Assembly: GCF_019972295.1 (NCBI RefSeq)
Contig: NZ_BLJA01000001.1
Location: 528,049 to 592,048, forward strand
Reading direction: 5' to 3'
From: Geobacter sp. AOG2
GTDB taxonomy: Bacteria; Desulfobacterota; Desulfuromonadia; Geobacterales; Pseudopelobacteraceae
Length of the DNA: 64,000 nt
Positions 1 to 64,000 of this stretch are shown piece after piece. Each line of letters starts with the position of its first letter. Within the stretch, counting starts at the first letter, position 1. The position numbers and the translations under genes are program-made. The notes under the pieces were generated by a model that was given only the letters and a program-made list of their open reading frames with translations, ran no database searches and had not been told where the DNA came from.

Positions 1-878
1 AGGAGGCCAACTGTTATCAGTGCCATTCGGCAACCGGCGGGGCGGCGGATATAGCAACCGTAACCAACAAGTTCTACAATCATCCCGTGAGCGCGACCAC
101 CGGCGTCCACGACCCCGGCGAAAATCCGCTGACCGCCTCGAAGCATGTGGAATGCGAAGACTGCCACAACCCCCACCAGGTGCAGACGGCGTCTGCGGCA
201 GCCCCGGCCGTCTCCGGTTCCCTGGTAGGGGTCAAAGGGGTTTCGAGCAGCGGTGCGGTGCTCCCCACAGCCGCCACCAACGAGTTTGAGATCTGTTTTC
301 GGTGCCATGCCGAGAATAGTTTTTACGCCACGCAGACCATCGTCAGGCAGATTCAGGAACTCAATACGCGTCTGGACTTCGATACCTCGAACCCCTCCTT
401 TCACCCCGTGGTGGCCATCGGCAAGGGCGGCAACGTACCAAGCCTGCGCATCCAGTACAGCACCAGCAGTATGATCTACTGCTGCGACTGCCACGCCAAC
501 GACGACAGCAGCCAACCCAAGGGGCCGCACGGTTCCAACTACAAGCATATCCTGGTTGCCCGTTATGAAACCGACATCTACCCGCTCGCCTACAGCGAGG
601 CCAATTATGCCCTCTGCTTCCGCTGCCACGATCAGAATATTGTGCTTGATCCCGCCAAGTCCGCGTTTCCGGCCCACCAGCAACATGTGGTTACCCACCA
701 GGTCCCCTGCTCGGTCTGCCATGACCCCCACGGCGTCCCGCAGGCCCGCGGCGCCACCGTGGCCGCCAACTCCCATCTGATCAATTTCGACCTCCGGTTT
801 GTCACTTCGGGGACATACGATTCCTCCGCCCGGAGCTGTACGGTGAGTTGCCATGCAGCGAATCCCAAGTATTACTGA
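1..878 (+). CDS. multiheme c-type cytochrome, 5' end outside the window
   Basis: The reading frame is open from the first bases of the window, so the gene is truncated at its 5' end. A CYQCH heme site lies upstream of the first in-frame ATG at 87, which shows that this ATG is not the start. The visible part has six CxxCH sites (CYQCH, CEDCH, CFRCH, CCDCH, CFRCH, CSVCH) and a final CTVSCH of the C-x3-CH type. Several are followed by NPH or DPH, as in the doubled-CxxCH cytochromes of Geobacter. It should be a periplasmic or outer-surface electron carrier. The next gene is another large cytochrome of the ExtKL type, which suggests an outer-membrane conduit cluster. The exact family is not recognised. 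Confidence 0.85.
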   Translation, partial: EANCYQCHSATGGAADIATVTNKFYNHPVSATTGVHDPGENPLTASKHVECEDCHNPHQVQTASAAAPAVSGSLVGVKGVSSSGAVLPTAATNEFEICFRCHAENSFYATQTIVRQIQELNTRLDFDTSNPSFHPVVAIGKGGNVPSLRIQYSTSSMIYCCDCHANDDSSQPKGPHGSNYKHILVARYETDIYPLAYSEANYALCFRCHDQNIVLDPAKSAFPAHQQHVVTHQVPCSVCHDPHGVPQARGATVAANSHLINFDLRFVTSGTYDSSARSCTVSCHAANPKYY

Positions 879-1190
879 TAGGGGGCGCTGGATGAGCGAA
901 GGCCGGTTCCCGTACCACACGAGTAGCCATACGCCGCGCTGAACGGGCAATCGGGCCATTTCCCCCTGCGTGGGTTATATCCCCCCTCCGGACGGGTGAA
1001 ATTATTCGAATCGGTCCGAACCCCTCCCCATCAACGAAGCGATCCGCCCAGGAGCGAGAGACGGTGAGGCAGAGGGTATTCACCGCGGTTTGCTCGCGCT
1101 CCACCGGAATAAAATTAATAAAATTCAGTTGGTTAAGCTGATCTTGCCGGGTCCCCTCCCATCATAATTCATTAAACCAAATACATATAT
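879..1190. other. intergenic region between two cytochrome genes
   Basis: No convincing gene is seen. The short open frames here lack ribosome binding sites and family motifs. The stretch is GC-rich up to about 1110 and then turns AT-rich ahead of the hairpin at 1191. Confidence 0.5.
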
Positions 1191-1219
1191 AAAACGTTTG
1201 CCGTATGCAAAGCGTTTTT
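1191..1219 (+). terminator. probable intrinsic terminator
   Basis: An inverted repeat (AAAACGTTTGC / GCAAAGCGTTTT, one bulge, 4-5 nt loop) ends in a run of T. It would end transcription of the upstream cytochrome before the ExtKL-type gene. Confidence 0.5.
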
Positions 1220-1404
1220 GGTCCTGGTTTTGCTAGTTTGAGCTACAGCTCTCTTTCCCTTGCCCGGCCCGCACCCCCATGCGGATCGAGCAGCGTCTGC
1301 CGCACTGCAACCGTTTGATGCGGCAGAGGTACCCGGGCCCCGGTGCTTATCGCCGGTGGTCTTCTTTAGTGCAAAAACACTGCTACGGAAAGGAAATCAA
1401 CTAC

Positions 1405-4400
1405 ATGAAACGATTGAGAATCAAAACGGGCCTGCTGACGGCGACAACCGCTGCCAGCCTGGTCCTGGCGGCAGGCACTTCGTTTGCCGCCCATCCTCCG
1501 GTCACGCTCTATACCTTCGAGGAAATCGGCATGCAAATGGCCGGTGGAGCGAAAGTGCCGGTCCAGGTCGATGCAAACGGCAACGGCATGCCCTACAGCC
1601 CGAAGCAGACCTGCGGCACCGCAGGCTGCCACGTGATGAACGGCGTCGATTACACCTACGACAAGATCTCCGACCACGCGTTCCATTCGAACCAAGGGAG
1701 AAGTGAGTACTCCGATTCTTCCGACGGAAAATTCGATGCCACCAAGAACAAGCCATGGACCCAGTCGACCGCCATGGTCGGCAAGTGGTGAAGCCCCTCT
1801 CTTCGCCAGGTGGCGAACCTCATGAATCAAAATCCCGGCAACTCGACTATCTCCTCATTAAATTACGTTGATAATTTGAGCAATTTCATATCCGGCAGCA
1901 GCAGTACGGTCACCGCCGGTTCAACAACGAACACCGGAAGCCAGTTTACCATGGTCGATCTTTCGGTATGGGACCTGTCGACAACCTGCGGCAGCTGCCA
2001 TCCGGGCGGCGGTTTCGTGGAAAAAGACAGGAACGGTAAACGCTTCAGCATGATGAATCCGGCGGTCGACGGATCCACCCCCTACACCATGACGGTCTTC
2101 GATCAGTATTTTACCGATACGGGACTGCCGAAACACCAGGTCATGATGTCTCCCTGGTCCTACCCGCTCTATATGAACGGCCAGCCGGTCATCACCGATT
2201 CCGGTTGGGGACAGGCCATGACCATGACCATGCCCGACGGAAGCAGCATGCCGGTTTTCGACAAGCAGGTCATGATGCCCAACGTCAAGGAAATGGACTG
2301 CCTGATGTGCCATTTCGACGGTTTCAACAACCTGATGTCATCGGTTATGGCCTACAGCGGCGCTCATAACGCCACGCCGTCGTTCGGCGCCGGTTTTATG
2401 AACATGTTCACGCAAGCCTATGACTTCACGACCGGGTTGCTGACAAAGAACTCCGACAACACCGTGTCCCTTGCCCCGGCGGCTTTGGCCAAGCTGGAAG
2501 CCAATCCCCCAAGTCAGAACTGCCGTAACTGCCATATGCCTTCGGGCCTTAAAGACCTTCCGGACATGATGCGGGACTTCCTCTCCAGCGCCCCGATGGC
2601 CTACACCGGCAGCTTCACGCAATCGTTCACCGGCCTTGCCATGCCGGCCTTCGACTTCAACGCCCCGTTCGGCGCCACGTGGGATTGGGCACTGACTCCA
2701 TATGCGACATCCCCGACCCTGTACATGACCATGACGGGTATCGCCAGTACGACTCCCGGTTTCACCACCACGATTCCGGCAGGATGGCCGTCGGCCATGG
2801 GAAGGTCCGAGTTCAACGCGGCCGCATTTGCCGACTTCTCCACGGCCATGCCCGGCATGAAGCAGTACTTCCTGGGCGGCGGCAACCCCGCCGGCACCGG
2901 TCCGATCTACTATCAGGCCAGCCTTGGCAATGGCATGCAGGATCAGAATGCCCTCAAGAAAGGCGTTGTCCCCTTCCCCCGCGCCGAGTGGTTCAAGCGC
3001 GGCGACCTGTGGGCGCCCGGCTACGACGTGCACCTCACCCTCGAGTGCGCCGGCTGTCACATGAACACCAATACCACCAAGATTGACCGGTTTGCAGCCC
3101 CCACGGATGCAGCCAACCCGAACACCACGTTCGACGGCAAGAGTCTCTGCGATCCGGGTAAAGGCTATGACAGCGCTGCCGGCGTAGAAGGCAATGCAGC
3201 CAAGAGAACCACCGTCAACAGTCAGAATACGGTCAAAAAATGCGAGAACTGCCACGTTACCGGGAAAAACAGCGATGGTGTGGCCATCGATACGTTCGGC
3301 GCTCCCAATCCATTGGCGGCCCATCAGAATGCAGGTCTGCTGGCCAACATCACCCAGGCCGTCAAGACGACCAACGGCAGCAACGAAGTGCCGTTCGTCG
3401 GCAACCATCTTGATGTCATGGACTGCACGGTCTGCCACCTGGCACGCGAGCAGATGGTTGTCCGCGAACTGGACTCCACCTCCGGCAACCGCTATCCCAA
3501 CATGCTTGGATTTGCCGCCGAGCGCGGCATGCTGGGTATGTTCTCCGATCCGGGCATGGGTATTCCGGCGAATACCAACCTGACGAAGTGGGAACCGCTC
3601 TTCACATGGCAGAAAAACGGCAACTATTATAAAACCTTCGACAACACCAGCACCAATACGAGCTGGCGCCGCAAGGTCTATGCCGTGAACATCATTACCG
3701 CAGCGATCTGGAACAACGTGGACCCCGCCGTTGACGCCAATGGCGACGGCGTTACCGGCTCGGGACCGACACACCATGCCGGCGATTATTCCGGCGTCCT
3801 GACCGCCAACTACGATCCCTGGATTGCCCGCGACCTGAAGGCCGGCATGAATTTCGGCCCTTCCGGTTTTGCTCCGATCCCGGTCGGCTTTGGCAACGGC
3901 TCCTACCAGAGCGCCTATGACGCAACCGGCGCTTTCACCGGCGCGTGGAAGTACGTCGGTGTGTACGGCGGCAACGTCGTATTCTCGACACCGGAAGAGA
4001 TCTCGGGTTACAAGGCCTATCGCAACGCCATCAAGGGTTCGGTTGACAACAAGGACTGGACGAACACCCAGCTTGCATTGCTGGGCGGTCCTTACAAGCT
4101 GACCCACGGTGTGCGGCCGACGCGGACCTATGTTCTCGGCACCAGTTGCGCCGACTGCCACTCTTCCACACCGAAAACCTCATTGTTCAAGGGCGATTTC
4201 GATATGCTCGGCACTGCCATCAAGACCACGGCAGGCGCACAGTTCATGCAATCTCCGGCTTCACAACTGGAAGTCGTGGGCTTGAAGGACGATATCGTGA
4301 CCGGAGCCGAATTGTCCACCAAGGCAGGCGGCGCCCTTGAAGTCGAATTCGATGAACTGGGCACCTGGGATGGAAGCACGTTCACCTCGAATGCCGGTGG

Positions 4401-5121
4401 AACCTACAAGAAAGTGAAACCTCTTGACAGGTCCGAGGCTCTTTATCCGATCGACGGCACCTTCACCGACGTCAAAGGGAATACCTATGCCAACCGCACG
4501 GCATGGGTAAACAACTACCTCGCCAATGAAAATGTCATCAATGCGGCGAAGTTCGGAATTGGTGTCAAGCCGTTCGCCAATTTCTCATCCAGTTTCACCG
4601 ATACCGACAAGTCGGCCCCCGGTATCCAGGTCGCCAAAGATGCCGTCCTGCCGTTGGCGGCCTATGCGGCAAAACCCGATGACGCCGGCGTCATCACCTA
4701 CGACTGGACCTCCAGCGACGGGACTGCCATCGCTTCCGGAAAGACCTCCAGCGTAACCTTCAGCACCATCGGCCAGAAGACCATCACCCTGAAGGTGACC
4801 GACGAGAGTGGAAATGTCTCGGTGGCCACACAGCAGGTCGAGGTCGTTGTACCGGTTGCCGATGTCATAACCTGGACGGATAATCCCGGTAACCGGGGCG
4901 GCACGATTACCGCCACGCCGTTGCCGACCCCCAATGACAAGGTCAAGATCATCTGGGGCGACGCCAAATATGACTATGTGACCATCAGCGATGCCCTCTC
5001 CGTCGCCAAGGCCCACACCTACAGTGTGGCGGGGAACAAGACGGTCGAGATTTACGTCTACAAAAACGGTATCCAGAAGGGGTACTTCAAGAAGGTCATT
5101 ACCGTTGACGGCACGAACTAA
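1405..5121 (+). CDS. extKL: ExtKL-type multiheme cytochrome, candidate selenoprotein read through UGA
   Basis: Two open frames, 1405-1791 and 1810-5121, lie in the same reading frame and are separated by a single TGA at 1789-1791. Reading the TGA as selenocysteine gives one 1238-residue protein with Sec at position 129. The start at 1405 follows GGAAAGG and encodes a Sec-type signal peptide ending near SFA-AHP. The downstream frame has no signal peptide or good ribosome binding site of its own, yet it holds most heme sites. Heme motifs are one CGTAGCH (C-x4-CH, residue 70) before the UGA and seven CxxCH after it (CGSCH, CLMCH, CRNCH, CAGCH, CENCH, CTVCH, CADCH). A PKD-like domain lies near residues 1067-1149. 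Geobacter ExtKL is, to my knowledge, described as a multiheme (seleno)protein of an extracellular electron-transfer conduit. The assignment to that family is from memory. Confidence 0.8.
1789..1817 (+). promoter_or_regulatory. in-frame UGA (candidate Sec codon) with SECIS-like hairpin
   Basis: TGA at 1789-1791 is followed by a perfect 6-bp stem, TTCGCC (1802-1807) with GGCGAA (1812-1817), closed by the loop AGGT. Sixteen bases separate the UGA from the loop, and a G occupies the second loop position. Both match the known bacterial SECIS rule (loop 16-37 nt from the UGA, G within the first two loop bases). The hairpin is inside the coding frame, as bacterial SECIS elements are. Confidence 0.7.
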
Positions 5122-5153
5122 ATCAGCCTGAAACAATGTCATACAATGAAATT

Positions 5154-5182
5154 GCCCGGAGGGTTCCCCCTCCGGGCATTGT
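5154..5182 (+). terminator. intrinsic terminator after extKL
   Basis: A perfect 10-bp stem, GCCCGGAGGG with CCCTCCGGGC, has a TTCC loop and is followed by ATTGTTT. Confidence 0.8.
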
Positions 5183-5340
5183 TTATCGGAGAATAATGGT
5201 TTTACGTTACTGCATTGGCCTCACTGGAGATGTTATCGGGTACGTGTTGAAAATTTATTATAGCTGGTAATGTAAAACTCATCTGAGATTTATCTGGCAG
5301 ATAAGTCTTATTAAATAGTTTGTTTGAGCGGAAGGCAATT

Positions 5341-5619
5341 ATGGACTCATATAAATCAATGGCACGTCTCATAAAAATACTTGGTCATCCGGTGCGACTT
5401 AAAATCCTGTCAAATATGATCCATGAATCAAAATGTGTCAGAAACATCTGGGAGTCTCTTGGATTACAGCAGGCTACAGTATCGCAACATATCTCATTAT
5501 TAAAAACAAATGGCATAGTTGAAGGAAGGCGTAAAGGCGGAGAAATGTACTATACTATCAGTAGTCCACTGGCTAAAAGGCTTGTTGATTCATTATCCCG
5601 CAACGATGTCATAACGTAA
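5341..5619 (+). CDS. ArsR-family winged-helix regulator
   Basis: This 92-residue protein has the ArsR winged-helix pattern: an HPVRLKIL segment near residue 17, a recognition helix around QQATVSQHISLLK, and the wing GRRKGGEMYYTI. The ATG at 5341 follows GGAAGG at good spacing; a TTG at 5320 is a less likely start. The usual CVC metal-binding motif in helix alpha-3 is absent, and only one cysteine is visible. The ligand may therefore not be arsenite or a soft metal. It stands between the cytochrome gene and a parvulin lipoprotein in a locally AT-rich stretch. Its target is unknown; autoregulation or control of the flanking genes is an inference. Confidence 0.8.
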   Translation: MDSYKSMARLIKILGHPVRLKILSNMIHESKCVRNIWESLGLQQATVSQHISLLKTNGIVEGRRKGGEMYYTISSPLAKRLVDSLSRNDVIT

Positions 5620-5722
5620 CTATACGATAGTAATCATTCAAGTGAATTTCAAATATACAGCGCCGTCTATTTGTTAAGATTGCTTTGTACCGCAACATAC
5701 ATACCTAGGGAGGATGTTACAT

Positions 5723-6724
5723 ATGCTTTCAAAATCAATAAGTACAATAGGGATATTGCTGTTCTTCATTTCCGCTTGTTCGGTAGCATCGTCAAATATG
5801 ACGCCGCCCTTGCCGACTGCCAAAACATCGGAGACGGATCTGAAGAAAACGGCGGCAAGGGTGAATGACAGAGATATTACCGTCGCCGAACTCAAGCGGG
5901 CTGAAACGGTTTTGATGGCGGGACGGCCCGATTTGCAAATCCCCCCCTATCTGCAAAAAGAATTCGAAAAGCAGGCTCTCAATCAATTGATCGGTGCGGA
6001 GTTGCTTTTTCAGGCCGGCCAGCGGCTTGCCGTCAAAGATCTCGACAAGCGGACGGACGCCAAACTGGCGAAGATCAAAGGCGGTTTCCCCGACGCCAAG
6101 GAGTATGACAAAGCGCTCCAACGTATCGGGATGAACGAAAAAATGCTCCATGACTCTACCCGCCGGGAACTGGTCATTGCCAATTTTATCGACACGAACA
6201 TCTCCCCCAAGATTACGGTCAGCGACGAAGAGATCAAAAAGTTTTATGAGCAGAATCCTGACAAGTTCCGTCAGCCCGAGCAGATCAGGGCCAGCCATAT
6301 CCTGATCGGTGTTGACGGCAAGGCAGGGGTCGAAGAGAAGAAGATCGCGCGCGATAAAGCCGAGAAGCTCCGCAAGGAGCTGTTGGCGGGCGCCGATTTC
6401 GTCAAACTGGCCAAGGAAAACTCGACCTGCCCCAGCAGCAGGCAAGGGGGCGATCTGGGCTACTTCAGCAAAGGCAAAATGGACCCTAAATTCGAACAGG
6501 CCGCTTTTGCTCTCGAACCGGGAGGCCTAAGCAATGTGGTGGAGACCCGGTTTGGCTATCATATCATCAAGTTGCTGAACCGGAAAAAAGCAGAGACGGT
6601 CTCCTTGGCCGAAGCCAGGGAAAAGATCGAGGATTACCTCAGAACCCAAAAAACGAATGTGGCTATTGGAGATTTTGTCGGCGAAGCTCGCAAGAGCGCC
6701 AAGGTCGACGTGCTGCTGCCATAA
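5723..6724 (+). CDS. PpiC/parvulin-type peptidylprolyl isomerase lipoprotein
   Basis: The 333-residue protein starts with a lipoprotein signal ending in the lipobox ISAC, so it should be a membrane-anchored periplasmic foldase. The N-terminal half resembles the SurA/PrsA chaperone helices (RVNDRDITVAELKRAE). The parvulin domain covers roughly residues 190-290, with the family segments IRASHILI, GGDLGYF and RFGYHIIK. The chosen ATG at 5723 follows AGGGAGG with nine bases between; an in-frame ATG at 5714 overlaps the Shine-Dalgarno sequence. In Geobacter such isomerases often accompany cytochrome or outer-membrane genes, where they could help secreted heme proteins fold. That role is inferred from position only. 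Confidence 0.85.
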   Translation: MLSKSISTIGILLFFISACSVASSNMTPPLPTAKTSETDLKKTAARVNDRDITVAELKRAETVLMAGRPDLQIPPYLQKEFEKQALNQLIGAELLFQAGQRLAVKDLDKRTDAKLAKIKGGFPDAKEYDKALQRIGMNEKMLHDSTRRELVIANFIDTNISPKITVSDEEIKKFYEQNPDKFRQPEQIRASHILIGVDGKAGVEEKKIARDKAEKLRKELLAGADFVKLAKENSTCPSSRQGGDLGYFSKGKMDPKFEQAAFALEPGGLSNVVETRFGYHIIKLLNRKKAETVSLAEAREKIEDYLRTQKTNVAIGDFVGEARKSAKVDVLLP

Positions 6725-6755
6725 TCGCAGCCGCAAACGGTATCTTTATTGGTGA

Positions 6756-6775
6756 GGGGGGGCAAGAGCCCCCCT
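6756..6775. terminator. GC hairpin between convergent genes
   Basis: A run of G pairs with a run of C around the loop CAAGAG. No T tract follows. It lies between the converging isomerase and chemoreceptor genes. Confidence 0.4.
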
Positions 6776-6848
6776 GGGAAATGACCGCCTCGCCCCAAAA
6801 CCCGATCAGATTACGCGAGGCGTTGCCATGATCTTCAATTCGCTGCCG

Positions 6849-9263
6849 TTACAGTCGGAACCATTTGGCGGTGTCATTGAGATCGGAGGCTGTGGCGGCC
6901 AGATTTTCGGAAGACTGCTTGACGTCGACAAAGGCGCTCTTGATCTGCCGGGCGACGTCGGAGATAGTATTCATAACCCTTGAAATTTCATCCGATGTCG
7001 CGGATTGCTGCTGGGCGGCGACGGCGATCCTGCCGATCATGCCGGTAATCTTGTCCATGTTTTCGACAATTTCGTCTATGGACTGTACCGATTCGTTCAC
7101 GATGTTGACAACCTGGTCCACGGAAGAACTCTCTTCCCGAATGAGTTTGACGGCCGTGCCGACACCGGTGTTCATGGATGATACGCTTTCCACGATCTCC
7201 TCGGTCGCTTCGGAGGTCCTGGCGGCGAGTTTGCGCACTTCATCGGCAACTACGGCAAAACCGCGTCCCTGCTCTCCGGCCCGGGCGGCTTCAATTGCGG
7301 CGTTCAACGCCAGCAGGTTGGTCTGATCCGCAATGTCGTTGATGAGCGCGACAATGCCGGTTATTTTCTCCGACTGAGTACCAAGCGTCTCCACCTCCAG
7401 GGCCGAGGATTTTATGGTCTCGGCAAATTGGTTGAGTTGGCTGACGGCGGTATGCATCCTGTCCCGCCCGCGGTTGGCGGTTTCGCGCATCGACGCGGCG
7501 GTATCCGCAGTTTCGTTGGCATTGTTGGATACATCGTTTATGGTCTGGGACATCTCGGTCATGGCGGCGGCAGACTGCTCGATACGCTCGGTCTGCTGCT
7601 CCGTGCTGTTCTCCAGTGTACGCGCCGTGGAAGAGAGTTCCTCCGAACTCCCCGCCAGGGTGTCGGTCGCCACCCCGATCTTTTTGGCAATGTTCTGGAG
7701 GCTGCCCGTCATTGTGGCCATTTCTTTCTGAACCTGGCCGATCTCATCATTGCTTTCCGCGGATATGGTGCAATTCAGGTTGCCGGAAGCTATCTCGCGG
7801 GTTGTGGAAATAAGCCTGGAAAGAGGGCGGGCGATTGCCCGGTACATCCAGATGCCGAAGATAATGCCGGAAAGGACCGCAAGCGCCCCTATGGTCAGGA
7901 TCAGTCCAAGGCTTTTGCGGATCATGGAGTTGACGGCTGCAATCGACTTCTCCTGCTCGCCCTGTGCTACGCTCGACGTTTGCCTGCTTTCCTGGGCTTG
8001 CTGCATGACGATATTCCGGAGTTTCACCGATTCCTGAGACGCAACTTCCTGCATTGCGAGTCTGTTTTTCAGCTTCGGGACTATTCCGCCCTTGGCGGTA
8101 AGGTTCGCATAGACGCCATCCAGGGCAGATATCGTTTTATTCAGCACCGCGAGCTCTTTTACGGCATTAAGTTTTTTGAGATGTTTTTGCAGCTCCGACT
8201 CCGCCTTATGTATTTTTGTGTACTGAGCCGCGATAGTCGCCAAAGTCGTATCTATCTCTTTTTCCGTAGTAGCCGTAAAAAGCCTGGTAACAAGCCCGTC
8301 GACAGATGATCCATACGCCAGTAACTCTGAATTGCTGGAAAGGGCGCTTACCGTAATATTTGCTTGCGCAAACGAGTTGCCGTTTTTACCGGTTATATCT
8401 GCTACTTTTTCACTGATGTTGTCTATTTCGTTGTCAAGGGACCCTATTATTCCATCCAGTTTATCCAGAAGATCGTCAATCATCCCGTCGGCCTTACGAT
8501 TGCCTGCTATTCGCAAGGTAAAATATTCATCAAGTTTTATGGATAAGCTCGCTATTGCGGCCTTTAATTTTTGATTTCCGCGCACATTGCCATTTTGCTG
8601 TAAGCGGTCGAGATGCCCCTTGACTTCGCTTTTGTAGCCCTTGACATTTCCTCGTTGCGATTGAAAGCAGAGGACCATGGTGTCTTTAAGCTGTGCCTTG
8701 GCCATTTCAAGGCTGGTCAGTTTGTCGGCATAGGAGTTCCTGCCTTCAACGAAAGTGACGTATGTGGCGGAACGCGAGGCTTGCAAGGCTTTAACCAGGC
8801 CGTCAAGTTCCTTGAGTTTGGCGATGGTTTCATTCAGATGCTGTGTCGTCGCTTTTGCCGTGTTGTTGGCGTCTTCCTCGGATACTATGCTTGCCGTGAC
8901 GGTTTCGACGAGCCGGTTGAAAATATCTTCCAGTTCGGAATAGGTATTGAATTTTTCGCCGGACATCGACTCGATTGTCGTTTGGGAGGTTTTTACGGTC
9001 TCAAGTGATTTTGCCGCTTCCGCCCTGGCATCATCAAGCTCCTTCTTGAACCTTGATGTGCTCACTTTGACCAAGTCGGCAGTCGCCGCCTGGATGGACC
9101 GTTCATATTCCAGCGTCCTGAGTTGGTATGGTGTGCTTTTTTCCGTGAGATATGCCAGTTTTTCCTTGATAAAGGTCATGCTGACATAGCAAGTAACGGA
9201 AATTATAATTGAAATGCCGGCAACAATCGCAACATTCAAGAAGAGCTTGGTTTTGATCTTCAT
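6849..9263 (-). CDS. methyl-accepting chemotaxis protein
   Basis: This is an 804-residue chemoreceptor. It has an N-terminal membrane segment (residues 6-30), a long, mostly helical periplasmic region up to about residue 440 without a recognised ligand domain, and a second membrane segment ([19 protein letters not shown]). A HAMP domain follows, then a C-terminal signalling domain with the hairpin tip [19 protein letters not shown], which contacts CheA and CheW. The start at 9263 follows GAGGAACT; an upstream in-frame TTG would lengthen the N-terminus by about 20 residues before the membrane helix and is less likely. The long helical sensor is larger than the usual four-helix bundle. The ligand is unknown. 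No che genes adjoin it. Confidence 0.92.
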
Positions 9264-9757
9264 AGTTCCTCGCATAAACAAAGAATAGATTAGAATAAGC
9301 AGTCTTTGTATTCTAATATCCAATTATATCCATTTTGTTTATATGCATATTTACATTATTTGTTCAGTGCTGTCAAACATCAATGAGCCATTTTATCAAA
9401 TTATGCCTTATAATTTATTACTAGCTTGGTTGCGCACCCGGTTCCCCGGACACAAGATAGGGTAGGCCTTACTAGCTTGTCTTGCTTATCAGAGATTGCT
9501 TAGTCCGAATTTTCCTGCAACAAGTGCCGGGAACCTTGCAGAGGCTGGGTCAAGATTTGAATTCGTTGCCTGGGAGCGTTGGGGTGCCGCAGTTTATGGT
9601 TATTGTGCCGAACGGTTAAGGTGGGGCCGCCAGGGGACGGTAATTCTCAAAAAGAAGGTGGCTTTTTTAAGGCAGAGGGATTTTCTCTTGCTGTTCGTCG
9701 TTTGGGGCAAGCGGGCGGGAAGTTGTGTTTATGGCCATTTCCCGTCGCGTTCGGAGG
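9264..9757. other. intergenic region
   Basis: AT-rich next to the chemoreceptor start, then GC-richer. A short direct repeat (TTACTAGCTTG, near 9418 and 9469) is the only structure seen. No gene is supported. Confidence 0.4.
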
Positions 9758-11962
9758 TTAATCCTGAAAACTGCACGAGGCCTCTTGAGTCAATTGATGC
9801 CCGTGATTGACGACCGACCTCAGCACCAGTTCAAGCTCGGCGGCAGGCATCGGTTTGCTGAAGAGATAGCCCTGCATCTCATCGCAGCCGAGCTCGTTCA
9901 AGGTCTTCATCTGGAACATCGTTTCGACGCCCTCTGCCACAAGATGCAGTCCGAACCCGCGGGCCATGCCGATAATCGCATGGAGAATCGGAGAAACGCG
10001 TGTTCCCTCTGCCAGGTCGCGAACAAATGCCTGGTCAATCTTGATGGTGTTGATGGGAAATTTGCGCAGGTAATTGAGTGAAGAATAACGGGTGCCAAAG
10101 TCGTCGATCGATATTCGCACCCCATGATTGCGCAGATACTGCATTTTTTCGATAACGCCCGGGACATCGTGCAATAAAAGGTTTTCGGTTATTTCTATCT
10201 CCACGGCATTGGCGGGAAGGCGAAACTTGGTAATGTTATATACGATCCGTTCGAGAAAGTCGCTGTGAGTGAACTCCAGCGGCGAGACATTGACCGAAAT
10301 GCGCAGGTTGCCCAATCCCGTTTCGCGCCATCTGGCCATTTGGCCGCACGCCTCGGCCAACACCCAGTCGGTAATATCGCAGATTAACCCCGACTCCTCG
10401 GCGAGGTCGATGAAACTGGCCGGATTCAACAGCCCGTGTACCGGATGCCGCCATCGGATCAAGGCTTCCAGCCCTACGATCCTGTTTTCGTCAATACTGA
10501 TCTGCGGTTGATAGTACAACACGAATTCAGAGCCGTTGATGGCCTGGCGCAACTCGTTTTCAAGGCTGATACGCTCGTGATAGCACGCATTCATCTCAGC
10601 GGTAAAAAACAGGTAACTGTTTTTGCCGCTGGCCTTTACCTTGTACATCGCGATATCGGCGTTCTTCAAGAGTACATCGGCACTATCCCCGTCATTCGGG
10701 TACACGGCAATGCCAATGCTGGCAGTGGCCCGAAATTCCTGCCCCCGCACGTGAAACGGCGCTTTCAGCACATCCAGAATCTTTTCGGCAATGATGCTCG
10801 CATCCTCGGGGCAATGCAGATCCGGCAACAGCACCGTAAATTCGTCCCCCCCCTGGCGGGCCAGGGTGTCGCCGGACCTCACGCAATTACGCAGGCGATG
10901 GGCCACGTTTTTCAGAAGTTCGTCGCCTTCGGCATGCCCATGGGTATCATTGACGAGCTTGAAACGATCAAGATCGATAAACATAATGCCTACCAGCCGG
11001 CCATTACGTTTTGATTGATTCATGGATAATTCGAGCCGGTCCCTGAACAGTTTGCGGTTTGGCAGGTGGGTAAGGTGGTCGTGCATGGCCTGAAAACTGA
11101 TGGTCTCTTCAGCTTTCTTGCGTTCGGATATGTCGCGTGCTACGCCGTAGGTGCCTATGAAACGTCTCGTCGGGGAGTCGCCGCTTTCCTCGTAGACCCC
11201 CATGGCGCTTGCAACCGTGACGATTTGGCGGAGTTCGGCCTGGTGGCTGTCCTTGCATTTCAGGCGTACTTCGACATTTGTCGTGGCGCGGTTGTCGCGA
11301 CGCCGTTCCGTGAAGGCATACCTGGCGATTTCGACATCCTCCTCGTGGACGATCGAGGTGTATTTGCGTCCGATCAGTTCGTCGCGCGAGTAGCCGAGCA
11401 GCGACTCGGCCCTGCCATTGATAAAGATGAAGCAACCGTCCGTATCAAGCGTGTAGATGAGATCGGGAGAGTTTTCCACCAGGAACCGGTGCATTCGCTC
11501 GGAAAGTTCGAGACGCTTGGTCATCAGACTATTGCTGCGCTCCAACCGGCTGCGCTGCAAGGCGTCGTCGACCTTACGCTGGATCTCTTCCAGATCGTAA
11601 GGCTTGCGTATGAACTCCACAGCCCCACCTCGGAGAGCGCGTATGGCGGAGTCGATGTTTGCGTCCGCGCTGACCATGATGACTCTTGTCGAGGTTTTGA
11701 AATCCGTAATCCATTCCATCACATCCAGGCCGGAAATGCCCGGAAGATTGATGTCCAGCAGTACGAGAGCGATGTCTTGCCCCTTGAGCACGGTGAGCGC
11801 GTCCTCGCCGGTCCCGCACTCCACAATGTCACGGCCTTCGCCATCCAGGAGCTGGCGCAGGCTGGAGCGCATCCGCGGCTCATCGTCCACGAGGAGTATG
11901 TGCTGTGTTTGGTCAACCAATTCCGGGGAATGGTCGAATTCCGAACGGACAAAAAAGTTCAT
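9758..11962 (-). CDS. response regulator with receiver, PAS, GGDEF and EAL domains
   Basis: The 734-residue protein begins with a receiver domain (about residues 18-135; acidic pocket HILLVDDEP, phospho-acceptor Asp in LVLLDINLPG). A PAS domain follows (about 160-285), then GGDEF (about 295-455, signature ARQGGDEF) and EAL (about 470-715, LEALIRWRHP with the downstream EITENLL and DDFGTRYSS segments). Both catalytic signatures look intact, so it could make and break cyclic di-GMP under control of phosphorylation. Its start codon overlaps the end of the HDOD histidine kinase gene by one base, which marks the two as a translationally coupled pair. The output target is unknown. Confidence 0.92.
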   Translation of the reverse strand: MNFFVRSEFDHSPELVDQTQHILLVDDEPRMRSSLRQLLDGEGRDIVECGTGEDALTVLKGQDIALVLLDINLPGISGLDVMEWITDFKTSTRVIMVSADANIDSAIRALRGGAVEFIRKPYDLEEIQRKVDDALQRSRLERSNSLMTKRLELSERMHRFLVENSPDLIYTLDTDGCFIFINGRAESLLGYSRDELIGRKYTSIVHEEDVEIARYAFTERRRDNRATTNVEVRLKCKDSHQAELRQIVTVASAMGVYEESGDSPTRRFIGTYGVARDISERKKAEETISFQAMHDHLTHLPNRKLFRDRLELSMNQSKRNGRLVGIMFIDLDRFKLVNDTHGHAEGDELLKNVAHRLRNCVRSGDTLARQGGDEFTVLLPDLHCPEDASIIAEKILDVLKAPFHVRGQEFRATASIGIAVYPNDGDSADVLLKNADIAMYKVKASGKNSYLFFTAEMNACYHERISLENELRQAINGSEFVLYYQPQISIDENRIVGLEALIRWRHPVHGLLNPASFIDLAEESGLICDITDWVLAEACGQMARWRETGLGNLRISVNVSPLEFTHSDFLERIVYNITKFRLPANAVEIEITENLLLHDVPGVIEKMQYLRNHGVRISIDDFGTRYSSLNYLRKFPINTIKIDQAFVRDLAEGTRVSPILHAIIGMARGFGLHLVAEGVETMFQMKTLNELGCDEMQGYLFSKPMPAAELELVLRSVVNHGHQLTQEASCSFQD

Positions 11963-14133
11963 TATTTTTGGTGTCCCTCGGGCTGCGGCAGTAAAATAAT
12001 GAAGCAGGTCCCCTGTCCGGCCTCACTCTGGCAGCTTATTCGACCGCCAAGGCGTTCGACCTGTGCGGCCACGATGGATAGCCCGATCCCGGAATGGCCC
12101 GGGCGCCTGTTCGGGGCCAGAGGTTTGAAGAGACCCTGCAGGACATCTTGAGGAAGGCCGGGACCCGAGTCGCTTAAATGAATCTCGATATAGACCTGCC
12201 CGTCCTGAACGATGCTCCCCCGGGTGGAGATGGTAAACCGGCCGCCGTCCGGCATTGCCTCGGAGCCGTTTTTCCAGAGATTGAACAGGATCTGTTTTAA
12301 ATTGTTCCGGTCTCCCGATGCGGAGGGAAGGTTCGGCTCCAGGGACTTTACGAGGGTTATGCCGCAACTGGCAAAGAACGTTTCGCCATAAAGCGCCAAC
12401 ATCTCCTCAATTACGGTATTGATGTCGAATGTGTCGGTTGCCGGCGAGGCTTCGACAACGTCAACCAAGCTCCGCACAATTTGCGTTACGCGATCGATTT
12501 CCTCGCCGAGGATATTCAGTTCATGGTGCACGTCAAGTTCTTCAGGCAACTTCCGGCTGACGATCTTCAGATAGTTCTTTATGATGGCGAGCGGATTTCC
12601 GGCCTCATGCACGACTTTGCGCGTCTGCTGTTCGAAGCGGCTGGCCATGGTTGTCGCAAGTTCCTGTTCGCGACGGCGCAATTCCCTCCAGGTTTCGATG
12701 CTCTCCCCGGCCAGATTGGCGAAATTCGCCATCCAGCCGAGGCGTGGGCGGATCCTGGCATATTGGGTGCCGTTCACTCCATAGACCATGACGCCGACGC
12801 GAGCCTCTCGGACACGCATGGGGACGTAGAGCACGCCTTCGCACCCCAGCGCGCGCGCGACCTGGATGTCTACAAGCGAAGCGGCCGCCGGCCGCCCGTC
12901 ATCGAACGTGGAGGACGGCTCTTTTCCCAGGGCCGTGGCGGCCGCCAGACTCTGTTCCGCGTCCAGTTTGATTTCAAGGCGCTGAAGTAAGGCCGGTTGC
13001 CCGGCTACATTCGCCCCGGAGAGCAACTGTTTGTCCTGCTGAACGAAAAGAAACGCGATCCGCCCCAGTCCGAACAGGATTCGGGCCGACTCCCGTACCG
13101 CCATGACAATGTCGGTTTCAGTGCAGAGGCTCGCCAGGTTTTGCTGTATGGAAGTCATCGTGGCCATGTCGCGCACCGCTGCTTCCATGCGGGAGAACGT
13201 CACCTCGTTATCGTTCAGTTTTGGCCTGAAATATTCAAACGGGGTGGAAAAACAGGGGAGGGTCTTCGTGTACCCGGTTTCCTCAATGTTAAGCGCCGTG
13301 GCCAGCGAGCCGATGCGTTCGGAACACGACTGCCGGATGGCCGCCGTATCGGACGATTCGATGCCTATCATTGATTTGATCGTAGCGAGATTCGAGGTCG
13401 ATTCGTTTTGCAGCAGGTCGGAATTTTTGTTGTCGTCGATAATATGCGCGGACCACACGATTTGGCTCAGGGTGTCGGCCTTAATGATCTCGCTGGCAGG
13501 TTTGTGATGAAAAAGGACGGCATCCGCCATGAAGGACGAGAGATTCCACTGATCGATCAGCCAGGCGCCAACTACGGTGTGATCGGTGCTGAGCAGCGAA
13601 TCTTCATTATCTTGAAGTGCGATTTCGTCGGCGCTTCTATCAAGCAGGACGCCGTAACTGTCGCCCATGCCCCCCAGCAGGAGCAACTGGCCGATATCGT
13701 GCAAAAGGCCTGCTAGATATGCCTCTCCCGCGTCAGGGTAGTTGACATGGGTCGCAATGGCGTAAGCAAGCTCGGCAACCCGTAGCGTGTGCCCCCAAAA
13801 CCCGGTCAAATCATATCGTGAATTACCGGCGGTGCGGGCAAAAACGCTCTGGACGGCAAGGCATGCCGCCAGAGTTCTCATGAGGCGTGTGCCGAGCACG
13901 ACCAGCCCCTGATCGAGGTTTCTGATCTCCACGCCGCATCGTAGCGCCGGCGAATTTGCGATCGTCAGAATCCGCGCACTCAGGGCAGGGTCCTGTTCGA
14001 CCACCTTTGCCAACTCGGCCATCGATACCTGGTCGTCGTTTGTCGCACTCAAAAATCGTAACAATACTTGCGGCATGGACGGCAATTGGATCGACTCTAT
14101 TGCATCAAGGACCGCTCCAGGAATCTGTTGCAA
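11962..14133 (-). CDS. HDOD-GAF histidine kinase
   Basis: This 723-residue soluble sensor kinase has an HDOD domain near residues 15-215 (ILTIANSPALR, GLLHDIGQL), a GAF-like region around 330-480, a HisKA domain with the phospho-acceptor in KVVHEAGNPLAI near residue 515, and a HATPase domain (N box LFNLWKNGSEA, G boxes DSGPGLP and GIGLSIV). HDOD domains in front of kinase modules are typical of delta-proteobacterial signalling. It is followed without a gap by the receiver-GGDEF-EAL protein, its likely partner, so the pair probably links an unknown cytoplasmic signal to cyclic di-GMP. The start at 14133 has AGGAGG upstream. Confidence 0.9.
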   Translation of the reverse strand: MQQIPGAVLDAIESIQLPSMPQVLLRFLSATNDDQVSMAELAKVVEQDPALSARILTIANSPALRCGVEIRNLDQGLVVLGTRLMRTLAACLAVQSVFARTAGNSRYDLTGFWGHTLRVAELAYAIATHVNYPDAGEAYLAGLLHDIGQLLLLGGMGDSYGVLLDRSADEIALQDNEDSLLSTDHTVVGAWLIDQWNLSSFMADAVLFHHKPASEIIKADTLSQIVWSAHIIDDNKNSDLLQNESTSNLATIKSMIGIESSDTAAIRQSCSERIGSLATALNIEETGYTKTLPCFSTPFEYFRPKLNDNEVTFSRMEAAVRDMATMTSIQQNLASLCTETDIVMAVRESARILFGLGRIAFLFVQQDKQLLSGANVAGQPALLQRLEIKLDAEQSLAAATALGKEPSSTFDDGRPAAASLVDIQVARALGCEGVLYVPMRVREARVGVMVYGVNGTQYARIRPRLGWMANFANLAGESIETWRELRRREQELATTMASRFEQQTRKVVHEAGNPLAIIKNYLKIVSRKLPEELDVHHELNILGEEIDRVTQIVRSLVDVVEASPATDTFDINTVIEEMLALYGETFFASCGITLVKSLEPNLPSASGDRNNLKQILFNLWKNGSEAMPDGGRFTISTRGSIVQDGQVYIEIHLSDSGPGLPQDVLQGLFKPLAPNRRPGHSGIGLSIVAAQVERLGGRISCQSEAGQGTCFIILLPQPEGHQK

Positions 14134-14401
14134 TCAAAATCCTCCTTAGTATTGTTTCGACAAAGCAACACAAACTAATCTGCACGGTATGCAACATGGA
14201 ATAGCAGTATCACATTAAGCCACAAATGCCTACTCTATAACAAGAATAAATTAGATTACGATAACGTGAAAAGTAGATTGTATTCATATTTTTTTACTGG
14301 TGGAATGCCGTTTTGTCGTTTTCAGCCAATTTCGCCGTGTCGGACCCGACCGGGTTGGGCTTGCCGCGATTCAACCCGCAGATCAATGGTGCCGGTCCGT
14401 C

Positions 14402-15676
14402 TTACAAGATGTTGGCTACGTCTCGAGTGAGCCGGTCTAAATGGTTGACTACCGACATCACCTCATCCTGAGACAGGCCCAAGGCCGAACATGCCGGGCC
14501 TATCCCGTCCATCGCCCTTCCCGAATGCGCTATCATGTCGGCAAGATGAATCAGAGTCACAAGTTGAACGTTGATGTCGGCTTTTTCCGGGTTGTGATGC
14601 CAATGCACAGCTTCCTGTATTTCATCGGAAAATCCCCACTCTTTTGCCAATAAGTATCCCGTTTCGGTATGATTTTCCCTGATGATCGCTCTTTTGGCTT
14701 CCGCCGTGATATTATAAGCACCGGCAATATCGGTAAGGATGGTTTTCCCGAGATCGTGTAAAACGCCGCACAGAAAAGCCGTGTCACGGCTTTCGCCGAC
14801 ACTCTCAGCCAATTCCTTGGCAATCATGCCGCATATGAGGCTGTGGTGTAGAATCTTCCGGATATCATCAACGTTTTTGGGGCTGAAGCTGCTTATTGAA
14901 TGGATGGTGACGATACTTAACAACGACTTGAAACCAAGATAGGTAATGGCTTTGTGGAGTGAATTTATTTTAATTCCTCGACTGAAATAAGGCGAATTGC
15001 ATATTTTGAGTATTTTTGCGATAAGCAACTGGTCGGTAATATTCTCGACAACCTCGGCAACGGTCGCATTTTTGTCGTTAATCTTTTCCAAAATCCTCTT
15101 CATGATATCGGGAAGCGGGGGCAGCAGCGTGATGCCATTGCGAATTTGGTCCATGATCTCATTGAGGACATGGTTGGTGCTTACCCTGCTGATTTGATCC
15201 GTTTCGTCAAATTGCAGTATTGAATCCATCAGTATTCTGGAACTGTTGATTTTTATCGGACCATTTATAACTTCTGCGGGAAGGGAGTCGACAAATTCAA
15301 ATATGCCGGTTTCCCATGCAAGGGCATCGGTAAGCGCTGTTTTCAGGATGACCGTAAGAATGAATTCCAGCCGATCTTTGTTGACAAGTCGCTCATTCAA
15401 AAGATAGCTCAGAATCGGAATATCCAATTTTTCGGAATCCTTGAACTTCTCTTTCAGTCCGATGGCGCTCTGTCTTGTCTCGTTCTCAATGTAACTCCAG
15501 AAACGTTCTCCTTCCTTATCGGACCAGACGAAGATCATCTCCCCGTTCTGGAAATAGAATTTCTTGTGACTGGCATGTTGAGAAAGCACAAGCGTCCCTG
15601 AACGTTTGCTGTTCTCGATCCACTGAATCAGATCGGGGAGCGACATGACTCCCAACTGTCCACGTATGTTTCTCAT
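14402..15676 (-). CDS. DUF4388-HDOD signalling protein
   Basis: The 424-residue protein starts with a DUF4388 (PATAN-like) domain in residues 1-150 (RGQLGVMSLPDLIQWIENSKRSGTL). A single HDOD domain covers about residues 185-390, with the segments KILKICNSPYFS and FLCGVLHDLGKT. HDOD is a degenerate HD phosphohydrolase fold; here the HD pair is present in HDLGK, but the full metal site is not obvious. It is probably a scaffold or regulator in the same pathway as the HDOD kinase that lies downstream on the same strand, although 268 bases separate them. The exact output is unknown. Confidence 0.85.
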   Translation of the reverse strand: MRNIRGQLGVMSLPDLIQWIENSKRSGTLVLSQHASHKKFYFQNGEMIFVWSDKEGERFWSYIENETRQSAIGLKEKFKDSEKLDIPILSYLLNERLVNKDRLEFILTVILKTALTDALAWETGIFEFVDSLPAEVINGPIKINSSRILMDSILQFDETDQISRVSTNHVLNEIMDQIRNGITLLPPLPDIMKRILEKINDKNATVAEVVENITDQLLIAKILKICNSPYFSRGIKINSLHKAITYLGFKSLLSIVTIHSISSFSPKNVDDIRKILHHSLICGMIAKELAESVGESRDTAFLCGVLHDLGKTILTDIAGAYNITAEAKRAIIRENHTETGYLLAKEWGFSDEIQEAVHWHHNPEKADINVQLVTLIHLADMIAHSGRAMDGIGPACSALGLSQDEVMSVVNHLDRLTRDVANIL

Positions 15677-16722
15677 AACCTGATCTGCCCTGGTGCCCCG
15701 TTTTTTAGAAGTTTACTCGACAATCATCATTCCCGACCAGTTGATGGAGCCCATATGATTAATGTATGCAAATATACAATAAATTTTACTTTGTTTACGC
15801 CCCATCAAAACAAAAATCAAATAAAAAATCAGTAGGTTGCATTAATTCTATAATTGTATCATTTTGTCCGAAAGATAAAACATTTTATTGATTTTAAGGG
15901 GATATGGCTGCGGTAAAAATGTTAATTTTTTTAACACTTGTGCCAAATATTTTACAATTATCCGAATTTATTAATAATAGTGCCTTATTGGACATGCCAT
16001 GAGGTTTCTTTACCAAATGACTTTTAAGTGGGCGCAAAGCTGCTAAAACATTGCCCGGGATCACCATGTCTGCCGCCTCCGTGCCTGAATGCCTCACGTG
16101 CACGGTGCCGTCCTTCGGCGGGTAAAAGCGTTGACCTCCTCCGGGGGCCGGTCATTAATAACGGGTACGAAAGAGTCCGTGTCGTAGCGGCATATGGGAG
16201 TGTTTTCCACATTTAATGTGTTGACAAATATGACTAATTGGTTATTTTACAGGGCGCGGCACGCCACAGATCTGACAGCCCGGTTTTACTGCGGCACAGC
16301 AGCGAAAAGGATTGCCTCTATGGTGTTGTGCATGCATCCAGGCCGATCCGATTACCTCACCGCCAACTCTGATAGCTCTGAAGCTCTCCACGCCCGGCGT
16401 GCCATGGTGTCGACCGGCACCCGCTGCGTACGGCAGCGAGGCCGTATAACAGCAGAGACTTTGCGGCATTCCCCCCTGAAGAACAAAAAGGTTGAACCGG
16501 TAGACTCCGTTACGGGGTGGATCGAGCGGCTTCAGCGAGCACGGGGTTACACAAAAGTCTGCCGGCAAGGGGTTGGCGGTTTCCATTCCGAAATCGTACA
16601 AGGTGGGCGCACTCACGGAAGTATAAATGCGGATAACCTGAACCTGGCATGGCACGGGTACGTTGAATAGGCCGGGGCCCTGGTCCAGTTTTGGAAAACA
16701 CATGCTCGGGAGGAGAGGAAGT
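15677..16722. other. 1-kb intergenic region upstream of the 12-heme cytochrome
   Basis: The first half (to about 15990) is very AT-rich and suits a promoter region for the minus-strand gene. The rest is GC-richer and holds a sigma-70-like promoter at 16221 with a roughly 450-base leader before the cytochrome start. The frames across 16194-16670 have no family motifs and no good start. I searched by eye for a GEMM (cyclic di-GMP) riboswitch and did not find its conserved core. Confidence 0.4.
16221..16248 (+). promoter_or_regulatory. sigma-70-like promoter
   Basis: TTGACA (16221-16226), 16-base spacer, TATTTT (16243-16248). It could drive the 12-heme cytochrome through a long leader. Confidence 0.45.
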
Positions 16723-17589
16723 ATGAAAAATGCTGTTGCGAGGAAGATGACGAGGATTGCGTTCGGTTCCCTGCTGATTGTGCTTGTGGCGCTGTCTGCC
16801 GCGTTTGCGGCTAAATTCGCCACGGTGGACATACCGGTTAAGGCGGATCTCTACAGTATGACGCCGACGCCACTTACCCCTACCCAGTGCGCCCAGTGCC
16901 ACAGCGTCCAGTTTGGTTCTTTGAAGGACAACGGGGGCCTGCATAGATTCGAGTGCCAGGGGTGTCATAAAACCTTTCACGCCTATAACCCGAAGAAAGG
17001 CAACTATGAGGCGCTCATGCCCAAGTGTGCGTCGTGCCACACCGATATCCACGGCCCGGCAAACAAGGACTGCGGCACCTGCCACACCAACCCGCATACG
17101 CCACGCAAGGTCGCCATGACCAGCCGGCTCGCCAATACCTGTGCCACCTGCCATGCCAAGCCAAAGGCGGAACTCGTGCAGTTTCCCAGCAAGCATTCCC
17201 GGCTGGCATGCGCCAAGTGCCACACCTCCCACGGTTTCAAGCCGTCGTGTTCCATGTGCCACCAGCCGCATTATCAAGGCCAGGAATACACAACCTGCAC
17301 CAAGTGTCACTCCGTTCACAAGCCGAAGATGGTCACCTACCCGGCAACTGAGCCGGCCAGGACCTGCGGTTCCTGCCACACCAAGGTCTACGCCAAGTGG
17401 CAAGCCACCCCGAGCAAACATGCCAAGGTGCTGTGCGCACAGTGTCACCATGATAAGCACGGTTATGTTCCGCAGTGCGCCGAGTGCCACAAGCAGGTCC
17501 ATCCGGCGGGGATCATGGCGAAGTTCCCGAGGTGCCTCGATTGCCACCTCGACGTGCATGAACTGCCCGGAATGGGTACCAAAAAATAA
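16723..17589 (+). CDS. dodecaheme periplasmic c-type cytochrome
   Basis: The 288-residue protein has an N-terminal signal peptide (residues 1-27, ending LSAAFA-AKF) and twelve CxxCH motifs: CAQCH, CQGCH, CASCH, CGTCH, CATCH, CAKCH, CSMCH, CTKCH, CGSCH, CAQCH, CAECH and CLDCH. This is about one heme per 22 residues, a density typical of cytochrome c3/c7-like periplasmic wires and NapC/NrfH-linked carriers. Many additional histidines can act as distal ligands. The ATG at 16723 follows AGGAGAGG. It probably stores or relays electrons across the periplasm. A ferritin-like protein and a small cytochrome follow on the same strand but have their own promoter-like sequence and a hairpin in between. 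Confidence 0.92.
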   Translation: MKNAVARKMTRIAFGSLLIVLVALSAAFAAKFATVDIPVKADLYSMTPTPLTPTQCAQCHSVQFGSLKDNGGLHRFECQGCHKTFHAYNPKKGNYEALMPKCASCHTDIHGPANKDCGTCHTNPHTPRKVAMTSRLANTCATCHAKPKAELVQFPSKHSRLACAKCHTSHGFKPSCSMCHQPHYQGQEYTTCTKCHSVHKPKMVTYPATEPARTCGSCHTKVYAKWQATPSKHAKVLCAQCHHDKHGYVPQCAECHKQVHPAGIMAKFPRCLDCHLDVHELPGMGTKK

Positions 17590-17620
17590 GTTCGGGACAG
17601 CGTTAGCTTAGGTGGCGGGC

Positions 17621-17651
17621 GGGGTGCCGGTCAACAAGGCCGGCACCCCGC
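17621..17651 (+). terminator. strong GC hairpin, possible terminator
   Basis: GGGGTGCCGG (17621-17630) pairs perfectly with CCGGCACCCC (17640-17649). There is no T tract, so termination may be partial. Confidence 0.5.
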
Positions 17652-17712
17652 GGCCATCGTGGGAACAAGCTATTCAAGGCCTCTGGAGACGGATGATTGA
17701 TGGCATTTGGTA

Positions 17713-17740
17713 TTGACAAACCCCAAATATAGGATTAAAT
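17713..17740 (+). promoter_or_regulatory. sigma-70-like promoter for the ferritin-like gene
   Basis: TTGACA (17713-17718) is followed 16 bases later by TTAAAT (17735-17740). It lies about 50 bases before the start of the ferritin-like gene. Confidence 0.5.
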
Positions 17741-17787
17741 CAGTCCGTTACCGTAGTGTATACAACATCAGGAGGATGAATAGAATT

Positions 17788-18237
17788 ATGGAATTTGTTA
17801 CCCTTGACGATGTCATTAAATTTGCCGTGGATCGCGAGAACACGGCATATGAACTCTACAATCGGGCTGCTGAACTCAGTAGCGGCGCCGCCAGGAAAAT
17901 GTTCCAGGAATTGGCGGCGGAAGAGGCTACCCACAAGGACGTATTCAGCAAGATCGATACCGAAAAGGCCGAACAGCACAAGCTGTGCAAAATACCCGAG
18001 GTCAGTATCAGTAAGTACTTGGCCGACGTCCCTTTCAGGCCCGACATGAGCTACCAGGAGATCCTGACCTACGCCATGAAGACCGAAGACAACGCGTATC
18101 ATCTCTACAAGACTGCTGCGGGCATGGCCGACGATGAAAAACTGCAAAAGGTGCTGATGACGTTTGCGGACGTGGAGTTGGGGCACCGGCGTAAAATCGA
18201 GGCTCTTTACGAGGAGCGGGTGCTCACGGAAGGCTAG
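17788..18237 (+). CDS. ferritin-like diiron (rubrerythrin-type) protein
   Basis: A 149-residue four-helix protein of the ferritin-like superfamily. The two ExxH metal motifs are visible: EEATH in the second helix (AAEEATHKDVF) and a final ELGHRRKIEALYEE segment; Glu residues in RENTAYELY and KTEDNAYHLY provide the other ligands. The C-terminal rubredoxin domain of classical rubrerythrin is missing, so this is a ferritin_2/COG1633-type protein. The likely role is peroxide or iron handling in an anaerobe. Start choice: ATG at 17788, twelve bases after GGAGG; an ATG at 17776 abuts the Shine-Dalgarno sequence. Confidence 0.82.
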   Translation: MEFVTLDDVIKFAVDRENTAYELYNRAAELSSGAARKMFQELAAEEATHKDVFSKIDTEKAEQHKLCKIPEVSISKYLADVPFRPDMSYQEILTYAMKTEDNAYHLYKTAAGMADDEKLQKVLMTFADVELGHRRKIEALYEERVLTEG

Positions 18238-18407
18238 GCCCGATTCGATGCGACCTGAAGCACCCTGGGCCTGGAGCAGGTAGCCGTGTAAGGGTGGAAA
18301 TGGCGGGCGGTAATTCCGGCCAGCGTTTTTTGCCGTGACGTTCCGTTCGGGAGATGGTTAATTGCAACATTACGACATCAGTCGGCTTCGCGACAATGCT
18401 CGGCTTA

Positions 18408-18436
18408 CCCGGTAACGGTAGCCGGGCTTTTTTTTT
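18408..18436 (+). terminator. intrinsic terminator
   Basis: CCCGG...CCGGG hairpin followed by C and nine consecutive T. It closes the ferritin-like gene. The remaining bases from 18238 to 18618 show no other structure. Confidence 0.7.
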
Positions 18437-18618
18437 GGCGTTACCGTTGAGATCGGTTCGAATTAATGATATTTTGGCCGTCACGGCACGAATGGCCGCC
18501 TCACCGCCCTTTGCCGGCATGGGTTCCTGAAGCCCTCCAGGATGCCGGCGTGGCGAGTAATGTGAACAATGACGGTATGGCTGCCTTGCACGGATATCAT
18601 GTGAATAGAGGAGATTCG

Positions 18619-18978
18619 ATGAATTATAGAAATATGGTCTATCCCGTGATCGTGATCGGGCTGCTCGTCAAAATGCCCGCCGCCGAAGGCGCCGGGATGC
18701 CCGCCAGGGAATCGTGCGTTACGGCAAGCTGCCATGCCGCAATTGGCACCCTGAAGTTTGTCCATGGTCCGGTGGCTGTCGGCGACTGTCTCACCTGCCA
18801 TGTCAAAAAGGGGAAGCATAGCTTCCAGCCGATCAACGACGTCACCAAACTGTGCATATCATGCCATGACCTCTCCAATGGAGCGACACATCTCCATGAC
18901 ATGCGGACGTTGTGCACCAAGTGCCATGATCCGCATCAGTCGGACAGGAATTTCCAGCTTCGCGCCCAAGCGAAATAG
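18619..18978 (+). CDS. small multiheme cytochrome
   Basis: This 119-residue protein has a short hydrophobic N-terminus (YPVIVIGLLV), then CVTASCH (C-x4-CH, as in cytochrome c3 heme sites) and three CxxCH motifs: CLTCH, CISCH and CTKCH, the last followed by DPHQS. Up to four hemes are therefore possible. The signal peptide is short and contains Lys before the predicted cleavage at AEGAGM, so export is likely but not certain. The ATG at 18619 follows GAGGAG. Its partner is unknown; it resembles the doubled-CxxCH group more than tetraheme c3. Confidence 0.8.
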   Translation: MNYRNMVYPVIVIGLLVKMPAAEGAGMPARESCVTASCHAAIGTLKFVHGPVAVGDCLTCHVKKGKHSFQPINDVTKLCISCHDLSNGATHLHDMRTLCTKCHDPHQSDRNFQLRAQAK

Positions 18979-19122
18979 TGTGCGGGGCAAAAGAATGGAG
19001 CGATGAACGGGGTGTGACGGATGGGGTGCATGTGCCCCATCGAAAAACGTCGGGACTGTCCCGGAAATCATCGGGAAGTTAGTGCGGTTATTCTTTGAAA
19101 GCCGTTTTGGTGATTGAATTCA

Positions 19123-19151
19123 TTGACAAAAAAAGCTTGGTCTGCTACAAA
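19123..19151 (+). promoter_or_regulatory. sigma-70 promoter of the tRNA-Lys gene
   Basis: TTGACA (19123-19128), 17-base spacer, TACAAA (19146-19151), about 63 bases upstream of the tRNA. An imperfect hairpin (GGAAGCCCC / GGGGACTTCC) lies between promoter and tRNA. Confidence 0.65.
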
Positions 19152-19213
19152 CAAAAAATTAGTTGTTCCGACAAGGTCGGAAGCCCCAAACCAGTCCGGG
19201 GACTTCCTGCTAT

Positions 19214-19289
19214 GGGCATATAGCTTAGTTGGTAGAGCAGCCGACTCTTAATCGGCAGGTCCTTGGTTCGAACCCAAGTATGCCCACCA
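19214..19289 (+). tRNA. tRNA-Lys (anticodon CTT)
   Basis: A 76-base cloverleaf: acceptor GGGCATA pairs with TATGCCC, the anticodon stem GCCGA/TCGGC holds the loop CTCTTAA, and the T arm carries GGTTCGAACCC. CCA is encoded. It sits at the boundary between the cytochrome/signalling part and the molybdenum-cofactor part of the window. Confidence 0.96.
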
Positions 19290-19299
19290 TACAAAAACG

Positions 19300-19345
19300 G
19301 AGAGCCCTTTCGCACATCAGGCGGAAGGGCTCTCTTGTGTTTGGG
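19300..19345 (+). terminator. intrinsic terminator after tRNA-Lys
   Basis: A 14-bp stem with one G-U pair (GAGAGCCCTTTCGC / GCGGAAGGGCTCTC), 7-base loop, then TTGTGTTT. Confidence 0.75.
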
Positions 19346-19426
19346 GGCAACGGGCTCACCATACCCTGTTCGATAAGATGAGCGTGTACAATCTCTCTGA
19401 TTTCCCGCCGCGCCGCCCGCACCATG

Positions 19427-20647
19427 TTACAGGTGAGCTTGTGCCATCATCCCCATCTCGAATTCCTGGTCCATAAGCAGGACATCGATCATCTCCCCCG
19501 CGACATGGGACGCAGAAGGTTCCAGCCGGACCAGTCCGTTTCCCTGGACCAGCGACGAAAGCCGCCCGGAACTTTGATTGCCCGTGGTTGAGGCGTGATA
19601 GCCGTTGTCCTGCTTCGACACGATACAGCGTACCATATGCGGGCGCGACCCCTTGTTCATCACGGGTTCCTCCAGGAACGCCGCGACCTTCGGCCGGAGC
19701 ACCCGCCGGTGCCCCATTGCCTTCAGGAGAGCGGTGCGCACGAACAATTCGAAGGATACCATGGCGGCAACCGGATTTCCCGGTAGCGCGAAGATGGGCT
19801 TGCCCTTGAGCGTGGCAAAGGCAAGAGGCTTGCCCGGCTTCATGTTGACCTTCCAGAAGTTGACGCTGCCGCCCAACCCCTCGATTGCGGCCTTGACGAA
19901 GTCCCGGTCTCCTACGGAAGCGCCGCCGGAAATGACCAGCATGTCCTGGTCCAGGCCGGTTTTGATCTTGTCGCAGACCGCTGCGTAGCTGTCCTGGGCT
20001 ATCCCCAGCAGGACCGGCTCTCCCCCGGCGTCCAGAACCTGGGCGGCGAGGCTGTAACTGTTGCTGTTGATGATCTTGCCGGGCCTCGGCGTCGAGCCGG
20101 GCTCGAGAAGTTCATCGCCGGTGGATAGAATGGCTACCCGTGCACGCCGGTATACGGGCAGCGACGTATATCCCATGGCGGAGAGCATGCCGATCTCCTG
20201 GGGGCGCAACAGTGAACCTGCGGGTATGACGACGTTGCCGTGCCGGATGTCTTCTCCCCGCTTGCGCACGTTCGAGCCAGCCTTGATCGCGGAGAGGGCG
20301 ATCCATTCTCCCTCCGCCTCCGCCTCCTCGATGGGAACCACCGTGTCGCAACCGGGCGGTATCGGGGCGCCGGTCATGATCCTTATCGCTTCTCCGGGGG
20401 GCACCGGGACGTTGCACGTCTCCCCTGCCGGCAGAAAGCCCGTGACCTTCAGGCGGTTGCCGGCAAGCGCCGCGCGGGAGAAGGCGAAACCGTCCATGGC
20501 CGAGTAGTCGGCGGCCGGGATATCCCAAGGGGCGACGTGGTCCTGGGGCGTGACCCTGTTCAGTCCCTGAAATACGGGAACCGTTTCCGCATCCAACGGG
20601 GTGATGAATTCCAGGATGGTTTGCTGTGCTTCCTCGATGCTGACCAT
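19427..20647 (-). CDS. moeA: molybdopterin molybdenumtransferase MoeA
   Basis: MoeA inserts molybdate into adenylylated molybdopterin. The 406-residue length fits the family. Visible segments are the substrate loop AADYSAMDGFA, the MPT-binding ILSTGDELLEPG (MogA-like fold), SGGASVGDRDFVK and LPGNPVAAMVSFELF. It is the last gene of a mobA-mobB-moeA set on the minus strand, 108 bases after mobB. With moaA, moaC and moaB/mog further along the window it supplies cofactor for the three molybdopterin enzymes. moaE, moaD and a molybdate transporter are not in the window. Confidence 0.93.
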   Translation of the reverse strand: MVSIEEAQQTILEFITPLDAETVPVFQGLNRVTPQDHVAPWDIPAADYSAMDGFAFSRAALAGNRLKVTGFLPAGETCNVPVPPGEAIRIMTGAPIPPGCDTVVPIEEAEAEGEWIALSAIKAGSNVRKRGEDIRHGNVVIPAGSLLRPQEIGMLSAMGYTSLPVYRRARVAILSTGDELLEPGSTPRPGKIINSNSYSLAAQVLDAGGEPVLLGIAQDSYAAVCDKIKTGLDQDMLVISGGASVGDRDFVKAAIEGLGGSVNFWKVNMKPGKPLAFATLKGKPIFALPGNPVAAMVSFELFVRTALLKAMGHRRVLRPKVAAFLEEPVMNKGSRPHMVRCIVSKQDNGYHASTTGNQSSGRLSSLVQGNGLVRLEPSASHVAGEMIDVLLMDQEFEMGMMAQAHL

Positions 20648-20755
20648 GAGTAGTCTCCTTCTTTTCTGCCAGGAACGTCGAGTCCTGTATTGTTGTGGTG
20701 TGTCGGAACACCCCCCTGGAGGCCACCGAAGTGAGGTCCTCCGGTACCGGGGGGC

Positions 20756-21259
20756 TTATTTCAGCAGGTTCGCCTCAATGAAGTCGGCAACCTCTCCGGC
20801 ATTGTTGAGGTCGAGCACCGGCACATCCAGTTCCAGTGCCGTATCGCTGGCCACCGCCACCAAGGTCGGATCGTGTTCTTGCCCGCGGCAGAGGAGCGTG
20901 CCGCTTCGTTCCCGGCGGTACAGCTCGATCTTCGGCAGGGAACTCTGCTTGAACCCCTCGGTAAGCACGATGTCCACATCGAAGAAATATGCGGGCAGAA
21001 GTTCTTCGATGGTGGGGGCGACAGTATGTTGTTTCACGACCGCCAACTTCTCCGAAGAGCAAATCAGCATGGTATCCGCACCGGCAGCCGTCAGGCGATG
21101 ACTGTCCTTACCAGGGTGATCGATGTCGAAGCGATGGGCGTCGTGCTTGACCACACCCACCCGGTATCCCCGCGCCTTGAGCGCGGCAATGACCTTTTCC
21201 AGCAGGGTGGTTTTGCCGGTGCCGGACTTTGCCACAAACGAAATCGCCTTGGGCTTCAT
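20756..21259 (-). CDS. mobB: molybdopterin-guanine dinucleotide biosynthesis adapter MobB
   Basis: A 167-residue P-loop GTPase. The Walker A segment is VAKSGTGKTTLLEK near residue 8, followed by VGVVKHDAHRFDIDHPGKDS, the MobB signature, and a late LTEGFKQSSLPKIEL. MobB helps MobA attach GMP to the molybdenum cofactor to make MGD, which enzymes of the DMSO reductase family need. The ATG at 21259 follows AGGAGAACC; a longer frame into mobA lacks support. The start overlaps the mobA stop codon (ATGA), so the two are translationally coupled. Confidence 0.92.
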   Translation of the reverse strand: MKPKAISFVAKSGTGKTTLLEKVIAALKARGYRVGVVKHDAHRFDIDHPGKDSHRLTAAGADTMLICSSEKLAVVKQHTVAPTIEELLPAYFFDVDIVLTEGFKQSSLPKIELYRRERSGTLLCRGQEHDPTLVAVASDTALELDVPVLDLNNAGEVADFIEANLLK

Positions 21260-21852
21260 GGTTCTCCTCCTATTTTTGCAAATTCCTCGGGGGTGTTGAC
21301 ATTCAGGAAAGCCGTGCCGTCCCGGTCGAACGGGGCGAGTTCCCGGTACGCGACATACCTGACGCGAACCTGGGAATAGTACCCGTAGGCGCAGCACTCG
21401 CCGCTCTCCAGCAACTCCCTGATCGGGCCCAGGCAATTCTTGGAATACAGGGCGAAAAGCGGTTCGTATCCGTCATCCGTCCTGAGCACCACCACATCGA
21501 AACCCTCTCGCTGCGAGCAAAGGTAGCGGATGACCTCCCGGTTCGGAAAAGGCAGGTCGCAGGATGAAACGAAGATGTACTCCGTCGTCGCGCCGTGGAG
21601 GCCGGTATAGATGCCCCCCAGGGCGCTGCCGGGATAGATGTCCGGAAGGACCGGGAGACGGCAACCGGCAAAACGTTCCTCGCGGTTGCCCACCAGAAGG
21701 ACCTGCCCGAAGCTCTTCGCGAAGACCTCCCGTATCCTCTCGAAGAGCGTTCTGCCGGCCACCTTCAGGAAGGCCTTGTCCCTTCCCATGCGGCTGCTCT
21801 TCCCACCCACCAGGATGACGCCGGTAATGTCGGGTTCCGGTTTTTCGTTCAT
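21256..21852 (-). CDS. mobA: molybdenum cofactor guanylyltransferase MobA
   Basis: The 198-residue protein has the nucleotidyltransferase signature GVILVGGKSSRMGRDKAFLKV at its N-terminus, then the GSALGGIYTGL loop and the metal-binding FVSSCDLPF. MobA transfers GMP from GTP to Mo-molybdopterin to form the guanine dinucleotide cofactor. A terminator separates it from the upstream porin gene, so mobA-mobB-moeA is probably its own operon, although read-through from the large minus-strand operon is possible. No separate promoter was recognised in the 98 bases between that hairpin and the gene. Confidence 0.92.
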   Translation of the reverse strand: MNEKPEPDITGVILVGGKSSRMGRDKAFLKVAGRTLFERIREVFAKSFGQVLLVGNREERFAGCRLPVLPDIYPGSALGGIYTGLHGATTEYIFVSSCDLPFPNREVIRYLCSQREGFDVVVLRTDDGYEPLFALYSKNCLGPIRELLESGECCAYGYYSQVRVRYVAYRELAPFDRDGTAFLNVNTPEEFAKIGGEP

Positions 21853-21950
21853 GACAGCCTTGACCGCTCCTGATTTTTCTCTGACGCCGAAGATCGCCCC
21901 TCGGGCTCCGATTCCGAAATGCCGTGACCGTCACGGCCCCGGTAGCCGGG

Positions 21951-21985
21951 GGAAAACGGCACCTTGCCCGGGAGCAAAGGTGCCG
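21951..21985 (-). terminator. intrinsic terminator after the porin gene
   Basis: CGGCACCTTTGC / GCAAGGTGCCG hairpin on the minus strand followed by TTTTCC. The plus strand has CTTTTTGC on the other side, so it could work in both directions. Confidence 0.7.
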
Positions 21986-22028
21986 CTTTTTGCATGGCAG
22001 TCTTTACAGCTATTGTTTTACCGCGTTA

Positions 22029-23369
22029 TTAGAAGAAATAAAAGACGGCAAGCCGTACAGCGTTGTCCTGGCCAAGCTGGCTGACATATTGCGTGCGGAA
22101 GTGCTGGAATTCGGCCGCCACCCGGACCGCTGCGTTCAGGTCATAGGTAACGTTGCCGTATATTTGCTCGTTTGAGCGTTCGATATTGCCGGCCGTGGTG
22201 GAGATGGACCCACCATAATTGAGGGCCGCCGTCGCGGCGGACATGGACTTGATCTTATCCCAGTTGAGCGTTTCGCGGCGGCCATAGCCGGCGGTCAACC
22301 CCAGGTTCTGGGTGGGATAAAATTTGAGCTGCCCATACAGGCCGTACCCTTGAGCGGCGTTCAGGTTCGGCTTGGAGCCCGATACCGCCATTGCCGTGGC
22401 TCCCTGCACATCCATCCCGGCCGCCACATAGGCCTGGGTTTCCAGCGACAGGGTCATGGCGCGGCTCTTGCCGTCACTCGATTTGAGAACCGGAACAAAG
22501 ACGTACGCACCGTAGCCGTAGCTCGTAATCTCGTTATTGTCCGTAAACTTCTCGTTGCCGACAAGCCCGAACAAGGTAACGGTCAGAGGGCTGTTGCCGA
22601 GGCCCATGTAACCGGGGGAAACCCCGAGAGCCTTGCTGGAGAACGAGATCTGTCCCGCGCCGTTGACGGCACTGCCGAAGGCGCCGGTTTTCGACAGGCT
22701 GTTGTCGCCGGCCACGGCATTGTCCTGGACGGGATTCTGCGCGCCGAGCACGAACTTCAACGTATTGCCGGAACCAAGATTCAACTTCTGGGTCAGGCGG
22801 ATCTGGGGTACCCGGGGGTTGGCGGGGTTACCCGTGGTTCCGCCCAGCCTGAAATCGATGGTATCCGCTGCGGCGGCACCGAAGATGTCCCAGAACTGGC
22901 CGAACAACACCTGGGTGTTGGCCCAGTCCAGGCTGCCGTAGGCGTGGCGCATGCGTACATTGGCCATTTCGTTGGACGCGGAGCTGCCGCCCCAGAAATC
23001 CATCTCAATGAGGGCATTGGTTTTGGCGCCCAGAAACGTCGGTCCGCCGACCTTCATCCAGATCCGGCTCTGTTTGGCGGAGAAAAGGGATTCATCCTTG
23101 CTTCCCGCAATGGGAAAACCGCCGGCGGGAGCACCGGGGCTGATGGGGCCGACCGCATTCGAGTTGTGGACGTAATCCAGCTTGACATACCCTCCGAGGG
23201 AGAGTTTGAACTTGCTGGTTACGGGCGAACTCATGCCGCCGTAGACGCCGGGCGCCACCTCACACGACGGGGAAAAATCGCAATTGTACGGGACGGCCTC
23301 TTCGGCCATGGCTGGTACGGCTGCAAGCAACATCAACGGTGTTATCGACTTGCAAAGCTTTTTGAACAT
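22029..23369 (-). CDS. outer-membrane porin
   Basis: The 446-residue protein has a cleavable signal peptide (residues 1-22, ending AVPAMA-EEA). An N-terminal KLSLGGYVKLDYVHN strand follows, then many alternating beta-strand segments and a C-terminal phenylalanine (VFYFF), as in outer-membrane beta-barrels. The pattern matches DcaP/OmpL-like porins of Geobacter; a short cysteine-containing stretch (CDFSPSC) follows the signal. The ATG follows GGAGG. It is the last gene of the minus-strand operon headed by the sigma-54 promoter at 28074, so the channel probably admits or releases the substrate of that system. The substrate cannot be told from sequence. Confidence 0.82.
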   Translation of the reverse strand: MFKKLCKSITPLMLLAAVPAMAEEAVPYNCDFSPSCEVAPGVYGGMSSPVTSKFKLSLGGYVKLDYVHNSNAVGPISPGAPAGGFPIAGSKDESLFSAKQSRIWMKVGGPTFLGAKTNALIEMDFWGGSSASNEMANVRMRHAYGSLDWANTQVLFGQFWDIFGAAAADTIDFRLGGTTGNPANPRVPQIRLTQKLNLGSGNTLKFVLGAQNPVQDNAVAGDNSLSKTGAFGSAVNGAGQISFSSKALGVSPGYMGLGNSPLTVTLFGLVGNEKFTDNNEITSYGYGAYVFVPVLKSSDGKSRAMTLSLETQAYVAAGMDVQGATAMAVSGSKPNLNAAQGYGLYGQLKFYPTQNLGLTAGYGRRETLNWDKIKSMSAATAALNYGGSISTTAGNIERSNEQIYGNVTYDLNAAVRVAAEFQHFRTQYVSQLGQDNAVRLAVFYFF

Positions 23370-23505
23370 TTGTGCCTCCGATAATAAGATTTAATTTTCA
23401 GAACTCTTATGCTTCTCGGTCGTGGCAGAAACTAGCTGGGCTTCACCTCCTTTTTGGGGATAACTGGCCATGTCGTTTCGTGCTGCCAATTCATTGTTCA
23501 AGCAG

Positions 23506-24081
23506 TTATTCGCCACCGACCAGATCGTTGACGCGCACTTGCCCTCCCTGTTTGACAATGCCATACGCTCCGTTCGTGCCGACAAAGCCCTGAACTTCAA
23601 TGGTGGCCACCAACTCGCCCGGAGCAAGGCCAAGACCTTCAACGACGGTTCCCCCCCGGTATACCTTCAATTTTTGAAACGGTGTGATGCCGGCCGCCTT
23701 CCCCAGGTTGAAGTAGACCTTCTCCCCTTCCGCCGCGACGACCAGGCCGAATCGGGGGATAAATGCCGCGGGCTTCCCGCCCGTTCCGGCTATCCCGGCT
23801 CCCGCCGGCGCCGCCGGTGCGCCATTTGTCACGGCTTCATACCCCCGCTTCACCAGTTCGCCGGCACGCGGCAGCCCGCTATCCACGCTTTTTCGCGGTA
23901 CCCAAATCGTTTCCGGGGCAGAGGGCGACATGGTCTGAGCCGGGTTCGAGACCTCCACGTAGTCAGTCGGCCCCTGGGATTGGACCTTGGCGCCGGCACA
24001 GCCGGCCAGGAGAACCAGGCCCAGCAGCAGGACGGTCAATACCCCGCCCGGACGGCATCGAATCGATGTGTTACGTGGCAT
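23506..24081 (-). CDS. lipoprotein of unknown function
   Basis: A 191-residue protein with an N-terminal membrane segment ending in the lipobox LLAGC (Cys near residue 28), so it is probably an outer-membrane lipoprotein. The rest has a Pro/Ala-rich middle and a C-terminal beta-rich part (KVYFNLGKAAGITPFQKLKVYRGG, LVATIEVQGFVG) that resembles small FlgT-C or GW-like folds described in curli/flagellar assembly lipoproteins; that resemblance is weak. Its start overlaps the upstream flavoredoxin gene by 11 bases and it is followed by the porin, so it may act at the outer membrane with that channel. Confidence 0.65.
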   Translation of the reverse strand: MPRNTSIRCRPGGVLTVLLLGLVLLAGCAGAKVQSQGPTDYVEVSNPAQTMSPSAPETIWVPRKSVDSGLPRAGELVKRGYEAVTNGAPAAPAGAGIAGTGGKPAAFIPRFGLVVAAEGEKVYFNLGKAAGITPFQKLKVYRGGTVVEGLGLAPGELVATIEVQGFVGTNGAYGIVKQGGQVRVNDLVGGE

Positions 24082-24790
24082 ACGTCATCTCCTTTTCATG
24101 ATGTGACTTTCTTCCCGCTCTCTGCAGGTCTGCCCGGCGCCCGGTCCCTGTTGGTGCGGCCTCGCCCGGCGCCAACGCGCCCGGTTCCGGTTCGTTCGTG
24201 CCGTTTTTCGCCGCGATTTCCGCCATCAAGGCCATTCCCGGCACATATGCCTGCTCCAGATATTCCCCCAGCGCATAGTAGGACCTGTCACCGGCGCTGC
24301 TGATAAGGGGACTCACCTTACCGGCAACGGGATTGCCCCTGTCGTCAAGCACGGCCTCATCGGCCTTCACGTCCATGATTTGGCCTATGAACTGGGTATG
24401 GGAGCCGATATCGATGCTCTGCAGCAGCCGGCACTCGAAAACCAGCGGAAACTCTTTGACGAATGGCGCTTGCACCGTGTCGCTCTTCACTGCGGTCAAG
24501 CCGGTTGCCGAGAATTTATCCACGGTTGCGCCGGAGACGAGACCCAGGTAGTCGGTGGCGATCAGATGGCGTCTGGACGGGACATTGACGGTAAATGCCC
24601 GGTGTTCGATGATGTTCGCGTGGGAAAAGCGTGTTTTGTCGATGGAGATGGCCACACAGGGAGGCGTAGAGCAGCAGATTCCCCCCCATGAGACGACCAT
24701 GATGGCGGGACTTCCGTCAGGACTGTAACTTCCGACCACCCATACGGGTGCGGGCAACCCCAGCGGCTTGGCACCCAAGGATCTTTTCAT
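24071..24790 (-). CDS. flavin reductase-like (flavoredoxin) protein
   Basis: The 239-residue protein has the FMN-binding split-barrel of the flavin reductase-like/flavoredoxin family. The N-terminal PAPVWVVGSYSPDGSPAIMVVSWGG and the following SIDKTRFSHANI, AFTVNVPS and DYLGLVSG are typical. Such proteins bind FMN and carry electrons in anaerobes, often beside unusual redox enzymes. A C-terminal tail of about 40 residues is Gly/Ala/Arg-rich and probably disordered. It lies between the MBL hydrolase and the lipoprotein in a tightly packed operon that also contains a DUF169-ferredoxin, so an electron path ferredoxin-FMN-substrate is plausible but unproven. Confidence 0.8.
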   Translation of the reverse strand: MKRSLGAKPLGLPAPVWVVGSYSPDGSPAIMVVSWGGICCSTPPCVAISIDKTRFSHANIIEHRAFTVNVPSRRHLIATDYLGLVSGATVDKFSATGLTAVKSDTVQAPFVKEFPLVFECRLLQSIDIGSHTQFIGQIMDVKADEAVLDDRGNPVAGKVSPLISSAGDRSYYALGEYLEQAYVPGMALMAEIAAKNGTNEPEPGALAPGEAAPTGTGRRADLQRAGRKSHHEKEMTYAT

Positions 24791-24808
24791 ACGGCTCCGC
24801 CTTCCGGG

Positions 24809-25600
24809 TCACAGAGGTATCGTCATGCCGTCGTAGGCTGCCAGGACGTTGCGATGCGGTGATATCGTATCTTGCAGGTCCCCGGCGCTCACCGGCTGAC
24901 TGTAGTGGATCGACATATGGGTCAGCACCGTGGTGTGCGCCTGCACGGTCATGCCCAGGTTGATTGCCTGCCCCACCGACATGTGGCTTTCGGGAAGCCA
25001 GTTGTTGCCATGGAAGGTAGCGTCGCAGATAAGCCAGTCCACCCCTTCCACCTGCCGTGCGGTTTGCTCGGGCAGGCCCGCGGTATCCGGGAAATACGCC
25101 AGTCTGTTGCCGGCGGATTCCACCAGGAACCCTGCGGTCTCAATGCCGTGGTTGGCCGGTAACGGCGTAATCGATACATTGTCGAAAAGATATGTTTCGC
25201 TGAACTTCCAGGGGGTTACGGAGAAGACCTCGCCAAGATAGGGAAATGCCCGTTCGAACGGTTGGAGCGCGCTCGGCGGCAAATAGAGGGGGATCGGCTG
25301 CATCCGCTTGAGTTTCACGTAATATTCCAACTCGCCCAGACCGCCGAAATGGTCATAATGCCAATGGGTGAGGAAGACCTGGTCGATTACGCTGACATGT
25401 TCCCTGACCAACTGGGCCCTGAGGTCCGGGGGCGTATCCAGCAGGATGCTCTGGTTTTCCGTCGCGATGAGCGCCCCGCTGCGGGTCCTGGCAAAGGTCG
25501 GCATATCACGGGCTTCCCGGCATCCTTTGCAGTCGCAGAAGAAGGACGGCGCTCCCGGCCCGGCCCCTGAACCCATTATTTTGAAGGTGTTTTTAGCCAC
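24809..25600 (-). CDS. metallo-beta-lactamase-fold hydrolase (PhnP/PqqB-like)
   Basis: This 263-residue MBL-fold protein has the metal motif THWHYDHFGG near residue 85 (HxHxDH), an LLDTPPDLRAQ substrate segment, LPANHGIET, FPDTAGL, a CDATFHG loop and a late LTHMSIHY. The N-terminal GSGAGPGAPSFFCDCKGCREA has a C-x-C-x2-C cluster, as in the zinc site of PhnP and PqqB-like phosphodiesterases. A cyclic phosphodiester or a related phosphate ester is therefore a likely substrate type. Start: GTG at 25600, which overlaps the GNAT stop codon region by eight bases. Confidence 0.8.
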   Translation of the reverse strand: MAKNTFKIMGSGAGPGAPSFFCDCKGCREARDMPTFARTRSGALIATENQSILLDTPPDLRAQLVREHVSVIDQVFLTHWHYDHFGGLGELEYYVKLKRMQPIPLYLPPSALQPFERAFPYLGEVFSVTPWKFSETYLFDNVSITPLPANHGIETAGFLVESAGNRLAYFPDTAGLPEQTARQVEGVDWLICDATFHGNNWLPESHMSVGQAINLGMTVQAHTTVLTHMSIHYSQPVSAGDLQDTISPHRNVLAAYDGMTIPL

Positions 25601-26069
25601 GGGGATCGTGTCCTTGGTAAACCATGGCCACCGGGGTGCAGTCGCTTTTTTCCGGGCAGTCGTCGCACTGCCCGCGGAAAGGGGAGGCCAGAAGAGAAAA
25701 ATCGCAGGCGGCAAAGCCGTTTTTCTTGTAAAAAACGGAACTTTTCCCTTTTGCCACCGTTGTCACCGTATAAGGGTTATCCGTTCTGCCGGTGCTGTTC
25801 AGAGAATGCTTCCACGGCTGCCCGATCAAGTCCTTGAGCAGGATGCTGCCGATACCGTGATTCCGTGCACTCTCCTTGACGGCAAAGACGATCAGGTGGA
25901 ACACGTCCGTGCCGGTTTGCGTCAGCATGCCGCCGCCGATGATCTCGTCGTGCCGTTTGATCAGCACGTGCTCCCGTATGTCCCCTGCCATGTCCATGTC
26001 GCTTTCCAGCAGGATCCCCCGCAATTCAGCCTCGGCGTCCTCCTGGGCGAACATTATCCGGTAGTTCAC
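25593..26069 (-). CDS. GNAT-fold N-acetyltransferase with C-terminal cysteine cluster
   Basis: A 158-residue protein. The central part has the acetyl-CoA-binding pattern (FAVKESARNHGIGSILLKDLI, then VFYKKNGFAACDF). An added tail carries C-x2-C-x4-C (CDDCPEKSDC), which could bind zinc or a cluster and is not part of the usual GNAT fold. The first codon is GTG at 26069, preceded by GGGGACTAAC. It sits between the DUF169-ferredoxin and MBL genes, within the same operon. The acceptor substrate is unknown. GNAT proteins in arsenic clusters (ArsN) acetylate organoarsenicals, but similarity to ArsN was not evident. Confidence 0.72.
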   Translation of the reverse strand: MNYRIMFAQEDAEAELRGILLESDMDMAGDIREHVLIKRHDEIIGGGMLTQTGTDVFHLIVFAVKESARNHGIGSILLKDLIGQPWKHSLNSTGRTDNPYTVTTVAKGKSSVFYKKNGFAACDFSLLASPFRGQCDDCPEKSDCTPVAMVYQGHDPRG

Positions 26070-26086
26070 GTTAGTCCCCTCGGCGT

Positions 26087-27052
26087 TCAGGCACGGTCAT
26101 TCTGCCGCAATTCCAACTGGATCGCTTTTTGCGGGCACTGCCCGACGCAGGTGTAGCAGGTGCAGCATTTGTCCGGCGCCACGGCAACGGCCTTGGGATA
26201 TTCGCCCTCAAAGTCCATTTCAAGCACCGATTCCGGGCAGAATGCCGCGCACAAGCCGCACCCGTTGCAGCGTTCTTCGTTAACCTTGACCTGTACGGCG
26301 TAACTCCCCGTGTCCCCGGTTTGCCCGACGTTATCGATCACCGGCGGCATGTAGATCTTTCTGCGCGCCTCGGGGATGCTCTTGACGGACAGTTTTTTCA
26401 GGGATTCGACCAGTGAGGGGAGTTGTGCGAACGGGACGGAGAGGTAGGCCTCGAAATCGTTGATGTCGCTGATGGCCCTGGCGCCGTAGCAGCCGAAGGA
26501 TATATTCATCTTTTGGCTTTTCATCACCTGCACGGTCAGATCGGAGCAGGTCGAGTTGTAACCGGAGGTTTGAAAGAGTTGCCGCTCCCCGCTGCCATAA
26601 CTGACCGCGCAACAGAGCCACATCACCTGTTCCGGATAAATGGTGAAAATAACCACATCCGGTTCGAACAAGGCGTCCTCCAGGGGGGCGACGACCGACG
26701 CCCGGTAGGCGCCCGGTGCGAATTCCGGCCTTGAGGCGATCATTTTCTGGGCGATTTCTATGGTGGGAAGCTTCTGAAACAGAAGGTACAGCTCTCCCGA
26801 GCGCAGTTTGGGCGACATGGGAATCAGCCCCATGATCGCGGAGCCGTCGGGGCAGGCGTGTTTACTGGGCGGCATGTAGATGCTGTTGCCGCGCCTGGCG
26901 GCCGTTATCGCCTGACAGTGCCGCAGGGGCGCCGAAGGCTCGGCCACGTTTTCCGGGATCTCCTCGCCGGGTTTCAGCAACTTCACGGCGACAGGGGACC
27001 ACCTGAGGGTCAACAGTTGTTTGCACGATTCGGCGAGTTCTGTGTTGTTCAA
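26087..27052 (-). CDS. DUF169 protein fused to a 2[4Fe-4S] ferredoxin
   Basis: The 321-residue protein has an N-terminal DUF169 domain (about residues 1-235; segments WSPVAVKLLKPGEEIPE, RHCQAITAARRGNSI, CPDGSAIMGL) and a C-terminal bacterial-type ferredoxin with CNGCGLCAAFCPE and CCTCYTCVGQCPQ, which bind two [4Fe-4S] clusters. DUF169 proteins are frequent in anaerobes, where their role is not settled. The fusion implies electron delivery to or from the DUF169 domain. Start: TTG at 27052 after GGTAGG; starts further upstream would overlap the DUF2064 gene. It is the second gene of the operon transcribed from the sigma-54 promoter at 28074. Confidence 0.78.
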   Translation of the reverse strand: MNNTELAESCKQLLTLRWSPVAVKLLKPGEEIPENVAEPSAPLRHCQAITAARRGNSIYMPPSKHACPDGSAIMGLIPMSPKLRSGELYLLFQKLPTIEIAQKMIASRPEFAPGAYRASVVAPLEDALFEPDVVIFTIYPEQVMWLCCAVSYGSGERQLFQTSGYNSTCSDLTVQVMKSQKMNISFGCYGARAISDINDFEAYLSVPFAQLPSLVESLKKLSVKSIPEARRKIYMPPVIDNVGQTGDTGSYAVQVKVNEERCNGCGLCAAFCPESVLEMDFEGEYPKAVAVAPDKCCTCYTCVGQCPQKAIQLELRQNDRA

Positions 27053-27113
27053 GTGAGTACCTACCTGTAAACAGTTAGTGGTTTCAGAGTGGCGTCTCGA
27101 CGGAACTGTTCGC

Positions 27114-27944
27114 TCAGCGTTGTGGCGGCGGAGCCGTGCTCTCCAACCCGATTTCCTCCAGAACGGCAATGGTGTGTGCCGGGACCAGGATGCTTTCGTC
27201 GTGGCGGGAGGCCAGTTTGAGGGCCTTTACCACCGGGATCATGCTGGCAAGGTCGACGGGGATGTCCACATCGGGAACGGCCTCCACGACACCCAGGGGG
27301 ATTTTCTTGAGCGAAGCCTTCAGCACCAGCATATCCAGGGCCGTTATCCCCTCCTGATTGTAAAAGACCCCTTTGAAGTCGAACGGGGTGGTGCAGGTGT
27401 AACCGACTATGGAGAAGCCGCCCTCCTGGCACGCCCCTTCCACCACAGCCGCCCCAAGGTGCGGGTCGGCGCCGTTCGTTTCTTTTGTCGCCGCCAGTCC
27501 CGCCTTGCTGCCGGCAAGCTTTTTTATCTTTCCGACCGCATCCCGGAGTATGTTGGGCTGCAAGGTGGGGATATCTCCTCCGACGATCACGATGCTGTCG
27601 GCAACCTTTGCGGAGCCGTTTTCCTTGAGGATGTAATCCGCCGCATACTGCATGCAGTTGTCGAAGCTGCCGCCCTGGTCGGGGAACAGTTCCTTGATCT
27701 GCGACCGGTCGGATACCTTTTCGAGCAAGGTTTCCAGATAGTCCACATCACCCGTATGGTTGTAGCAGATGCGGACATCGCCGCTGTTTGCGGCGATGCA
27801 TACATTGATCACATCCAGGAGGCAGCCTTCGTACAATGCCATGGCCTCATCCGCGGTGAGGATCCCGCCCCTGTTCGTCGTGAGGCGAGTCTTGGTCTCT
27901 CCGGATTTGGGGACCTTGGTGAAAACAACTATTGTGTTTCGCAT
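27114..27944 (-). CDS. DUF2064 glycosyltransferase-like protein (TIGR04282 type), copy 1
   Basis: A 276-residue GT-A-fold protein of the DUF2064 family, often annotated as an arsenosugar-type glycosyltransferase. The nucleotide-binding N-terminus is IVVFTKVPKSGETKTRLTT, and SIVIVGGDIPTLQPNIL carries the metal-binding GGD; DQGGSFDNCMQYA and YTCTTPFDFKGVFYNQEG are further conserved segments. The ATG at 27944 follows GAGG. It is the first gene after sigma-54 promoter I. A second, clearly homologous copy is at 45657 in another operon of the same regulon. The sugar donor and acceptor are unknown. Confidence 0.82.
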   Translation of the reverse strand: MRNTIVVFTKVPKSGETKTRLTTNRGGILTADEAMALYEGCLLDVINVCIAANSGDVRICYNHTGDVDYLETLLEKVSDRSQIKELFPDQGGSFDNCMQYAADYILKENGSAKVADSIVIVGGDIPTLQPNILRDAVGKIKKLAGSKAGLAATKETNGADPHLGAAVVEGACQEGGFSIVGYTCTTPFDFKGVFYNQEGITALDMLVLKASLKKIPLGVVEAVPDVDIPVDLASMIPVVKALKLASRHDESILVPAHTIAVLEEIGLESTAPPPQR

Positions 27945-28073
27945 TGCGTACCTCGCCTTCCTGTTGTTTGCCGCTGTGGAAATCCTGCCGGTCGCGGTCA
28001 TGGCTTCACGGCGGAGTTGTTTCCCTGAAACATCCCGAAACAGACCTCTTCAGAAGGTTGCCATCCAGGTATG

Positions 28074-28089
28074 AGCAACGAATATGCCA
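28074..28089 (-). promoter_or_regulatory. sigma-54 promoter I
   Basis: On the minus strand: TGGCATATTCGTTGCT, GG-N10-GC core intact. It lies 130 bases before the DUF2064 gene at 27944 and should drive the DUF2064, DUF169, GNAT, MBL, flavoredoxin, lipoprotein and porin genes. Confidence 0.85.
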
Positions 28090-28153
28090 TCGAGTCACAT
28101 AAGTGTAACAATTTGATATTGTTGTGTTTGAAGGCAGCGGCGTGACGTATTTT

Positions 28154-28188
28154 TTCTTGTTTTGACAAGATATCTCTCAATATGAAAA
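28154..28188 (-). promoter_or_regulatory. paired activator sites (UAS) for promoter I
   Basis: Minus strand: TTTTCATATTGAGAG (28188-28174) and TTGTCAAAACAAGAA (28168-28154), starts 20 bp apart. The first begins 99 bp upstream of the -24 element. The remaining bases 28189-28527 show no gene; a possible sigma-70 promoter with TTGCAA lies near 28440. Confidence 0.8.
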
Positions 28189-28527
28189 TGCACGGACGCC
28201 GTGACGGCCGGCTTGTTTGATACGGGGTGATCGGGGGTGGTGGTGGGCGGAGGCGGCTTGCCCTGGAGGCGGATTTGCGCGGCAGACAACCGGTGGTCGC
28301 CTGGGTGCGGAATTGCCGAAGTCGGGCAGGGAGACCGGCATGCCGGTTCTTTCCTGAAACACGTGGGGCTGGGCTTGCCGGCCCTTTTTACCTGAAGGCC
28401 CGGCAACCGATTGATGTCTGGATCAGGGGAAATAAGAGCTTGCAATATAAAAAAGTATCAATACTATTTAATCCCTCGATGAAACCTTTTACGGAGAATA
28501 AGGCCTGCTCCGGCCGACGTGAGACCC

Positions 28528-29361
28528 ATGGGAATATATCTTAAAAGGACCGCTCCCGATCCGGTTTTCGACACATTCATGGCTACCTTCCTTCATCTGG
28601 AAGGCTTTGCCGCCAAGTCGAACAAATTGATCAAGGTGGAAGGCATGGTCGGGTATCCGGACCCTCTCACGGAGGTGCAGCAGAAGATACTTACTGCGGC
28701 AATCGCGCTCATTCATGCCGCCGGCGAGACCGACCCTTCCCAAACGTCATACTCCATGGAGGTCGGAAGGTTCATGGAGATGTGCGCCCCCGGCCACGAC
28801 AACCCCTCCCTGCCGTCGGCCGACGAAATCGAAAAGATACTTAAAAAGGGACTCTGGCTCGTTGACAAAAACAAAAGGATGCTGACAAGGACCGCCTGGT
28901 TCCAGTCCATCGAGTATGCCGGCGGGCGGATCGTCTTCCAATTTGCCGAAAAGATCCTCCCCCTGATTCTCAAATTTGTCCCCGATGACGACGAATACAG
29001 CCAGGTCAAGGGAATCCAGTACAAGGGGAGACATACCCTTGCCGTTTTCAACATGATCTGGCACTGGCGGGGCAGGGGGGTCACCGAATATTCCATCTCG
29101 CAGCTCATGGAGCAACTCGCTCTCGAACATACCCGCTATTCGTACGGTCAACTGAAGCTCCGGGTCTTGGAGCCCTCCTTTGCGGAGATCTATGCTTGGG
29201 ACGACTCGATATTCATCCGTTTCGGGCCGACGTTTTCAGGGCGCAGGGTCGAAAGTGTCTGGTTTGAAGTAACCGTGGGAGAAAAGGCCAGGGAGTTGCG
29301 GAAGAAGGAGCCCGAGTTCAAGGTGGCCCAACCCGGGGAAAAGCCCGCCAGGACGCTGTAA
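28528..29361 (+). CDS. Rep_3-like replication initiator protein
   Basis: The 277-residue protein matches the layout of Rep_3-type plasmid initiators: two winged-helix halves, the second with RIVFQFAEKILPLIL, a LAVFNMIWHW segment, a helix-turn-helix region YSISQLMEQLALEHTRYSYGQLK and the closing SGRRVESVWFEV. No iterons or partition genes were found nearby, so it is unlikely to mark an active plasmid origin; chromosomal relatives exist in Geobacter. Start: ATG at 28528 with a weak ribosome binding site. It lies between two regulon promoters facing opposite ways and may be a remnant of the element that brought the region in. Confidence 0.55.
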   Translation: MGIYLKRTAPDPVFDTFMATFLHLEGFAAKSNKLIKVEGMVGYPDPLTEVQQKILTAAIALIHAAGETDPSQTSYSMEVGRFMEMCAPGHDNPSLPSADEIEKILKKGLWLVDKNKRMLTRTAWFQSIEYAGGRIVFQFAEKILPLILKFVPDDDEYSQVKGIQYKGRHTLAVFNMIWHWRGRGVTEYSISQLMEQLALEHTRYSYGQLKLRVLEPSFAEIYAWDDSIFIRFGPTFSGRRVESVWFEVTVGEKARELRKKEPEFKVAQPGEKPARTL

Positions 29362-29516
29362 CCGGAAATAAGGCATATTTGAAGCCCTTGGGTTGCAATA
29401 AGTTGTATGCCCCTGCAATCCAGGGGCTTTTGCGTTTTGGCGCATCCCCGGAACAGCGGTTGCCCGGATCCGATCACACAACCTTTTTGCCGGGCCGATA
29501 TGCCCCCGGCCGCCCG

Positions 29517-29551
29517 TTTCCAAATCGATAACCGCTTTATCAAAACGAGAA
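29517..29551 (+). promoter_or_regulatory. paired activator sites (UAS) for promoter G
   Basis: TTTCCAAATCGATAA (29517-29531) and TTATCAAAACGAGAA (29537-29551), starts 20 bp apart, first site 99 bp upstream of the -24 element. Confidence 0.78.
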
Positions 29552-29615
29552 TTACCGATCCGGCTCTCAAAATGGTAATGATTCTATTGCAATAGGTTAG
29601 GCACATGACTGCCGT

Positions 29616-29631
29616 TGGCGCAACGATTGCA
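29616..29631 (+). promoter_or_regulatory. sigma-54 promoter G (organoarsenic cluster)
   Basis: TGGCGCAACGATTGCA with the GG-N10-GC core, 93 bases before the ArsS-like gene. Confidence 0.82.
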
Positions 29632-29723
29632 TGTGCATTTGTGTTTGCAATCGTTAGTGTGCCATCCGTGCCTGCCGCCACAAAGGGGTCGTACCGGTGG
29701 GCCGGTGTCCGGGAGGAAGTCGT

Positions 29724-30680
29724 ATGGAAACAAGAGCGTTCGATACCTATGTGGAAAAAAGCGGGCAAGCGCTGGTAAGGGATTCCGTCGCCTGTCTGCA
29801 GATGAACCTGGGGTTTGTCTGTAACCTGAGCTGTGCCCACTGCCATGTTGAAGCGGGACCGCACCGCCACGAAAAGATGAGCAGGGCGGTTGTCGACGAC
29901 TGCCTGCGTTTTGTGGAGCGCGAGGGGGTCAGGGTCGTGGATATCACCGGCGGGGCGCCGGAGATGAACCCCCACCTTCGTTATCTGATCCTGGAACTGG
30001 GAAAGATCGCCTCGGTGGAAACCATCCTGCTCCGCAGCAACCTGGTCATACTCGATGAACCGGAATATGCCTCCCTGCCCGAATTCCTGCTGCAGAACAA
30101 CGTGGATATCATCGCCTCCATGCCCTGCTACCTGGAGGAAAACGTGACGGCCCAGCGCGGCCGCGGCGTATATGAGGCGAGCATCCGCATCCTGCAGCGC
30201 TTGAACCGGGTCGGTTTCGGCGGGGAAGGGCCGAAGCTGCATCTGGTCTACAATCCCGGCGGAGGTGTTCTGCCCGGACCCCAACCGGCGCTGGAGGCCG
30301 CCTACAAGGAAAATCTGGGAAAGGCGTTCGGCATCGCCTTTAACAGCCTCTACACCATCACCAATATCCCGATCGGCCGCTTCGGTTTGGACCTGGCGAA
30401 CCAGGGGCGGCTGGACGCCTACCGGAAGCTGTTGGCGGACAATTTCAACCCGGACAACCTCAAGAAGGTCATGTGCCGGAACATGATCAGCGTGGATTGG
30501 CAGGGATACGTGTACGATTGCGACTTCAACCATGTCCTGCAACTGCCGCTTGACGTGCCCCGCGGCCATATCGGGGATCTGACGGGCGGGGAACTGATCG
30601 GCAAGCCGGTTATTACCGGCGAACACTGCTTCGCCTGCACCGCGGGGGCGGGCAGCAGTTGTCAGGGGAGCCTGAACTAA
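29724..30680 (+). CDS. arsS: ArsS-like radical SAM protein
   Basis: A 318-residue radical SAM enzyme. The cluster motif is CNLSCAHCH near residue 35, followed by the SAM-binding GGAPEM and a C-terminal auxiliary region with CRNMISVDWQGYVYDCDFN and CFACTAGAGSSCQG, which supply cysteines for a further Fe-S cluster. This arrangement is that of ArsS, proposed to transfer the adenosyl or deoxyadenosyl group in arsenosugar formation. The ATG at 29724 follows GGGAGGAAG. It is the first gene after sigma-54 promoter G and is followed by a C_GCAxxG_C_C protein, an ArsM-like methyltransferase and an aquaporin. Function in arsenic metabolism is by homology and context. Confidence 0.88.
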   Translation: METRAFDTYVEKSGQALVRDSVACLQMNLGFVCNLSCAHCHVEAGPHRHEKMSRAVVDDCLRFVEREGVRVVDITGGAPEMNPHLRYLILELGKIASVETILLRSNLVILDEPEYASLPEFLLQNNVDIIASMPCYLEENVTAQRGRGVYEASIRILQRLNRVGFGGEGPKLHLVYNPGGGVLPGPQPALEAAYKENLGKAFGIAFNSLYTITNIPIGRFGLDLANQGRLDAYRKLLADNFNPDNLKKVMCRNMISVDWQGYVYDCDFNHVLQLPLDVPRGHIGDLTGGELIGKPVITGEHCFACTAGAGSSCQGSLN

Positions 30681-30732
30681 CCGCAGGGGACACGAGGTAT
30701 GTTCACAAATAAGGTCGTGGAGGACGAGTCCC

Positions 30733-31284
30733 ATGGAAAACAGTCTTAACAGGCGCGATCTGCTCAAACTTACCCTGGCAACGGGCGTCACCCTTGCTGC
30801 GGGGGGGATTGCCGGCATCGCGCGCGCCGGCGGCACGGAGAACGACCCGTCCAACAAGCCCGAGCATGCGGCGGACCGATTTTTAAAGTCGATGAACTGT
30901 TCCCAGGCCATCCTGGAGACCTATGCCCCCTCGCTGGGGATGCCGGTCGAGCAGGCTCGAAGGGTTGCGGCGGCTTTTGCCGGCGGCATGGGCAGGGGGA
31001 GCGAGTGCGGGGCGGTCACGGGCGCCTTCATGGTTATCGGTATGAAGTGCGGCAAGACCGTGGATAACGATTCCCATGCGGATGACGAGACCTTTACCCG
31101 TGTGGCGGAGTTTGTCAGGGAATTCGAGGCGCGGCACAAACATATCGGCTGTTCCGGGTTGCTGGGGACGGACATGGGTACCCCGGAAGGCGTCAAGAAG
31201 GCCGCGGATGCCGGTTACTTCACCTCCCGCTGCCCCGGCTACGTGAAAACGGCGGCCGAGATTCTCGACAAACTCCTGGCATAG
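30733..31284 (+). CDS. C_GCAxxG_C_C family redox protein with Tat signal
   Basis: The 183-residue protein starts with a twin-arginine signal (NRRDLLKL followed by a hydrophobic stretch ending IARAGG), so it is probably exported folded, with its cofactor. The mature part has the family cysteines: NCSQAIL, SECGAVTGAFMVIGMKCG, HIGCSGLLG and a final SRCPGY. The family is thought to bind a metal or cluster; its reaction is not established. It is 52 bases after the ArsS-like gene and 84 before the ArsM-like gene, within one transcription unit. Export sets it apart from its cytoplasmic neighbours. Confidence 0.8.
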   Translation: MENSLNRRDLLKLTLATGVTLAAGGIAGIARAGGTENDPSNKPEHAADRFLKSMNCSQAILETYAPSLGMPVEQARRVAAAFAGGMGRGSECGAVTGAFMVIGMKCGKTVDNDSHADDETFTRVAEFVREFEARHKHIGCSGLLGTDMGTPEGVKKAADAGYFTSRCPGYVKTAAEILDKLLA

Positions 31285-31368
31285 TCGACGCCATAACCGG
31301 AACGGCCGTGAGAGCGGATGATCATCTCACGAATACCTATGAAGGGTCAAAACTCAGGGAGGGAAGGC

Positions 31369-32427
31369 ATGAAAGAGAAGAGGGATGCCTTGGCAATGGT
31401 CAAGGAATACTACGGCAAGGTCCTGACCGGAACCAAGGATCTGCAAACGAGCGCCTGCTGTTCGACCGAGTCGTTTCCGCCGGAGCACCGGGCGGTCCTG
31501 GCCGAGATCGACGCGGAGATTCTGGATAGGTTCTACGGCTGCGGGTCGCCGATCCCGCCGGCGATCGACGGCTGCACGGTGCTGGACCTGGGGTGCGGCT
31601 CCGGCCGGGACGTGTACCTGGCGTCCAAACTGGTCGGGCCGAACGGCTTCGTCATCGGCGTGGACATGACCGACGAACAACTGGCCGTGGCCCGCAGGCA
31701 TGTGGACAGCCAGGCCAAACGCTTCGGTTTCGATAAGCCGAATGTGGATTTCAGGCAGGGATACATCGAAGATCTGGCCGGGTGCGGGATCGCCGACAAC
31801 TCCGTGGACCTGGTCATCTCCAACTGCGTGATCAACCTCTCCCCGGATAAGAAGCGGGTCTTCTCGGAGATCTTCCGCGTCCTGAAACCGGGCGGCGAGC
31901 TCTACTTCTCCGATGTCTTCGCCGACCGCCGCCTGCCGGAGAACCTGAGGAACGACCCCACCCTGTACGGCGAATGCCTGAGCGGCGCGCTCTACATCGA
32001 AGATTTCCGCCGCCTGCTCCTCTCCCTCGGCTGCATGGACTACCGCACCGTATCCACGCGCGCCATCTCCCTGGACAACCCGGAGATCGCCGCCAGGATC
32101 GGCCAGGCCAATTTCAGTTCCATGACGATACGCGCCTTCAAGCTGGACTGCCTGGAGGACATCTGCGAGGACTTCGGCCAGGTGGCGTACTACAACGGCA
32201 CCATCCCCGGCTGCCCCCACTCCTTCGAACTGGACGATCACCACACCTTCTTCACCGGCAAGCCGATGCTGGTGTGCGGGAACAGTACCGCCATGGTCCA
32301 GGAAACCCGCTTCGGCAAACATTTTACCGTCCATGGCGACCGCTCCGTGCATTTCGGCGCTTTTCCCTGCGGACCTGCGCCGGCGGCAGGCCCGGCCGAT
32401 CCCTGTGCCGGCGGTTCATGCTGTTGA
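31369..32427 (+). CDS. arsM: ArsM-like SAM-dependent methyltransferase
   Basis: The 352-residue protein has a class I methyltransferase domain (VLDLGCGSGRDVYLASKLVG near residue 70, then GVDMTDEQL, SNCVINLSPDK and RVLKPGGELYFSDVFADRR), the pattern of arsenite methyltransferases. Cysteines typical of the family are present: TSACCST near residue 27, the Cys in SNCVIN and the one in GECLSG, which could bind As(III). The C-terminus ends in a Cys/Gly tail (CAGGSCC) that may bind a thiophile. Start: ATG at 31369 after GGGAGGGAAGG. It follows the ArsS-like gene and precedes an aquaporin. Methylation of arsenite is the best guess; another thiol-bound acceptor is possible. Confidence 0.85.
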   Translation: MKEKRDALAMVKEYYGKVLTGTKDLQTSACCSTESFPPEHRAVLAEIDAEILDRFYGCGSPIPPAIDGCTVLDLGCGSGRDVYLASKLVGPNGFVIGVDMTDEQLAVARRHVDSQAKRFGFDKPNVDFRQGYIEDLAGCGIADNSVDLVISNCVINLSPDKKRVFSEIFRVLKPGGELYFSDVFADRRLPENLRNDPTLYGECLSGALYIEDFRRLLLSLGCMDYRTVSTRAISLDNPEIAARIGQANFSSMTIRAFKLDCLEDICEDFGQVAYYNGTIPGCPHSFELDDHHTFFTGKPMLVCGNSTAMVQETRFGKHFTVHGDRSVHFGAFPCGPAPAAGPADPCAGGSCC

Positions 32428-32462
32428 ACGGACGGATAAAGAAAAAATAAAGGATACCGCTC

Positions 32463-33287
32463 ATGAAATATACCCGCGAATTCGTCGGCGAACTCTTCGG
32501 CACCTTTCTGCTGGTCCTGATCGGCTGCGCCTCAGTTGCCGTGTCGGTGCTCTTTTCGGCCCACGTGGGCCTGTTCCAGGTCGCCATGATCTGGGGGTTG
32601 GGAGTGACCCTTTCCATCTACGCCACCCGGCATCTCTCCTGCGCCCACCTCAACCCGGCGGTCAGCATTGCCATGGCGGTACGGCGCCGGATGTCCTGGG
32701 ACCGTCTGCCGGTGTACCTCTCGGCCCAGTTCCTGGGGGCATTCATAGCCGCCGGCCTGCTGTACCTGCTGTTTGCCGATTCCATAGCCAACTTCGAGAG
32801 CATCAACGGCATCCTGCGCGGCTCGCCCCAATCGGTCAAGACCGCGCAGATGTTCGGTGAGTTCTACCCCAATCCCGGAGCCGGTCCCGCCGCCGTCGTT
32901 TCGACCCTGAGCGCCTTCTTCGCCGAGGCGGTCGGCACCTTCATCCTGGTGTCGATGATCTTCGCCCTCACCGCAGGGTGCAACCTGGGCAGGCCGTCAG
33001 AAGCGCTCAGCCCGCTCTTCATCGGCCTGACGGTGACGGTCATCATCTCCATACTCGCCCCGCTCACGCAGGCAGGGCTGAATCCGGCACGGGATCTCTC
33101 CCCGCGTCTGTTTTCCTGGTTCATGGGGTGGGGCGATGCCGTGTTTCCCGACCAGGGCATTGGTTTTATCACGGTCTACGTATTGGGGCCGATTGTCGGC
33201 GGTGTGGCGGCTGCGGGGCTCAGTTGCGTAATGGAACCGCTGATGAACAGGAAAAACATGGCCGGGGATTCATGCGGGTGCAGTTGA
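32463..33287 (+). CDS. aquaporin-family channel (MIP)
   Basis: A 274-residue membrane channel with six predicted helices and the two pore motifs HLNPAVS near residue 63 and LNPARDLSP near residue 205. MIP channels beside arsM or arsC (AqpS) are known to conduct arsenite or methylarsenicals. The C-terminus has CGCS. Thirty-five bases separate it from the ArsM-like gene, so it is the last gene of the G operon. Substrate by context only: trivalent arsenic species, or another small uncharged solute of the pathway. Confidence 0.88.
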   Translation: MKYTREFVGELFGTFLLVLIGCASVAVSVLFSAHVGLFQVAMIWGLGVTLSIYATRHLSCAHLNPAVSIAMAVRRRMSWDRLPVYLSAQFLGAFIAAGLLYLLFADSIANFESINGILRGSPQSVKTAQMFGEFYPNPGAGPAAVVSTLSAFFAEAVGTFILVSMIFALTAGCNLGRPSEALSPLFIGLTVTVIISILAPLTQAGLNPARDLSPRLFSWFMGWGDAVFPDQGIGFITVYVLGPIVGGVAAAGLSCVMEPLMNRKNMAGDSCGCS

Positions 33288-33386
33288 AACCGCTTCGTTG
33301 AGAGCAGCCGGCGTAGCGGATACCGGGTTTGGAAACTAGCCGCGCATTTCGCCGGTCTGCCCGTTCCCTTGCCCCTGGCGTCATTA

Positions 33387-34586
33387 TCAGGCTGGATTCT
33401 TCTCCGCAATGGGTTGACGGGTGTACAGCAATCTGAACAGAACCAGCGCGACCAATCCCAGGGCTCCGTTGATAAAGAAACCGGCCTTGAAGCCCTCTGC
33501 CCTGATGACTGGCCCCATGCACACCGAACTGAGCATCATGCCGGCATAGATGCAGGTGTTGTAGCATCCTACCGCAAGTCCCCCCATTTCGCGCGGCACC
33601 ACCTGGGCAATCAGCGCGCAGATGACGGTAAAAGCGCCCCCCATGCCGATCCCCATTATGGCCGCGGTAACGATAAGCGAAGCCACCGAGAGGCACAGTC
33701 CGAAAGCGAACAGCGCCAGGGCAAAAACCGCCAGACTGACGGCTACGAGGATGCTTGGGTCTTCAAACCGGTCGCACAGCCGTCCCGCCGGCAAACGCGA
33801 CAGGGTGTTGGTCAGGGCGCCGGTCGCGAACACGAGCCCCACATGCATGGTATTCATCCCCAGGCTTTTTATGTAGAGCGGCATGAAGGTGACAAACATG
33901 CCGTAGCCCAGGCAGCAACCGAGGACGGCAACCAGGCAGGCAACCAGCGGGCGGTTTTCCATAAGAGAGCGCAAGGACGGCAGTATTGCCGGATGGGCGT
34001 GGTCGCTGCGCCGCTGTGCGGCGGGGATCGGGAGGAAGAAAAGGGCCACGAAAAACATGGCGAAGATGAGGCCGCCCGCGACAGGGAACACCGGCCGAAG
34101 TCCCGTCGCCCTGGCCAGGAAGCCGCCGGCCGCCGGCCCGAGGGTCATGCCGGCGTACATGGCCATGGTGTACCAACCGAAGGCCTGACCCCGCAACTCG
34201 GCAGGGGTGATGTCGCCCACGTAGGCCATGAGGGCCGGAGAAAACGTGGACAGCCCGACCCCGAAGAACAGATAGATAACGGCCATCTGGGGCAGGTTGC
34301 CGCTCCAGAAAAACAGGAACGACGACGCCCCGAGGATGAGAAGCCCCCCCAGCAGGGGCACTCTGCGCCCCAGCCGATCCGAGATGAGGCCTGACGGTAT
34401 GGAGAGGCAGCATGCCGTCAGCATGAAAACGCCGTTGATCATGCCCACCTGAAACGTGTCGGCGCCCAGTGCGGTGGCCAGGAGCGGGACAATCGGCATC
34501 CGCATGTACGAGGCAAGGAAGCAGAAGAAGCTGATAGTGCAGGCGGTCAAAAGACGCTTATCTGCTGCACGTCCGGGTAGCTCCAT
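33387..34586 (-). CDS. major facilitator superfamily transporter
   Basis: The 399-residue protein has about twelve hydrophobic helices, the MFS loop motif SDRLGRRVPLLGG between helices 2 and 3, and DRFEDPSILV in the second half. The family resembles drug or metabolite exporters (MFS_1). Start at 34586. It lies 96 bases after the hemerythrin-like gene on the same strand and faces the aquaporin gene tail to tail, so it probably belongs to the J transcription unit. Export of a product or toxic intermediate of the regulon is plausible; no specific substrate motif was recognised. Confidence 0.85.
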   Translation of the reverse strand: MELPGRAADKRLLTACTISFFCFLASYMRMPIVPLLATALGADTFQVGMINGVFMLTACCLSIPSGLISDRLGRRVPLLGGLLILGASSFLFFWSGNLPQMAVIYLFFGVGLSTFSPALMAYVGDITPAELRGQAFGWYTMAMYAGMTLGPAAGGFLARATGLRPVFPVAGGLIFAMFFVALFFLPIPAAQRRSDHAHPAILPSLRSLMENRPLVACLVAVLGCCLGYGMFVTFMPLYIKSLGMNTMHVGLVFATGALTNTLSRLPAGRLCDRFEDPSILVAVSLAVFALALFAFGLCLSVASLIVTAAIMGIGMGGAFTVICALIAQVVPREMGGLAVGCYNTCIYAGMMLSSVCMGPVIRAEGFKAGFFINGALGLVALVLFRLLYTRQPIAEKNPA

Positions 34587-34682
34587 AGGATAGCTCTTTC
34601 TTGAGGGCCGGAAGAGGCGGTAATGCTTGTGAGGGTGTCGGCCGCCGTTCCGGGTACTTGGCCGCCGGCCTTCCCCGTGGCG

Positions 34683-35489
34683 TCAGGAGGCCAGGAATTC
34701 TTCGAAGGCCCGGTCGTGCACCTGGATGTGTTCCAGCCAGAGCAGGCGGATAAAGGCGACCTCGTGGGGCGCCACCTCCTGACCCTTGCGGAGGCGGTGG
34801 CTGACCTTGGCGGTATTGAAGCAGATGGCCTGATGACGAAGGCCGTGTACCACGGCCTGGGGGAATCCCACCTGCATCATGCAATTGTTCTCGTAACCGA
34901 AATGGTCCAGCATGGCGTCCAGAAGCCGTTCCGCTTCCGCCGTGGGATTGCAGTCCGGCCGGTGGCGTACCGTGTCGATCAGGGTATTCAATTGGCTGGT
35001 GATGCTCCGGTGCCGGCTATCGCAGCTTGACTCACTCCCGGAATACTGGCGGGAATCGGCCATTGCACTCGAGAAGTAGTGGCTACCCTGCTGGTAGGCC
35101 AGGAGTTCCATGTCCGGGACCTTTGCAGCGGATGCCCTCCGGCAGGCGCCACCCGCTCGAAGCGGGTCCTGGAGAAGTTGGGGAAGACCCCGGTGGTTGA
35201 GATCCGCCCTGGCGTCGGATCTGGAATCACCCGGACGTATCCAGGTCTTCAGGGCCTCGTGCCGGGAGAGCTGGCCGTCGGTCCGGTTGAGCGGGCGCCG
35301 GGGCGGGCCTGGTTCGGATGCGGATACCGCTCCCCTGGCGGCCGTTCCGGATGTCCGTCCTTCGGCAGACCCCCACAGCGTCTCTTTTGCCGTCTGAAGG
35401 GTAGACGTCTTGAGTTTTTTGATCAAGCCTATGCCACGCCCCTCTTGATGCAGGTAAAGGGTGATGCCGCTGCCTTGTTCCATGAGCAT
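34683..35489 (-). CDS. hemerythrin-like protein with an N-terminal RibA remnant
   Basis: The C-terminal 130 residues look like a bacteriohemerythrin (non-heme diiron oxygen carrier or sensor): SRHRSITSQLNTLID, DHFGYENNCMMQVGFPQ, HGLRHQ and LWLEHIQVHDRAF correspond to the usual metal-ligand segments. HF-YE replaces HF-xxEE, and the N-terminal segment is divergent, so an intact diiron site is uncertain. The first 40 residues from the chosen ATG at 35489 (nine bases after GGAGGG) match GTP cyclohydrolase II (LYLHQEGRGIGLIKKL). The 100 residues between show no family and an odd Arg/Pro-rich composition. The protein may be a recombination fusion, or translation may start at an internal ATG at 35111. 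Sigma-54 promoter J precedes it. Confidence 0.6.
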   Translation of the reverse strand: MLMEQGSGITLYLHQEGRGIGLIKKLKTSTLQTAKETLWGSAEGRTSGTAARGAVSASEPGPPRRPLNRTDGQLSRHEALKTWIRPGDSRSDARADLNHRGLPQLLQDPLRAGGACRRASAAKVPDMELLAYQQGSHYFSSAMADSRQYSGSESSCDSRHRSITSQLNTLIDTVRHRPDCNPTAEAERLLDAMLDHFGYENNCMMQVGFPQAVVHGLRHQAICFNTAKVSHRLRKGQEVAPHEVAFIRLLWLEHIQVHDRAFEEFLAS

Positions 35490-35570
35490 TTCCATGATCC
35501 CTCCTTCCCGGCGGGTCCCGCAGTCACTCCATCGCTTGCCCGCGACATCGCCGGTTCCGCAACGTAATCG
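35395..35570 (-). pseudogene. fragment of GTP cyclohydrolase II (ribA)
   Basis: About 60 codons on the minus strand resemble the zinc-binding and catalytic core of RibA: CGTGDVAGKRWSDCG corresponds to the CxTGDxxxSxRCDC site, with one zinc cysteine lost, and LYLHQEGRGIGLI to the catalytic RQEGRGIGL. No RibA homology was seen before or after. It overlaps the start of the hemerythrin-like frame and is in phase with it. Confidence 0.65.
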
Positions 35571-35644
35571 GTCCCCGCAGCTCCCCGGTTGCACCCTTGA
35601 TTCATGGCCGGGGGCGAGCGTCCGACACGTTACAAAGTGGTGTT

Positions 35645-35660
35645 TGCAGCTAACGTACCA
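35645..35660 (-). promoter_or_regulatory. sigma-54 promoter J
   Basis: Minus strand TGGTACGTTAGCTGCA, GG-N10-GC core intact, two changes from consensus. It lies 156 bases before the chosen start of the hemerythrin-like gene. Confidence 0.7.
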
Positions 35661-35723
35661 TCGGGAATAAATGTTTAAATTCATGTAATTGTTGAATTTA
35701 TTTACAGGGGTGTCCTGCCGGTA

Positions 35724-35758
35724 TTCTTCTTTTGATAATAGCATTATCGATTTGGGAA
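35724..35758 (-). promoter_or_regulatory. paired activator sites (UAS) for promoter J
   Basis: Minus strand TTCCCAAATCGATAA (35758-35744) and TTATCAAAAGAAGAA (35738-35724), starts 20 bp apart, first site 98 bp upstream of the -24 element. The sequences match sites G1 and H2 at 14 of 15 positions each. Confidence 0.78.
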
Positions 35759-35857
35759 AATATGGTTCGAGATGGCCGGGCCCGCGCGCCCAGGCAGCTT
35801 CCGGAAGCGAAACAGCCTGTTACTGGCAAGTGTTGACGCAAACGGGCCGCCGGGCCG

Positions 35858-35892
35858 CAGCCAAATTGAAATGCACCTTGTCAAAAGAAGAA
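35858..35892 (+). promoter_or_regulatory. paired activator sites (UAS) for promoter H
   Basis: CAGCCAAATTGAAAT (35858-35872, the weaker site) and TTGTCAAAAGAAGAA (35878-35892), starts 20 bp apart, first site 97 bp upstream of the -24 element. It lies back to back with the J sites. Confidence 0.7.
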
Positions 35893-35954
35893 TCCGCGAG
35901 CGTGGAGCAGGGAAGGAGCTGAATGATATCGGACGATTGCGCGCCTTCCCCGGA

Positions 35955-35970
35955 TGGCACATTCGTTGCT
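35955..35970 (+). promoter_or_regulatory. sigma-54 promoter H
   Basis: TGGCACATTCGTTGCT, a full consensus match. It is 143 bases before the NifU-like gene. Confidence 0.85.
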
Positions 35971-36112
35971 GTTGCCTCTACAGTCATGGGTGGCGCATCG
36001 CCGTGCGCCGTGCCGTCCGTGCGGCATCGGTCTTCCCGGAATCGGCGACTTCGCGCCCTGCCCGGAGAGGGATGTGGAGAACACCCCAGTATGAAAACAA
36101 AGGAGATGACGT

Positions 36113-36334
36113 ATGAAAGAGAAAATAGTGGAGGTTCTGGATGCGGTGCGCCCTGCGGTTGTCGCCGAGGGCGGCGATCTGAGGTTGGTGGAAATAGGCG
36201 CGGACGGCACGGTCACGGTGAAAATGACGGGGCTTTGCGGGACCTGCCACGCGACCCTCTGGACGCACCGGTTGCGCATCGAGCGGGCCATGAAAGAGAA
36301 ACTGCCGGGCCTTGCGGTAATCGTCCAGATTTAG
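36113..36334 (+). CDS. NifU C-terminal domain-like protein
   Basis: This 73-residue protein is a stand-alone NifU-C/NfuA-type domain (VLDAVRPAVVAEGGDLRLVEI, then VTVKMTGLCGTCHATLWT). The cluster-carrying motif is CGTC, where most relatives have CxGCPxS; two cysteines at the right spacing are kept. Such proteins assemble or carry a [4Fe-4S] cluster at a dimer interface. It has its own sigma-54 promoter (H) and a strong terminator, so it is a single-gene unit. It could help load clusters into the Fe-S-rich Mo and radical SAM enzymes of the regulon. The start follows AAAGGAG. Confidence 0.85.
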   Translation: MKEKIVEVLDAVRPAVVAEGGDLRLVEIGADGTVTVKMTGLCGTCHATLWTHRLRIERAMKEKLPGLAVIVQI

Positions 36335-36405
36335 GGTTAGTCCGTAAATAACGTTGGCCGGGTATCGCGCCCGTATTTGGGGCGGACGTTCCCGGCCTGA
36401 CAGAG

Positions 36406-36450
36406 AAAAACCACCGGCGGAGCAGGGCTGTGCCGGTGGTTTTTGCTTTT
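36406..36450. terminator. bidirectional intrinsic terminator
   Basis: AAAAACCACCGGC / GCCGGTGGTTTTT, a 13-bp stem flanked by A and T runs, between the NifU-like gene and the converging regulator gene. Confidence 0.85.
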
Positions 36451-36527
36451 TGCGATCGAAGGACAGGGGAAGATGCTCTGAAAACAGGATGCGAGTCCGC
36501 AAAGCTTATTCGCGGACAAGCTCCTCG

Positions 36528-38177
36528 TCAGGAGGCTGCCCCGCCCCGCCCCGAACCCTGCGCTTCATATTCTTTAAGCTTGCGATACAGCGTGGCCAAT
36601 CCGATATTCAGCTCGGCCGCCGCCTGGGCCTTGTTGTCTCCCAAGGCATTGAGAACACCCAGGATATAGTCGCGCTCCACTTCATCCAGCGGACGGATAC
36701 AGCCCGATACCGTCGGCTGCAACGACATGGCCCGCAGTTCGCAGGGCAAGTCGCAGACGTCCACATGGCTTTCCTGGCACATGGCAACGGCGTACTCGAC
36801 CGTGTTCTGCAGTTCCCGGACGTTGCCCGGCCAGCTGTAGTGCAGCAACTGGTCGGCGGCATCCGGGGTGAACCCTATGATGGTGCGTCCCATGGCATGG
36901 GTGATCTTGTGCAGGAAAAACCGTGCCAGGGGAAGAATGTCCTCATTGCGTTCACGCAGGGGCGGTACATGCAGTTCGATCACCCGCAGGCGATAATACA
37001 GGTCCTGGCGAAAACGTCCGGAGGCGATCTCTTCCGTCAGGTTACGGTTGGTGGCGGCGACCACCCGTACGTTGGTGGGGCGGGACTTGTTTTCTCCCAC
37101 CCGCCGCACTTCGTGTTCCTGAAGGGCGCGCAGCAACTTTACCTGCATGCCCGGCGACACCTCGCCGATCTCGTCCAGGAACAGGGTTCCGCCGGATGCC
37201 GCTTCGAAGAGCCCCGCCCGCTCCCTGTCCGCGCCGGTAAAGGAGCCTTTCGCGTGTCCGAACAGTTCGCTCTCCAGGAGCGTCTCGGTAAGCGCTCCGC
37301 AGTTCACGGCCAAAAACGGTCCGCACGTCCGCGAAGACTGGTCGTGGATAAAGCGGGCCATGAGTTCCTTACCCACGCCGCTATCTCCGGTTATCAATAT
37401 GGAAGAATCCACTTTGGCGACGCGCCAGGCAATATCGACAATCCTGCGCATGGACTGGCTGCGGGCCATGATGAGCGGCGGGGCCTCGGCCCCCTCCAGG
37501 AACGCCAGTTGGGATTGCCGGTTCTTCAGTTTCTTTTCCGTGCAATTGAGCTTGGCGCTCAGATCCTTGAGCAGGGTGGGGAAGGATTCCATGCGGTAAT
37601 AGACGAGATGGGGTTCGATCTCCGGCCCCCATTTCTCCTTGTAGCGTGCCGTGACATGGCAGATCGGATCGCCCTTTCCGCGGCACTGGTCTTCAATGAA
37701 GATAACCTCCCGCCCCTCGGCGTAGGACGAGTAACCGCTGGCGAAGGCCGTCTCCGTCCAGCAGACCGCTTCGTCCGACCTCCCGATGTGCAGCAGGTGC
37801 TGTTCGGCTTCGTAGCAGTCGCCCCAGTTGGAGGAGATCAGCGGTTCGTCGCCTTCTCCATCGGTTCGTATGTTGTGGTGGACGCCGAGCTGGCCGGTTA
37901 AGGCATGGAGTTTCGACCCCGCATATCCTTTCGAGTCCTTCCAGACCTCCGGCATGTTCTGTTGGATGTTCATGGCCGTGCGCCAGCCGTTTGCATAGCC
38001 GTACCTGGTAAGGATATTGCGGGCGGCGAAGGTCCCCAGGGTGTCGATAAGTTCCTTGCGCAACAGCCCTTGGGCGAAGGCGTTCATCAGGAGCGCCCTC
38101 TCCCCCAACAGCTTCATTACGCCCCCTTCGGGGTTGAATGACAGCAACTCACGCAGGTCCATGTCGTCGATTCTCAA
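36528..38177 (-). CDS. sigma-54-dependent activator with XylR_N and V4R sensor domains
   Basis: About 549 residues. The N-terminal XylR_N domain (DLRELLSFNPEGG, then IQQNMPEVWKDSKGYAG) is followed by a V4R domain with the conserved CRGKGDPICHV. The central AAA+ domain (about residues 230-460) has Walker A GDSGVGKE, the sigma-54-contacting loop as GSFTGA, and Walker B GTLFLDEIGE. The C-terminus has a Fis-type helix-turn-helix (NKAQAAAELNIGLATLYRKL). XylR, DmpR and PoxR share this architecture and bind aromatic effectors directly. The start is uncertain: TTG at 38177 (after GGGGG), TTG at 38189 or ATG at 38162. A UAS pair begins 14 bp upstream, so it probably regulates itself and the ten promoters with the same sites. 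Confidence 0.92.
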   Translation of the reverse strand: MRIDDMDLRELLSFNPEGGVMKLLGERALLMNAFAQGLLRKELIDTLGTFAARNILTRYGYANGWRTAMNIQQNMPEVWKDSKGYAGSKLHALTGQLGVHHNIRTDGEGDEPLISSNWGDCYEAEQHLLHIGRSDEAVCWTETAFASGYSSYAEGREVIFIEDQCRGKGDPICHVTARYKEKWGPEIEPHLVYYRMESFPTLLKDLSAKLNCTEKKLKNRQSQLAFLEGAEAPPLIMARSQSMRRIVDIAWRVAKVDSSILITGDSGVGKELMARFIHDQSSRTCGPFLAVNCGALTETLLESELFGHAKGSFTGADRERAGLFEAASGGTLFLDEIGEVSPGMQVKLLRALQEHEVRRVGENKSRPTNVRVVAATNRNLTEEIASGRFRQDLYYRLRVIELHVPPLRERNEDILPLARFFLHKITHAMGRTIIGFTPDAADQLLHYSWPGNVRELQNTVEYAVAMCQESHVDVCDLPCELRAMSLQPTVSGCIRPLDEVERDYILGVLNALGDNKAQAAAELNIGLATLYRKLKEYEAQGSGRGGAAS

Positions 38178-38190
38178 TGGTGCCCCCAAT

Positions 38191-38225
38191 TTTTCATAAT
38201 GATAAGGCGAATATCAAAACAAGAA
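38191..38225 (+). promoter_or_regulatory. paired activator sites (UAS) for promoter F
   Basis: TTTTCATAATGATAA (38191-38205) and ATATCAAAACAAGAA (38211-38225), starts 20 bp apart, first site 98 bp upstream of the -24 element and directly before the V4R activator gene on the other strand. Confidence 0.75.
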
Positions 38226-38288
38226 ACCACTGCACGGGTAGATAATTAAAAATGTAATAAATTAAGCTTGTTATGTCTCCTGAACGAG

Positions 38289-38304
38289 TGGCATGGCTCG
38301 TGCT
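38289..38304 (+). promoter_or_regulatory. sigma-54 promoter F
   Basis: TGGCATGGCTCGTGCT: GG-N10-GC core intact, one change in the -12 element. It lies 237 bases before the small zinc-ribbon gene; the leader between is AT-rich. Confidence 0.68.
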
Positions 38305-38540
38305 ATAGGTAACGGCAGGTAACGAAGTGCGCTGTTTGAATAATGTAAGTTAAGTGTAACATAAAATTTTTTATTATAACATAAAAAAATACGAATGCAA
38401 AGAGATTATATAGCGAGGGATGCGTTATTTACCTGATTGACTACTCACAAGGCCCTGAAGTCTGCCGGCTGCCGGGTTCTCGGTATTATTCAACAAACGG
38501 TGATGCCATCTCCGTATAACAAAAAGGAGGAAACAAAGAC

Positions 38541-38693
38541 ATGTGTTTTAGACCTGCTGGAGTATCCAAACCGCAAGAGTGCCCCAATTGTAAGAAGAAG
38601 CTTGCCGCCATAGGTGGGGTCAAGCAAAAGATCTGTCCGTTTTGCAAAACGCCTCTGACCGAGGATGATGCAGCCGGGGCAGCCAAGGCATAG
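38541..38693 (+). CDS. 50-residue zinc-ribbon protein
   Basis: A short gene with an excellent ribosome binding site (AAAGGAGG, ten bases before the ATG). The product has two CxxC knuckles, CPNCKK and CPFCKT, separated by 14 residues, the layout of a zinc ribbon, and an Asp/Ala-rich tail. It is the first gene after promoter F. Stand-alone zinc ribbons of this size may act as metal or cluster carriers or as protein-binding adaptors. No family name is recognised. Confidence 0.75.
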   Translation: MCFRPAGVSKPQECPNCKKKLAAIGGVKQKICPFCKTPLTEDDAAGAAKA

Positions 38694-38743
38694 TGCCGTC
38701 AATGGTCGGCAGCTATCCTCTGGCGATGATAGTGCCAAGATTC

Positions 38744-38770
38744 AACCGGGGGGCTTGAGCAACCCCGGTT
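38744..38770 (+). terminator. GC hairpin after the zinc-ribbon gene
   Basis: AACCGGGG pairs with CCCCGGTT. No T tract follows, so read-through into moaA is possible. The 200 bases up to moaA hold another hairpin (GCGAGG / CCTCGC at 38866-38890). Confidence 0.5.
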
Positions 38771-38980
38771 GAGTCGGTTGCCGGTTGTTGTCTTCGTGAC
38801 GCGCTGAACCAAGCTATGATCGAAATTCATCGCCAGGGATGCGATTCCGTTCTGCTCCGCCGGGGGCGAGGTGCCTGACCACGGCCTCGCGACTCCCGCC
38901 GGTAATGGGCCAATACAGCCGGGGTCTCGGACCTCGGCAATCCGTCCGGGTGGCCGATTTCGTGGAGGAGCCGATCATCT

Positions 38981-39961
38981 ATGAAGCTTACTGACTCCCT
39001 CGGGAGAACCATAAACTATCTGCGGCTGTCGGTTACCGACCGTTGCAACATGCGCTGTTCCTATTGCATGCCCGCTCATGGCGTCTCCAAGATGTGTCAC
39101 GACGATATCTTGAGATACGAAGAACTGCAACAGATCGCGGAAGCCGCCGTGAGCATCGGAATCGAGAAGGTGCGGATCACGGGCGGCGAACCCCTGGTGA
39201 GGGCCGGCATCGTGGACTTTCTCGCCGGCCTTGCGGAAATCAGGGGATTGCGCCACCTGGCATTGAGCACGAACGGCGTCCTGCTGAAAAGAATGGCCGC
39301 CGACCTGCGCACAGCCGGAGTGCAAAGTCTCAATGTGAGCCTCGACTCCCTGAAGCGTGAGGTGTTTTCCGCCGTCACCCGCGGCGGCGATCTGGATATG
39401 GTGCTGGCCGGCCTGGATACGGCGGAAAAGGTCGGCTTTCCGGCGCCCAAAATCAACATGGTGGTCATGCGCGGGGTCAACGACGCTGAAATCCTCGATT
39501 TCGCCGAACTGACCATCAGTCGTGGCAACTCCGTGCGCTTCATCGAGTACATGCCGGTGATCAAGGAGTCCGGCTGGCAGCATTACTGCGTCCCGGGCGA
39601 AGAAATTCTGCAACGCATCGCGACGCGCCACTTGCTGGTCAACGTGGACAAGGGGGCTTTTGCCGGTCCTTCCCGCGATTTCCGTATTCCGGGGGCTCGC
39701 GGCACCATCGGCATCATCACCGCAGTGTCGGGCCATTTCTGCGGAGAGTGCAACCGTATCCGGGTTACCAGCGACGGCAAGGGCAAAGGGTGTCTGTTTT
39801 CCGATGAAAAAACCGACCTGCTCCATTGTCTGCGCCCTCTTGATCGCCTGAAGCTGAGACGTACCCTCAGGGATATCGTCATGGCGAAACCTGAACGGCA
39901 TAATATCTCCTTTACCGGGTATGAGCACGAAAATTTTACGATGGCACAGATTGGAGGGTAG
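38981..39961 (+). CDS. moaA: GTP 3',8-cyclase MoaA
   Basis: MoaA makes the first intermediate of molybdopterin from GTP by radical SAM chemistry. The 326-residue protein has the N-terminal cluster motif CNMRCSYCM near residue 22, the SAM segment ITGGEPL and the C-terminal second cluster motif CGECNRIRVTSDGKGKGC. The usual C-terminal GG tail is replaced by AQIGG, which still ends in two glycines. Start at 38981 after GGAGG. It is followed one base later by a MOSC-domain gene. It may be transcribed from promoter F or from an unrecognised closer promoter. Confidence 0.95.
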   Translation: MKLTDSLGRTINYLRLSVTDRCNMRCSYCMPAHGVSKMCHDDILRYEELQQIAEAAVSIGIEKVRITGGEPLVRAGIVDFLAGLAEIRGLRHLALSTNGVLLKRMAADLRTAGVQSLNVSLDSLKREVFSAVTRGGDLDMVLAGLDTAEKVGFPAPKINMVVMRGVNDAEILDFAELTISRGNSVRFIEYMPVIKESGWQHYCVPGEEILQRIATRHLLVNVDKGAFAGPSRDFRIPGARGTIGIITAVSGHFCGECNRIRVTSDGKGKGCLFSDEKTDLLHCLRPLDRLKLRRTLRDIVMAKPERHNISFTGYEHENFTMAQIGG

Positions 39962-39962
39962 G

Positions 39963-40394
39963 ATGGCACAGGTTGTCGCCGTCTGCATCAGCGAGAAAAA
40001 GGGTGAGCGCAAAACCCCGGTGCCCGAGGTCCAGGTGCGGGAGAGTCACGGCATTGCGGGAGACGCCCATGCCGGAGATTGGCATCGCCAGATCAGCCTG
40101 CTGGCCGAGGAGAGCATCGACAAGATGCGGGCGCTGGGGCTGGACGTAACCTCGGGCGATTTCGCCGAAAACATCACCACCAGGGGTATCGAACTGGTGA
40201 CGTTGCCCGTGGGGAGTCATCTCCAGGTGGGGGAAACCCTGCTGGAGGTGACCCAGATCGGCAAGGAATGTCATACCCGCTGCGCCATCTACTATCAGGC
40301 GGGCGACTGCGTCATGCCCAAGGAGGGTATTTTCGCCAAGGTCCTCGCCGGCGGGACCATCCGTCCGGTTGACGAGGTCCGGCTCCTCAACTGA
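39963..40394 (+). CDS. MOSC-domain protein
   Basis: A 143-residue single MOSC domain (molybdenum cofactor sulfurase C-terminal type). Segments AVCISEKKGERKTPV, GIAGDAHAG, VTSGDFAENITTRGIEL and the cysteine-bearing GKECHTRCAIYYQAGDC are typical; the cysteine is thought to carry sulfur for the cofactor. It begins one base after moaA, so the two are coupled. Stand-alone MOSC proteins near moaA are common in anaerobes and probably act in cofactor maturation or storage. Confidence 0.9.
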   Translation: MAQVVAVCISEKKGERKTPVPEVQVRESHGIAGDAHAGDWHRQISLLAEESIDKMRALGLDVTSGDFAENITTRGIELVTLPVGSHLQVGETLLEVTQIGKECHTRCAIYYQAGDCVMPKEGIFAKVLAGGTIRPVDEVRLLN

Positions 40395-40566
40395 CGCCTG
40401 TGCCGCTTCGCCGCCGACGTCGCCGCGGAATTGAGCGGGTGCTCTTGCCGGGAGGGCCGGTAAGGCTGGAGGCGCCCCTGGGGGACTCGTTTGGCCGCCA
40501 TATGATAGAGGGGGCAGGCCGCACTAATACCAGTCGATTTTTTTGTGATAGGGACATCGTTCGTGG

Positions 40567-40597
40567 AAACCCCGTTATTGTTAACGGGGTTTTTTAT
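40567..40597 (+). terminator. intrinsic terminator after the MOSC gene
   Basis: AAACCCCGTTA / TAACGGGGTTT, loop TTGT, followed by TTTTATTTA. Confidence 0.88.
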
Positions 40598-40724
40598 TTA
40601 TGTAATCAAGGCATGGCAGAGAATAACTCGTTGTTGGACGGCTGCAGGTGGGTCCCGTTTTCAGGTAATGCATGTAGATAATTTTCCGCGGCAGCCCAAA
40701 TAGCTAATGGCCTGCTTTCCGGCC

Positions 40725-40759
40725 TTTTCAAATTGAGAACTACTTTATCAAAACAATAG
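40725..40759 (+). promoter_or_regulatory. paired activator sites (UAS) for promoter A
   Basis: TTTTCAAATTGAGAA (40725-40739) and TTATCAAAACAATAG (40745-40759), starts 20 bp apart, first site 100 bp upstream of the -24 element. Confidence 0.82.
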
Positions 40760-40824
40760 CTATTTTGGCGAGATTCGGTAAATAAATCAAATAATATCGA
40801 ATAGTTATCAATAGCTTTTCGTGC

Positions 40825-40840
40825 TGGCACAGTCGTTGCT
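40825..40840 (+). promoter_or_regulatory. sigma-54 promoter A
   Basis: TGGCACAGTCGTTGCT, a full consensus match. A leader of about 300 bases runs to the Mo enzyme gene at 41155. It includes AAAGGAGGTG near 41080 with no clear gene behind it. Confidence 0.88.
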
Positions 40841-41154
40841 GATACTACATGAAAATCATCATCAGCGGTCGTTTCGATAAGGGCTCCGGAAGCCTTCGTC
40901 ACGAAAAGCGGGAAAGATCAAGCGGGAATATTTTTTAAATGTATCAAGTTGTCCGGCAACTGGTCTTGCCATTATCGGTATTGAATTATGTGAATACTAT
41001 TTGCTGTCGATATTAAATAAAACTTTCACTGTGAAGATTATTTAATATCTGTATCTGCAATGATATCACCAATAGAAGAAAGGAGGTGTACTGAAAATAT
41101 AAAAGCAGAATTTGACTGTTGGCTATATAACTAAAAGAAGGGATGGGTGAAACG

Positions 41155-43413
41155 ATGAAAAAAGAATGGAAAGTACAGAATGAAGATGGATCCTATACCG
41201 TCAGGACATGCGGCTGGTCGCCACCGGGCGATCATCCGGTGGGCTGCGGTATGTTCCTGCACGTCAAGAATGGTATGCTCGAAAAGGTCGAGGGTGACCC
41301 CGAGCACCCGATCACCAACGGCAGGCTCTGTATCAGGTGCCTGACCTTGCCCGAGTATGTGCATCATCCTTCGCGTATTACCACCCCCATGAAAAGGGAC
41401 TTTGCGGACCGCGGTAAGGACAAGTGGACCAAGATTTCCTGGGACGAGGCATGGGATATCATTGTTCCCAAGGTCAAGCAGCTGAAGGCCGATCACGGGG
41501 CGGAATCCATCGTCGTCTTCGGCGGCACCGGTCGCGAGGCGTGTTTGTACTATTACCCGCTCGGTTTTGCTTCACTCGGAACTCCCAACGTATGTTACCC
41601 CCTGAGCGGTTGGTCCTGCTATGGCCCCCGTTGCGCCATTACCGACTACATCCTCGGCGCGGGCTACCCGGAGATCGATAACGCCGGTTACTATCCGGAC
41701 CGTTATGACAACCCCGCCTATACGTTGCCCAAATATATCATGGCATGGGGCAAAAACCCCCTCATGTCGAACCCGGACGGCTTCTTCGGCCACTCCTACA
41801 TCGACATGATGAAACGCGGTACCGAACTGATCATCATTGACCCGCGTATCACCTGGCTCGGTTCCAGGGCCAAATACGTATGCCAGCTCCGTCCCGGTAC
41901 GGATACCGCCCTGGCCCTGGCTTTCCTCAACGTCATCATCAACGAGGACCTGTACGACCATGACTTCGTCGATAACTGGACCTACGGCTTCGACGAGTTG
42001 AAAGAGCGCGTCCAGGAATATCCGCCCGAAAAGGTTGCGGAAATCACCTGGGTACCGAAAGAAAAGATCATCGAAGTGGCACGGCAGTTTGCAACCTGCA
42101 AGCCCTCCACCATTCAGTGGGGCCTGGCGGTCGACGAAAACCCGAACGGCGTGCAACTCGGTCACTGCATCCTGACCCTCGCCGCCATTACGGGCAACCT
42201 GGACGTTCCGGGCGGCATCACCCTCGGACCCCCGGCAGCCCTGCTCGGCAAATGGCGTGTGGAAACCCGCCGCAATCTGTCCGAGGAACTCTGGGACAAG
42301 CGTATCGGCGCCAAGGAATGGCCGGCACTCAGCACGGCATTGGCCACGACCCATCCCGACGAAACCCTGGATACCCTGGAAACGGATAAACCGTACAAGT
42401 TGCGGATGGGCTGGTTCAACAGCAGTAACTTCATCACGCCTACCTGTTCGGCTGCACCGCAGAGATGGCACAAAGCGCTCCAGAAACTCGAATTCTGCGT
42501 TGTGCAGGATTGCTTCATGACGCCTACGGCCATGGCATTCGGCGATATCTTCCTGCCGCTGCCCACCTTCGCCGAGCATGACGGCGTCGTCATCACCCAC
42601 TTCGGCCGCAACTCCGTGTTCCTCGGCGCCATCAACGAAGCCCTGCGTGTCGGCGACACCCGGTCCGACATCGAAGTCTGCATCGAACTCGGCAAAAAAC
42701 TGCACCCGGATATGTGGCCTTTCGACGACGTACCCGACTTCTTCACCAAGCAGATCCAGCCGGAGTTGGGTATTACCTTCGACGACCTGCGGGAGCTTGG
42801 CGTGTACCAGCCGGCATATACGTACCGCAAGTATGAAACGGGCGGCCTCCGTTCCGACGGCGAGCCCGGATTCAATACGGTAACCGGCATGGTCGAATTG
42901 ACCTCGACCCTGTTCGAGGCCTGGGGCGACGATGCACTCCCGTATTACAAAGAGCCTCCCTACAGCCCCGTCAGCACGCCGGAACTCTTCAAGGAGTACC
43001 CGCTGGTGCTTACGACCGGCGCGAGGAAGTTCACCTCGTTCCACTCCGAACACCGGCATATCGCGACCCTGCGGGAGATCGATCCCGGCCCGATCGTCGA
43101 GATGCACCCGGATACCGCTGCAAATCTGGGCATTATCGAAGGCGACCATGTCATGCTGGAAAACATGTTCGGCAAGTGCAAGATGAAGGCGAAGGTGACC
43201 CCGACCATTCATCCGAAGGTCGTTCACGCCACACACGGCTGGTGGTATCCCGAAAAACCGGCCGATGAGCCGAGCCTGTATGGTGTCTGGGAGGCTAACA
43301 TCAATACTCTGGTGCCGCACAAACATATCGGAAAACTCGGTTTTGGCGCTCCGCTCAAACAGATGATCTGTAAGGCTTACAGGGTTGAACCTGATCATAC
43401 CTTTAGCCTGTAG
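41155..43413 (+). CDS. molybdopterin oxidoreductase (DMSO reductase family), Mo enzyme 1
   Basis: The 752-residue catalytic subunit binds the bis-MGD cofactor (IISWDEAWDIIVP-type start, then AWGKNPLMSNPDGF, LIIIDPRITWLGSRA and RPGTDTALALAFLNVI). The family resemblance is to acetylene hydratase, pyrogallol transhydroxylase and catechol dehydroxylases. The N-terminal Fe-S site is unusual: after TCGWSPPGDHPVGCG the first two cysteines are eleven residues apart instead of two, with RLCIRC at the end. The Mo ligand is probably the Cys of GWSCYG. There is no signal peptide, so it is cytoplasmic. A small two-cluster ferredoxin follows 77 bases later. Promoter A precedes it. The substrate is unknown; a hydroxylated aromatic or an alkyne hydration-type reaction is possible. 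Confidence 0.85.
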   Translation: MKKEWKVQNEDGSYTVRTCGWSPPGDHPVGCGMFLHVKNGMLEKVEGDPEHPITNGRLCIRCLTLPEYVHHPSRITTPMKRDFADRGKDKWTKISWDEAWDIIVPKVKQLKADHGAESIVVFGGTGREACLYYYPLGFASLGTPNVCYPLSGWSCYGPRCAITDYILGAGYPEIDNAGYYPDRYDNPAYTLPKYIMAWGKNPLMSNPDGFFGHSYIDMMKRGTELIIIDPRITWLGSRAKYVCQLRPGTDTALALAFLNVIINEDLYDHDFVDNWTYGFDELKERVQEYPPEKVAEITWVPKEKIIEVARQFATCKPSTIQWGLAVDENPNGVQLGHCILTLAAITGNLDVPGGITLGPPAALLGKWRVETRRNLSEELWDKRIGAKEWPALSTALATTHPDETLDTLETDKPYKLRMGWFNSSNFITPTCSAAPQRWHKALQKLEFCVVQDCFMTPTAMAFGDIFLPLPTFAEHDGVVITHFGRNSVFLGAINEALRVGDTRSDIEVCIELGKKLHPDMWPFDDVPDFFTKQIQPELGITFDDLRELGVYQPAYTYRKYETGGLRSDGEPGFNTVTGMVELTSTLFEAWGDDALPYYKEPPYSPVSTPELFKEYPLVLTTGARKFTSFHSEHRHIATLREIDPGPIVEMHPDTAANLGIIEGDHVMLENMFGKCKMKAKVTPTIHPKVVHATHGWWYPEKPADEPSLYGVWEANINTLVPHKHIGKLGFGAPLKQMICKAYRVEPDHTFSL

Positions 43414-43425
43414 TAACCGGTAATG

Positions 43426-43452
43426 CCCCCCCCCCGTGCTGGCCGGGGGGGG
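43426..43452 (+). terminator. C-run/G-run hairpin between Mo enzyme 1 and its ferredoxin
   Basis: Ten C pair with eight G around GTGCTGG. It may reduce transcription of the ferredoxin gene or stabilise the upstream message. Confidence 0.45.
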
Positions 43453-43490
43453 TAACTTAACAGAAATAATTGAGACTGGAGGCAAAACAA

Positions 43491-43829
43491 ATGTCTAAAC
43501 GCAACGGATTATTGATAGATTACGAATACTGCACAGGCTGCCACAGCTGTGAAGTTTCATGCAAGAACGAGCACAAAATACCCAGGGGCCAATGGGGTAT
43601 CAAGATGACGGAAGTGGGCCCCTTCCAGATCAACGCCGATAAGTGGGAATGGAACTATGTCGCCGTCCCGACCCAGCTCTGCGATCTCTGTGCGGACAGG
43701 GTCGCCGAGGGCAAAGTGCCGTCGTGCGTCCTTCACTGCCTTGGCGGATGCATGGAATACGGCCCTGTCGATGAGCTTGCCAAGAAGATGCAGGAAAAAG
43801 GCAAGAAAGTCGCTCTCTTTGCCCCCTGA
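43491..43829 (+). CDS. two-cluster ferredoxin subunit of Mo enzyme 1
   Basis: A 112-residue iron-sulfur protein related to the electron-transfer subunits of DMSO reductase-type enzymes (DmsB/NrfC type), but shortened. It keeps CTGCHSCEVSC and the pair CDLCADR / CVLHC, enough for two [4Fe-4S] clusters, and lacks the two middle binding motifs. The start follows GGAGG. It is the obvious redox partner of Mo enzyme 1. With no membrane subunit next to it, electrons probably come from or go to a soluble carrier. Confidence 0.87.
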   Translation: MSKRNGLLIDYEYCTGCHSCEVSCKNEHKIPRGQWGIKMTEVGPFQINADKWEWNYVAVPTQLCDLCADRVAEGKVPSCVLHCLGGCMEYGPVDELAKKMQEKGKKVALFAP

Positions 43830-43867
43830 CAGACGGGTTGTCCGGTGAGAAGCATTTCAGGCTGTCA

Positions 43868-43900
43868 GACGGAGCCCCTCTCATATGAGGAGGCTCCGTC
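43868..43900. terminator. hairpin between convergent genes
   Basis: GACGGAGCC / GGCTCCGTC with an inner CCTC...GAGG pairing. It separates the ferredoxin from the converging Cys-rich gene. Confidence 0.6.
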
Positions 43901-43906
43901 CAGCGG

Positions 43907-44200
43907 TCAGCCCAAGTGCGATGGGTCCTCAGTGTCATCCACCGGGGTGTGATACTTGCACGTTTCGATTGCGGCTCCTTTTTCAACGGTTTTTTTGTGC
44001 TTGTTGCAGGGAGTGGCGCAGATTTTACCGATGTAAAGGCACAGTACCGGAATGGGCTTCGGTACCTCCGGCACGGGCGTACCGCACCGCTTGCACGTTT
44101 TCAGTTCGGGAAAGCAATAGGCATTGCAGGTAGGGCATTTCACCGGTTTCGGTTTTGGCGGCTTGCAGCCACCGCAGTACGGGTTGCATGACCAGCACAT
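43907..44200 (-). CDS. 97-residue cysteine-rich zinc-ribbon-like protein
   Basis: The protein has 12 cysteines: MCWSCNPYCGGC at the start, CPTCNAYC and CKRCG (a zinc-ribbon-like pair), then CLYIGKICATPC and a final CKYH. A KPPKPKPVK linker follows the first cluster. The ATG at 44200 has GAAAGG seven bases upstream. It is transcribed away from the 66-residue protein gene at 44470. No sigma-54/UAS cassette was found in front of it. It may bind zinc or an Fe-S cluster; no family is recognised. Confidence 0.65.
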   Translation of the reverse strand: MCWSCNPYCGGCKPPKPKPVKCPTCNAYCFPELKTCKRCGTPVPEVPKPIPVLCLYIGKICATPCNKHKKTVEKGAAIETCKYHTPVDDTEDPSHLG

Positions 44201-44469
44201 AGTAAGGCCTTTCGTTGGTGATTCGATTTGTACGGTTGTTTGTAATAAATATATGAACTGTTATGGTACGTACTTGTAATTGCCTTTGATTTAACTATAA
44301 ATAGTATTATATTTTGAGTCAACAGCTTATAGTATATTTGTTTTACGGAACTAACGGTTATACACGATAAATAAACTCTACTTTTTGGGTTAATGAGCAA
44401 TATTACATAATAAAAATTGCGCTTATATCCATACAAGTAGAGAAATTAAACCAAAAAGGAGATGGCAAA

Positions 44470-44670
44470 ATGGCTGACGATCAAACAAGCAACGTGCCGC
44501 CGCGCAAAAAGATTGAAAAACCGCTCAATCCGCTTGCTGCAAAACCGGGCCAGAAGTATGATTCCACCAAATACCAGCCGACGAAAGAGTACGAAGGCGG
44601 GAAACTGAAGGACAGCGGAGACAAGACCGAAGGCGGGATCGACGTAGTAGAGCATGCAAAGCAAAAATAG
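44470..44670 (+). CDS. 66-residue charged small protein
   Basis: A Lys-rich, probably disordered protein (PPRKKIEKPLNPLAAKPGQKYD, then TKYQPTKEYEGGKLKDSG) without cysteines. The start follows AAAAAGGAGATGGC, a good ribosome binding site. It stands alone between AT-rich DNA and the long hairpin at 44754. No family recognised. The Lys/Tyr/Gly repeats (KYD, KYQ, EYEGGK) look like a nucleic-acid- or protein-binding tail. Confidence 0.6.
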   Translation: MADDQTSNVPPRKKIEKPLNPLAAKPGQKYDSTKYQPTKEYEGGKLKDSGDKTEGGIDVVEHAKQK

Positions 44671-44753
44671 TTTGATCCACGTTTAGATGACGTGTGTGCT
44701 CCTATTGGTATTCAGGTATAGTTATTGCCGTAATGGGAATCGCAAAATAACTA

Positions 44754-44863
44754 AATGCAGCCTATTTGCTGGTTGATCCCGGTTTCCCCGAGCCTTCTGC
44801 CGGTTGCTACGGAAGAGATGCAGAAGGCGCGAGGGAACCGGTGACAACAGAATAGGCTGCATT
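44754..44863 (+). other. long structured inverted repeat (possible RNA element or terminator)
   Basis: Three nested stems: 13 bp perfect (44754-44766 with 44851-44863), about 9 bp (CCGGTTTCCC 44779-44788 with GGGAACCGG 44833-44841, one bulge) and 9 bp perfect (GCCTTCTGC 44792-44800 with GCAGAAGGC 44820-44828), apical loop of about 19 bases. GTTTTTCCCCTCTTTT follows, so it may terminate the upstream small gene. It does not match a riboswitch family that I can name. Confidence 0.6.
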
Positions 44864-45042
44864 CGTTTTTCCCCTCTTTTACTTCAAATTGTGATGGCGA
44901 TCGTCAGACTACAAGGGGATTGCAGTCTGCGCCCGTTTGAGTCATGCCCTCCCCCAAAAAAAGCCCGGCCTCCGTATCCCCCTGTGGGTATCCAGGGAAA
45001 TATGACCGCCATAAAGGCACCGCCGTTCCTTTCTCACACCCA

Positions 45043-45077
45043 TTATCAATTTGAGAAAAAATTGGTTGAAATTGGAG
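45043..45077 (+). promoter_or_regulatory. activator site (UAS) for promoter B
   Basis: TTATCAATTTGAGAA (45043-45057) starts 98 bp upstream of the -24 element. The expected second copy at 45063-45077 is barely recognisable. Confidence 0.7.
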
Positions 45078-45140
45078 GCCCCGTCAGGGGGCTTAAAAAA
45101 TAGATCAATTATTTTTGGCAGTTGAGAGCCTCTCTTGTGA

Positions 45141-45156
45141 TGGCATGCTCGTTGCA
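45141..45156 (+). promoter_or_regulatory. sigma-54 promoter B
   Basis: TGGCATGCTCGTTGCA with the GG-N10-GC core, 85 bases before the gene at 45241. Confidence 0.85.
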
Positions 45157-45240
45157 AAATTCCGAAGCAGCATTCAACGAGCTCTACGTTCGATAATAAC
45201 GGCGCATGGTGAAATCAAATTACCCGAAAGGAAAGTACGC

Positions 45241-45561
45241 ATGTTCACAACAAAATTTGATGGTAACGACCTCACTGTTAATATCGAGGAAACCGTACAA
45301 AAGGAATTGATGGGAAAAGGCATCAACCCGATCGAAGTCTTCAGGCTGATAGAAAGCTTTGCCAGCAAGATCCTGGTCCTGAAAGAAGACAATTTTTTGC
45401 AGTTATCAAATGAAGACACCGGCGCCGGTTTTGGCCTCGATATCAAATGGGAGTCGGATACGAAGGCCTCGGTCGACGTTACCATATTGAATCTTGAGAA
45501 CCTTACCATCGATGGGAAGCCGAAAGCCAAGGTAAACCTGGCGGACTTCCCCGTAGAGTAG
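45241..45561 (+). CDS. uncharacterised 106-residue protein, family X copy 1
   Basis: An acidic, beta-rich small protein without cysteines, signal peptide or membrane segment. It is homologous to the 95-residue protein at 46609: both share a helix with RLIESF followed by KIL/KLL, and a later D(I/V)(K/Q)WES strand followed by a valine-rich strand and N(L)D/E. The ATG at 45241 follows GAAAGGAAAG. It is the first gene after promoter B and is followed by the second DUF2064 gene. The family is unknown to me; it may be a carrier or a binding partner for the DUF2064 protein. Confidence 0.75.
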   Translation: MFTTKFDGNDLTVNIEETVQKELMGKGINPIEVFRLIESFASKILVLKEDNFLQLSNEDTGAGFGLDIKWESDTKASVDVTILNLENLTIDGKPKAKVNLADFPVE

Positions 45562-45656
45562 CTGCGACTATATCAGGGTATCCGTAATGTCCGGTATGCG
45601 TGATTAAACAGTACGGGGGAAGCCGTGTTCAGGCGACTGCGCCGGGGGGATGGCAC

Positions 45657-46478
45657 ATGTTGAATGCTGTTGTGGTATTTACAAAGATACCCAAGGCCGG
45701 CGAAACGAAAACAAGGCTGACAACTGACCGCGGAGGGGTTCTGACGCCGGAAGAGGCAACGGAATTCTATGAGGCGTGTCTTCTGGACGTACTTGACAGT
45801 TGCGTGGAGTCGGCGTGTTGCGATGTGTATCTCTGCCATAACGCCGATGGGGACCGCGACGGCCTGGAACGGCTCCTGAAGAAGGTTCCTCCCCTGAAAG
45901 GCGTTTTTCCGGATCGGGGCGGGACCTTCGACAAGGCCATGCAGTATGCCGTCGATCATATTCTTAAGGGCGGCGCTTCCGCCAGGCTCGCGGACGCGGT
46001 TCTGATCGTCGGCGGCGATATGCCTTCGTTGCAGCCGGCCACAATTCGCAAGGCGTTCGGAGAGCTTGAGCGCCTGGCGGCCCTCGGACGTCCCGAGCCG
46101 ACGGATGGCGCCGAACCGCGCATCGGGGCGGCAATGGTCGTCTCGGCCGATCAGGAGTGTGGCTTCAACCTGCTGGGGTACACCTGTTCGACGCCATTCG
46201 ATTTCGGCGGGGTCTTTTATAATCGGGACGGTGTTACCGCCCTGGATATGGTTTCATTCAAGGCGCGGGAAAAGGAGATCCCCCTCGGTATCCTCGAAAT
46301 CGTGCCCGATATCGATGTCGTCGTGGACTTTGCCGGTTTCATCTCGGTAGTGAAAACCATGCAGGTGGCCGCAAAGCACAGTTCTTCCATTTTGTTGCCC
46401 CAAAGGACTATTCAGGCTTTGCAGGCCCTGGGGCTGGAGGCTTCCGCGCCGGTACCCGACGGATACCGGGCCGCCTGA
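45657..46478 (+). CDS. DUF2064 glycosyltransferase-like protein (TIGR04282 type), copy 2
   Basis: This 273-residue protein is a close paralog of the one at 27114: VVVFTKIPKAGETKTRLTTDRGG, DAVLIVGGDMPSLQP, YTCSTPFDFGGVFYNRDG and KEIPLGILEIVPDID all recur with few changes. The GGD metal motif is intact. Family members are annotated as arsenosugar-type glycosyltransferases or nucleotidyltransferase-like proteins. Two copies in separate sigma-54 units suggest that the activity is needed in quantity or on two substrates. Start: ATG at 45657, after GGGGGATGG. Confidence 0.82.
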   Translation: MLNAVVVFTKIPKAGETKTRLTTDRGGVLTPEEATEFYEACLLDVLDSCVESACCDVYLCHNADGDRDGLERLLKKVPPLKGVFPDRGGTFDKAMQYAVDHILKGGASARLADAVLIVGGDMPSLQPATIRKAFGELERLAALGRPEPTDGAEPRIGAAMVVSADQECGFNLLGYTCSTPFDFGGVFYNRDGVTALDMVSFKAREKEIPLGILEIVPDIDVVVDFAGFISVVKTMQVAAKHSSSILLPQRTIQALQALGLEASAPVPDGYRAA

Positions 46479-46608
46479 GCCGGCTGTAAGGCCGGTGTGC
46501 GTGGCCGTTTGATAACTATTTCAATTTGATAATGCCTGTCTGACATCACGCGTGCCGATATCGGCAGGCCGATTCGTTAACCGAGAAAGGGAGGAGGTGT
46601 ACAGCACT

Positions 46609-46896
46609 ATGGAACAGACAAAATATGACTGCGGCAATCTCAGGGTCGTTATGGATGCGTCTCTGATGACCGGCCTTACGGAACAAGGGGTTATGGTCGA
46701 TGAAGTCAAGCGGCTGATAGAAAGTTTCGGGAACAAGCTGCTGATGACGAAAGCTACCGGTGAGATCGATTTTACCAACAAAACGTCGGGCGCCAGCATG
46801 AAGCTCGATGTCCAGTGGGAATCCGAGCACTCCGCCGTGGTTTACGTCAAGGACGTGAATCTCGACCCCAAGAGGGAAAAAGCCGCTCTGGCTTGA
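46609..46896 (+). CDS. uncharacterised 95-residue protein, family X copy 2
   Basis: A paralog of the protein at 45241. The shared core is EVKRLIESFGNKLL and KLDVQWESEHSAVVYVKDVNLD; overall identity looks near 30 percent by eye. It has one Cys (YDCG) and ends with a Lys-rich tail. The ATG at 46609 follows GGAGGTG closely. It is the last gene of the B transcription unit, 130 bases after the DUF2064 gene, so two family-X genes bracket a DUF2064 gene. Confidence 0.75.
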   Translation: MEQTKYDCGNLRVVMDASLMTGLTEQGVMVDEVKRLIESFGNKLLMTKATGEIDFTNKTSGASMKLDVQWESEHSAVVYVKDVNLDPKREKAALA

Positions 46897-46956
46897 TGTC
46901 GCAGGCTGTGAAGATTTCTCGTTCATGGCCGTCTCAATTCGGTTTTCCGGGATCGC

Positions 46957-46992
46957 GCCACCGGCAGCATGAAAAATCGTGCCGCCGGTGGC
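46957..46992 (+). terminator. hairpin after the B unit
   Basis: GCCACCGGC / GCCGGTGGC, no T tract. The region 46993-47454 shows no gene. Confidence 0.45.
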
Positions 46993-47454
46993 ACGCAACC
47001 GCGATGTGCTCCCGTCCCTGTCGGCTGCGGCGATCCTCCGCCCGTGGCTTCCCGTCTTCTCCCCCGTAATGTCTGCGGCACCCGCGTATCCCCGCCGCTG
47101 TTCTCCCTGGCGGCCTCGTCGACGCTCGTACGAGGCAGGTCCCGTTCCCCTGGTATCGTGAAACAAAATACGCGACAGAGCCACAGGCAGATTGACGTCT
47201 TGCCTCCCCCGGCCGTGTGTGGAATCCCCGATACGACCTCAGTAGTAAATTAATAATTTCAAAATTTTCGATCTAGAAAACCACATACTGTTTACGGTTT
47301 GTTGCTGATTTTCACGGAATAACCTGCCGTTGCTGCCTGGAAACTTCATAGTTGCGACGCCGGCGCCGCTCCATTACTGGATTTGACGCGGATATGTCCA
47401 TATTTTTCGCGGCACGGCGGCCGCCAAGTCCTCCATAACTTGTTTTATTCCTTC

Positions 47455-47489
47455 TTTTCAAATTGAGAGGCAACTTATCATAAAAAGAA
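47455..47489 (+). promoter_or_regulatory. paired activator sites (UAS) for promoter C
   Basis: TTTTCAAATTGAGAG (47455-47469) and TTATCATAAAAAGAA (47475-47489), starts 20 bp apart, first site 98 bp upstream of the -24 element. Confidence 0.82.
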
Positions 47490-47552
47490 CATTTATTACG
47501 GATCGCAGAAAATAATCTAATAAAAACAGCTTATTATGCGAGAGTTTTGCCG

Positions 47553-47568
47553 TGGCATATTCGTTGCA
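47553..47568 (+). promoter_or_regulatory. sigma-54 promoter C
   Basis: TGGCATATTCGTTGCA, GG-N10-GC core intact. A leader of about 370 bases precedes the TetR gene; very short frames such as one from 47679 are present in it. Confidence 0.86.
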
Positions 47569-47767
47569 ACTTCGAACAACAATCTTGAGCGGCATCGGAT
47601 TATAGAGATGCTCGTGAAGTAACCCACAACAGATATGTGGCCGGTAAAGGTTTGGCAGCAAACTGAAAGGGGGGAATAATGCCTGACTATAAAAAATGAA
47701 AGGAGCCATGGCGCACACGGATTGATAACTATTTTACTCAATTAACCTCAAACCAGTTAAAAGCAGT

Positions 47768-47905
47768 ATGCTCCACAATTTTACGACAGTTTTACCCCAG
47801 CAGGCAAAACAAGTAGCTACAAACATGAATACGCTGTCGTCTCAAAAACAAATGCAGAGAATTAATTACCTGATCGAAAGTGCTCCACACCCAACTACTT
47901 TATAG
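47768..47905 (+). CDS. possible 45-residue leader protein
   Basis: An open frame in the AT-rich leader between promoter C and the TetR gene. The product is Gln/Thr-rich (VLPQQAKQVATNMNTL) and may form one amphipathic helix. The ribosome binding site is weak (no clear GGAG). It could be a leader peptide or chance. Confidence 0.25.
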   Translation: MLHNFTTVLPQQAKQVATNMNTLSSQKQMQRINYLIESAPHPTTL

Positions 47906-47953
47906 TTTGGGTACCCGTGAAACCATGCCGGTACCAGAAGCCGGGAGGGTAAC

Positions 47954-48571
47954 GTGCGCGATGTGATTGTGACCAAGGCTTTGCAACAGATCAATGAACA
48001 GGGACTGAAATTTACAACAGCAGGGTTGGCGCGGAAGCTGGGGGTCAGCAAAAGGGCGCTCTATGAATATTTCAATTCCAAGGAAGATCTCTTGGGAGCC
48101 GTCTTTGATCTGATTCTTAATGACCTGCGGCAACAAATCAGCCGTATCTGTTATGACGAGGGCCTGGACCCCATAGAGAAACTTACAGCTTTGATGCTGG
48201 CGTCGCCTAAGGCGCTCGGGCCTCTTACTGAACAGGTACTTAATGATGTCAATAGGTTCATGCCGAATCAGTGGAAAAAGTTTGAAAAATATTTTGAAGA
48301 CAAGTGGGAAAAGGTTGAGTTGGTCATCAGCCAAGGGGTCGAAAAGGGTTTGTTTAGAGCGGTGAATCTCGCTATTTTACAGAAGATATATATGGGCACC
48401 GTCGAAAAACTATCCGATTTCAACTTTCTTTTTCAAAACAACAGCACGTTGAAAAATGCTATTACCGAAACCGCTGAAATTTTGATCTACGGTATCATGG
48501 CGCCGGATTGCCGGAATACCAACCCTTCATCGGTATCCGTACCCGGGCAGATGCAGGCGTGCGCGAGATGA
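47954..48571 (+). CDS. TetR-family regulator
   Basis: A 205-residue TetR-type repressor: the N-terminal helix-turn-helix is FTTAGLARKLGVSKRALYEYFNSKEDLL (residues 18-45), followed by a helical ligand domain. The GTG start at 47954 follows GGGAGGG. It lies between promoter C and the AAHS transporter gene, 122 bases before the latter, so the transporter may respond both to the V4R activator and to this regulator. Ligand unknown. Confidence 0.88.
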   Translation: MRDVIVTKALQQINEQGLKFTTAGLARKLGVSKRALYEYFNSKEDLLGAVFDLILNDLRQQISRICYDEGLDPIEKLTALMLASPKALGPLTEQVLNDVNRFMPNQWKKFEKYFEDKWEKVELVISQGVEKGLFRAVNLAILQKIYMGTVEKLSDFNFLFQNNSTLKNAITETAEILIYGIMAPDCRNTNPSSVSVPGQMQACAR

Positions 48572-48693
48572 GGCGGACACGCACCGTGCAGCCCGGTGCC
48601 GGGGCGCAACGGACTGAAGATACACCAGGCAGAGGATAGCTATCCGAATAATGTGACAAGGAACTCGATTCCCAATATACAAGGAGGTCAGGT

Positions 48694-50040
48694 ATGAGCA
48701 GGTCTGTTGACGTTAATGACGTATTCGACAATATTCCTTTTTCACCGTATCAAATTGGGGTCTGTTTGCTCTGTTTTTGCATTGTATTCCTTGACGGTTT
48801 TGATTTGACGGTCATCGGGGTGGCGTTGCCCAAGATCGCGGAACACCTGCACGCCAAACCGAGCGAGCTGGGGCTGGCGCTGAGCGCCGGACAGTTGGGA
48901 CCCATGATTGGGGCTGTTTTTCTCGGCATGCTGGCCGACAAGGTTGGTCGTAAGAAGACCATGTTTTGTTCGGCCATTGTTTTCGGCTTTTTCACCTACA
49001 TGACGGCGCACATCAACAGCGTTGAGGAATTGGCCCTGTACCGCTTCCTCGCCGGCCTCGGCATGGGCGGGGCCATCCCCAACGCCCTGGCCTTCGGCAG
49101 CGAATACGCCCCGGCCAGGGTCCGCGCCTCCCTCTCTCTGTACATGTGGGCCGGTATGCCTACCGGTTCGACGATAGCGGCCTTTGTCGCCTCGTACCTG
49201 CTGCCGAACTACGGATGGCAGTCCGTTTTCTATGTGGGCGGCATTGCCCCGGTGGTCATCGCCATAGCGGTATTGTTCCTGCTTCCCGAATCCCTGCACC
49301 ACCTGGTGAGGACCGGAACGGACAAGGCTATCGCACAGGCGCGTGCGATCCTGGCAAGGATCGACAAGGGCACCCCGGTGACCGCCGACGTCCAGCTTAC
49401 GGTCGTGAGCCAGAGCAAGGAAAAAGGCGGCTCCATCAAATCGCTCTTCAGCGGTGACCGCCTGCTGACGACGCTTTTGTTGTGGGCCCTGTTCTTCATG
49501 AGCTTTTACCTCCTCTGGATCCTCTTCTCCTGGGTTCCCACCCTGCTCAAGAAGAGCGGCGCCACGGTCCAGCAGTACAGTATCGGTTTTGCCTTCATTC
49601 ACCTTGGCTCCGTCATCGCCTGCCTGTGCATCGGCCGTCTGATGGCCAAGTTCAACAAGCTGAACGTCGTGAAAGGCCTTTTCATCGGCGCCTTCATCGC
49701 CATGCTCTGCTTCGGCTACTTCTCCCAGGGCTATCCGTTCGTTATCGTCCTGCTGGTCTCCATCTTCACCGGTATGCTGGTGAACGGCGGCAACTCCTCC
49801 CTCATGGGCATGGCCTCGGCCGTGTATCCTTCGGAAATCCGCGCCACGGGGATCGGTTGGGCGTATGGTCTCGGCAAGATCGGTTCTCTCGTTGCCCCGG
49901 CCGTCGGTGGTTTCTACCTGGCCCGCAACTGGAGCGTGTTCAAGATCTGCGCCGTCAATGGCATGAGCGCCCTGGTTATCGCCGTGTTTGTCGTAATACT
50001 GCAAAGACACATGAGATCTACCGCCACCGGCGAGGTCTAG
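48694..50040 (+). CDS. AAHS-type MFS transporter (aromatic acid:H+ symporter)
   Basis: A 448-residue transporter with twelve predicted helices. The N-terminal FLDGFDLTVIGVALPKIAEHL has the D-G-F-D motif of the aromatic acid:H+ symporter group (PcaK, BenK), and LADKVGRKKTM is the MFS loop. FLAGLGMGGAIPNALAFGSEY is also typical. Members import benzoate, 4-hydroxybenzoate, vanillate and related acids. The start follows AAGGAGG. It supports the idea that the system acts on a small aromatic acid, although the exact substrate cannot be read. Confidence 0.85.
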   Translation: MSRSVDVNDVFDNIPFSPYQIGVCLLCFCIVFLDGFDLTVIGVALPKIAEHLHAKPSELGLALSAGQLGPMIGAVFLGMLADKVGRKKTMFCSAIVFGFFTYMTAHINSVEELALYRFLAGLGMGGAIPNALAFGSEYAPARVRASLSLYMWAGMPTGSTIAAFVASYLLPNYGWQSVFYVGGIAPVVIAIAVLFLLPESLHHLVRTGTDKAIAQARAILARIDKGTPVTADVQLTVVSQSKEKGGSIKSLFSGDRLLTTLLLWALFFMSFYLLWILFSWVPTLLKKSGATVQQYSIGFAFIHLGSVIACLCIGRLMAKFNKLNVVKGLFIGAFIAMLCFGYFSQGYPFVIVLLVSIFTGMLVNGGNSSLMGMASAVYPSEIRATGIGWAYGLGKIGSLVAPAVGGFYLARNWSVFKICAVNGMSALVIAVFVVILQRHMRSTATGEV

Positions 50041-50124
50041 GGTTGCAGTCTGCGCTTACGTAAGTTTTGCGGCGAGGTGCTCATTGTACCTCCTGTGAAC
50101 CAGTGAATATTTGCTTCATGAGAC

Positions 50125-50166
50125 AAAAAAAATCCCGTGATCGTTGCGATCGCGGGATTTTTTTTG
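50125..50166 (+). terminator. intrinsic terminator after the AAHS gene
   Basis: AATCCCGTGATCG / CGATCGCGGGATT, loop TTG, flanked by A and T runs. Confidence 0.9.
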
Positions 50167-50306
50167 TTTGTCGATGAAAGGGAGCCGGGCCGCCTGGAGG
50201 AGGACGGGTTCCGGGCAGCAGGCTCGCTCGCCCCCCTGGATCTCCAGCAGCGGAACACTTCCAGACCGGCCGCGATGCTCTAATTGAAAAAATTTCCCCC
50301 GGTTTG

Positions 50307-50341
50307 TTCTCAGAATGAGAATGGATATATCATAAAAATAA
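50307..50341 (+). promoter_or_regulatory. paired activator sites (UAS) for promoter D
   Basis: TTCTCAGAATGAGAA (50307-50321), the most symmetric copy, and ATATCATAAAAATAA (50327-50341), starts 20 bp apart. First site 92 bp upstream of the -24 element, the shortest spacing of the ten. Confidence 0.8.
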
Positions 50342-50398
50342 AATGATGAAGCCTAATTATACCTTTGATTACGATACGTTATGAAGGTGTAAACATCT

Positions 50399-50414
50399 TG
50401 GCGCGCTTGTTGCT
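50399..50414 (+). promoter_or_regulatory. sigma-54 promoter D
   Basis: TGGCGCGCTTGTTGCT with the GG-N10-GC core, 143 bases before the OFA transporter gene. Confidence 0.85.
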
Positions 50415-50556
50415 AATTTGAGGGCAAGATCGGCTCATACCCGGTCGGCAGACGCGGAGAAGATACAAGGTCGACGGCAAACCGGGCACGGGCGCCCGGG
50501 GCGGCGGCCGGCGATCTTACATAAATCGCAGATCGAATTCAGGGAGGTGGAGAGGG

Positions 50557-51822
50557 ATGAATAATGATTCGCAAAGGTGGGTGTCGCTGATCGCTTGCAT
50601 GATCGCCAGTATGTGTGCCGGGTTTGCCTACGCCTGGAGTGTCTTCATGAAGCCGTTGATCACGATGTTCCACTGGTCGGCAGCCGATGTTTCCCTTTCC
50701 TTCACCCTGATCATGTCGACGGCGGCCTCGACGGCCATCTTCGCGGGTAAAGCCCTGGAGTACGTCAAGCCCCGGCAGTTGTTGCTCTTCGGCGGCGTGC
50801 TGTTCGGGGCGTCCATAGCCAGTCTCGGCTACATTCAGTCCTTGAGCCAGCTCTATATATGCGCCGTTTTGGCCGGTGTCGGCCTGGGGACGGTATACCC
50901 CGGCGCAACGATGACCAATACGGTCCGGTTCTTCCCCGACAAGCGCGGGATGGCCTCCGGCCTGCTGACGGCAGGCTATGGGTCCGGTCCCGTCGTCTGG
51001 GCGCCGGTATCCGCTTTCCTGATCGGCCAGTACGGTATTCTTTCCGCCCTGAAGATATTGGGCGTCGTCTTCGTTGTCATCATCGGCGTCATGTCCCGCC
51101 TGCTGAAAACCGCCCCCGAAGGGTACCGCCCCACGGGTTGGGTTCCTCCGGCCGCCAGCGCCAGCGCCCCGATTGCGGAGGACAAGGATTGGAAAGCGAT
51201 GATACAGACCCCTGCCTTCTATGTGCTCGCCTGTATGTTCATCCTCGGGACGACCTCCGGGATGATGGCCGTCGGGCATGCCTCCCCGATCGTGCAGGAG
51301 GTGCTGAAGGTTACGCCCAAGGCCGCCAGCGTCGTCGTCGGCTATCTTGCGGTGGGCATGGTCTTCGGCAAGGTTCTGTGGGGGGTCATCTCGGATAAGA
51401 TCGGCCGCTACCCGGTGTTCGTCATCCTGAACCTGTTGGCGGGCACCGCGATGGTCGGCATGTCGACCATCACCTCCTATATTCCCTTCGTTCTGGCGAT
51501 TTCCGTAACGGGTCTCTGTTACGGCGGGTTCCTCTCGCTGATGGCCCCCGTCACCGCCGACGCCTTCGGTCCCAAGTATCTCGGCCTCAACTTCGGGATC
51601 ATGTTCCTGACCATCGCCATCGCGGCCTATGTCGGACCGCTTCTGGCATCGGTGGTCAAGCAGGCGAATAACGGCGACTACACGAAGGCGTTCATTATCG
51701 GCGCGGCAATCAATCTGGCGGGTCTTCTCCTCGTGGGCTGCTTCATGCTGGTGAGGAAACGCAAGGCTCTCACGGAGCAAAAGGCCACAGCCCTGTGTGC
51801 GGAATCTTCGGAAAACATATAG
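50557..51822 (+). CDS. OFA-family MFS transporter
   Basis: A 421-residue MFS protein of the oxalate/formate antiporter group: twelve helices, RWVSLIACMIASMCAGFAYAWSVF at the start, GLGTVYPGATMTNTVRFFPDKRGMASGL in helix 4-5 and SDKIGRYPVFV as the loop motif. Members exchange or import small carboxylates. Its ATG follows GGGAGGTGGAGAGG. It opens the D transcription unit and lies 51 bases before Mo enzyme 2, so it probably carries the substrate or product of that enzyme. Confidence 0.87.
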   Translation: MNNDSQRWVSLIACMIASMCAGFAYAWSVFMKPLITMFHWSAADVSLSFTLIMSTAASTAIFAGKALEYVKPRQLLLFGGVLFGASIASLGYIQSLSQLYICAVLAGVGLGTVYPGATMTNTVRFFPDKRGMASGLLTAGYGSGPVVWAPVSAFLIGQYGILSALKILGVVFVVIIGVMSRLLKTAPEGYRPTGWVPPAASASAPIAEDKDWKAMIQTPAFYVLACMFILGTTSGMMAVGHASPIVQEVLKVTPKAASVVVGYLAVGMVFGKVLWGVISDKIGRYPVFVILNLLAGTAMVGMSTITSYIPFVLAISVTGLCYGGFLSLMAPVTADAFGPKYLGLNFGIMFLTIAIAAYVGPLLASVVKQANNGDYTKAFIIGAAINLAGLLLVGCFMLVRKRKALTEQKATALCAESSENI

Positions 51823-51873
51823 GTAGGAAAAGAAAAGCATAATCTGTCCCAGTACGGTCCGAAAGGTGAAACG

Positions 51874-54114
51874 ATGAGCAAAAATGTCGATTTGGAACAA
51901 GAAGGCGTCGAGGTAAGGAAGTCGGCCTGTTACTTTTGCCACCAGAATTGTGGCGTACTGGCCTACGTCAAGGACGGGAAGGTGCTCGCGATCGAAGGAG
52001 ATCCCGACTTTCCCACGAACCAGGGGGGCTTGTGCTGCCGGGGAAACATCGCCCTGCAACACCTCGACCACCCGGAGCGGGTGAACTACCCGCTCAAACG
52101 CGTCGGCAAGCGCGGTGAGGGGAAATGGGAGCAAATCCCCTGGGATCAGGCGATCCAGGAGATCGCCGCCAGGCTGAACGGCATCAAGGATGAGTTCGGC
52201 GCGGAAGCCGTGGCCACCGCCGGCGGGACGCAACGCACGGATGACTGGGCGCGCCGGCGTTTCATGAATCTGTTCGGCAGTCCGAACGGTTTCCACAACT
52301 CCCACCTGTGCTGGATTCCCACGTTCATGGTGGAAACGGCCATCTACGGCTGGTGTCCGTTTGAACTGGACATGGGCAATAGCCGCTGCCTGATCCTCTG
52401 GGGGCAAAACCCCGGTGCCGCGGGTATGCCGGAGATGCACCACATAACCGAGTTCCAGTCCAAGGGGATGAAGGTTATCGTCATCGACCCGCGTTTCAGC
52501 GAAACAGCCGCCAAGGCCGATCTCTGGCTGCCGCTCCGCCCCGGCTCCGACCTGGCGCTGGCGCTGGCGTGGATCAACGTCATCATCTTCGAAGGCCTGT
52601 ACGATCAGGAGTTTGTGGCCAATTGCTGCGAAGGCTTCGGCGAGCTGGCCGATCATGTCGAGCAGTTCACGCCGGAATGGGCTTCGCCCCTGACCTGGCT
52701 GACACCGGAACAGATCCGGGCGGGCGCCTATATGTATGCCATGAATAAGCCGGGCAATATCCAGTGGGGCACCTCCGTGGACCAGATCGGCAAGCCGGCC
52801 GGTTCCGCCATGCACGCCCGCGCGATCCTGCGTGCCATAACCGGCAACCTGGACGCCCCCGGCTCCGACCTCCTGACCGGTCCCAGCCCCGACTTCATTA
52901 CCGACGAGGAGATGGAGGCCAACGACCGGTTGCCGGAGAGCCAGAAACCCAAACAGATCGGTGCCGACCGCTTCAAGTTGGTCACCTGGCCCGGCTACAG
53001 CCGCATTGCCGAAGAAACCAAAAAGGTATGGGGCAAGGCGCCGACGGCGGAATGGATGTGCGAAGCCCACCCGCCATCAGTGTTCAGGGCGATTCTGACG
53101 GAGCGACCCTACAAGGTCAAGGCGCTCCTGGTTTCCGCCACCAACCCGATCAATTCCTACGGCGAAACCAAGCTGGTGCTGGATGCGTTGCGGGCCGTGG
53201 ACTTCATGGTCACCTGCGACTACTGGATGACGCCGACCGCCGCGCTCTCCGATTACGTGCTGCCCATCGCCGGCGCCCTGGAACGGCCGACCATCACCAG
53301 CAGCTACGGCTGCTCCGACTTCCTGCTCGCTTCGCAGCGCGCCATCCAGCCGATGTACGAGCGCCGCAACGACTACAACTTCTGGCGCGACCTCGGCATG
53401 GCAACCGGCCAGAAAGAGGAGTGGCCCTGGGAGACGGTGGAAGACGCCTATTATCACCGCATCGCCCCGCTCGGCTACGATGCCGGCACCTACGACGAAT
53501 TCGTCGAGTTGTACCGCTTCCACTTCCCCGAGCGCGAATATTTCAAATACCAGAGACAGGGATTCGCCACGCCCTCGGGCAAGGTCGAGCTCTACTCCTC
53601 CGTGCTCAAGGACCTTGGCTATCCTCCCTTGCCCCCGTATATCGGGCCTTCGGAAAACGAGGTCGACGACCCGGAACTGGCCAAGGATTTCCCGCTGGTT
53701 TTGACGACGGGCGGCGGTTTCATGCCGTACCACCACTCGGAACATTTCCAGATCAAGGAGGTGCGTTTCCTGCGCCATGAGCCGTATATGGATATCAATC
53801 CGACAACGGCCGCCGAGCTGTCCATCGAAGACGGCGACTGGGTATGGATCGAAACGAAACGCGGCCGTATCAAGCAGAAAGCCAACCTGACCCAGGGGAT
53901 TCACCCCCGCGTCGTCTATACCCAGCGAGGCTGGTGGTACCCGGAGCGGGACATGCGCGATCCGGAACTGGGGGGCTGCCTGGAATCGAACACCAACGTT
54001 CTGACCAGTACCGCCGACGAGCATTGCGATCCCTACAGCGGCGCCTGGGCGAACCGGGGTTTGCTCTGCAGGGTCTACAAGGTGGATGCTTCAAATCTAA
54101 AGGGGGGCAAATAG
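51874..54114 (+). CDS. molybdopterin oxidoreductase, catalytic subunit, Mo enzyme 2
   Basis: The 746-residue subunit has a standard [4Fe-4S] motif CYFCHQNCG ... CC near residue 20 and a bis-MGD fold (WDQAIQEIAARL, LILWGQNPGAAGMPEM, VIVIDPRFSETAAKADLW, RPGSDLALALAWINVI). The Mo ligand is probably the Cys of SHLCWIP, at the place of Cys141 in acetylene hydratase. No Tat or Sec signal is present, so the enzyme is cytoplasmic. The next two genes encode a four-cluster ferredoxin and an NrfD-type membrane subunit, giving a CISM-like complex linked to quinone. Close relatives by motif are acetylene hydratase and transhydroxylases; the reaction is unknown. Confidence 0.88.
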   Translation: MSKNVDLEQEGVEVRKSACYFCHQNCGVLAYVKDGKVLAIEGDPDFPTNQGGLCCRGNIALQHLDHPERVNYPLKRVGKRGEGKWEQIPWDQAIQEIAARLNGIKDEFGAEAVATAGGTQRTDDWARRRFMNLFGSPNGFHNSHLCWIPTFMVETAIYGWCPFELDMGNSRCLILWGQNPGAAGMPEMHHITEFQSKGMKVIVIDPRFSETAAKADLWLPLRPGSDLALALAWINVIIFEGLYDQEFVANCCEGFGELADHVEQFTPEWASPLTWLTPEQIRAGAYMYAMNKPGNIQWGTSVDQIGKPAGSAMHARAILRAITGNLDAPGSDLLTGPSPDFITDEEMEANDRLPESQKPKQIGADRFKLVTWPGYSRIAEETKKVWGKAPTAEWMCEAHPPSVFRAILTERPYKVKALLVSATNPINSYGETKLVLDALRAVDFMVTCDYWMTPTAALSDYVLPIAGALERPTITSSYGCSDFLLASQRAIQPMYERRNDYNFWRDLGMATGQKEEWPWETVEDAYYHRIAPLGYDAGTYDEFVELYRFHFPEREYFKYQRQGFATPSGKVELYSSVLKDLGYPPLPPYIGPSENEVDDPELAKDFPLVLTTGGGFMPYHHSEHFQIKEVRFLRHEPYMDINPTTAAELSIEDGDWVWIETKRGRIKQKANLTQGIHPRVVYTQRGWWYPERDMRDPELGGCLESNTNVLTSTADEHCDPYSGAWANRGLLCRVYKVDASNLKGGK

Positions 54115-54678
54115 ATGGCACGTTATGCAATGGTTTTGGATACACGGCGTTGCATCGGCTGCCATTCATGTACAGTCGCATGCAAGGTACATAATGGGCT
54201 GCCGGTGGACATGATCTATAATCCGGTCACGACGGTCGGCCCGACCGGGGTCTATCCCAATCTTCACCAGGTTCACATCCCGCTGTTGTGTATGCATTGC
54301 GCCAATGCTCCCTGTGTCGACGCCTGCCCGACATGCGCCTCGCAGAAACGCGACGACGGGGTGGTTTTCGTTGAGGACAAAATGTGTGTCGGCTGTCTGT
54401 CCTGTGTCATGGCATGCCCTTATGGCGCACGCACCCTCAACGATGAAACGGGAGCGGTACAGAAATGCGACTTCTGCAAGGAGCGCCTCGATGCCGGCAA
54501 AAAACCGCATTGTGTCAATACCTGTCATCAGAAAGCGCGTATCTTCGGTGACCTGGATGACGAAACCAGCGAGGTCTACAAGCTGGTGAACAGCGAAAAC
54601 GCGGCCCGCCTTCTTGGGGAACTCAATACCGAACCGTACACATTCTATATCTATGGATTGGAGGTGAAAAATCCATGA
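54115..54678 (+). CDS. four-cluster ferredoxin subunit of Mo enzyme 2
   Basis: A 187-residue DmsB/NrfC-type iron-sulfur subunit with four cysteine groups: CIGCHSCTVAC, CMHCANAPCVDAC, CVGCLSCVMAC and CDFCKERLDAG...CVNTC, for four [4Fe-4S] clusters. It starts directly after the stop of the catalytic gene (TAG-ATG) and its end overlaps the NrfD-type gene. It should pass electrons between the Mo site and the membrane subunit. No signal peptide. Confidence 0.94.
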   Translation: MARYAMVLDTRRCIGCHSCTVACKVHNGLPVDMIYNPVTTVGPTGVYPNLHQVHIPLLCMHCANAPCVDACPTCASQKRDDGVVFVEDKMCVGCLSCVMACPYGARTLNDETGAVQKCDFCKERLDAGKKPHCVNTCHQKARIFGDLDDETSEVYKLVNSENAARLLGELNTEPYTFYIYGLEVKNP

Positions 54679-55619
54679 GCACGAAACATGAAGGCTGGGG
54701 TTGGATGCTGGCGGTCGATTTTTTCTTTGCCGGCATGGGCGGCGCGATGCTCCTGATCGCCGGGATTATAGAGCTGTTTGTGGGAGAGGGAAGGACGTCC
54801 CTGGTCGGTAATCTTTTGGGACCGGTTTTTATGTGTGTCGGATGCGCGTTCCTGGTTTTCGAACTGGGGCGTCCCTTCCAGTCCTGGCGGGTGTTCATGA
54901 ACCCCAAGGCGATCCTGACCGCCGGTGCCTGGACCATGTCGATAGCCATTGTCGTCGGCCTAGCATATGCCTCTTTTGGCCTTGACCCGGCGTGGTTCGG
55001 CGTGGAGAAGCTGTTCTGGCAGGACAAATATCTCGTCCGTAAGCTGTTGGCCGTCATATGCGTCCTGACCGGACTTGTCGTGGCCGCCTACCCCGGTGTT
55101 TTGCTGGCCCGGCACAAGGGCCGCCCGTTCTGGGTCGGTCCCGGCATGATTACGCTCTTCCTGCTTTCTTCGCTCGTCACCGGCGTATCGGCGCATTTCC
55201 TGAGCGGCTTTGCCTTCCCGCCGGCCGTCGTGCCCGGCGTCCTGGCAAATTTCCCCCTCTTGGCCGGAGCACTGCTGTTCTTCCAATTGGTCGTCTGGTT
55301 CGGGTACCTCTGGGTGAAGCGTACGGGTGCTACGGCAGCGGAAGCGGACAGCGCCCAGAGATGGATTGCGGGCGATCTCTCCGGGAGTTTCAAGTTCGTA
55401 TTTCTGTTCCTGGGGACGCTGGTGCCGATGGTGCTGTTCCTCCAGGCATCTCCTGCCCTGCAGGGCGTCGGCGCACTATTCGTCCTGCTGGGCGGTGTCG
55501 TCATGCGCTGCCTTGTCGTACGCGCCGGACACGACCGGACCTGGCTGCCGGGCGAGCAGAAATACCGGGGGCGTCTCCCCCTTGGAGACGAAGCATTCCT
55601 GAAAGCCTGGAACAAATAG
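54675..55619 (+). CDS. NrfD/PsrC-type membrane subunit of Mo enzyme 2
   Basis: A 314-residue membrane protein with eight to nine predicted helices, of the NrfD/PsrC quinone-interacting family (GWGWMLAVDFFFAGMGGAMLLIAG at the start, LGRPFQSWRVFMNPKAILTAGAW). It starts within the end of the ferredoxin gene (ATGA overlap). It anchors the complex and exchanges electrons with menaquinone. Because the catalytic subunit lacks an export signal, the active site should face the cytoplasm. Confidence 0.92.
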   Translation: MSTKHEGWGWMLAVDFFFAGMGGAMLLIAGIIELFVGEGRTSLVGNLLGPVFMCVGCAFLVFELGRPFQSWRVFMNPKAILTAGAWTMSIAIVVGLAYASFGLDPAWFGVEKLFWQDKYLVRKLLAVICVLTGLVVAAYPGVLLARHKGRPFWVGPGMITLFLLSSLVTGVSAHFLSGFAFPPAVVPGVLANFPLLAGALLFFQLVVWFGYLWVKRTGATAAEADSAQRWIAGDLSGSFKFVFLFLGTLVPMVLFLQASPALQGVGALFVLLGGVVMRCLVVRAGHDRTWLPGEQKYRGRLPLGDEAFLKAWNK

Positions 55620-55863
55620 TTGCCAAGGTGCCGTCCGGCACGGGCATGGTGCTGCGCGGCACCGTATCCGGTACGGAAAGAGGTTGGCGTTCTTTGAATC
55701 GGTTTATAAACGTGACGGCCTGTCCTTTTCAGGTCGTCGCGTATTTTGCCGGTTTCTCCCCGGTGCCGGACATTCGTTCAGCATGGTTCATTTATCATCC
55801 GCTCAATTTTGTTGACTTGTAATGTCATGCGTTGATGTGAGTTGCCAAAGGGGTAAGCGTTCC
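55620..55863. other. intergenic region before the heme chemoreceptor
   Basis: No gene and no cassette of the UAS/sigma-54 type were found. GGCACGGGCATGGTGCTGC near 55636 lacks the required spacing. The following genes may be transcribed from promoter D. Confidence 0.4.
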
Positions 55864-57942
55864 ATGTTTCAATCCAGACTTGTCCGCAAAGTGCTTGCCA
55901 TCATCAGCCTCATCCTCTGCATAGGCTTTGCCGGAATGGGCCTGCTGACCATCTACCTGCAGTATAATTCCACCATAGACCTGCAAGCAGAGGCCGCCCG
56001 GCAATTGACCGTCACCATCACCCGTGATGTTTTTTCGCTTATGATGCGGGGCGACTTGAAGGAATACGACGCATACGTAAGCGACATCAAGAACAAGGGA
56101 GGGGTCCTGGACATCAGGCTCTTCGATGCGGAGGGCAAGGAACGGGGGCGCGGCGCCTCCGACGATGCGATGAGGCGGGCACTGGATACGGGCAGGCAAC
56201 TGGACATCCGGGGCACTAAGGACGGCCGGCGCGTCTTGAACGTGGCGTTGCCGCTGGTCAACGAGGAGCGTTGCCGCCCCTGCCATCAGGCAGAGCACAA
56301 ATATCTCGGCGGGGTCGCCATAACCGCCTCCCTGGAGGAGGGTGCCAGGAGCGCGCTACGGCTGGCGCTGACCTTGTCCGCGGTCGGGGTGTCCTTCTTC
56401 TGCGCCATGCTGGCGGCCCTGTACCTCTGTTTCAACCGGCTGGTGGTACGGCGGATCACGGCGTTGGGCGCGCAGGTCGCCCTGCTGTCGGGCGGCAACC
56501 TCTCCCGCGACCTGGAATTGTCCGGCGACGACGAGATCTTCCAGCTTGCCGCCGGCATCAATACCCTGCTCGCATGGCTGCGCGGCATGATTTCCACGCT
56601 CTATGACCAGGGGGAACATGTTGCCGTCAGGGTGTGCGAGATGGCCCGGACGGCCAAGGACACCGTTGCGACCGCATCGACCCAGAAGGAGGCGGCGGTT
56701 GCGGTGGCGGTGGCCGCCGAGGAGATGGCCTCCACCCTTAACGGCGTCGCGAACAACACCCACAATGCCGCCGACGTCGCCTCTTCCGTCGATCAGGCGG
56801 CCAACAGCGGCATGAGTGCCGTGGAGACCGCCTTCCGGTGCATGGAAGAGATCAAGGGCAGTGTCGAGGTGACTCGCGGCACCGTCGAACGTTTGGCCGA
56901 TTCTTCGGAGAAGATAGGCGAGATCACCGGACTGATCGAGGATATCGCCGATCAGACCAATCTGCTGGCCCTCAATGCGGCCATAGAGGCGGCCCGGGCC
57001 GGCGAGCACGGCCGCGGATTTTCCGTCGTCGCCGACGAGGTCAAGAATCTCTCCGCCAAGACCGCGGCCTCGACCCGTGAGATCGCCGGCATCATCGCCG
57101 CCATACGCCAGGAGAGCCAACGGGCCCTCGTTGCCATGCGCGAGGAATACGCCCAGGTGGTCGACGGAGTGGCTACGGCCCAGGCGGCGCGAAGCGGGTT
57201 GGCGCGTATACTCGGCCTGGCCGGCGAGTCCACCGATATGATTAACCAGATTGCGACCGCAACCGAAGAGCAAAGCGTTGTGACGTCCGAGATCACCGAA
57301 AAGATCCAGCGCATCTCGAACATGGCCCAGGATGTGAACAAGCAGATGGTGGCCACCGACACTACCTTGCTGGGGCTCTCCGAGGTTGCGGAGCAGATCT
57401 TCTCGTCGGTGGGCTGTTTCAGCGTCGGCACCTACCACGATGAAAAGCGCGCCATTGCCCTGCAGTTCCGCGACAGGGTTGCGGAGACCCTCGAAAAAGC
57501 CGTCGAGAACGGCGCGATCACCCTGGAGCAGCTTTTCTCGCGAAACTACACCCCCATACCCAATACGGACCCCCAGAAATATACGACCGCATACGATTCG
57601 TTGTTTGAACGGATCATTTCGCCTATTCAGGAGGATGTCGCCGCCGCCAATCCGGACTTGGCGACCGCAACCTGCTTTGACGAGAAGGCGTATCTCCCCT
57701 GCCACCTCCTCAAGTTCAGCAAGCCGCTGACCGGAAATAAGGAAATAGACAGGGTGCAGAACCGGACAAAGCTGATCTTTGAAGACAGGACCAGCATAAG
57801 GGCCTGCAAAAATACCGCCCCGTTCCTGCTCCAGACCTTCATGCGGGTTTCGGGTGAAATCATCATCGACCTTGCCTGCCCGATATTCATACGGGGGAGA
57901 CACTGGGGCAATGTGCGGATCGGCTACTCGCCGCGCGTTTAG
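55864..57942 (+). CDS. heme-binding methyl-accepting chemotaxis protein
   Basis: A 692-residue chemoreceptor. After the first membrane helix (residues 8-30) the periplasmic domain has CRPCH near residue 140, a c-type heme site as in the redox-sensing MCPs of Geobacter. A second helix, a HAMP domain and a signalling domain ([20 protein letters not shown]) follow. About 170 residues lie beyond the signalling domain; they contain [14 protein letters not shown] and LACPIF and look like a small sensor domain (Cache/PilJ-like by fold pattern). The ATG at 55864 follows AGGGG. It sits inside the Mo enzyme cluster, so it may guide cells by redox state or by the substrate. Confidence 0.9.
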
Positions 57943-58060
57943 GATACGGGCTTGACGGCCGGATTCTCCGGCCCTCCTCCAGAGATGGTTATGACGAAAA
58001 CGGTCACAGCGCAGGCATGCGTAGTTATCCGACGAGCCGACCGGCAGGAGATCTTGAACT

Positions 58061-59383
58061 ATGAATACATCCGAAATACCTGCTGACACCGTGCTTTTGA
58101 ACAGCACGCAGAGCGTCTGCCCGGTCTGTCTGGCGGTTGTCGACGCCCGGATCGTTGCCGAAGGCACAACCGTTCATATGGAAAAAGAGTGCCCGGAGCA
58201 TGGGCGGTTCAGGACGTATCTGTCGCCGGATGTGGAGCATTATCGCTGGATGGACGCTTTCAGGTTCCCCTTCGTAAAGCCGGAACGGCCCGCGCCCGCC
58301 TTGAAAGGATGCCCCGAGGATTGCGGTTTGTGCACGGCGCACCGGCGTCATTCGACGCTGGTGGAGATCGAGCTTACGCAGCGCTGCAATTTGCGCTGCC
58401 CGGTCTGTTTCATGGCTGCCGAAGCACTGCAGGCGGCGGCGCAACCGGGGCCGGACCTGGCGGCGCTGGAAACCATGTACCGGGCGATCATGGGAAAAAC
58501 CGGCCCCTCCACCAGCATCCAGCTTACCGGCGGCGAACCGACCATACGCAAGGATCTGCCGGATATCGTCCGCCTGGGCAAACGAATCGGCTTCGAAGCC
58601 ATCGAGGTCAATACCAACGGCGTGGTGATCGCCAGGAACCCGGAGCTTGTGACCGAACTGCTCGAAGCGGGAATAAGCGGCATCTACATGCAGTTCGACG
58701 GCCTGACCTCCGAGGTGTACGACAAGATCCGCGGCGAGGACCTGTTGCAGATCAAACAGCAGGCCATCGAAAACTGCCGGAAAGCCGGGGTCCAGGTCGT
58801 TCTTGCCATGACGATCATCGAGGGCATCAATCATGACCAGCTCGGCGCGGTGTTGCGCTTCGCCCTGCAAAACCGCGATGTGATCGCCGGCGTCGCCTAC
58901 CAGCCGGCCTTCGGCTCCGGGCGCTTCGACGTCTCCAACGAGCGGCGGCTTACCATGGGGGATGTGGCCAATCTTCTGGCCGAACAGAGTAACGGCATCC
59001 TGACCCCCTATGACCTGTGGCCTTTGGGGTGTTCCCATCCCGCCTGCGATTCCGCGACCTATATCGTTGAAGACCAGGGGCGGTTCAGGCCGCTCACCGG
59101 CATGATCACGACTGAAGAGTATGTGGAGCATTTCGATCCGGACAGCCCCCAGGGCTCCGTGCTCCCGGATATCGCCGACAGGATGTTCCCCGAACTTGGG
59201 CCGGGTTTGTCGATCGTGGTGATGAGCTACATGGATGCCATGAACATGGATCTCAAACGGCTCAGGGAATGCAGCATGACCGTAGCCGGGCCGAATGGGG
59301 AACTGATCCCGTTTTGCTCGTACCAGTTGACGAATATCCACGGAAAGAAGAGGTCGGAGATCGGCTCGGGGAACGCGGCATGA
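58061..59383 (+). CDS. radical SAM protein of the Tes/TrsS type
   Basis: The 440-residue protein has an N-terminal zinc-ribbon-like part (VCPVCLAVVDARIV, then KECPEHG), a bridging CPEDCGLCTAH, the radical SAM motif CNLRCPVCF near residue 108, a SAM-binding LTGGEPT and a later CSHPACDSATY. This layout is shared by tetraether-lipid synthases (Tes) and the TrsS family of radical SAM (seleno)proteins. Its stop overlaps the start of Mo enzyme 3 (ATGA), so the two are made together. Substrate unknown: a lipid, a cofactor or a pathway intermediate are all possible. Confidence 0.82.
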   Translation: MNTSEIPADTVLLNSTQSVCPVCLAVVDARIVAEGTTVHMEKECPEHGRFRTYLSPDVEHYRWMDAFRFPFVKPERPAPALKGCPEDCGLCTAHRRHSTLVEIELTQRCNLRCPVCFMAAEALQAAAQPGPDLAALETMYRAIMGKTGPSTSIQLTGGEPTIRKDLPDIVRLGKRIGFEAIEVNTNGVVIARNPELVTELLEAGISGIYMQFDGLTSEVYDKIRGEDLLQIKQQAIENCRKAGVQVVLAMTIIEGINHDQLGAVLRFALQNRDVIAGVAYQPAFGSGRFDVSNERRLTMGDVANLLAEQSNGILTPYDLWPLGCSHPACDSATYIVEDQGRFRPLTGMITTEEYVEHFDPDSPQGSVLPDIADRMFPELGPGLSIVVMSYMDAMNMDLKRLRECSMTVAGPNGELIPFCSYQLTNIHGKKRSEIGSGNAA

Positions 59384-61554
59384 ACGGGACGGTAAAGACG
59401 AACTGCCGTTTTTGCGGCTATCAATGCGGTCTGACGGCGAGGGTCGAGGATGGCCGGGTTGTGGCGGTGGAGCCCGATCCGGCCCAGTACCCCGGCGATG
59501 CGTCGATCCAGCGCGGCTGCCACAGGTGGCGTCTGGTGCCCGAATTCCTGGACCATCCCGAGCGGATCAACCATCCCCTGAAGCGGGTGGGGGAGCGGGG
59601 CGGCGGGAAGTGGGAGCGCATCACCTGGGACCAGGCACTGGACGAGATCGCGGGCAAGCTCGCCGCGCTCAAGGACCGGTTTGGCCCCGAGACCCTTGCG
59701 AGCTGCATCGGCGGGCCGCATGCGGTATTCTGGCCCCTGCACCGGTTCATGACCCTGTTCGGCAGCCCCAACAACGTGGGGATCGGCCAGATCTGCTGGA
59801 ACCCGGGCACCTTGATCAATTCCGTGACCTACGGCTGGACGATCGACAACGAGCTTGATCCGCACGTCACCAAGTGCGCCATCCTCTGGGGCGTCAACCA
59901 GGCCGAGTCGGACAACTCGTTGCTCTGGCACCGGATCATGGCGTTCGGCCGCACGGGGAAGCCCCTGGTCGTGATCGACCCCCGGCGCACCCGGACCGCC
60001 GAGCGGGCCACCCACTGGCTGGCGGTGCGCCCCGGTACGGATGCCGTTCTCGCCATGGGGTTCATCAATGTCATCATAACCGAGCGGCTCTACAACAGAG
60101 CCTTTGTGGAGGCCTGGTGCCACGGCTTCGACCAGCTGGCGGCGCAGGCGGCTCCGTACACCCCGCAGTATGTGGAAACCGTTACCGGGATAAGGGCGGA
60201 GGTTGTGGCCGAGGTCGCCCGCCTCTATGCCGGGAACACGCCGTCGTCGTTGTTTTCCGGGCGCGGGGTGGACCAGATCGGACGAAACAGCGTCCCCGCC
60301 CACCACGCCTTTGCGTCTTTGCGGGCAATCACCGGGAATCTGGATGCAAAGGGCGCATCGCACCTGACGGAAATGCCGGATTTCGTCCCGGAGGTGGACC
60401 TGGAGTTGAGCGAGCAGTTCCCGGAGTCGTTGCGCGCCAAGCAACTTGGCGACCTGAAGCTGCAATCGTACCGGACGTACGAACGTATCCGCCAGTTGAC
60501 CCTGAAACACGGCAAGCGCCTTCCCATGCGCTATCTTACCTCGGCCCAGCCCAACCTCGTCTGGCGGGCCATGCTGACGGGAGAGCCGTATCCCATACGC
60601 TCGCTCATCGTCATGGCAACCAACCCGCTCCTGACCCAGGCCGACTCCGCCCTGCTGTACGAGGCCCTGAAAAGCCTGGACCTCCTCGTGGTCCTGGAAT
60701 TGTTCCAGACCCCCACATCCATGCTGGCAGACTACGTGCTGCCCAGCGCCGGGGCGCTGGAGCGGCCGTTGTTCGAGACAAAGGCCGGGACGGCCAACCT
60801 GATCTACGGCGGCGCGAAAGCCGTGGAACCGTACTACGAGCGCCGTTCCGATTTCGATTTCTGGAGCAATCTTGGCCGCCGGCTCGGCCAGGAAGCGTAT
60901 TGGCCGTGGGAAAGCTTCGAGGCAAGCCTGGAAGAGACACTGGCCCCCACGGGGGTCGGTTGGGACTTGTTTTGTCAGTATGGCCTGTATAACCTGCCGG
61001 AAGAATACGGAAAACACGAGCGCATCGATCCCCGGAGCGGCAAGCCGGCCGGATTCGCCACCACGACCGGCAAGGTCGAGCTGTATAACGAACTGCTTGC
61101 CGGGATCGGCGGGGACCCTCTGCCGTCCCCCAAGCCGTTTGAACAGCCGGGGAGGGATTTCCCGCTGCAACTCATCACCGGGGCGCGGTATCAGCCGTTT
61201 TACGCCTCCAGTTTCCGCCAGTTCGATTCGCTGAGGGCGCTTCACCCCGAACCCTGGGCTGAGGTCAGCAGCGCCACCGCCGCCAGGCTGGGGCTGGAGG
61301 ACGGTTGCCGGGTATGGGTCGAGACGGAACGCGGCAAAGCGAGTTTTATGCTGAAAATCTCGCCGATGTGCGATAATGTCGTGAGTGTGGAATACGGCTG
61401 GTGGTACCCCGAAATGCAGGCGTCCGAACCCACCCTCGGCGGTCTCTGGCTTTCCAATGCAAACGTCCTGACCAGCGCCGATTATGACGCCTCCGATCCG
61501 TTGATCGGCACGGCGACCTATAACGGCATCCCCTGCCGCGTGCTGGAGATATGA
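59380..61554 (+). CDS. molybdopterin oxidoreductase, Mo enzyme 3
   Basis: A 724-residue DMSO reductase-family enzyme. The N-terminal cluster motif is CRFCGYQCG ... GC; cofactor segments are WDQALDEIAGKLAALK, ILWGVNQAESDN, VVIDPRRTRTAERA and RPGTDAVLAMGFINVI. The likely Mo ligand is the Cys of GQICWNPG, as in acetylene hydratase. No signal peptide, no ferredoxin and no membrane subunit follow, which would suit a non-redox reaction such as hydration or transhydroxylation, or a soluble partner. It starts within the stop of the radical SAM gene. Confidence 0.87.
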   Translation: MNGTVKTNCRFCGYQCGLTARVEDGRVVAVEPDPAQYPGDASIQRGCHRWRLVPEFLDHPERINHPLKRVGERGGGKWERITWDQALDEIAGKLAALKDRFGPETLASCIGGPHAVFWPLHRFMTLFGSPNNVGIGQICWNPGTLINSVTYGWTIDNELDPHVTKCAILWGVNQAESDNSLLWHRIMAFGRTGKPLVVIDPRRTRTAERATHWLAVRPGTDAVLAMGFINVIITERLYNRAFVEAWCHGFDQLAAQAAPYTPQYVETVTGIRAEVVAEVARLYAGNTPSSLFSGRGVDQIGRNSVPAHHAFASLRAITGNLDAKGASHLTEMPDFVPEVDLELSEQFPESLRAKQLGDLKLQSYRTYERIRQLTLKHGKRLPMRYLTSAQPNLVWRAMLTGEPYPIRSLIVMATNPLLTQADSALLYEALKSLDLLVVLELFQTPTSMLADYVLPSAGALERPLFETKAGTANLIYGGAKAVEPYYERRSDFDFWSNLGRRLGQEAYWPWESFEASLEETLAPTGVGWDLFCQYGLYNLPEEYGKHERIDPRSGKPAGFATTTGKVELYNELLAGIGGDPLPSPKPFEQPGRDFPLQLITGARYQPFYASSFRQFDSLRALHPEPWAEVSSATAARLGLEDGCRVWVETERGKASFMLKISPMCDNVVSVEYGWWYPEMQASEPTLGGLWLSNANVLTSADYDASDPLIGTATYNGIPCRVLEI

Positions 61555-61636
61555 TAAGAAGGCGCTTTCTTCCGGAGCGCCGTGCATGGTATTACAAGTA
61601 TCTGAAGGTATAAGACCGACACGGGAGAGTGCCCCC

Positions 61637-62266
61637 ATGATAGAAGCAAATGTGCTGTTGCTCTTCTTCGCGACATCGCTCCTCCTGGCCCTGTCGCCCG
61701 GCCCGGACAACCTGTTTGTGCTGGCGCAGGCGGCCCAGCAGGGGCAAAAAGCCGGGCTTCTGGTGACGCTGGGGCTGTGCGGCGGGCTCGTCGTCCACAC
61801 CACCGCGGTCACCTTCGGGCTGGCGGCGGTCTTCGCGGCATCCGCCGCAGCCTTCACCGCCCTGAAATTCGCGGGGGCCGCGTACCTGCTCTTTCTTGCC
61901 TGGCAGGCGTTCCGGGCCGGCGCCCAGACCGGGCCGTCGGGCACGGTGGACCGGCTGAGTCCGGGCAAGCTCTTGCGGCGCGGCGTCATCATGAATGTCA
62001 CCAACCCCAAGGTATCCATCTTTTTTCTGGCGTTTCTTCCCCAGTTCGTCGATCCGCGCCGGGGACCCCTGGCCGTGCAGTTCCTGCTGTTGGGCGGCCT
62101 GTTCATTGTCGCCACCATCCTGGTGTTCGGGGCGATCAGCATACTGGCCGGGGCGCTGGGAGACCGGCTCAGGCAGTCCGCCCGGGCGCAACTGCTGCTG
62201 AACCGCCTTGCGGGCACCATTTTTGCCGGACTTGCGTTGAAGCTGGCAACGGCCCGGCGTTTCTGA
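61637..62266 (+). CDS. LysE/RhtB-family exporter
   Basis: A 209-residue membrane protein with six hydrophobic helices and the family start LLLFFATSLLLALSPGPDNLFVLAQ; GVIMNVTNPKVSIFFLAFLPQFVD is the second conserved segment. Members export amino acids or similar small metabolites. The ATG at 61637 follows GGGAGAG. It lies between Mo enzyme 3 and moaC. Export of a zwitterionic or amino-acid-like product of the pathway is an inference from context. Confidence 0.9.
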   Translation: MIEANVLLLFFATSLLLALSPGPDNLFVLAQAAQQGQKAGLLVTLGLCGGLVVHTTAVTFGLAAVFAASAAAFTALKFAGAAYLLFLAWQAFRAGAQTGPSGTVDRLSPGKLLRRGVIMNVTNPKVSIFFLAFLPQFVDPRRGPLAVQFLLLGGLFIVATILVFGAISILAGALGDRLRQSARAQLLLNRLAGTIFAGLALKLATARRF

Positions 62267-62296
62267 CGTTTCAAAATCCAACCACAGGTGTCAGCT

Positions 62297-62779
62297 ATGG
62301 AATTCAATCATTTTGATGAAGAGGGCAATGCGGTGATGGTGGACGTGAGCGCCAAGCAGGAGACCCTGCGGACCGCCACGGCGGGTGCGGAGGTGCACAT
62401 GTCGGGAGAGTTGCTGGCGGCGATCCGCACCGGCACGGTAGCCAAGGGGGATGTGCTGGGGGTGGCGCGGCTGGCCGGGATCATGGCGGCCAAGAAGACC
62501 CCGGATTTGATCCCCCTTTCCCATCCGTTGTCCCTGCACTCGGTGGCGGTGGATTTCGAGCAGGATTCGGCTTCCGGGCGGATCGGGGTCCGGTGCACCG
62601 TGCGCGCCTTCGAGCGCACCGGGGTCGAGATGGAGGCCATGACCGGCGCGGCCGTGGCCGCCCTGACCATCTACGACATGTGCAAGGGGGCCGACAAATC
62701 CGTCACCATCGGCGATATCCGGCTGTTATACAAGGAAGGCGGCAAAAGCGGCGTGTACCGCCGGGAGGAGCGACCATGA
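62297..62779 (+). CDS. moaC: cyclic pyranopterin monophosphate synthase MoaC
   Basis: MoaC converts the MoaA product into cyclic pyranopterin monophosphate. The 160-residue protein has the family segments MVDVSAKQETLRTATA, AAKKTPDLIPLSHPL, and GVEMEAMTGAAVAALTIYDMCK with the catalytic Lys/Asp. The start at 62297 has GGTGTCAGCT upstream, a weak ribosome binding site. Its stop overlaps the moaB/mog start (ATGA). It complements moaA at 38981, in a different transcription unit. Confidence 0.95.
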   Translation: MEFNHFDEEGNAVMVDVSAKQETLRTATAGAEVHMSGELLAAIRTGTVAKGDVLGVARLAGIMAAKKTPDLIPLSHPLSLHSVAVDFEQDSASGRIGVRCTVRAFERTGVEMEAMTGAAVAALTIYDMCKGADKSVTIGDIRLLYKEGGKSGVYRREERP

Positions 62780-63288
62780 GAGTGGCCATACTGACCCTGA
62801 GCGACAAGGGGTCGCGGGGCGAGCGGGTTGACGAGAGCGGTCCGGCGCTGGCCTCATGGCTGGCGGAGCGGGGGGTGACCACGGTGCATGCCGAGATCAT
62901 CCCCGACGATTTCCAGCGGATCGTGACCGTGCTGGGCGCCTGGGCCGACGCGGACAAGGCGGAGCTGATCCTGACCACGGGGGGCACCGGGGTCTCGCCG
63001 CGGGACGTAACCCCCGAGGCGACGCTGAAGGTGGTGGAGCGGACGATCCCCGGCATCGGCGAGCTGATGCGCCTGAGGAGCCTGGAGAAGACCCCCATGG
63101 CCGCACTGTCCCGGGCGATTGCGGGGATCCGCGGCCAGGCCCTGATCATCAACCTGCCGGGCAGTCCCCGTGGGGCGCTGGAAAATCTGGAAGCGGTCTG
63201 GCCGGTCATCGGCCATGCCGTGGAGAAGATCCGCGGCGACCAGGGCGATTGCGGGGGACTCTACGGAACCCGGAATCCGGCCGGCTGA
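62776..63288 (+). CDS. mog: molybdopterin adenylyltransferase MoaB/Mog
   Basis: The 170-residue protein belongs to the MogA/MoaB family, which adenylylates molybdopterin before molybdenum insertion by MoeA. Segments are VAILTLSDKGSRGERVDESG, the MPT-binding LILTTGGTGVSPRDVTPEAT and INLPGSPRGALENLEAV. The start is coupled to the moaC stop. It is the last gene of the long D unit. Confidence 0.92.
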   Translation: MRVAILTLSDKGSRGERVDESGPALASWLAERGVTTVHAEIIPDDFQRIVTVLGAWADADKAELILTTGGTGVSPRDVTPEATLKVVERTIPGIGELMRLRSLEKTPMAALSRAIAGIRGQALIINLPGSPRGALENLEAVWPVIGHAVEKIRGDQGDCGGLYGTRNPAG

Positions 63289-63705
63289 CCTTGCGTGCCA
63301 CCCCTTTGAGCTTCCCCATGTAGGTAGTCATGGTCCGGCCCGGCTTCGGGATACCAGCGTCAGAGCCGGTTGCACCCCCTTGCTTGCTGGAACCCGGTTC
63401 GCATAGCCCCGGGCCATGGTGATCATTCACCGGTTTCCCGGTTTTCCCCTCCCGAAGGCGATTCCAGGCGAAGAGCCTGCGGGTCCCCGCCGGCTCGGGT
63501 TCCGCGCCCGTCCTGTCAGCGTCTCCTCCCATCCCGCCGCATCCCCGTGCGATCCCGCACGAACCTTCATGGCCCCGTAAAGCCGATTTCAGTGCTGTTT
63601 TTTCAAGAAACCGGAACGCCCCGCAGGCTTCCCCACCTGAGAAAGCAGGGCCGCCGTGGTCTTGCCGGCTACGGTTCGCCCGAATTTGGTACTGTTTCAG
63701 GCGTT
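63289..63705. other. intergenic region after the mog gene
   Basis: GC-rich and without a convincing gene. The long minus-strand frame (63206-63763) has no family motifs and runs across the E activator site and into mog. Confidence 0.45.
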
Positions 63706-63740
63706 TTGTCAAAGCGAGAAGCCGTTTCTCAAAATAAGAG
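63706..63740 (+). promoter_or_regulatory. paired activator sites (UAS) for promoter E
   Basis: TTGTCAAAGCGAGAA (63706-63720) and TTCTCAAAATAAGAG (63726-63740), starts 20 bp apart, first site 97 bp upstream of the -24 element. Confidence 0.8.
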
Positions 63741-63802
63741 TAGCGCGTGCCTATTTGATGCAAAATGGTAAATGAAATTGACCAGTTATTTAAATGCTTT
63801 CA

Positions 63803-63818
63803 TGGCACGCCCGCTGCA
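63803..63818 (+). promoter_or_regulatory. sigma-54 promoter E
   Basis: TGGCACGCCCGCTGCA with the GG-N10-GC core, one change in the -12 element. The gene it drives starts near or beyond the end of the window. Confidence 0.8.
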
Positions 63819-63942
63819 ACGGCATGCAGAGAGCAACTTCCGTGAAGCAGCCGCAGCACGGGTCCGTTTTTGAAGTAAGCCTGCAAAGGGATATGAGGGG
63901 TGGGTCCTGACGATAACTCGGGCAACACTACAATGGTGTAGA

Positions 63943-64000
63943 ATGAGAACTCAAGCCAAATGCTCTGTCGTGGAAGATGTTGCGGAACACAAACACCTCG
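63943..64000 (+). CDS. possible start of the gene driven by promoter E (partial)
   Basis: A frame from ATG 63943 stays open to the end of the window (first residues MRTQAKCSVVEDVAEH). No clear ribosome binding site is seen, and only 19 codons are available, so it cannot be identified. Confidence 0.3.
   Translation, partial: MRTQAKCSVVEDVAEHKHL

Follow-up and report, generated by a model that had tools for sequence, protein, structure and literature searches.

Gene Content and Organization of the A/B Locus

The window, as we term the entire 64,000-nucleotide stretch of DNA analyzed here, carries on its forward strand two genes for small proteins, A (45241–45561; 106 amino acids) and its paralog B (46609–46896; 95 amino acids). 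They bracket a DUF2064 gene (45657–46478, forward strand), the second of its kind in the surrounding gene cassette, whose product of 273 amino acids, counted from the ATG at 45657, matches Pfam family PF09837 (E = 2.6e-16; 60 bits compared to a cut-off of 25.8). Reading frames, lengths and gene order agree with those given in the original prediction for this DNA, which had also proposed that A and B are homologous; an ungapped alignment over 86 amino acids with 37% identity (E = 2e-17) bears this out. When the 3.92-Mb genome of origin was searched with A at E ≤ 1, A and B were the sole matches. The start codons of both genes are preceded by purine-rich, Shine-Dalgarno-like stretches. The DUF2064 protein between them retains the KTRL and GGDxP motifs in the alignment and, judging from its family, is predicted to have a MobA/CofC-like nucleotidyltransferase fold; the first DUF2064 gene of the cassette lies on the reverse strand (27114–28001) and adjoins a DUF169-ferredoxin gene.

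In an alignment of 15 family sequences, seven residues are invariant (K5, E32, L36, E38, F40, N57, and W70), R35 belongs to the conserved positions as well, and Ser39 is kept in 14; the isoelectric points of these members range from 4.5 to 5.1. The alignment contains no conserved cysteine, and the C-terminal Gly-Gly that is a feature of MoaD/ThiS sulfur carriers is absent from all 15 C-termini.

A sigma-54 (-24/-12) promoter-like site (45141–45156, forward strand), a perfect match to TGGCAYRNNNNTTGCW, precedes A at a distance of 84 bases. Four other perfect sites occur within the window, and with up to one mismatch the window contains 11 matches, compared to a mean of 2.44 in shuffled sequences (none of 100 shuffles reached 11); as a caveat, a match to the consensus does not prove a promoter, and sites with one mismatch are so frequent that chance could account for them. 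Comparable sites were found upstream of A in related genomes, designated here by G numbers: in G125 (perfect) and G117 (one mismatch), upstream of an MFS-A-B gene group in G092 (perfect), and, with one mismatch, ahead of A or of the gene that opens its apparent operon in G599, G562, G553, and G608; the G102 contig has no such site upstream of MFS-A-B. Between the sigma-54 site and the end of B, the forward strand shows no terminator-like site. Just past B, a G+C-rich inverted repeat (46954–46995; 19-nucleotide arms, 84% complementary, separated by 4 nucleotides) is terminator-like on the reverse strand only, and possibly marks the end of the A-DUF2064-B unit. The original prediction of one sigma-54 unit is upheld as far as the promoter-like site is concerned; A, DUF2064, and B are presumably transcribed together. 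A candidate regulator of this unit is the sigma-54 activator encoded at 36528–38189 (reverse strand), in which a profile search detected a XylR_N domain and, below the cut-off, V4R; in known cases, regulators of the XylR_N/V4R type sense aromatic effectors. The cassette is probably under sigma-54 control.

Distribution and Phylogeny of the A/B Family

Searches of Pfam, NCBIfam and the PDB with the A/B family gave no convincing match. The best E values among the 15 members were 0.0065 in Pfam and 0.0059 in NCBIfam, each for one member; none exceeded a curated cut-off, and no single Pfam or NCBIfam family was matched by more than three of the 15. The profile searches hit no known domain, just as the original prediction had it when it assigned the two proteins to no known family.

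Among 141 genomes of the order, five contain the family, each with both copies; in the four beyond the genome of origin, the A and B genes form two separate conserved sets. A ten-row query against 277 genomes of the class added five more distant genomes with one copy each (E = 2.5e-18 or better), for an accepted total of 10 out of 277; this class is the only one searched in full, and the phylum was sampled by 395 genomes. At E ≤ 0.01 the class search matched 14 genomes. Four of these (G583, G613, G401, and G440) were dropped as weak; their matches have E values of 0.002–0.007 and lie inside frames of 319–376 amino acids; the G583 frame has an internal stop, and the G440 frame presumably encodes a PilM-like protein, as read by eye. 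In the phylum sample, ten rows at E ≤ 0.01 matched the genome of origin, G401, and G440, with none newly accepted; 15 rows at E ≤ 0.1 matched seven genomes, consisting of the genome of origin and six partial matches (E = 0.02–0.09) that were dropped. One of the six, in G235, covers 25 residues of a 75-amino-acid frame and reached E = 0.0017 on a renewed search among locus frames; no further family member was found at E < 0.001 among all frames of the examined loci. On viral contigs, none of 47 pattern matches was confirmed as a relative, and plasmids, searched with A alone, yielded no relative. A pattern scan of a genome collection gave 102 matches, of which two were confirmed, in MAGs named as Desulfuromonadaceae and as Pelobacter sp.; by length and position these are the contigs of G092 and G102, and the patterns reach only close relatives.

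The single-copy forms share 36–44% identity with A. In the family tree they cluster together (98/98) on the A side, and the five B sequences fall on one side of a branch with full support (100/100); the duplication is confined to one clade. The duplicated partners of the original prediction are accordingly found in five of the ten family genomes, and the other five have one copy, so that duplication is not general.

Predicted Structures

AlphaFold models of A (pLDDT 77.4, pTM 0.63) and B (pLDDT 80.5, pTM 0.69), computed from ten rows each, have moderate confidence and show one common beta2-alpha3-beta3 fold with a low-confidence tail. Foldseek found nothing at E ≤ 0.001 (best E values of 0.12 for A and 0.03 for B), and VIA found no match at a Z score of 8 or more; according to this tool, scores below 8 may reflect only a common arrangement. 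With VIA, B comes closest to RelE (Z 6.2; rmsd of 3.8 for 83 aligned residues), and chains of the RelE type make up a large part of its matches; A is closest to MAJIN (Z 6.1), with RelE at 5.8. These missing structural matches do not show that the fold is new.

Two types of small accessory protein were considered and rejected. Acyl carrier proteins are four-helix bundles, whereas both models have five predicted strands and three core helices. TorD-type molybdoenzyme chaperones have an all-helical fold, whereas A and B are modeled as mixed alpha/beta proteins, without a Pfam match of this type. Carrier-protein profiles matched none of the A/B members. Since a conserved cysteine, a C-terminal Gly-Gly and a carrier fold are all lacking, a covalent carrier is unlikely, and the carrier function that had been suggested initially has no support in this covalent sense; the subunit or binding protein named alongside it may still apply.

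The Molybdoenzyme Cassette

The genes surrounding A and B constitute a molybdenum- or tungsten-type enzyme island with a private cofactor pathway. Its enzymes include a PhsA-like molybdoenzyme (51874–54114, forward strand), which occurs in all ten family genomes, and a second molybdoenzyme (41143–43413, forward strand) whose best PDB match is acetylene hydratase (2e7z; E = 8.5e-77), with a gene for a small 4Fe-4S protein beside it (43491–43829, forward strand). A cassette copy of MoaA (38981–39961, forward strand; 355 bits, above the cut-off) is accompanied by MOSC, MobB, MobA, MoeA, MoaC, and MogA/MoaB-type genes. The PhsA-like and acetylene-hydratase-like enzymes, together with these cofactor genes, place A and B in molybdenum/tungsten enzyme biology. 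The original prediction had called the small proteins specific to "this system"; it had not recognized this molybdoenzyme setting with its private molybdenum-cofactor genes.

That prediction had also named, as evidence that would speak against it, family members never found near DUF2064 or the cassette. Instead, the ten family genomes are the ten that carry the cassette marker genes: they are the same ten that contain the PhsA-like enzyme at 78% identity or more, and the only ones with relatives, at 56% identity or more, of the metallo-beta-lactamase (MBL)-fold protein of the window (24809–25714, reverse strand); MBL-fold relatives with 38–40% identity occur in four further genomes. An eleventh genome, G572, has a PhsA-like enzyme with 70% identity, without detectable A. 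MoaA is present in two to four copies in all 11 genomes tested, and one copy lies within approximately 34 kb of A (in G572, of the cassette) on the same contig, or, in G102, beside other cassette genes. Cassette genes share a contig with A in nine of the ten family genomes; the exception is G102, where a 6.2-kb contig carries the MFS and Mod-type genes alone beside A-B, and the other cassette genes are found on other contigs. Co-occurrence alone is no proof of a direct link, as islands can move as a block.

Gene order differs among the family genomes. In the five distant genomes, genes for GNAT, MBL-fold, and flavin reductase proteins, MoaA, and A follow each other on one strand, with the MoaA orthologue directly upstream of the A-type gene and DUF2064 next in four of the five; next to this series, and oriented the other way, are the PhsA-like operon and a sigma-54 activator gene. 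In G092 and G102 the order is MFS, A, B, a ModE-like regulator with HTH and TOBE domains, and a ModABC-like ABC transporter of the molybdate type, to which G092 adds a ModD-like gene of the QRPTase family; these Mod-type names are our own reading, based on domain tests for the G092 genes and on translations for those of G102. Four genomes (G572, G005, G030, and G097) contain a related cassette in which neither A nor B was detected; a search for a diverged A in three of the cassettes without A gave a best E value of 0.82. DUF2064 adjoins the DUF169-ferredoxin gene in all four, followed on the same strand by MoeA, MoaA, MOSC, MoaC, MobA, and MobB in G005 and G030.

Several other genes were noted in the window and in related loci. 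A TrsS-like/Tes-like radical SAM gene (58061–59383) overlaps a third molybdoenzyme gene (59269–61554); its product matches the TrsS radical SAM (seleno)protein family NF045646 at 391 bits, below the cut-off of 490. This gene pair also occurs in G125, G092, G102, and the four cassettes without A, and was not seen in the stretches retrieved from the five distant genomes. Past the acetylene-hydratase-like and 4Fe-4S genes, a lysine-rich open reading frame of 66 amino acids (44470–44670; no Pfam or NCBIfam match) and, on the reverse strand, a cysteine-rich one of 97 amino acids (43907–44200; no Pfam match above the cut-off) have counterparts in G117, G092, G102, and G125, with 68–90% and 62–85% identity, respectively. 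The segment 29697–33287 of the island encodes a radical SAM protein with a DUF3641 domain (ArsS-like), a C_GCAxxG_C_C protein, an ArsM-like methyltransferase and a MIP channel. In G125, a gene for a radical SAM/ArsM-like/DUF5714 fusion protein of 1039 amino acids (locus L018, 6179–9298) lies directly upstream of A, and G611, G599, G562, and G553 have full-length relatives no more than 10 kb from A. A Rep3-type initiator replication protein encoded inside the island (28519–29361), with relatives in the G125, G092, and G102 islands, is a possible trace of plasmid origin. Finally, an outer-membrane-porin-like gene (22032–23369, reverse strand) has no Pfam match of its own; its G092 relative weakly matches DcaP.

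Association of A with DUF2064 Proteins

The DUF2064 tie of the original prediction is real: a DUF2064 gene is the immediate neighbor of A in seven of the ten family genomes, with gaps of 15–103 bases. The order A, DUF2064, B is found in G000, G117, and G125; the gene right after A is a DUF2064 member by Pfam in G599 and G562, and a BLAST relative in G553 and G611. The earlier picture of small proteins flanking DUF2064 has its exceptions in G092 and G102, where A and B adjoin each other and DUF2064 lies elsewhere, and in G608, which has neither an adjacent DUF2064 gene nor the A-linked type (this genome is 88% complete, and its A gene is on a 13.5-kb contig). Among the family matches, A was never seen fused to DUF2064.

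The A-adjacent DUF2064 proteins are of two kinds. Those of the window's clade group with the clade's other cassette DUF2064 (54% identity; support 96/93); those of the distant genomes form a very diverged lineage on a long branch near their other, higher-scoring DUF2064 copies, and this long branch makes their placement unsure. A tree in which the two A-linked groups were forced together was rejected (AU test, p = 0.0076), with long branches involved. Since two separate DUF2064 lineages adjoin A, the pairing was established or maintained with each of two distinct partners. The distant A-linked proteins keep the GGDxP motif and have lost KTRL in the alignment; with this loss they may not be working transferases.

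Nine of the ten family genomes have a DUF2064 gene of the A-linked type, and none of the four related cassettes without A does (Fisher p = 0.005, uncorrected for shared ancestry; G092 and G097 were typed by BLAST alone, and the third DUF2064 of G608 is of another type). The ten family genomes have three or four DUF2064 genes, compared to two each in G572, G005, G030, and G097, where one of the two is the higher-scoring copy elsewhere. The strongest argument for a functional pair is that A adjoins DUF2064 genes of two lineages and that this arrangement is missing where the family is missing; taken with the cassette setting, this distribution indicates that the DUF2064 link is real and belongs to molybdenum/tungsten cofactor biology.

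Possible Functions of A and B

Starting from the observed family, its co-occurrence with the cassette and its adjacency to DUF2064, our leading, if still tentative, reading is that A and B are acidic, non-catalytic proteins that work as partners with the second DUF2064 protein to mature the cassette's cofactor or enzymes. A and B would be small, soluble, acidic and probably non-catalytic accessory proteins of a molybdenum- or tungsten-pterin enzyme cassette; they would most likely bind the second DUF2064 nucleotidyltransferase-like protein, and could through it help to tailor the pterin cofactor or deliver it to the cassette molybdoenzymes. Since the gene is duplicated in the window's clade, the two proteins probably make up a two-part partner there; elsewhere one copy would suffice. 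We see a slim chance for a bolder variant, in which the MoaA-to-MobA pathway of the cassette and the extra DUF2064 protein would make an undescribed, nucleotide-modified variant of the pterin cofactor, with A and B as scaffolds that hold or hand over an intermediate.

Next in likelihood, and on balance rather unlikely, A and B could be chaperones dedicated to the PhsA-like or acetylene-hydratase-like molybdoenzyme of the cassette, or small subunits of it, and DUF2064 would then be no more than a neighbor. The PhsA-like enzyme accompanies A in ten of ten genomes and the acetylene-hydratase-like enzyme in four of the five close genomes (within the order searched), while its gene in G102 may fall into the assembly gap that separates contigs C42 and C13; moreover, the cassette proteins that were scanned, representing part of the island, include no TorD-type match. 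Yet in the loci that were read, neither A nor B is ever the immediate neighbor of a molybdoenzyme gene; the five distant genomes have A in a MoaA operon that diverges from the PhsA-like operon, and G572 has its PhsA-like enzyme without a detectable A.

It is improbable that the A/DUF2064 pair serves a metabolite pathway of the cassette rather than its cofactor, with A binding or presenting the metabolite. The ArsM-like methyltransferase, flavin reductase, GNAT, MFS, and MIP genes of the island would suit such a pathway, as would the radical SAM/methyltransferase/DUF5714 fusion near A in some relatives and the nearest NCBIfam family of both cassette DUF2064 proteins, TIGR04282 ("arsenosugar biosynthesis glycosyltransferase"), matched below its cut-off; the four cassettes without A point instead toward the cofactor, as their DUF2064 gene adjoins the DUF169-ferredoxin gene and is followed by the MoeA-to-MobB series in G005 and G030.

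Small proteins often ride in islands, and A and B might be regulators, or passengers under shared control, within the sigma-54 regulon and have no direct DUF2064 tie; the joint placement of A-B away from DUF2064 in G092 and G102, and the lack of an adjacent copy in G608, would be expected in this case. We regard this as improbable as well, given that A adjoins two separate DUF2064 lineages and that the A-linked type is absent from the four cassettes without A. Finally, RelE-like toxins or nucleic-acid-binding proteins, suggested by the RelE matches of both models, are very improbable: the Z scores stay below 8 and the Foldseek E values are poor, RelE/ParE toxins are basic and paired with an antitoxin gene whereas A and B are acidic, and no antitoxin-like gene was seen among the annotated neighbors (DUF2064, MoaA, MFS, and Mod-type genes).

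Comparison with Known Systems

In the literature collection searched, neither the term DUF2064 nor any report on the A/B family was found. A and B form a profile-less family that is linked to the poorly studied, nucleotidyltransferase-like DUF2064 proteins and to unassigned molybdoenzymes accompanied by cofactor genes of their own. They therefore offer a concrete handle on DUF2064 function, and they bear on the question of whether cassette-specific molybdenum or tungsten cofactors are made by some anaerobes. The DUF2064 gene flanked by A and B is a PF09837 member, whereas neither small protein matches DUF2064; with 65 bits compared to the TIGR04282 cut-off of 134, the product of that gene is not that equivalog. 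Acetylene hydratase, the best PDB match of the second molybdoenzyme, aligns from residue 44 of this enzyme onward, and the enzyme's gene has the 4Fe-4S protein gene beside it.

The case of Aromatoleum TC-10 (PMC8801600) shares with the window the combination of MoaA and a TIGR04282-type gene next to a molybdoenzyme: moaA and a TIGR04282 "fbiD" gene are found together beside iodate reductase genes, in a predicted mobile stretch. The work is concerned with iodate reduction, and the passages considered here mention no small protein of the A/B kind; the case is a sign from elsewhere that genes for MoaA and for DUF2064-type proteins can move together. An enzyme-plus-cofactor cassette is a known kind of system, and the A/B family represents a new accessory of such a cassette rather than a new kind of system.
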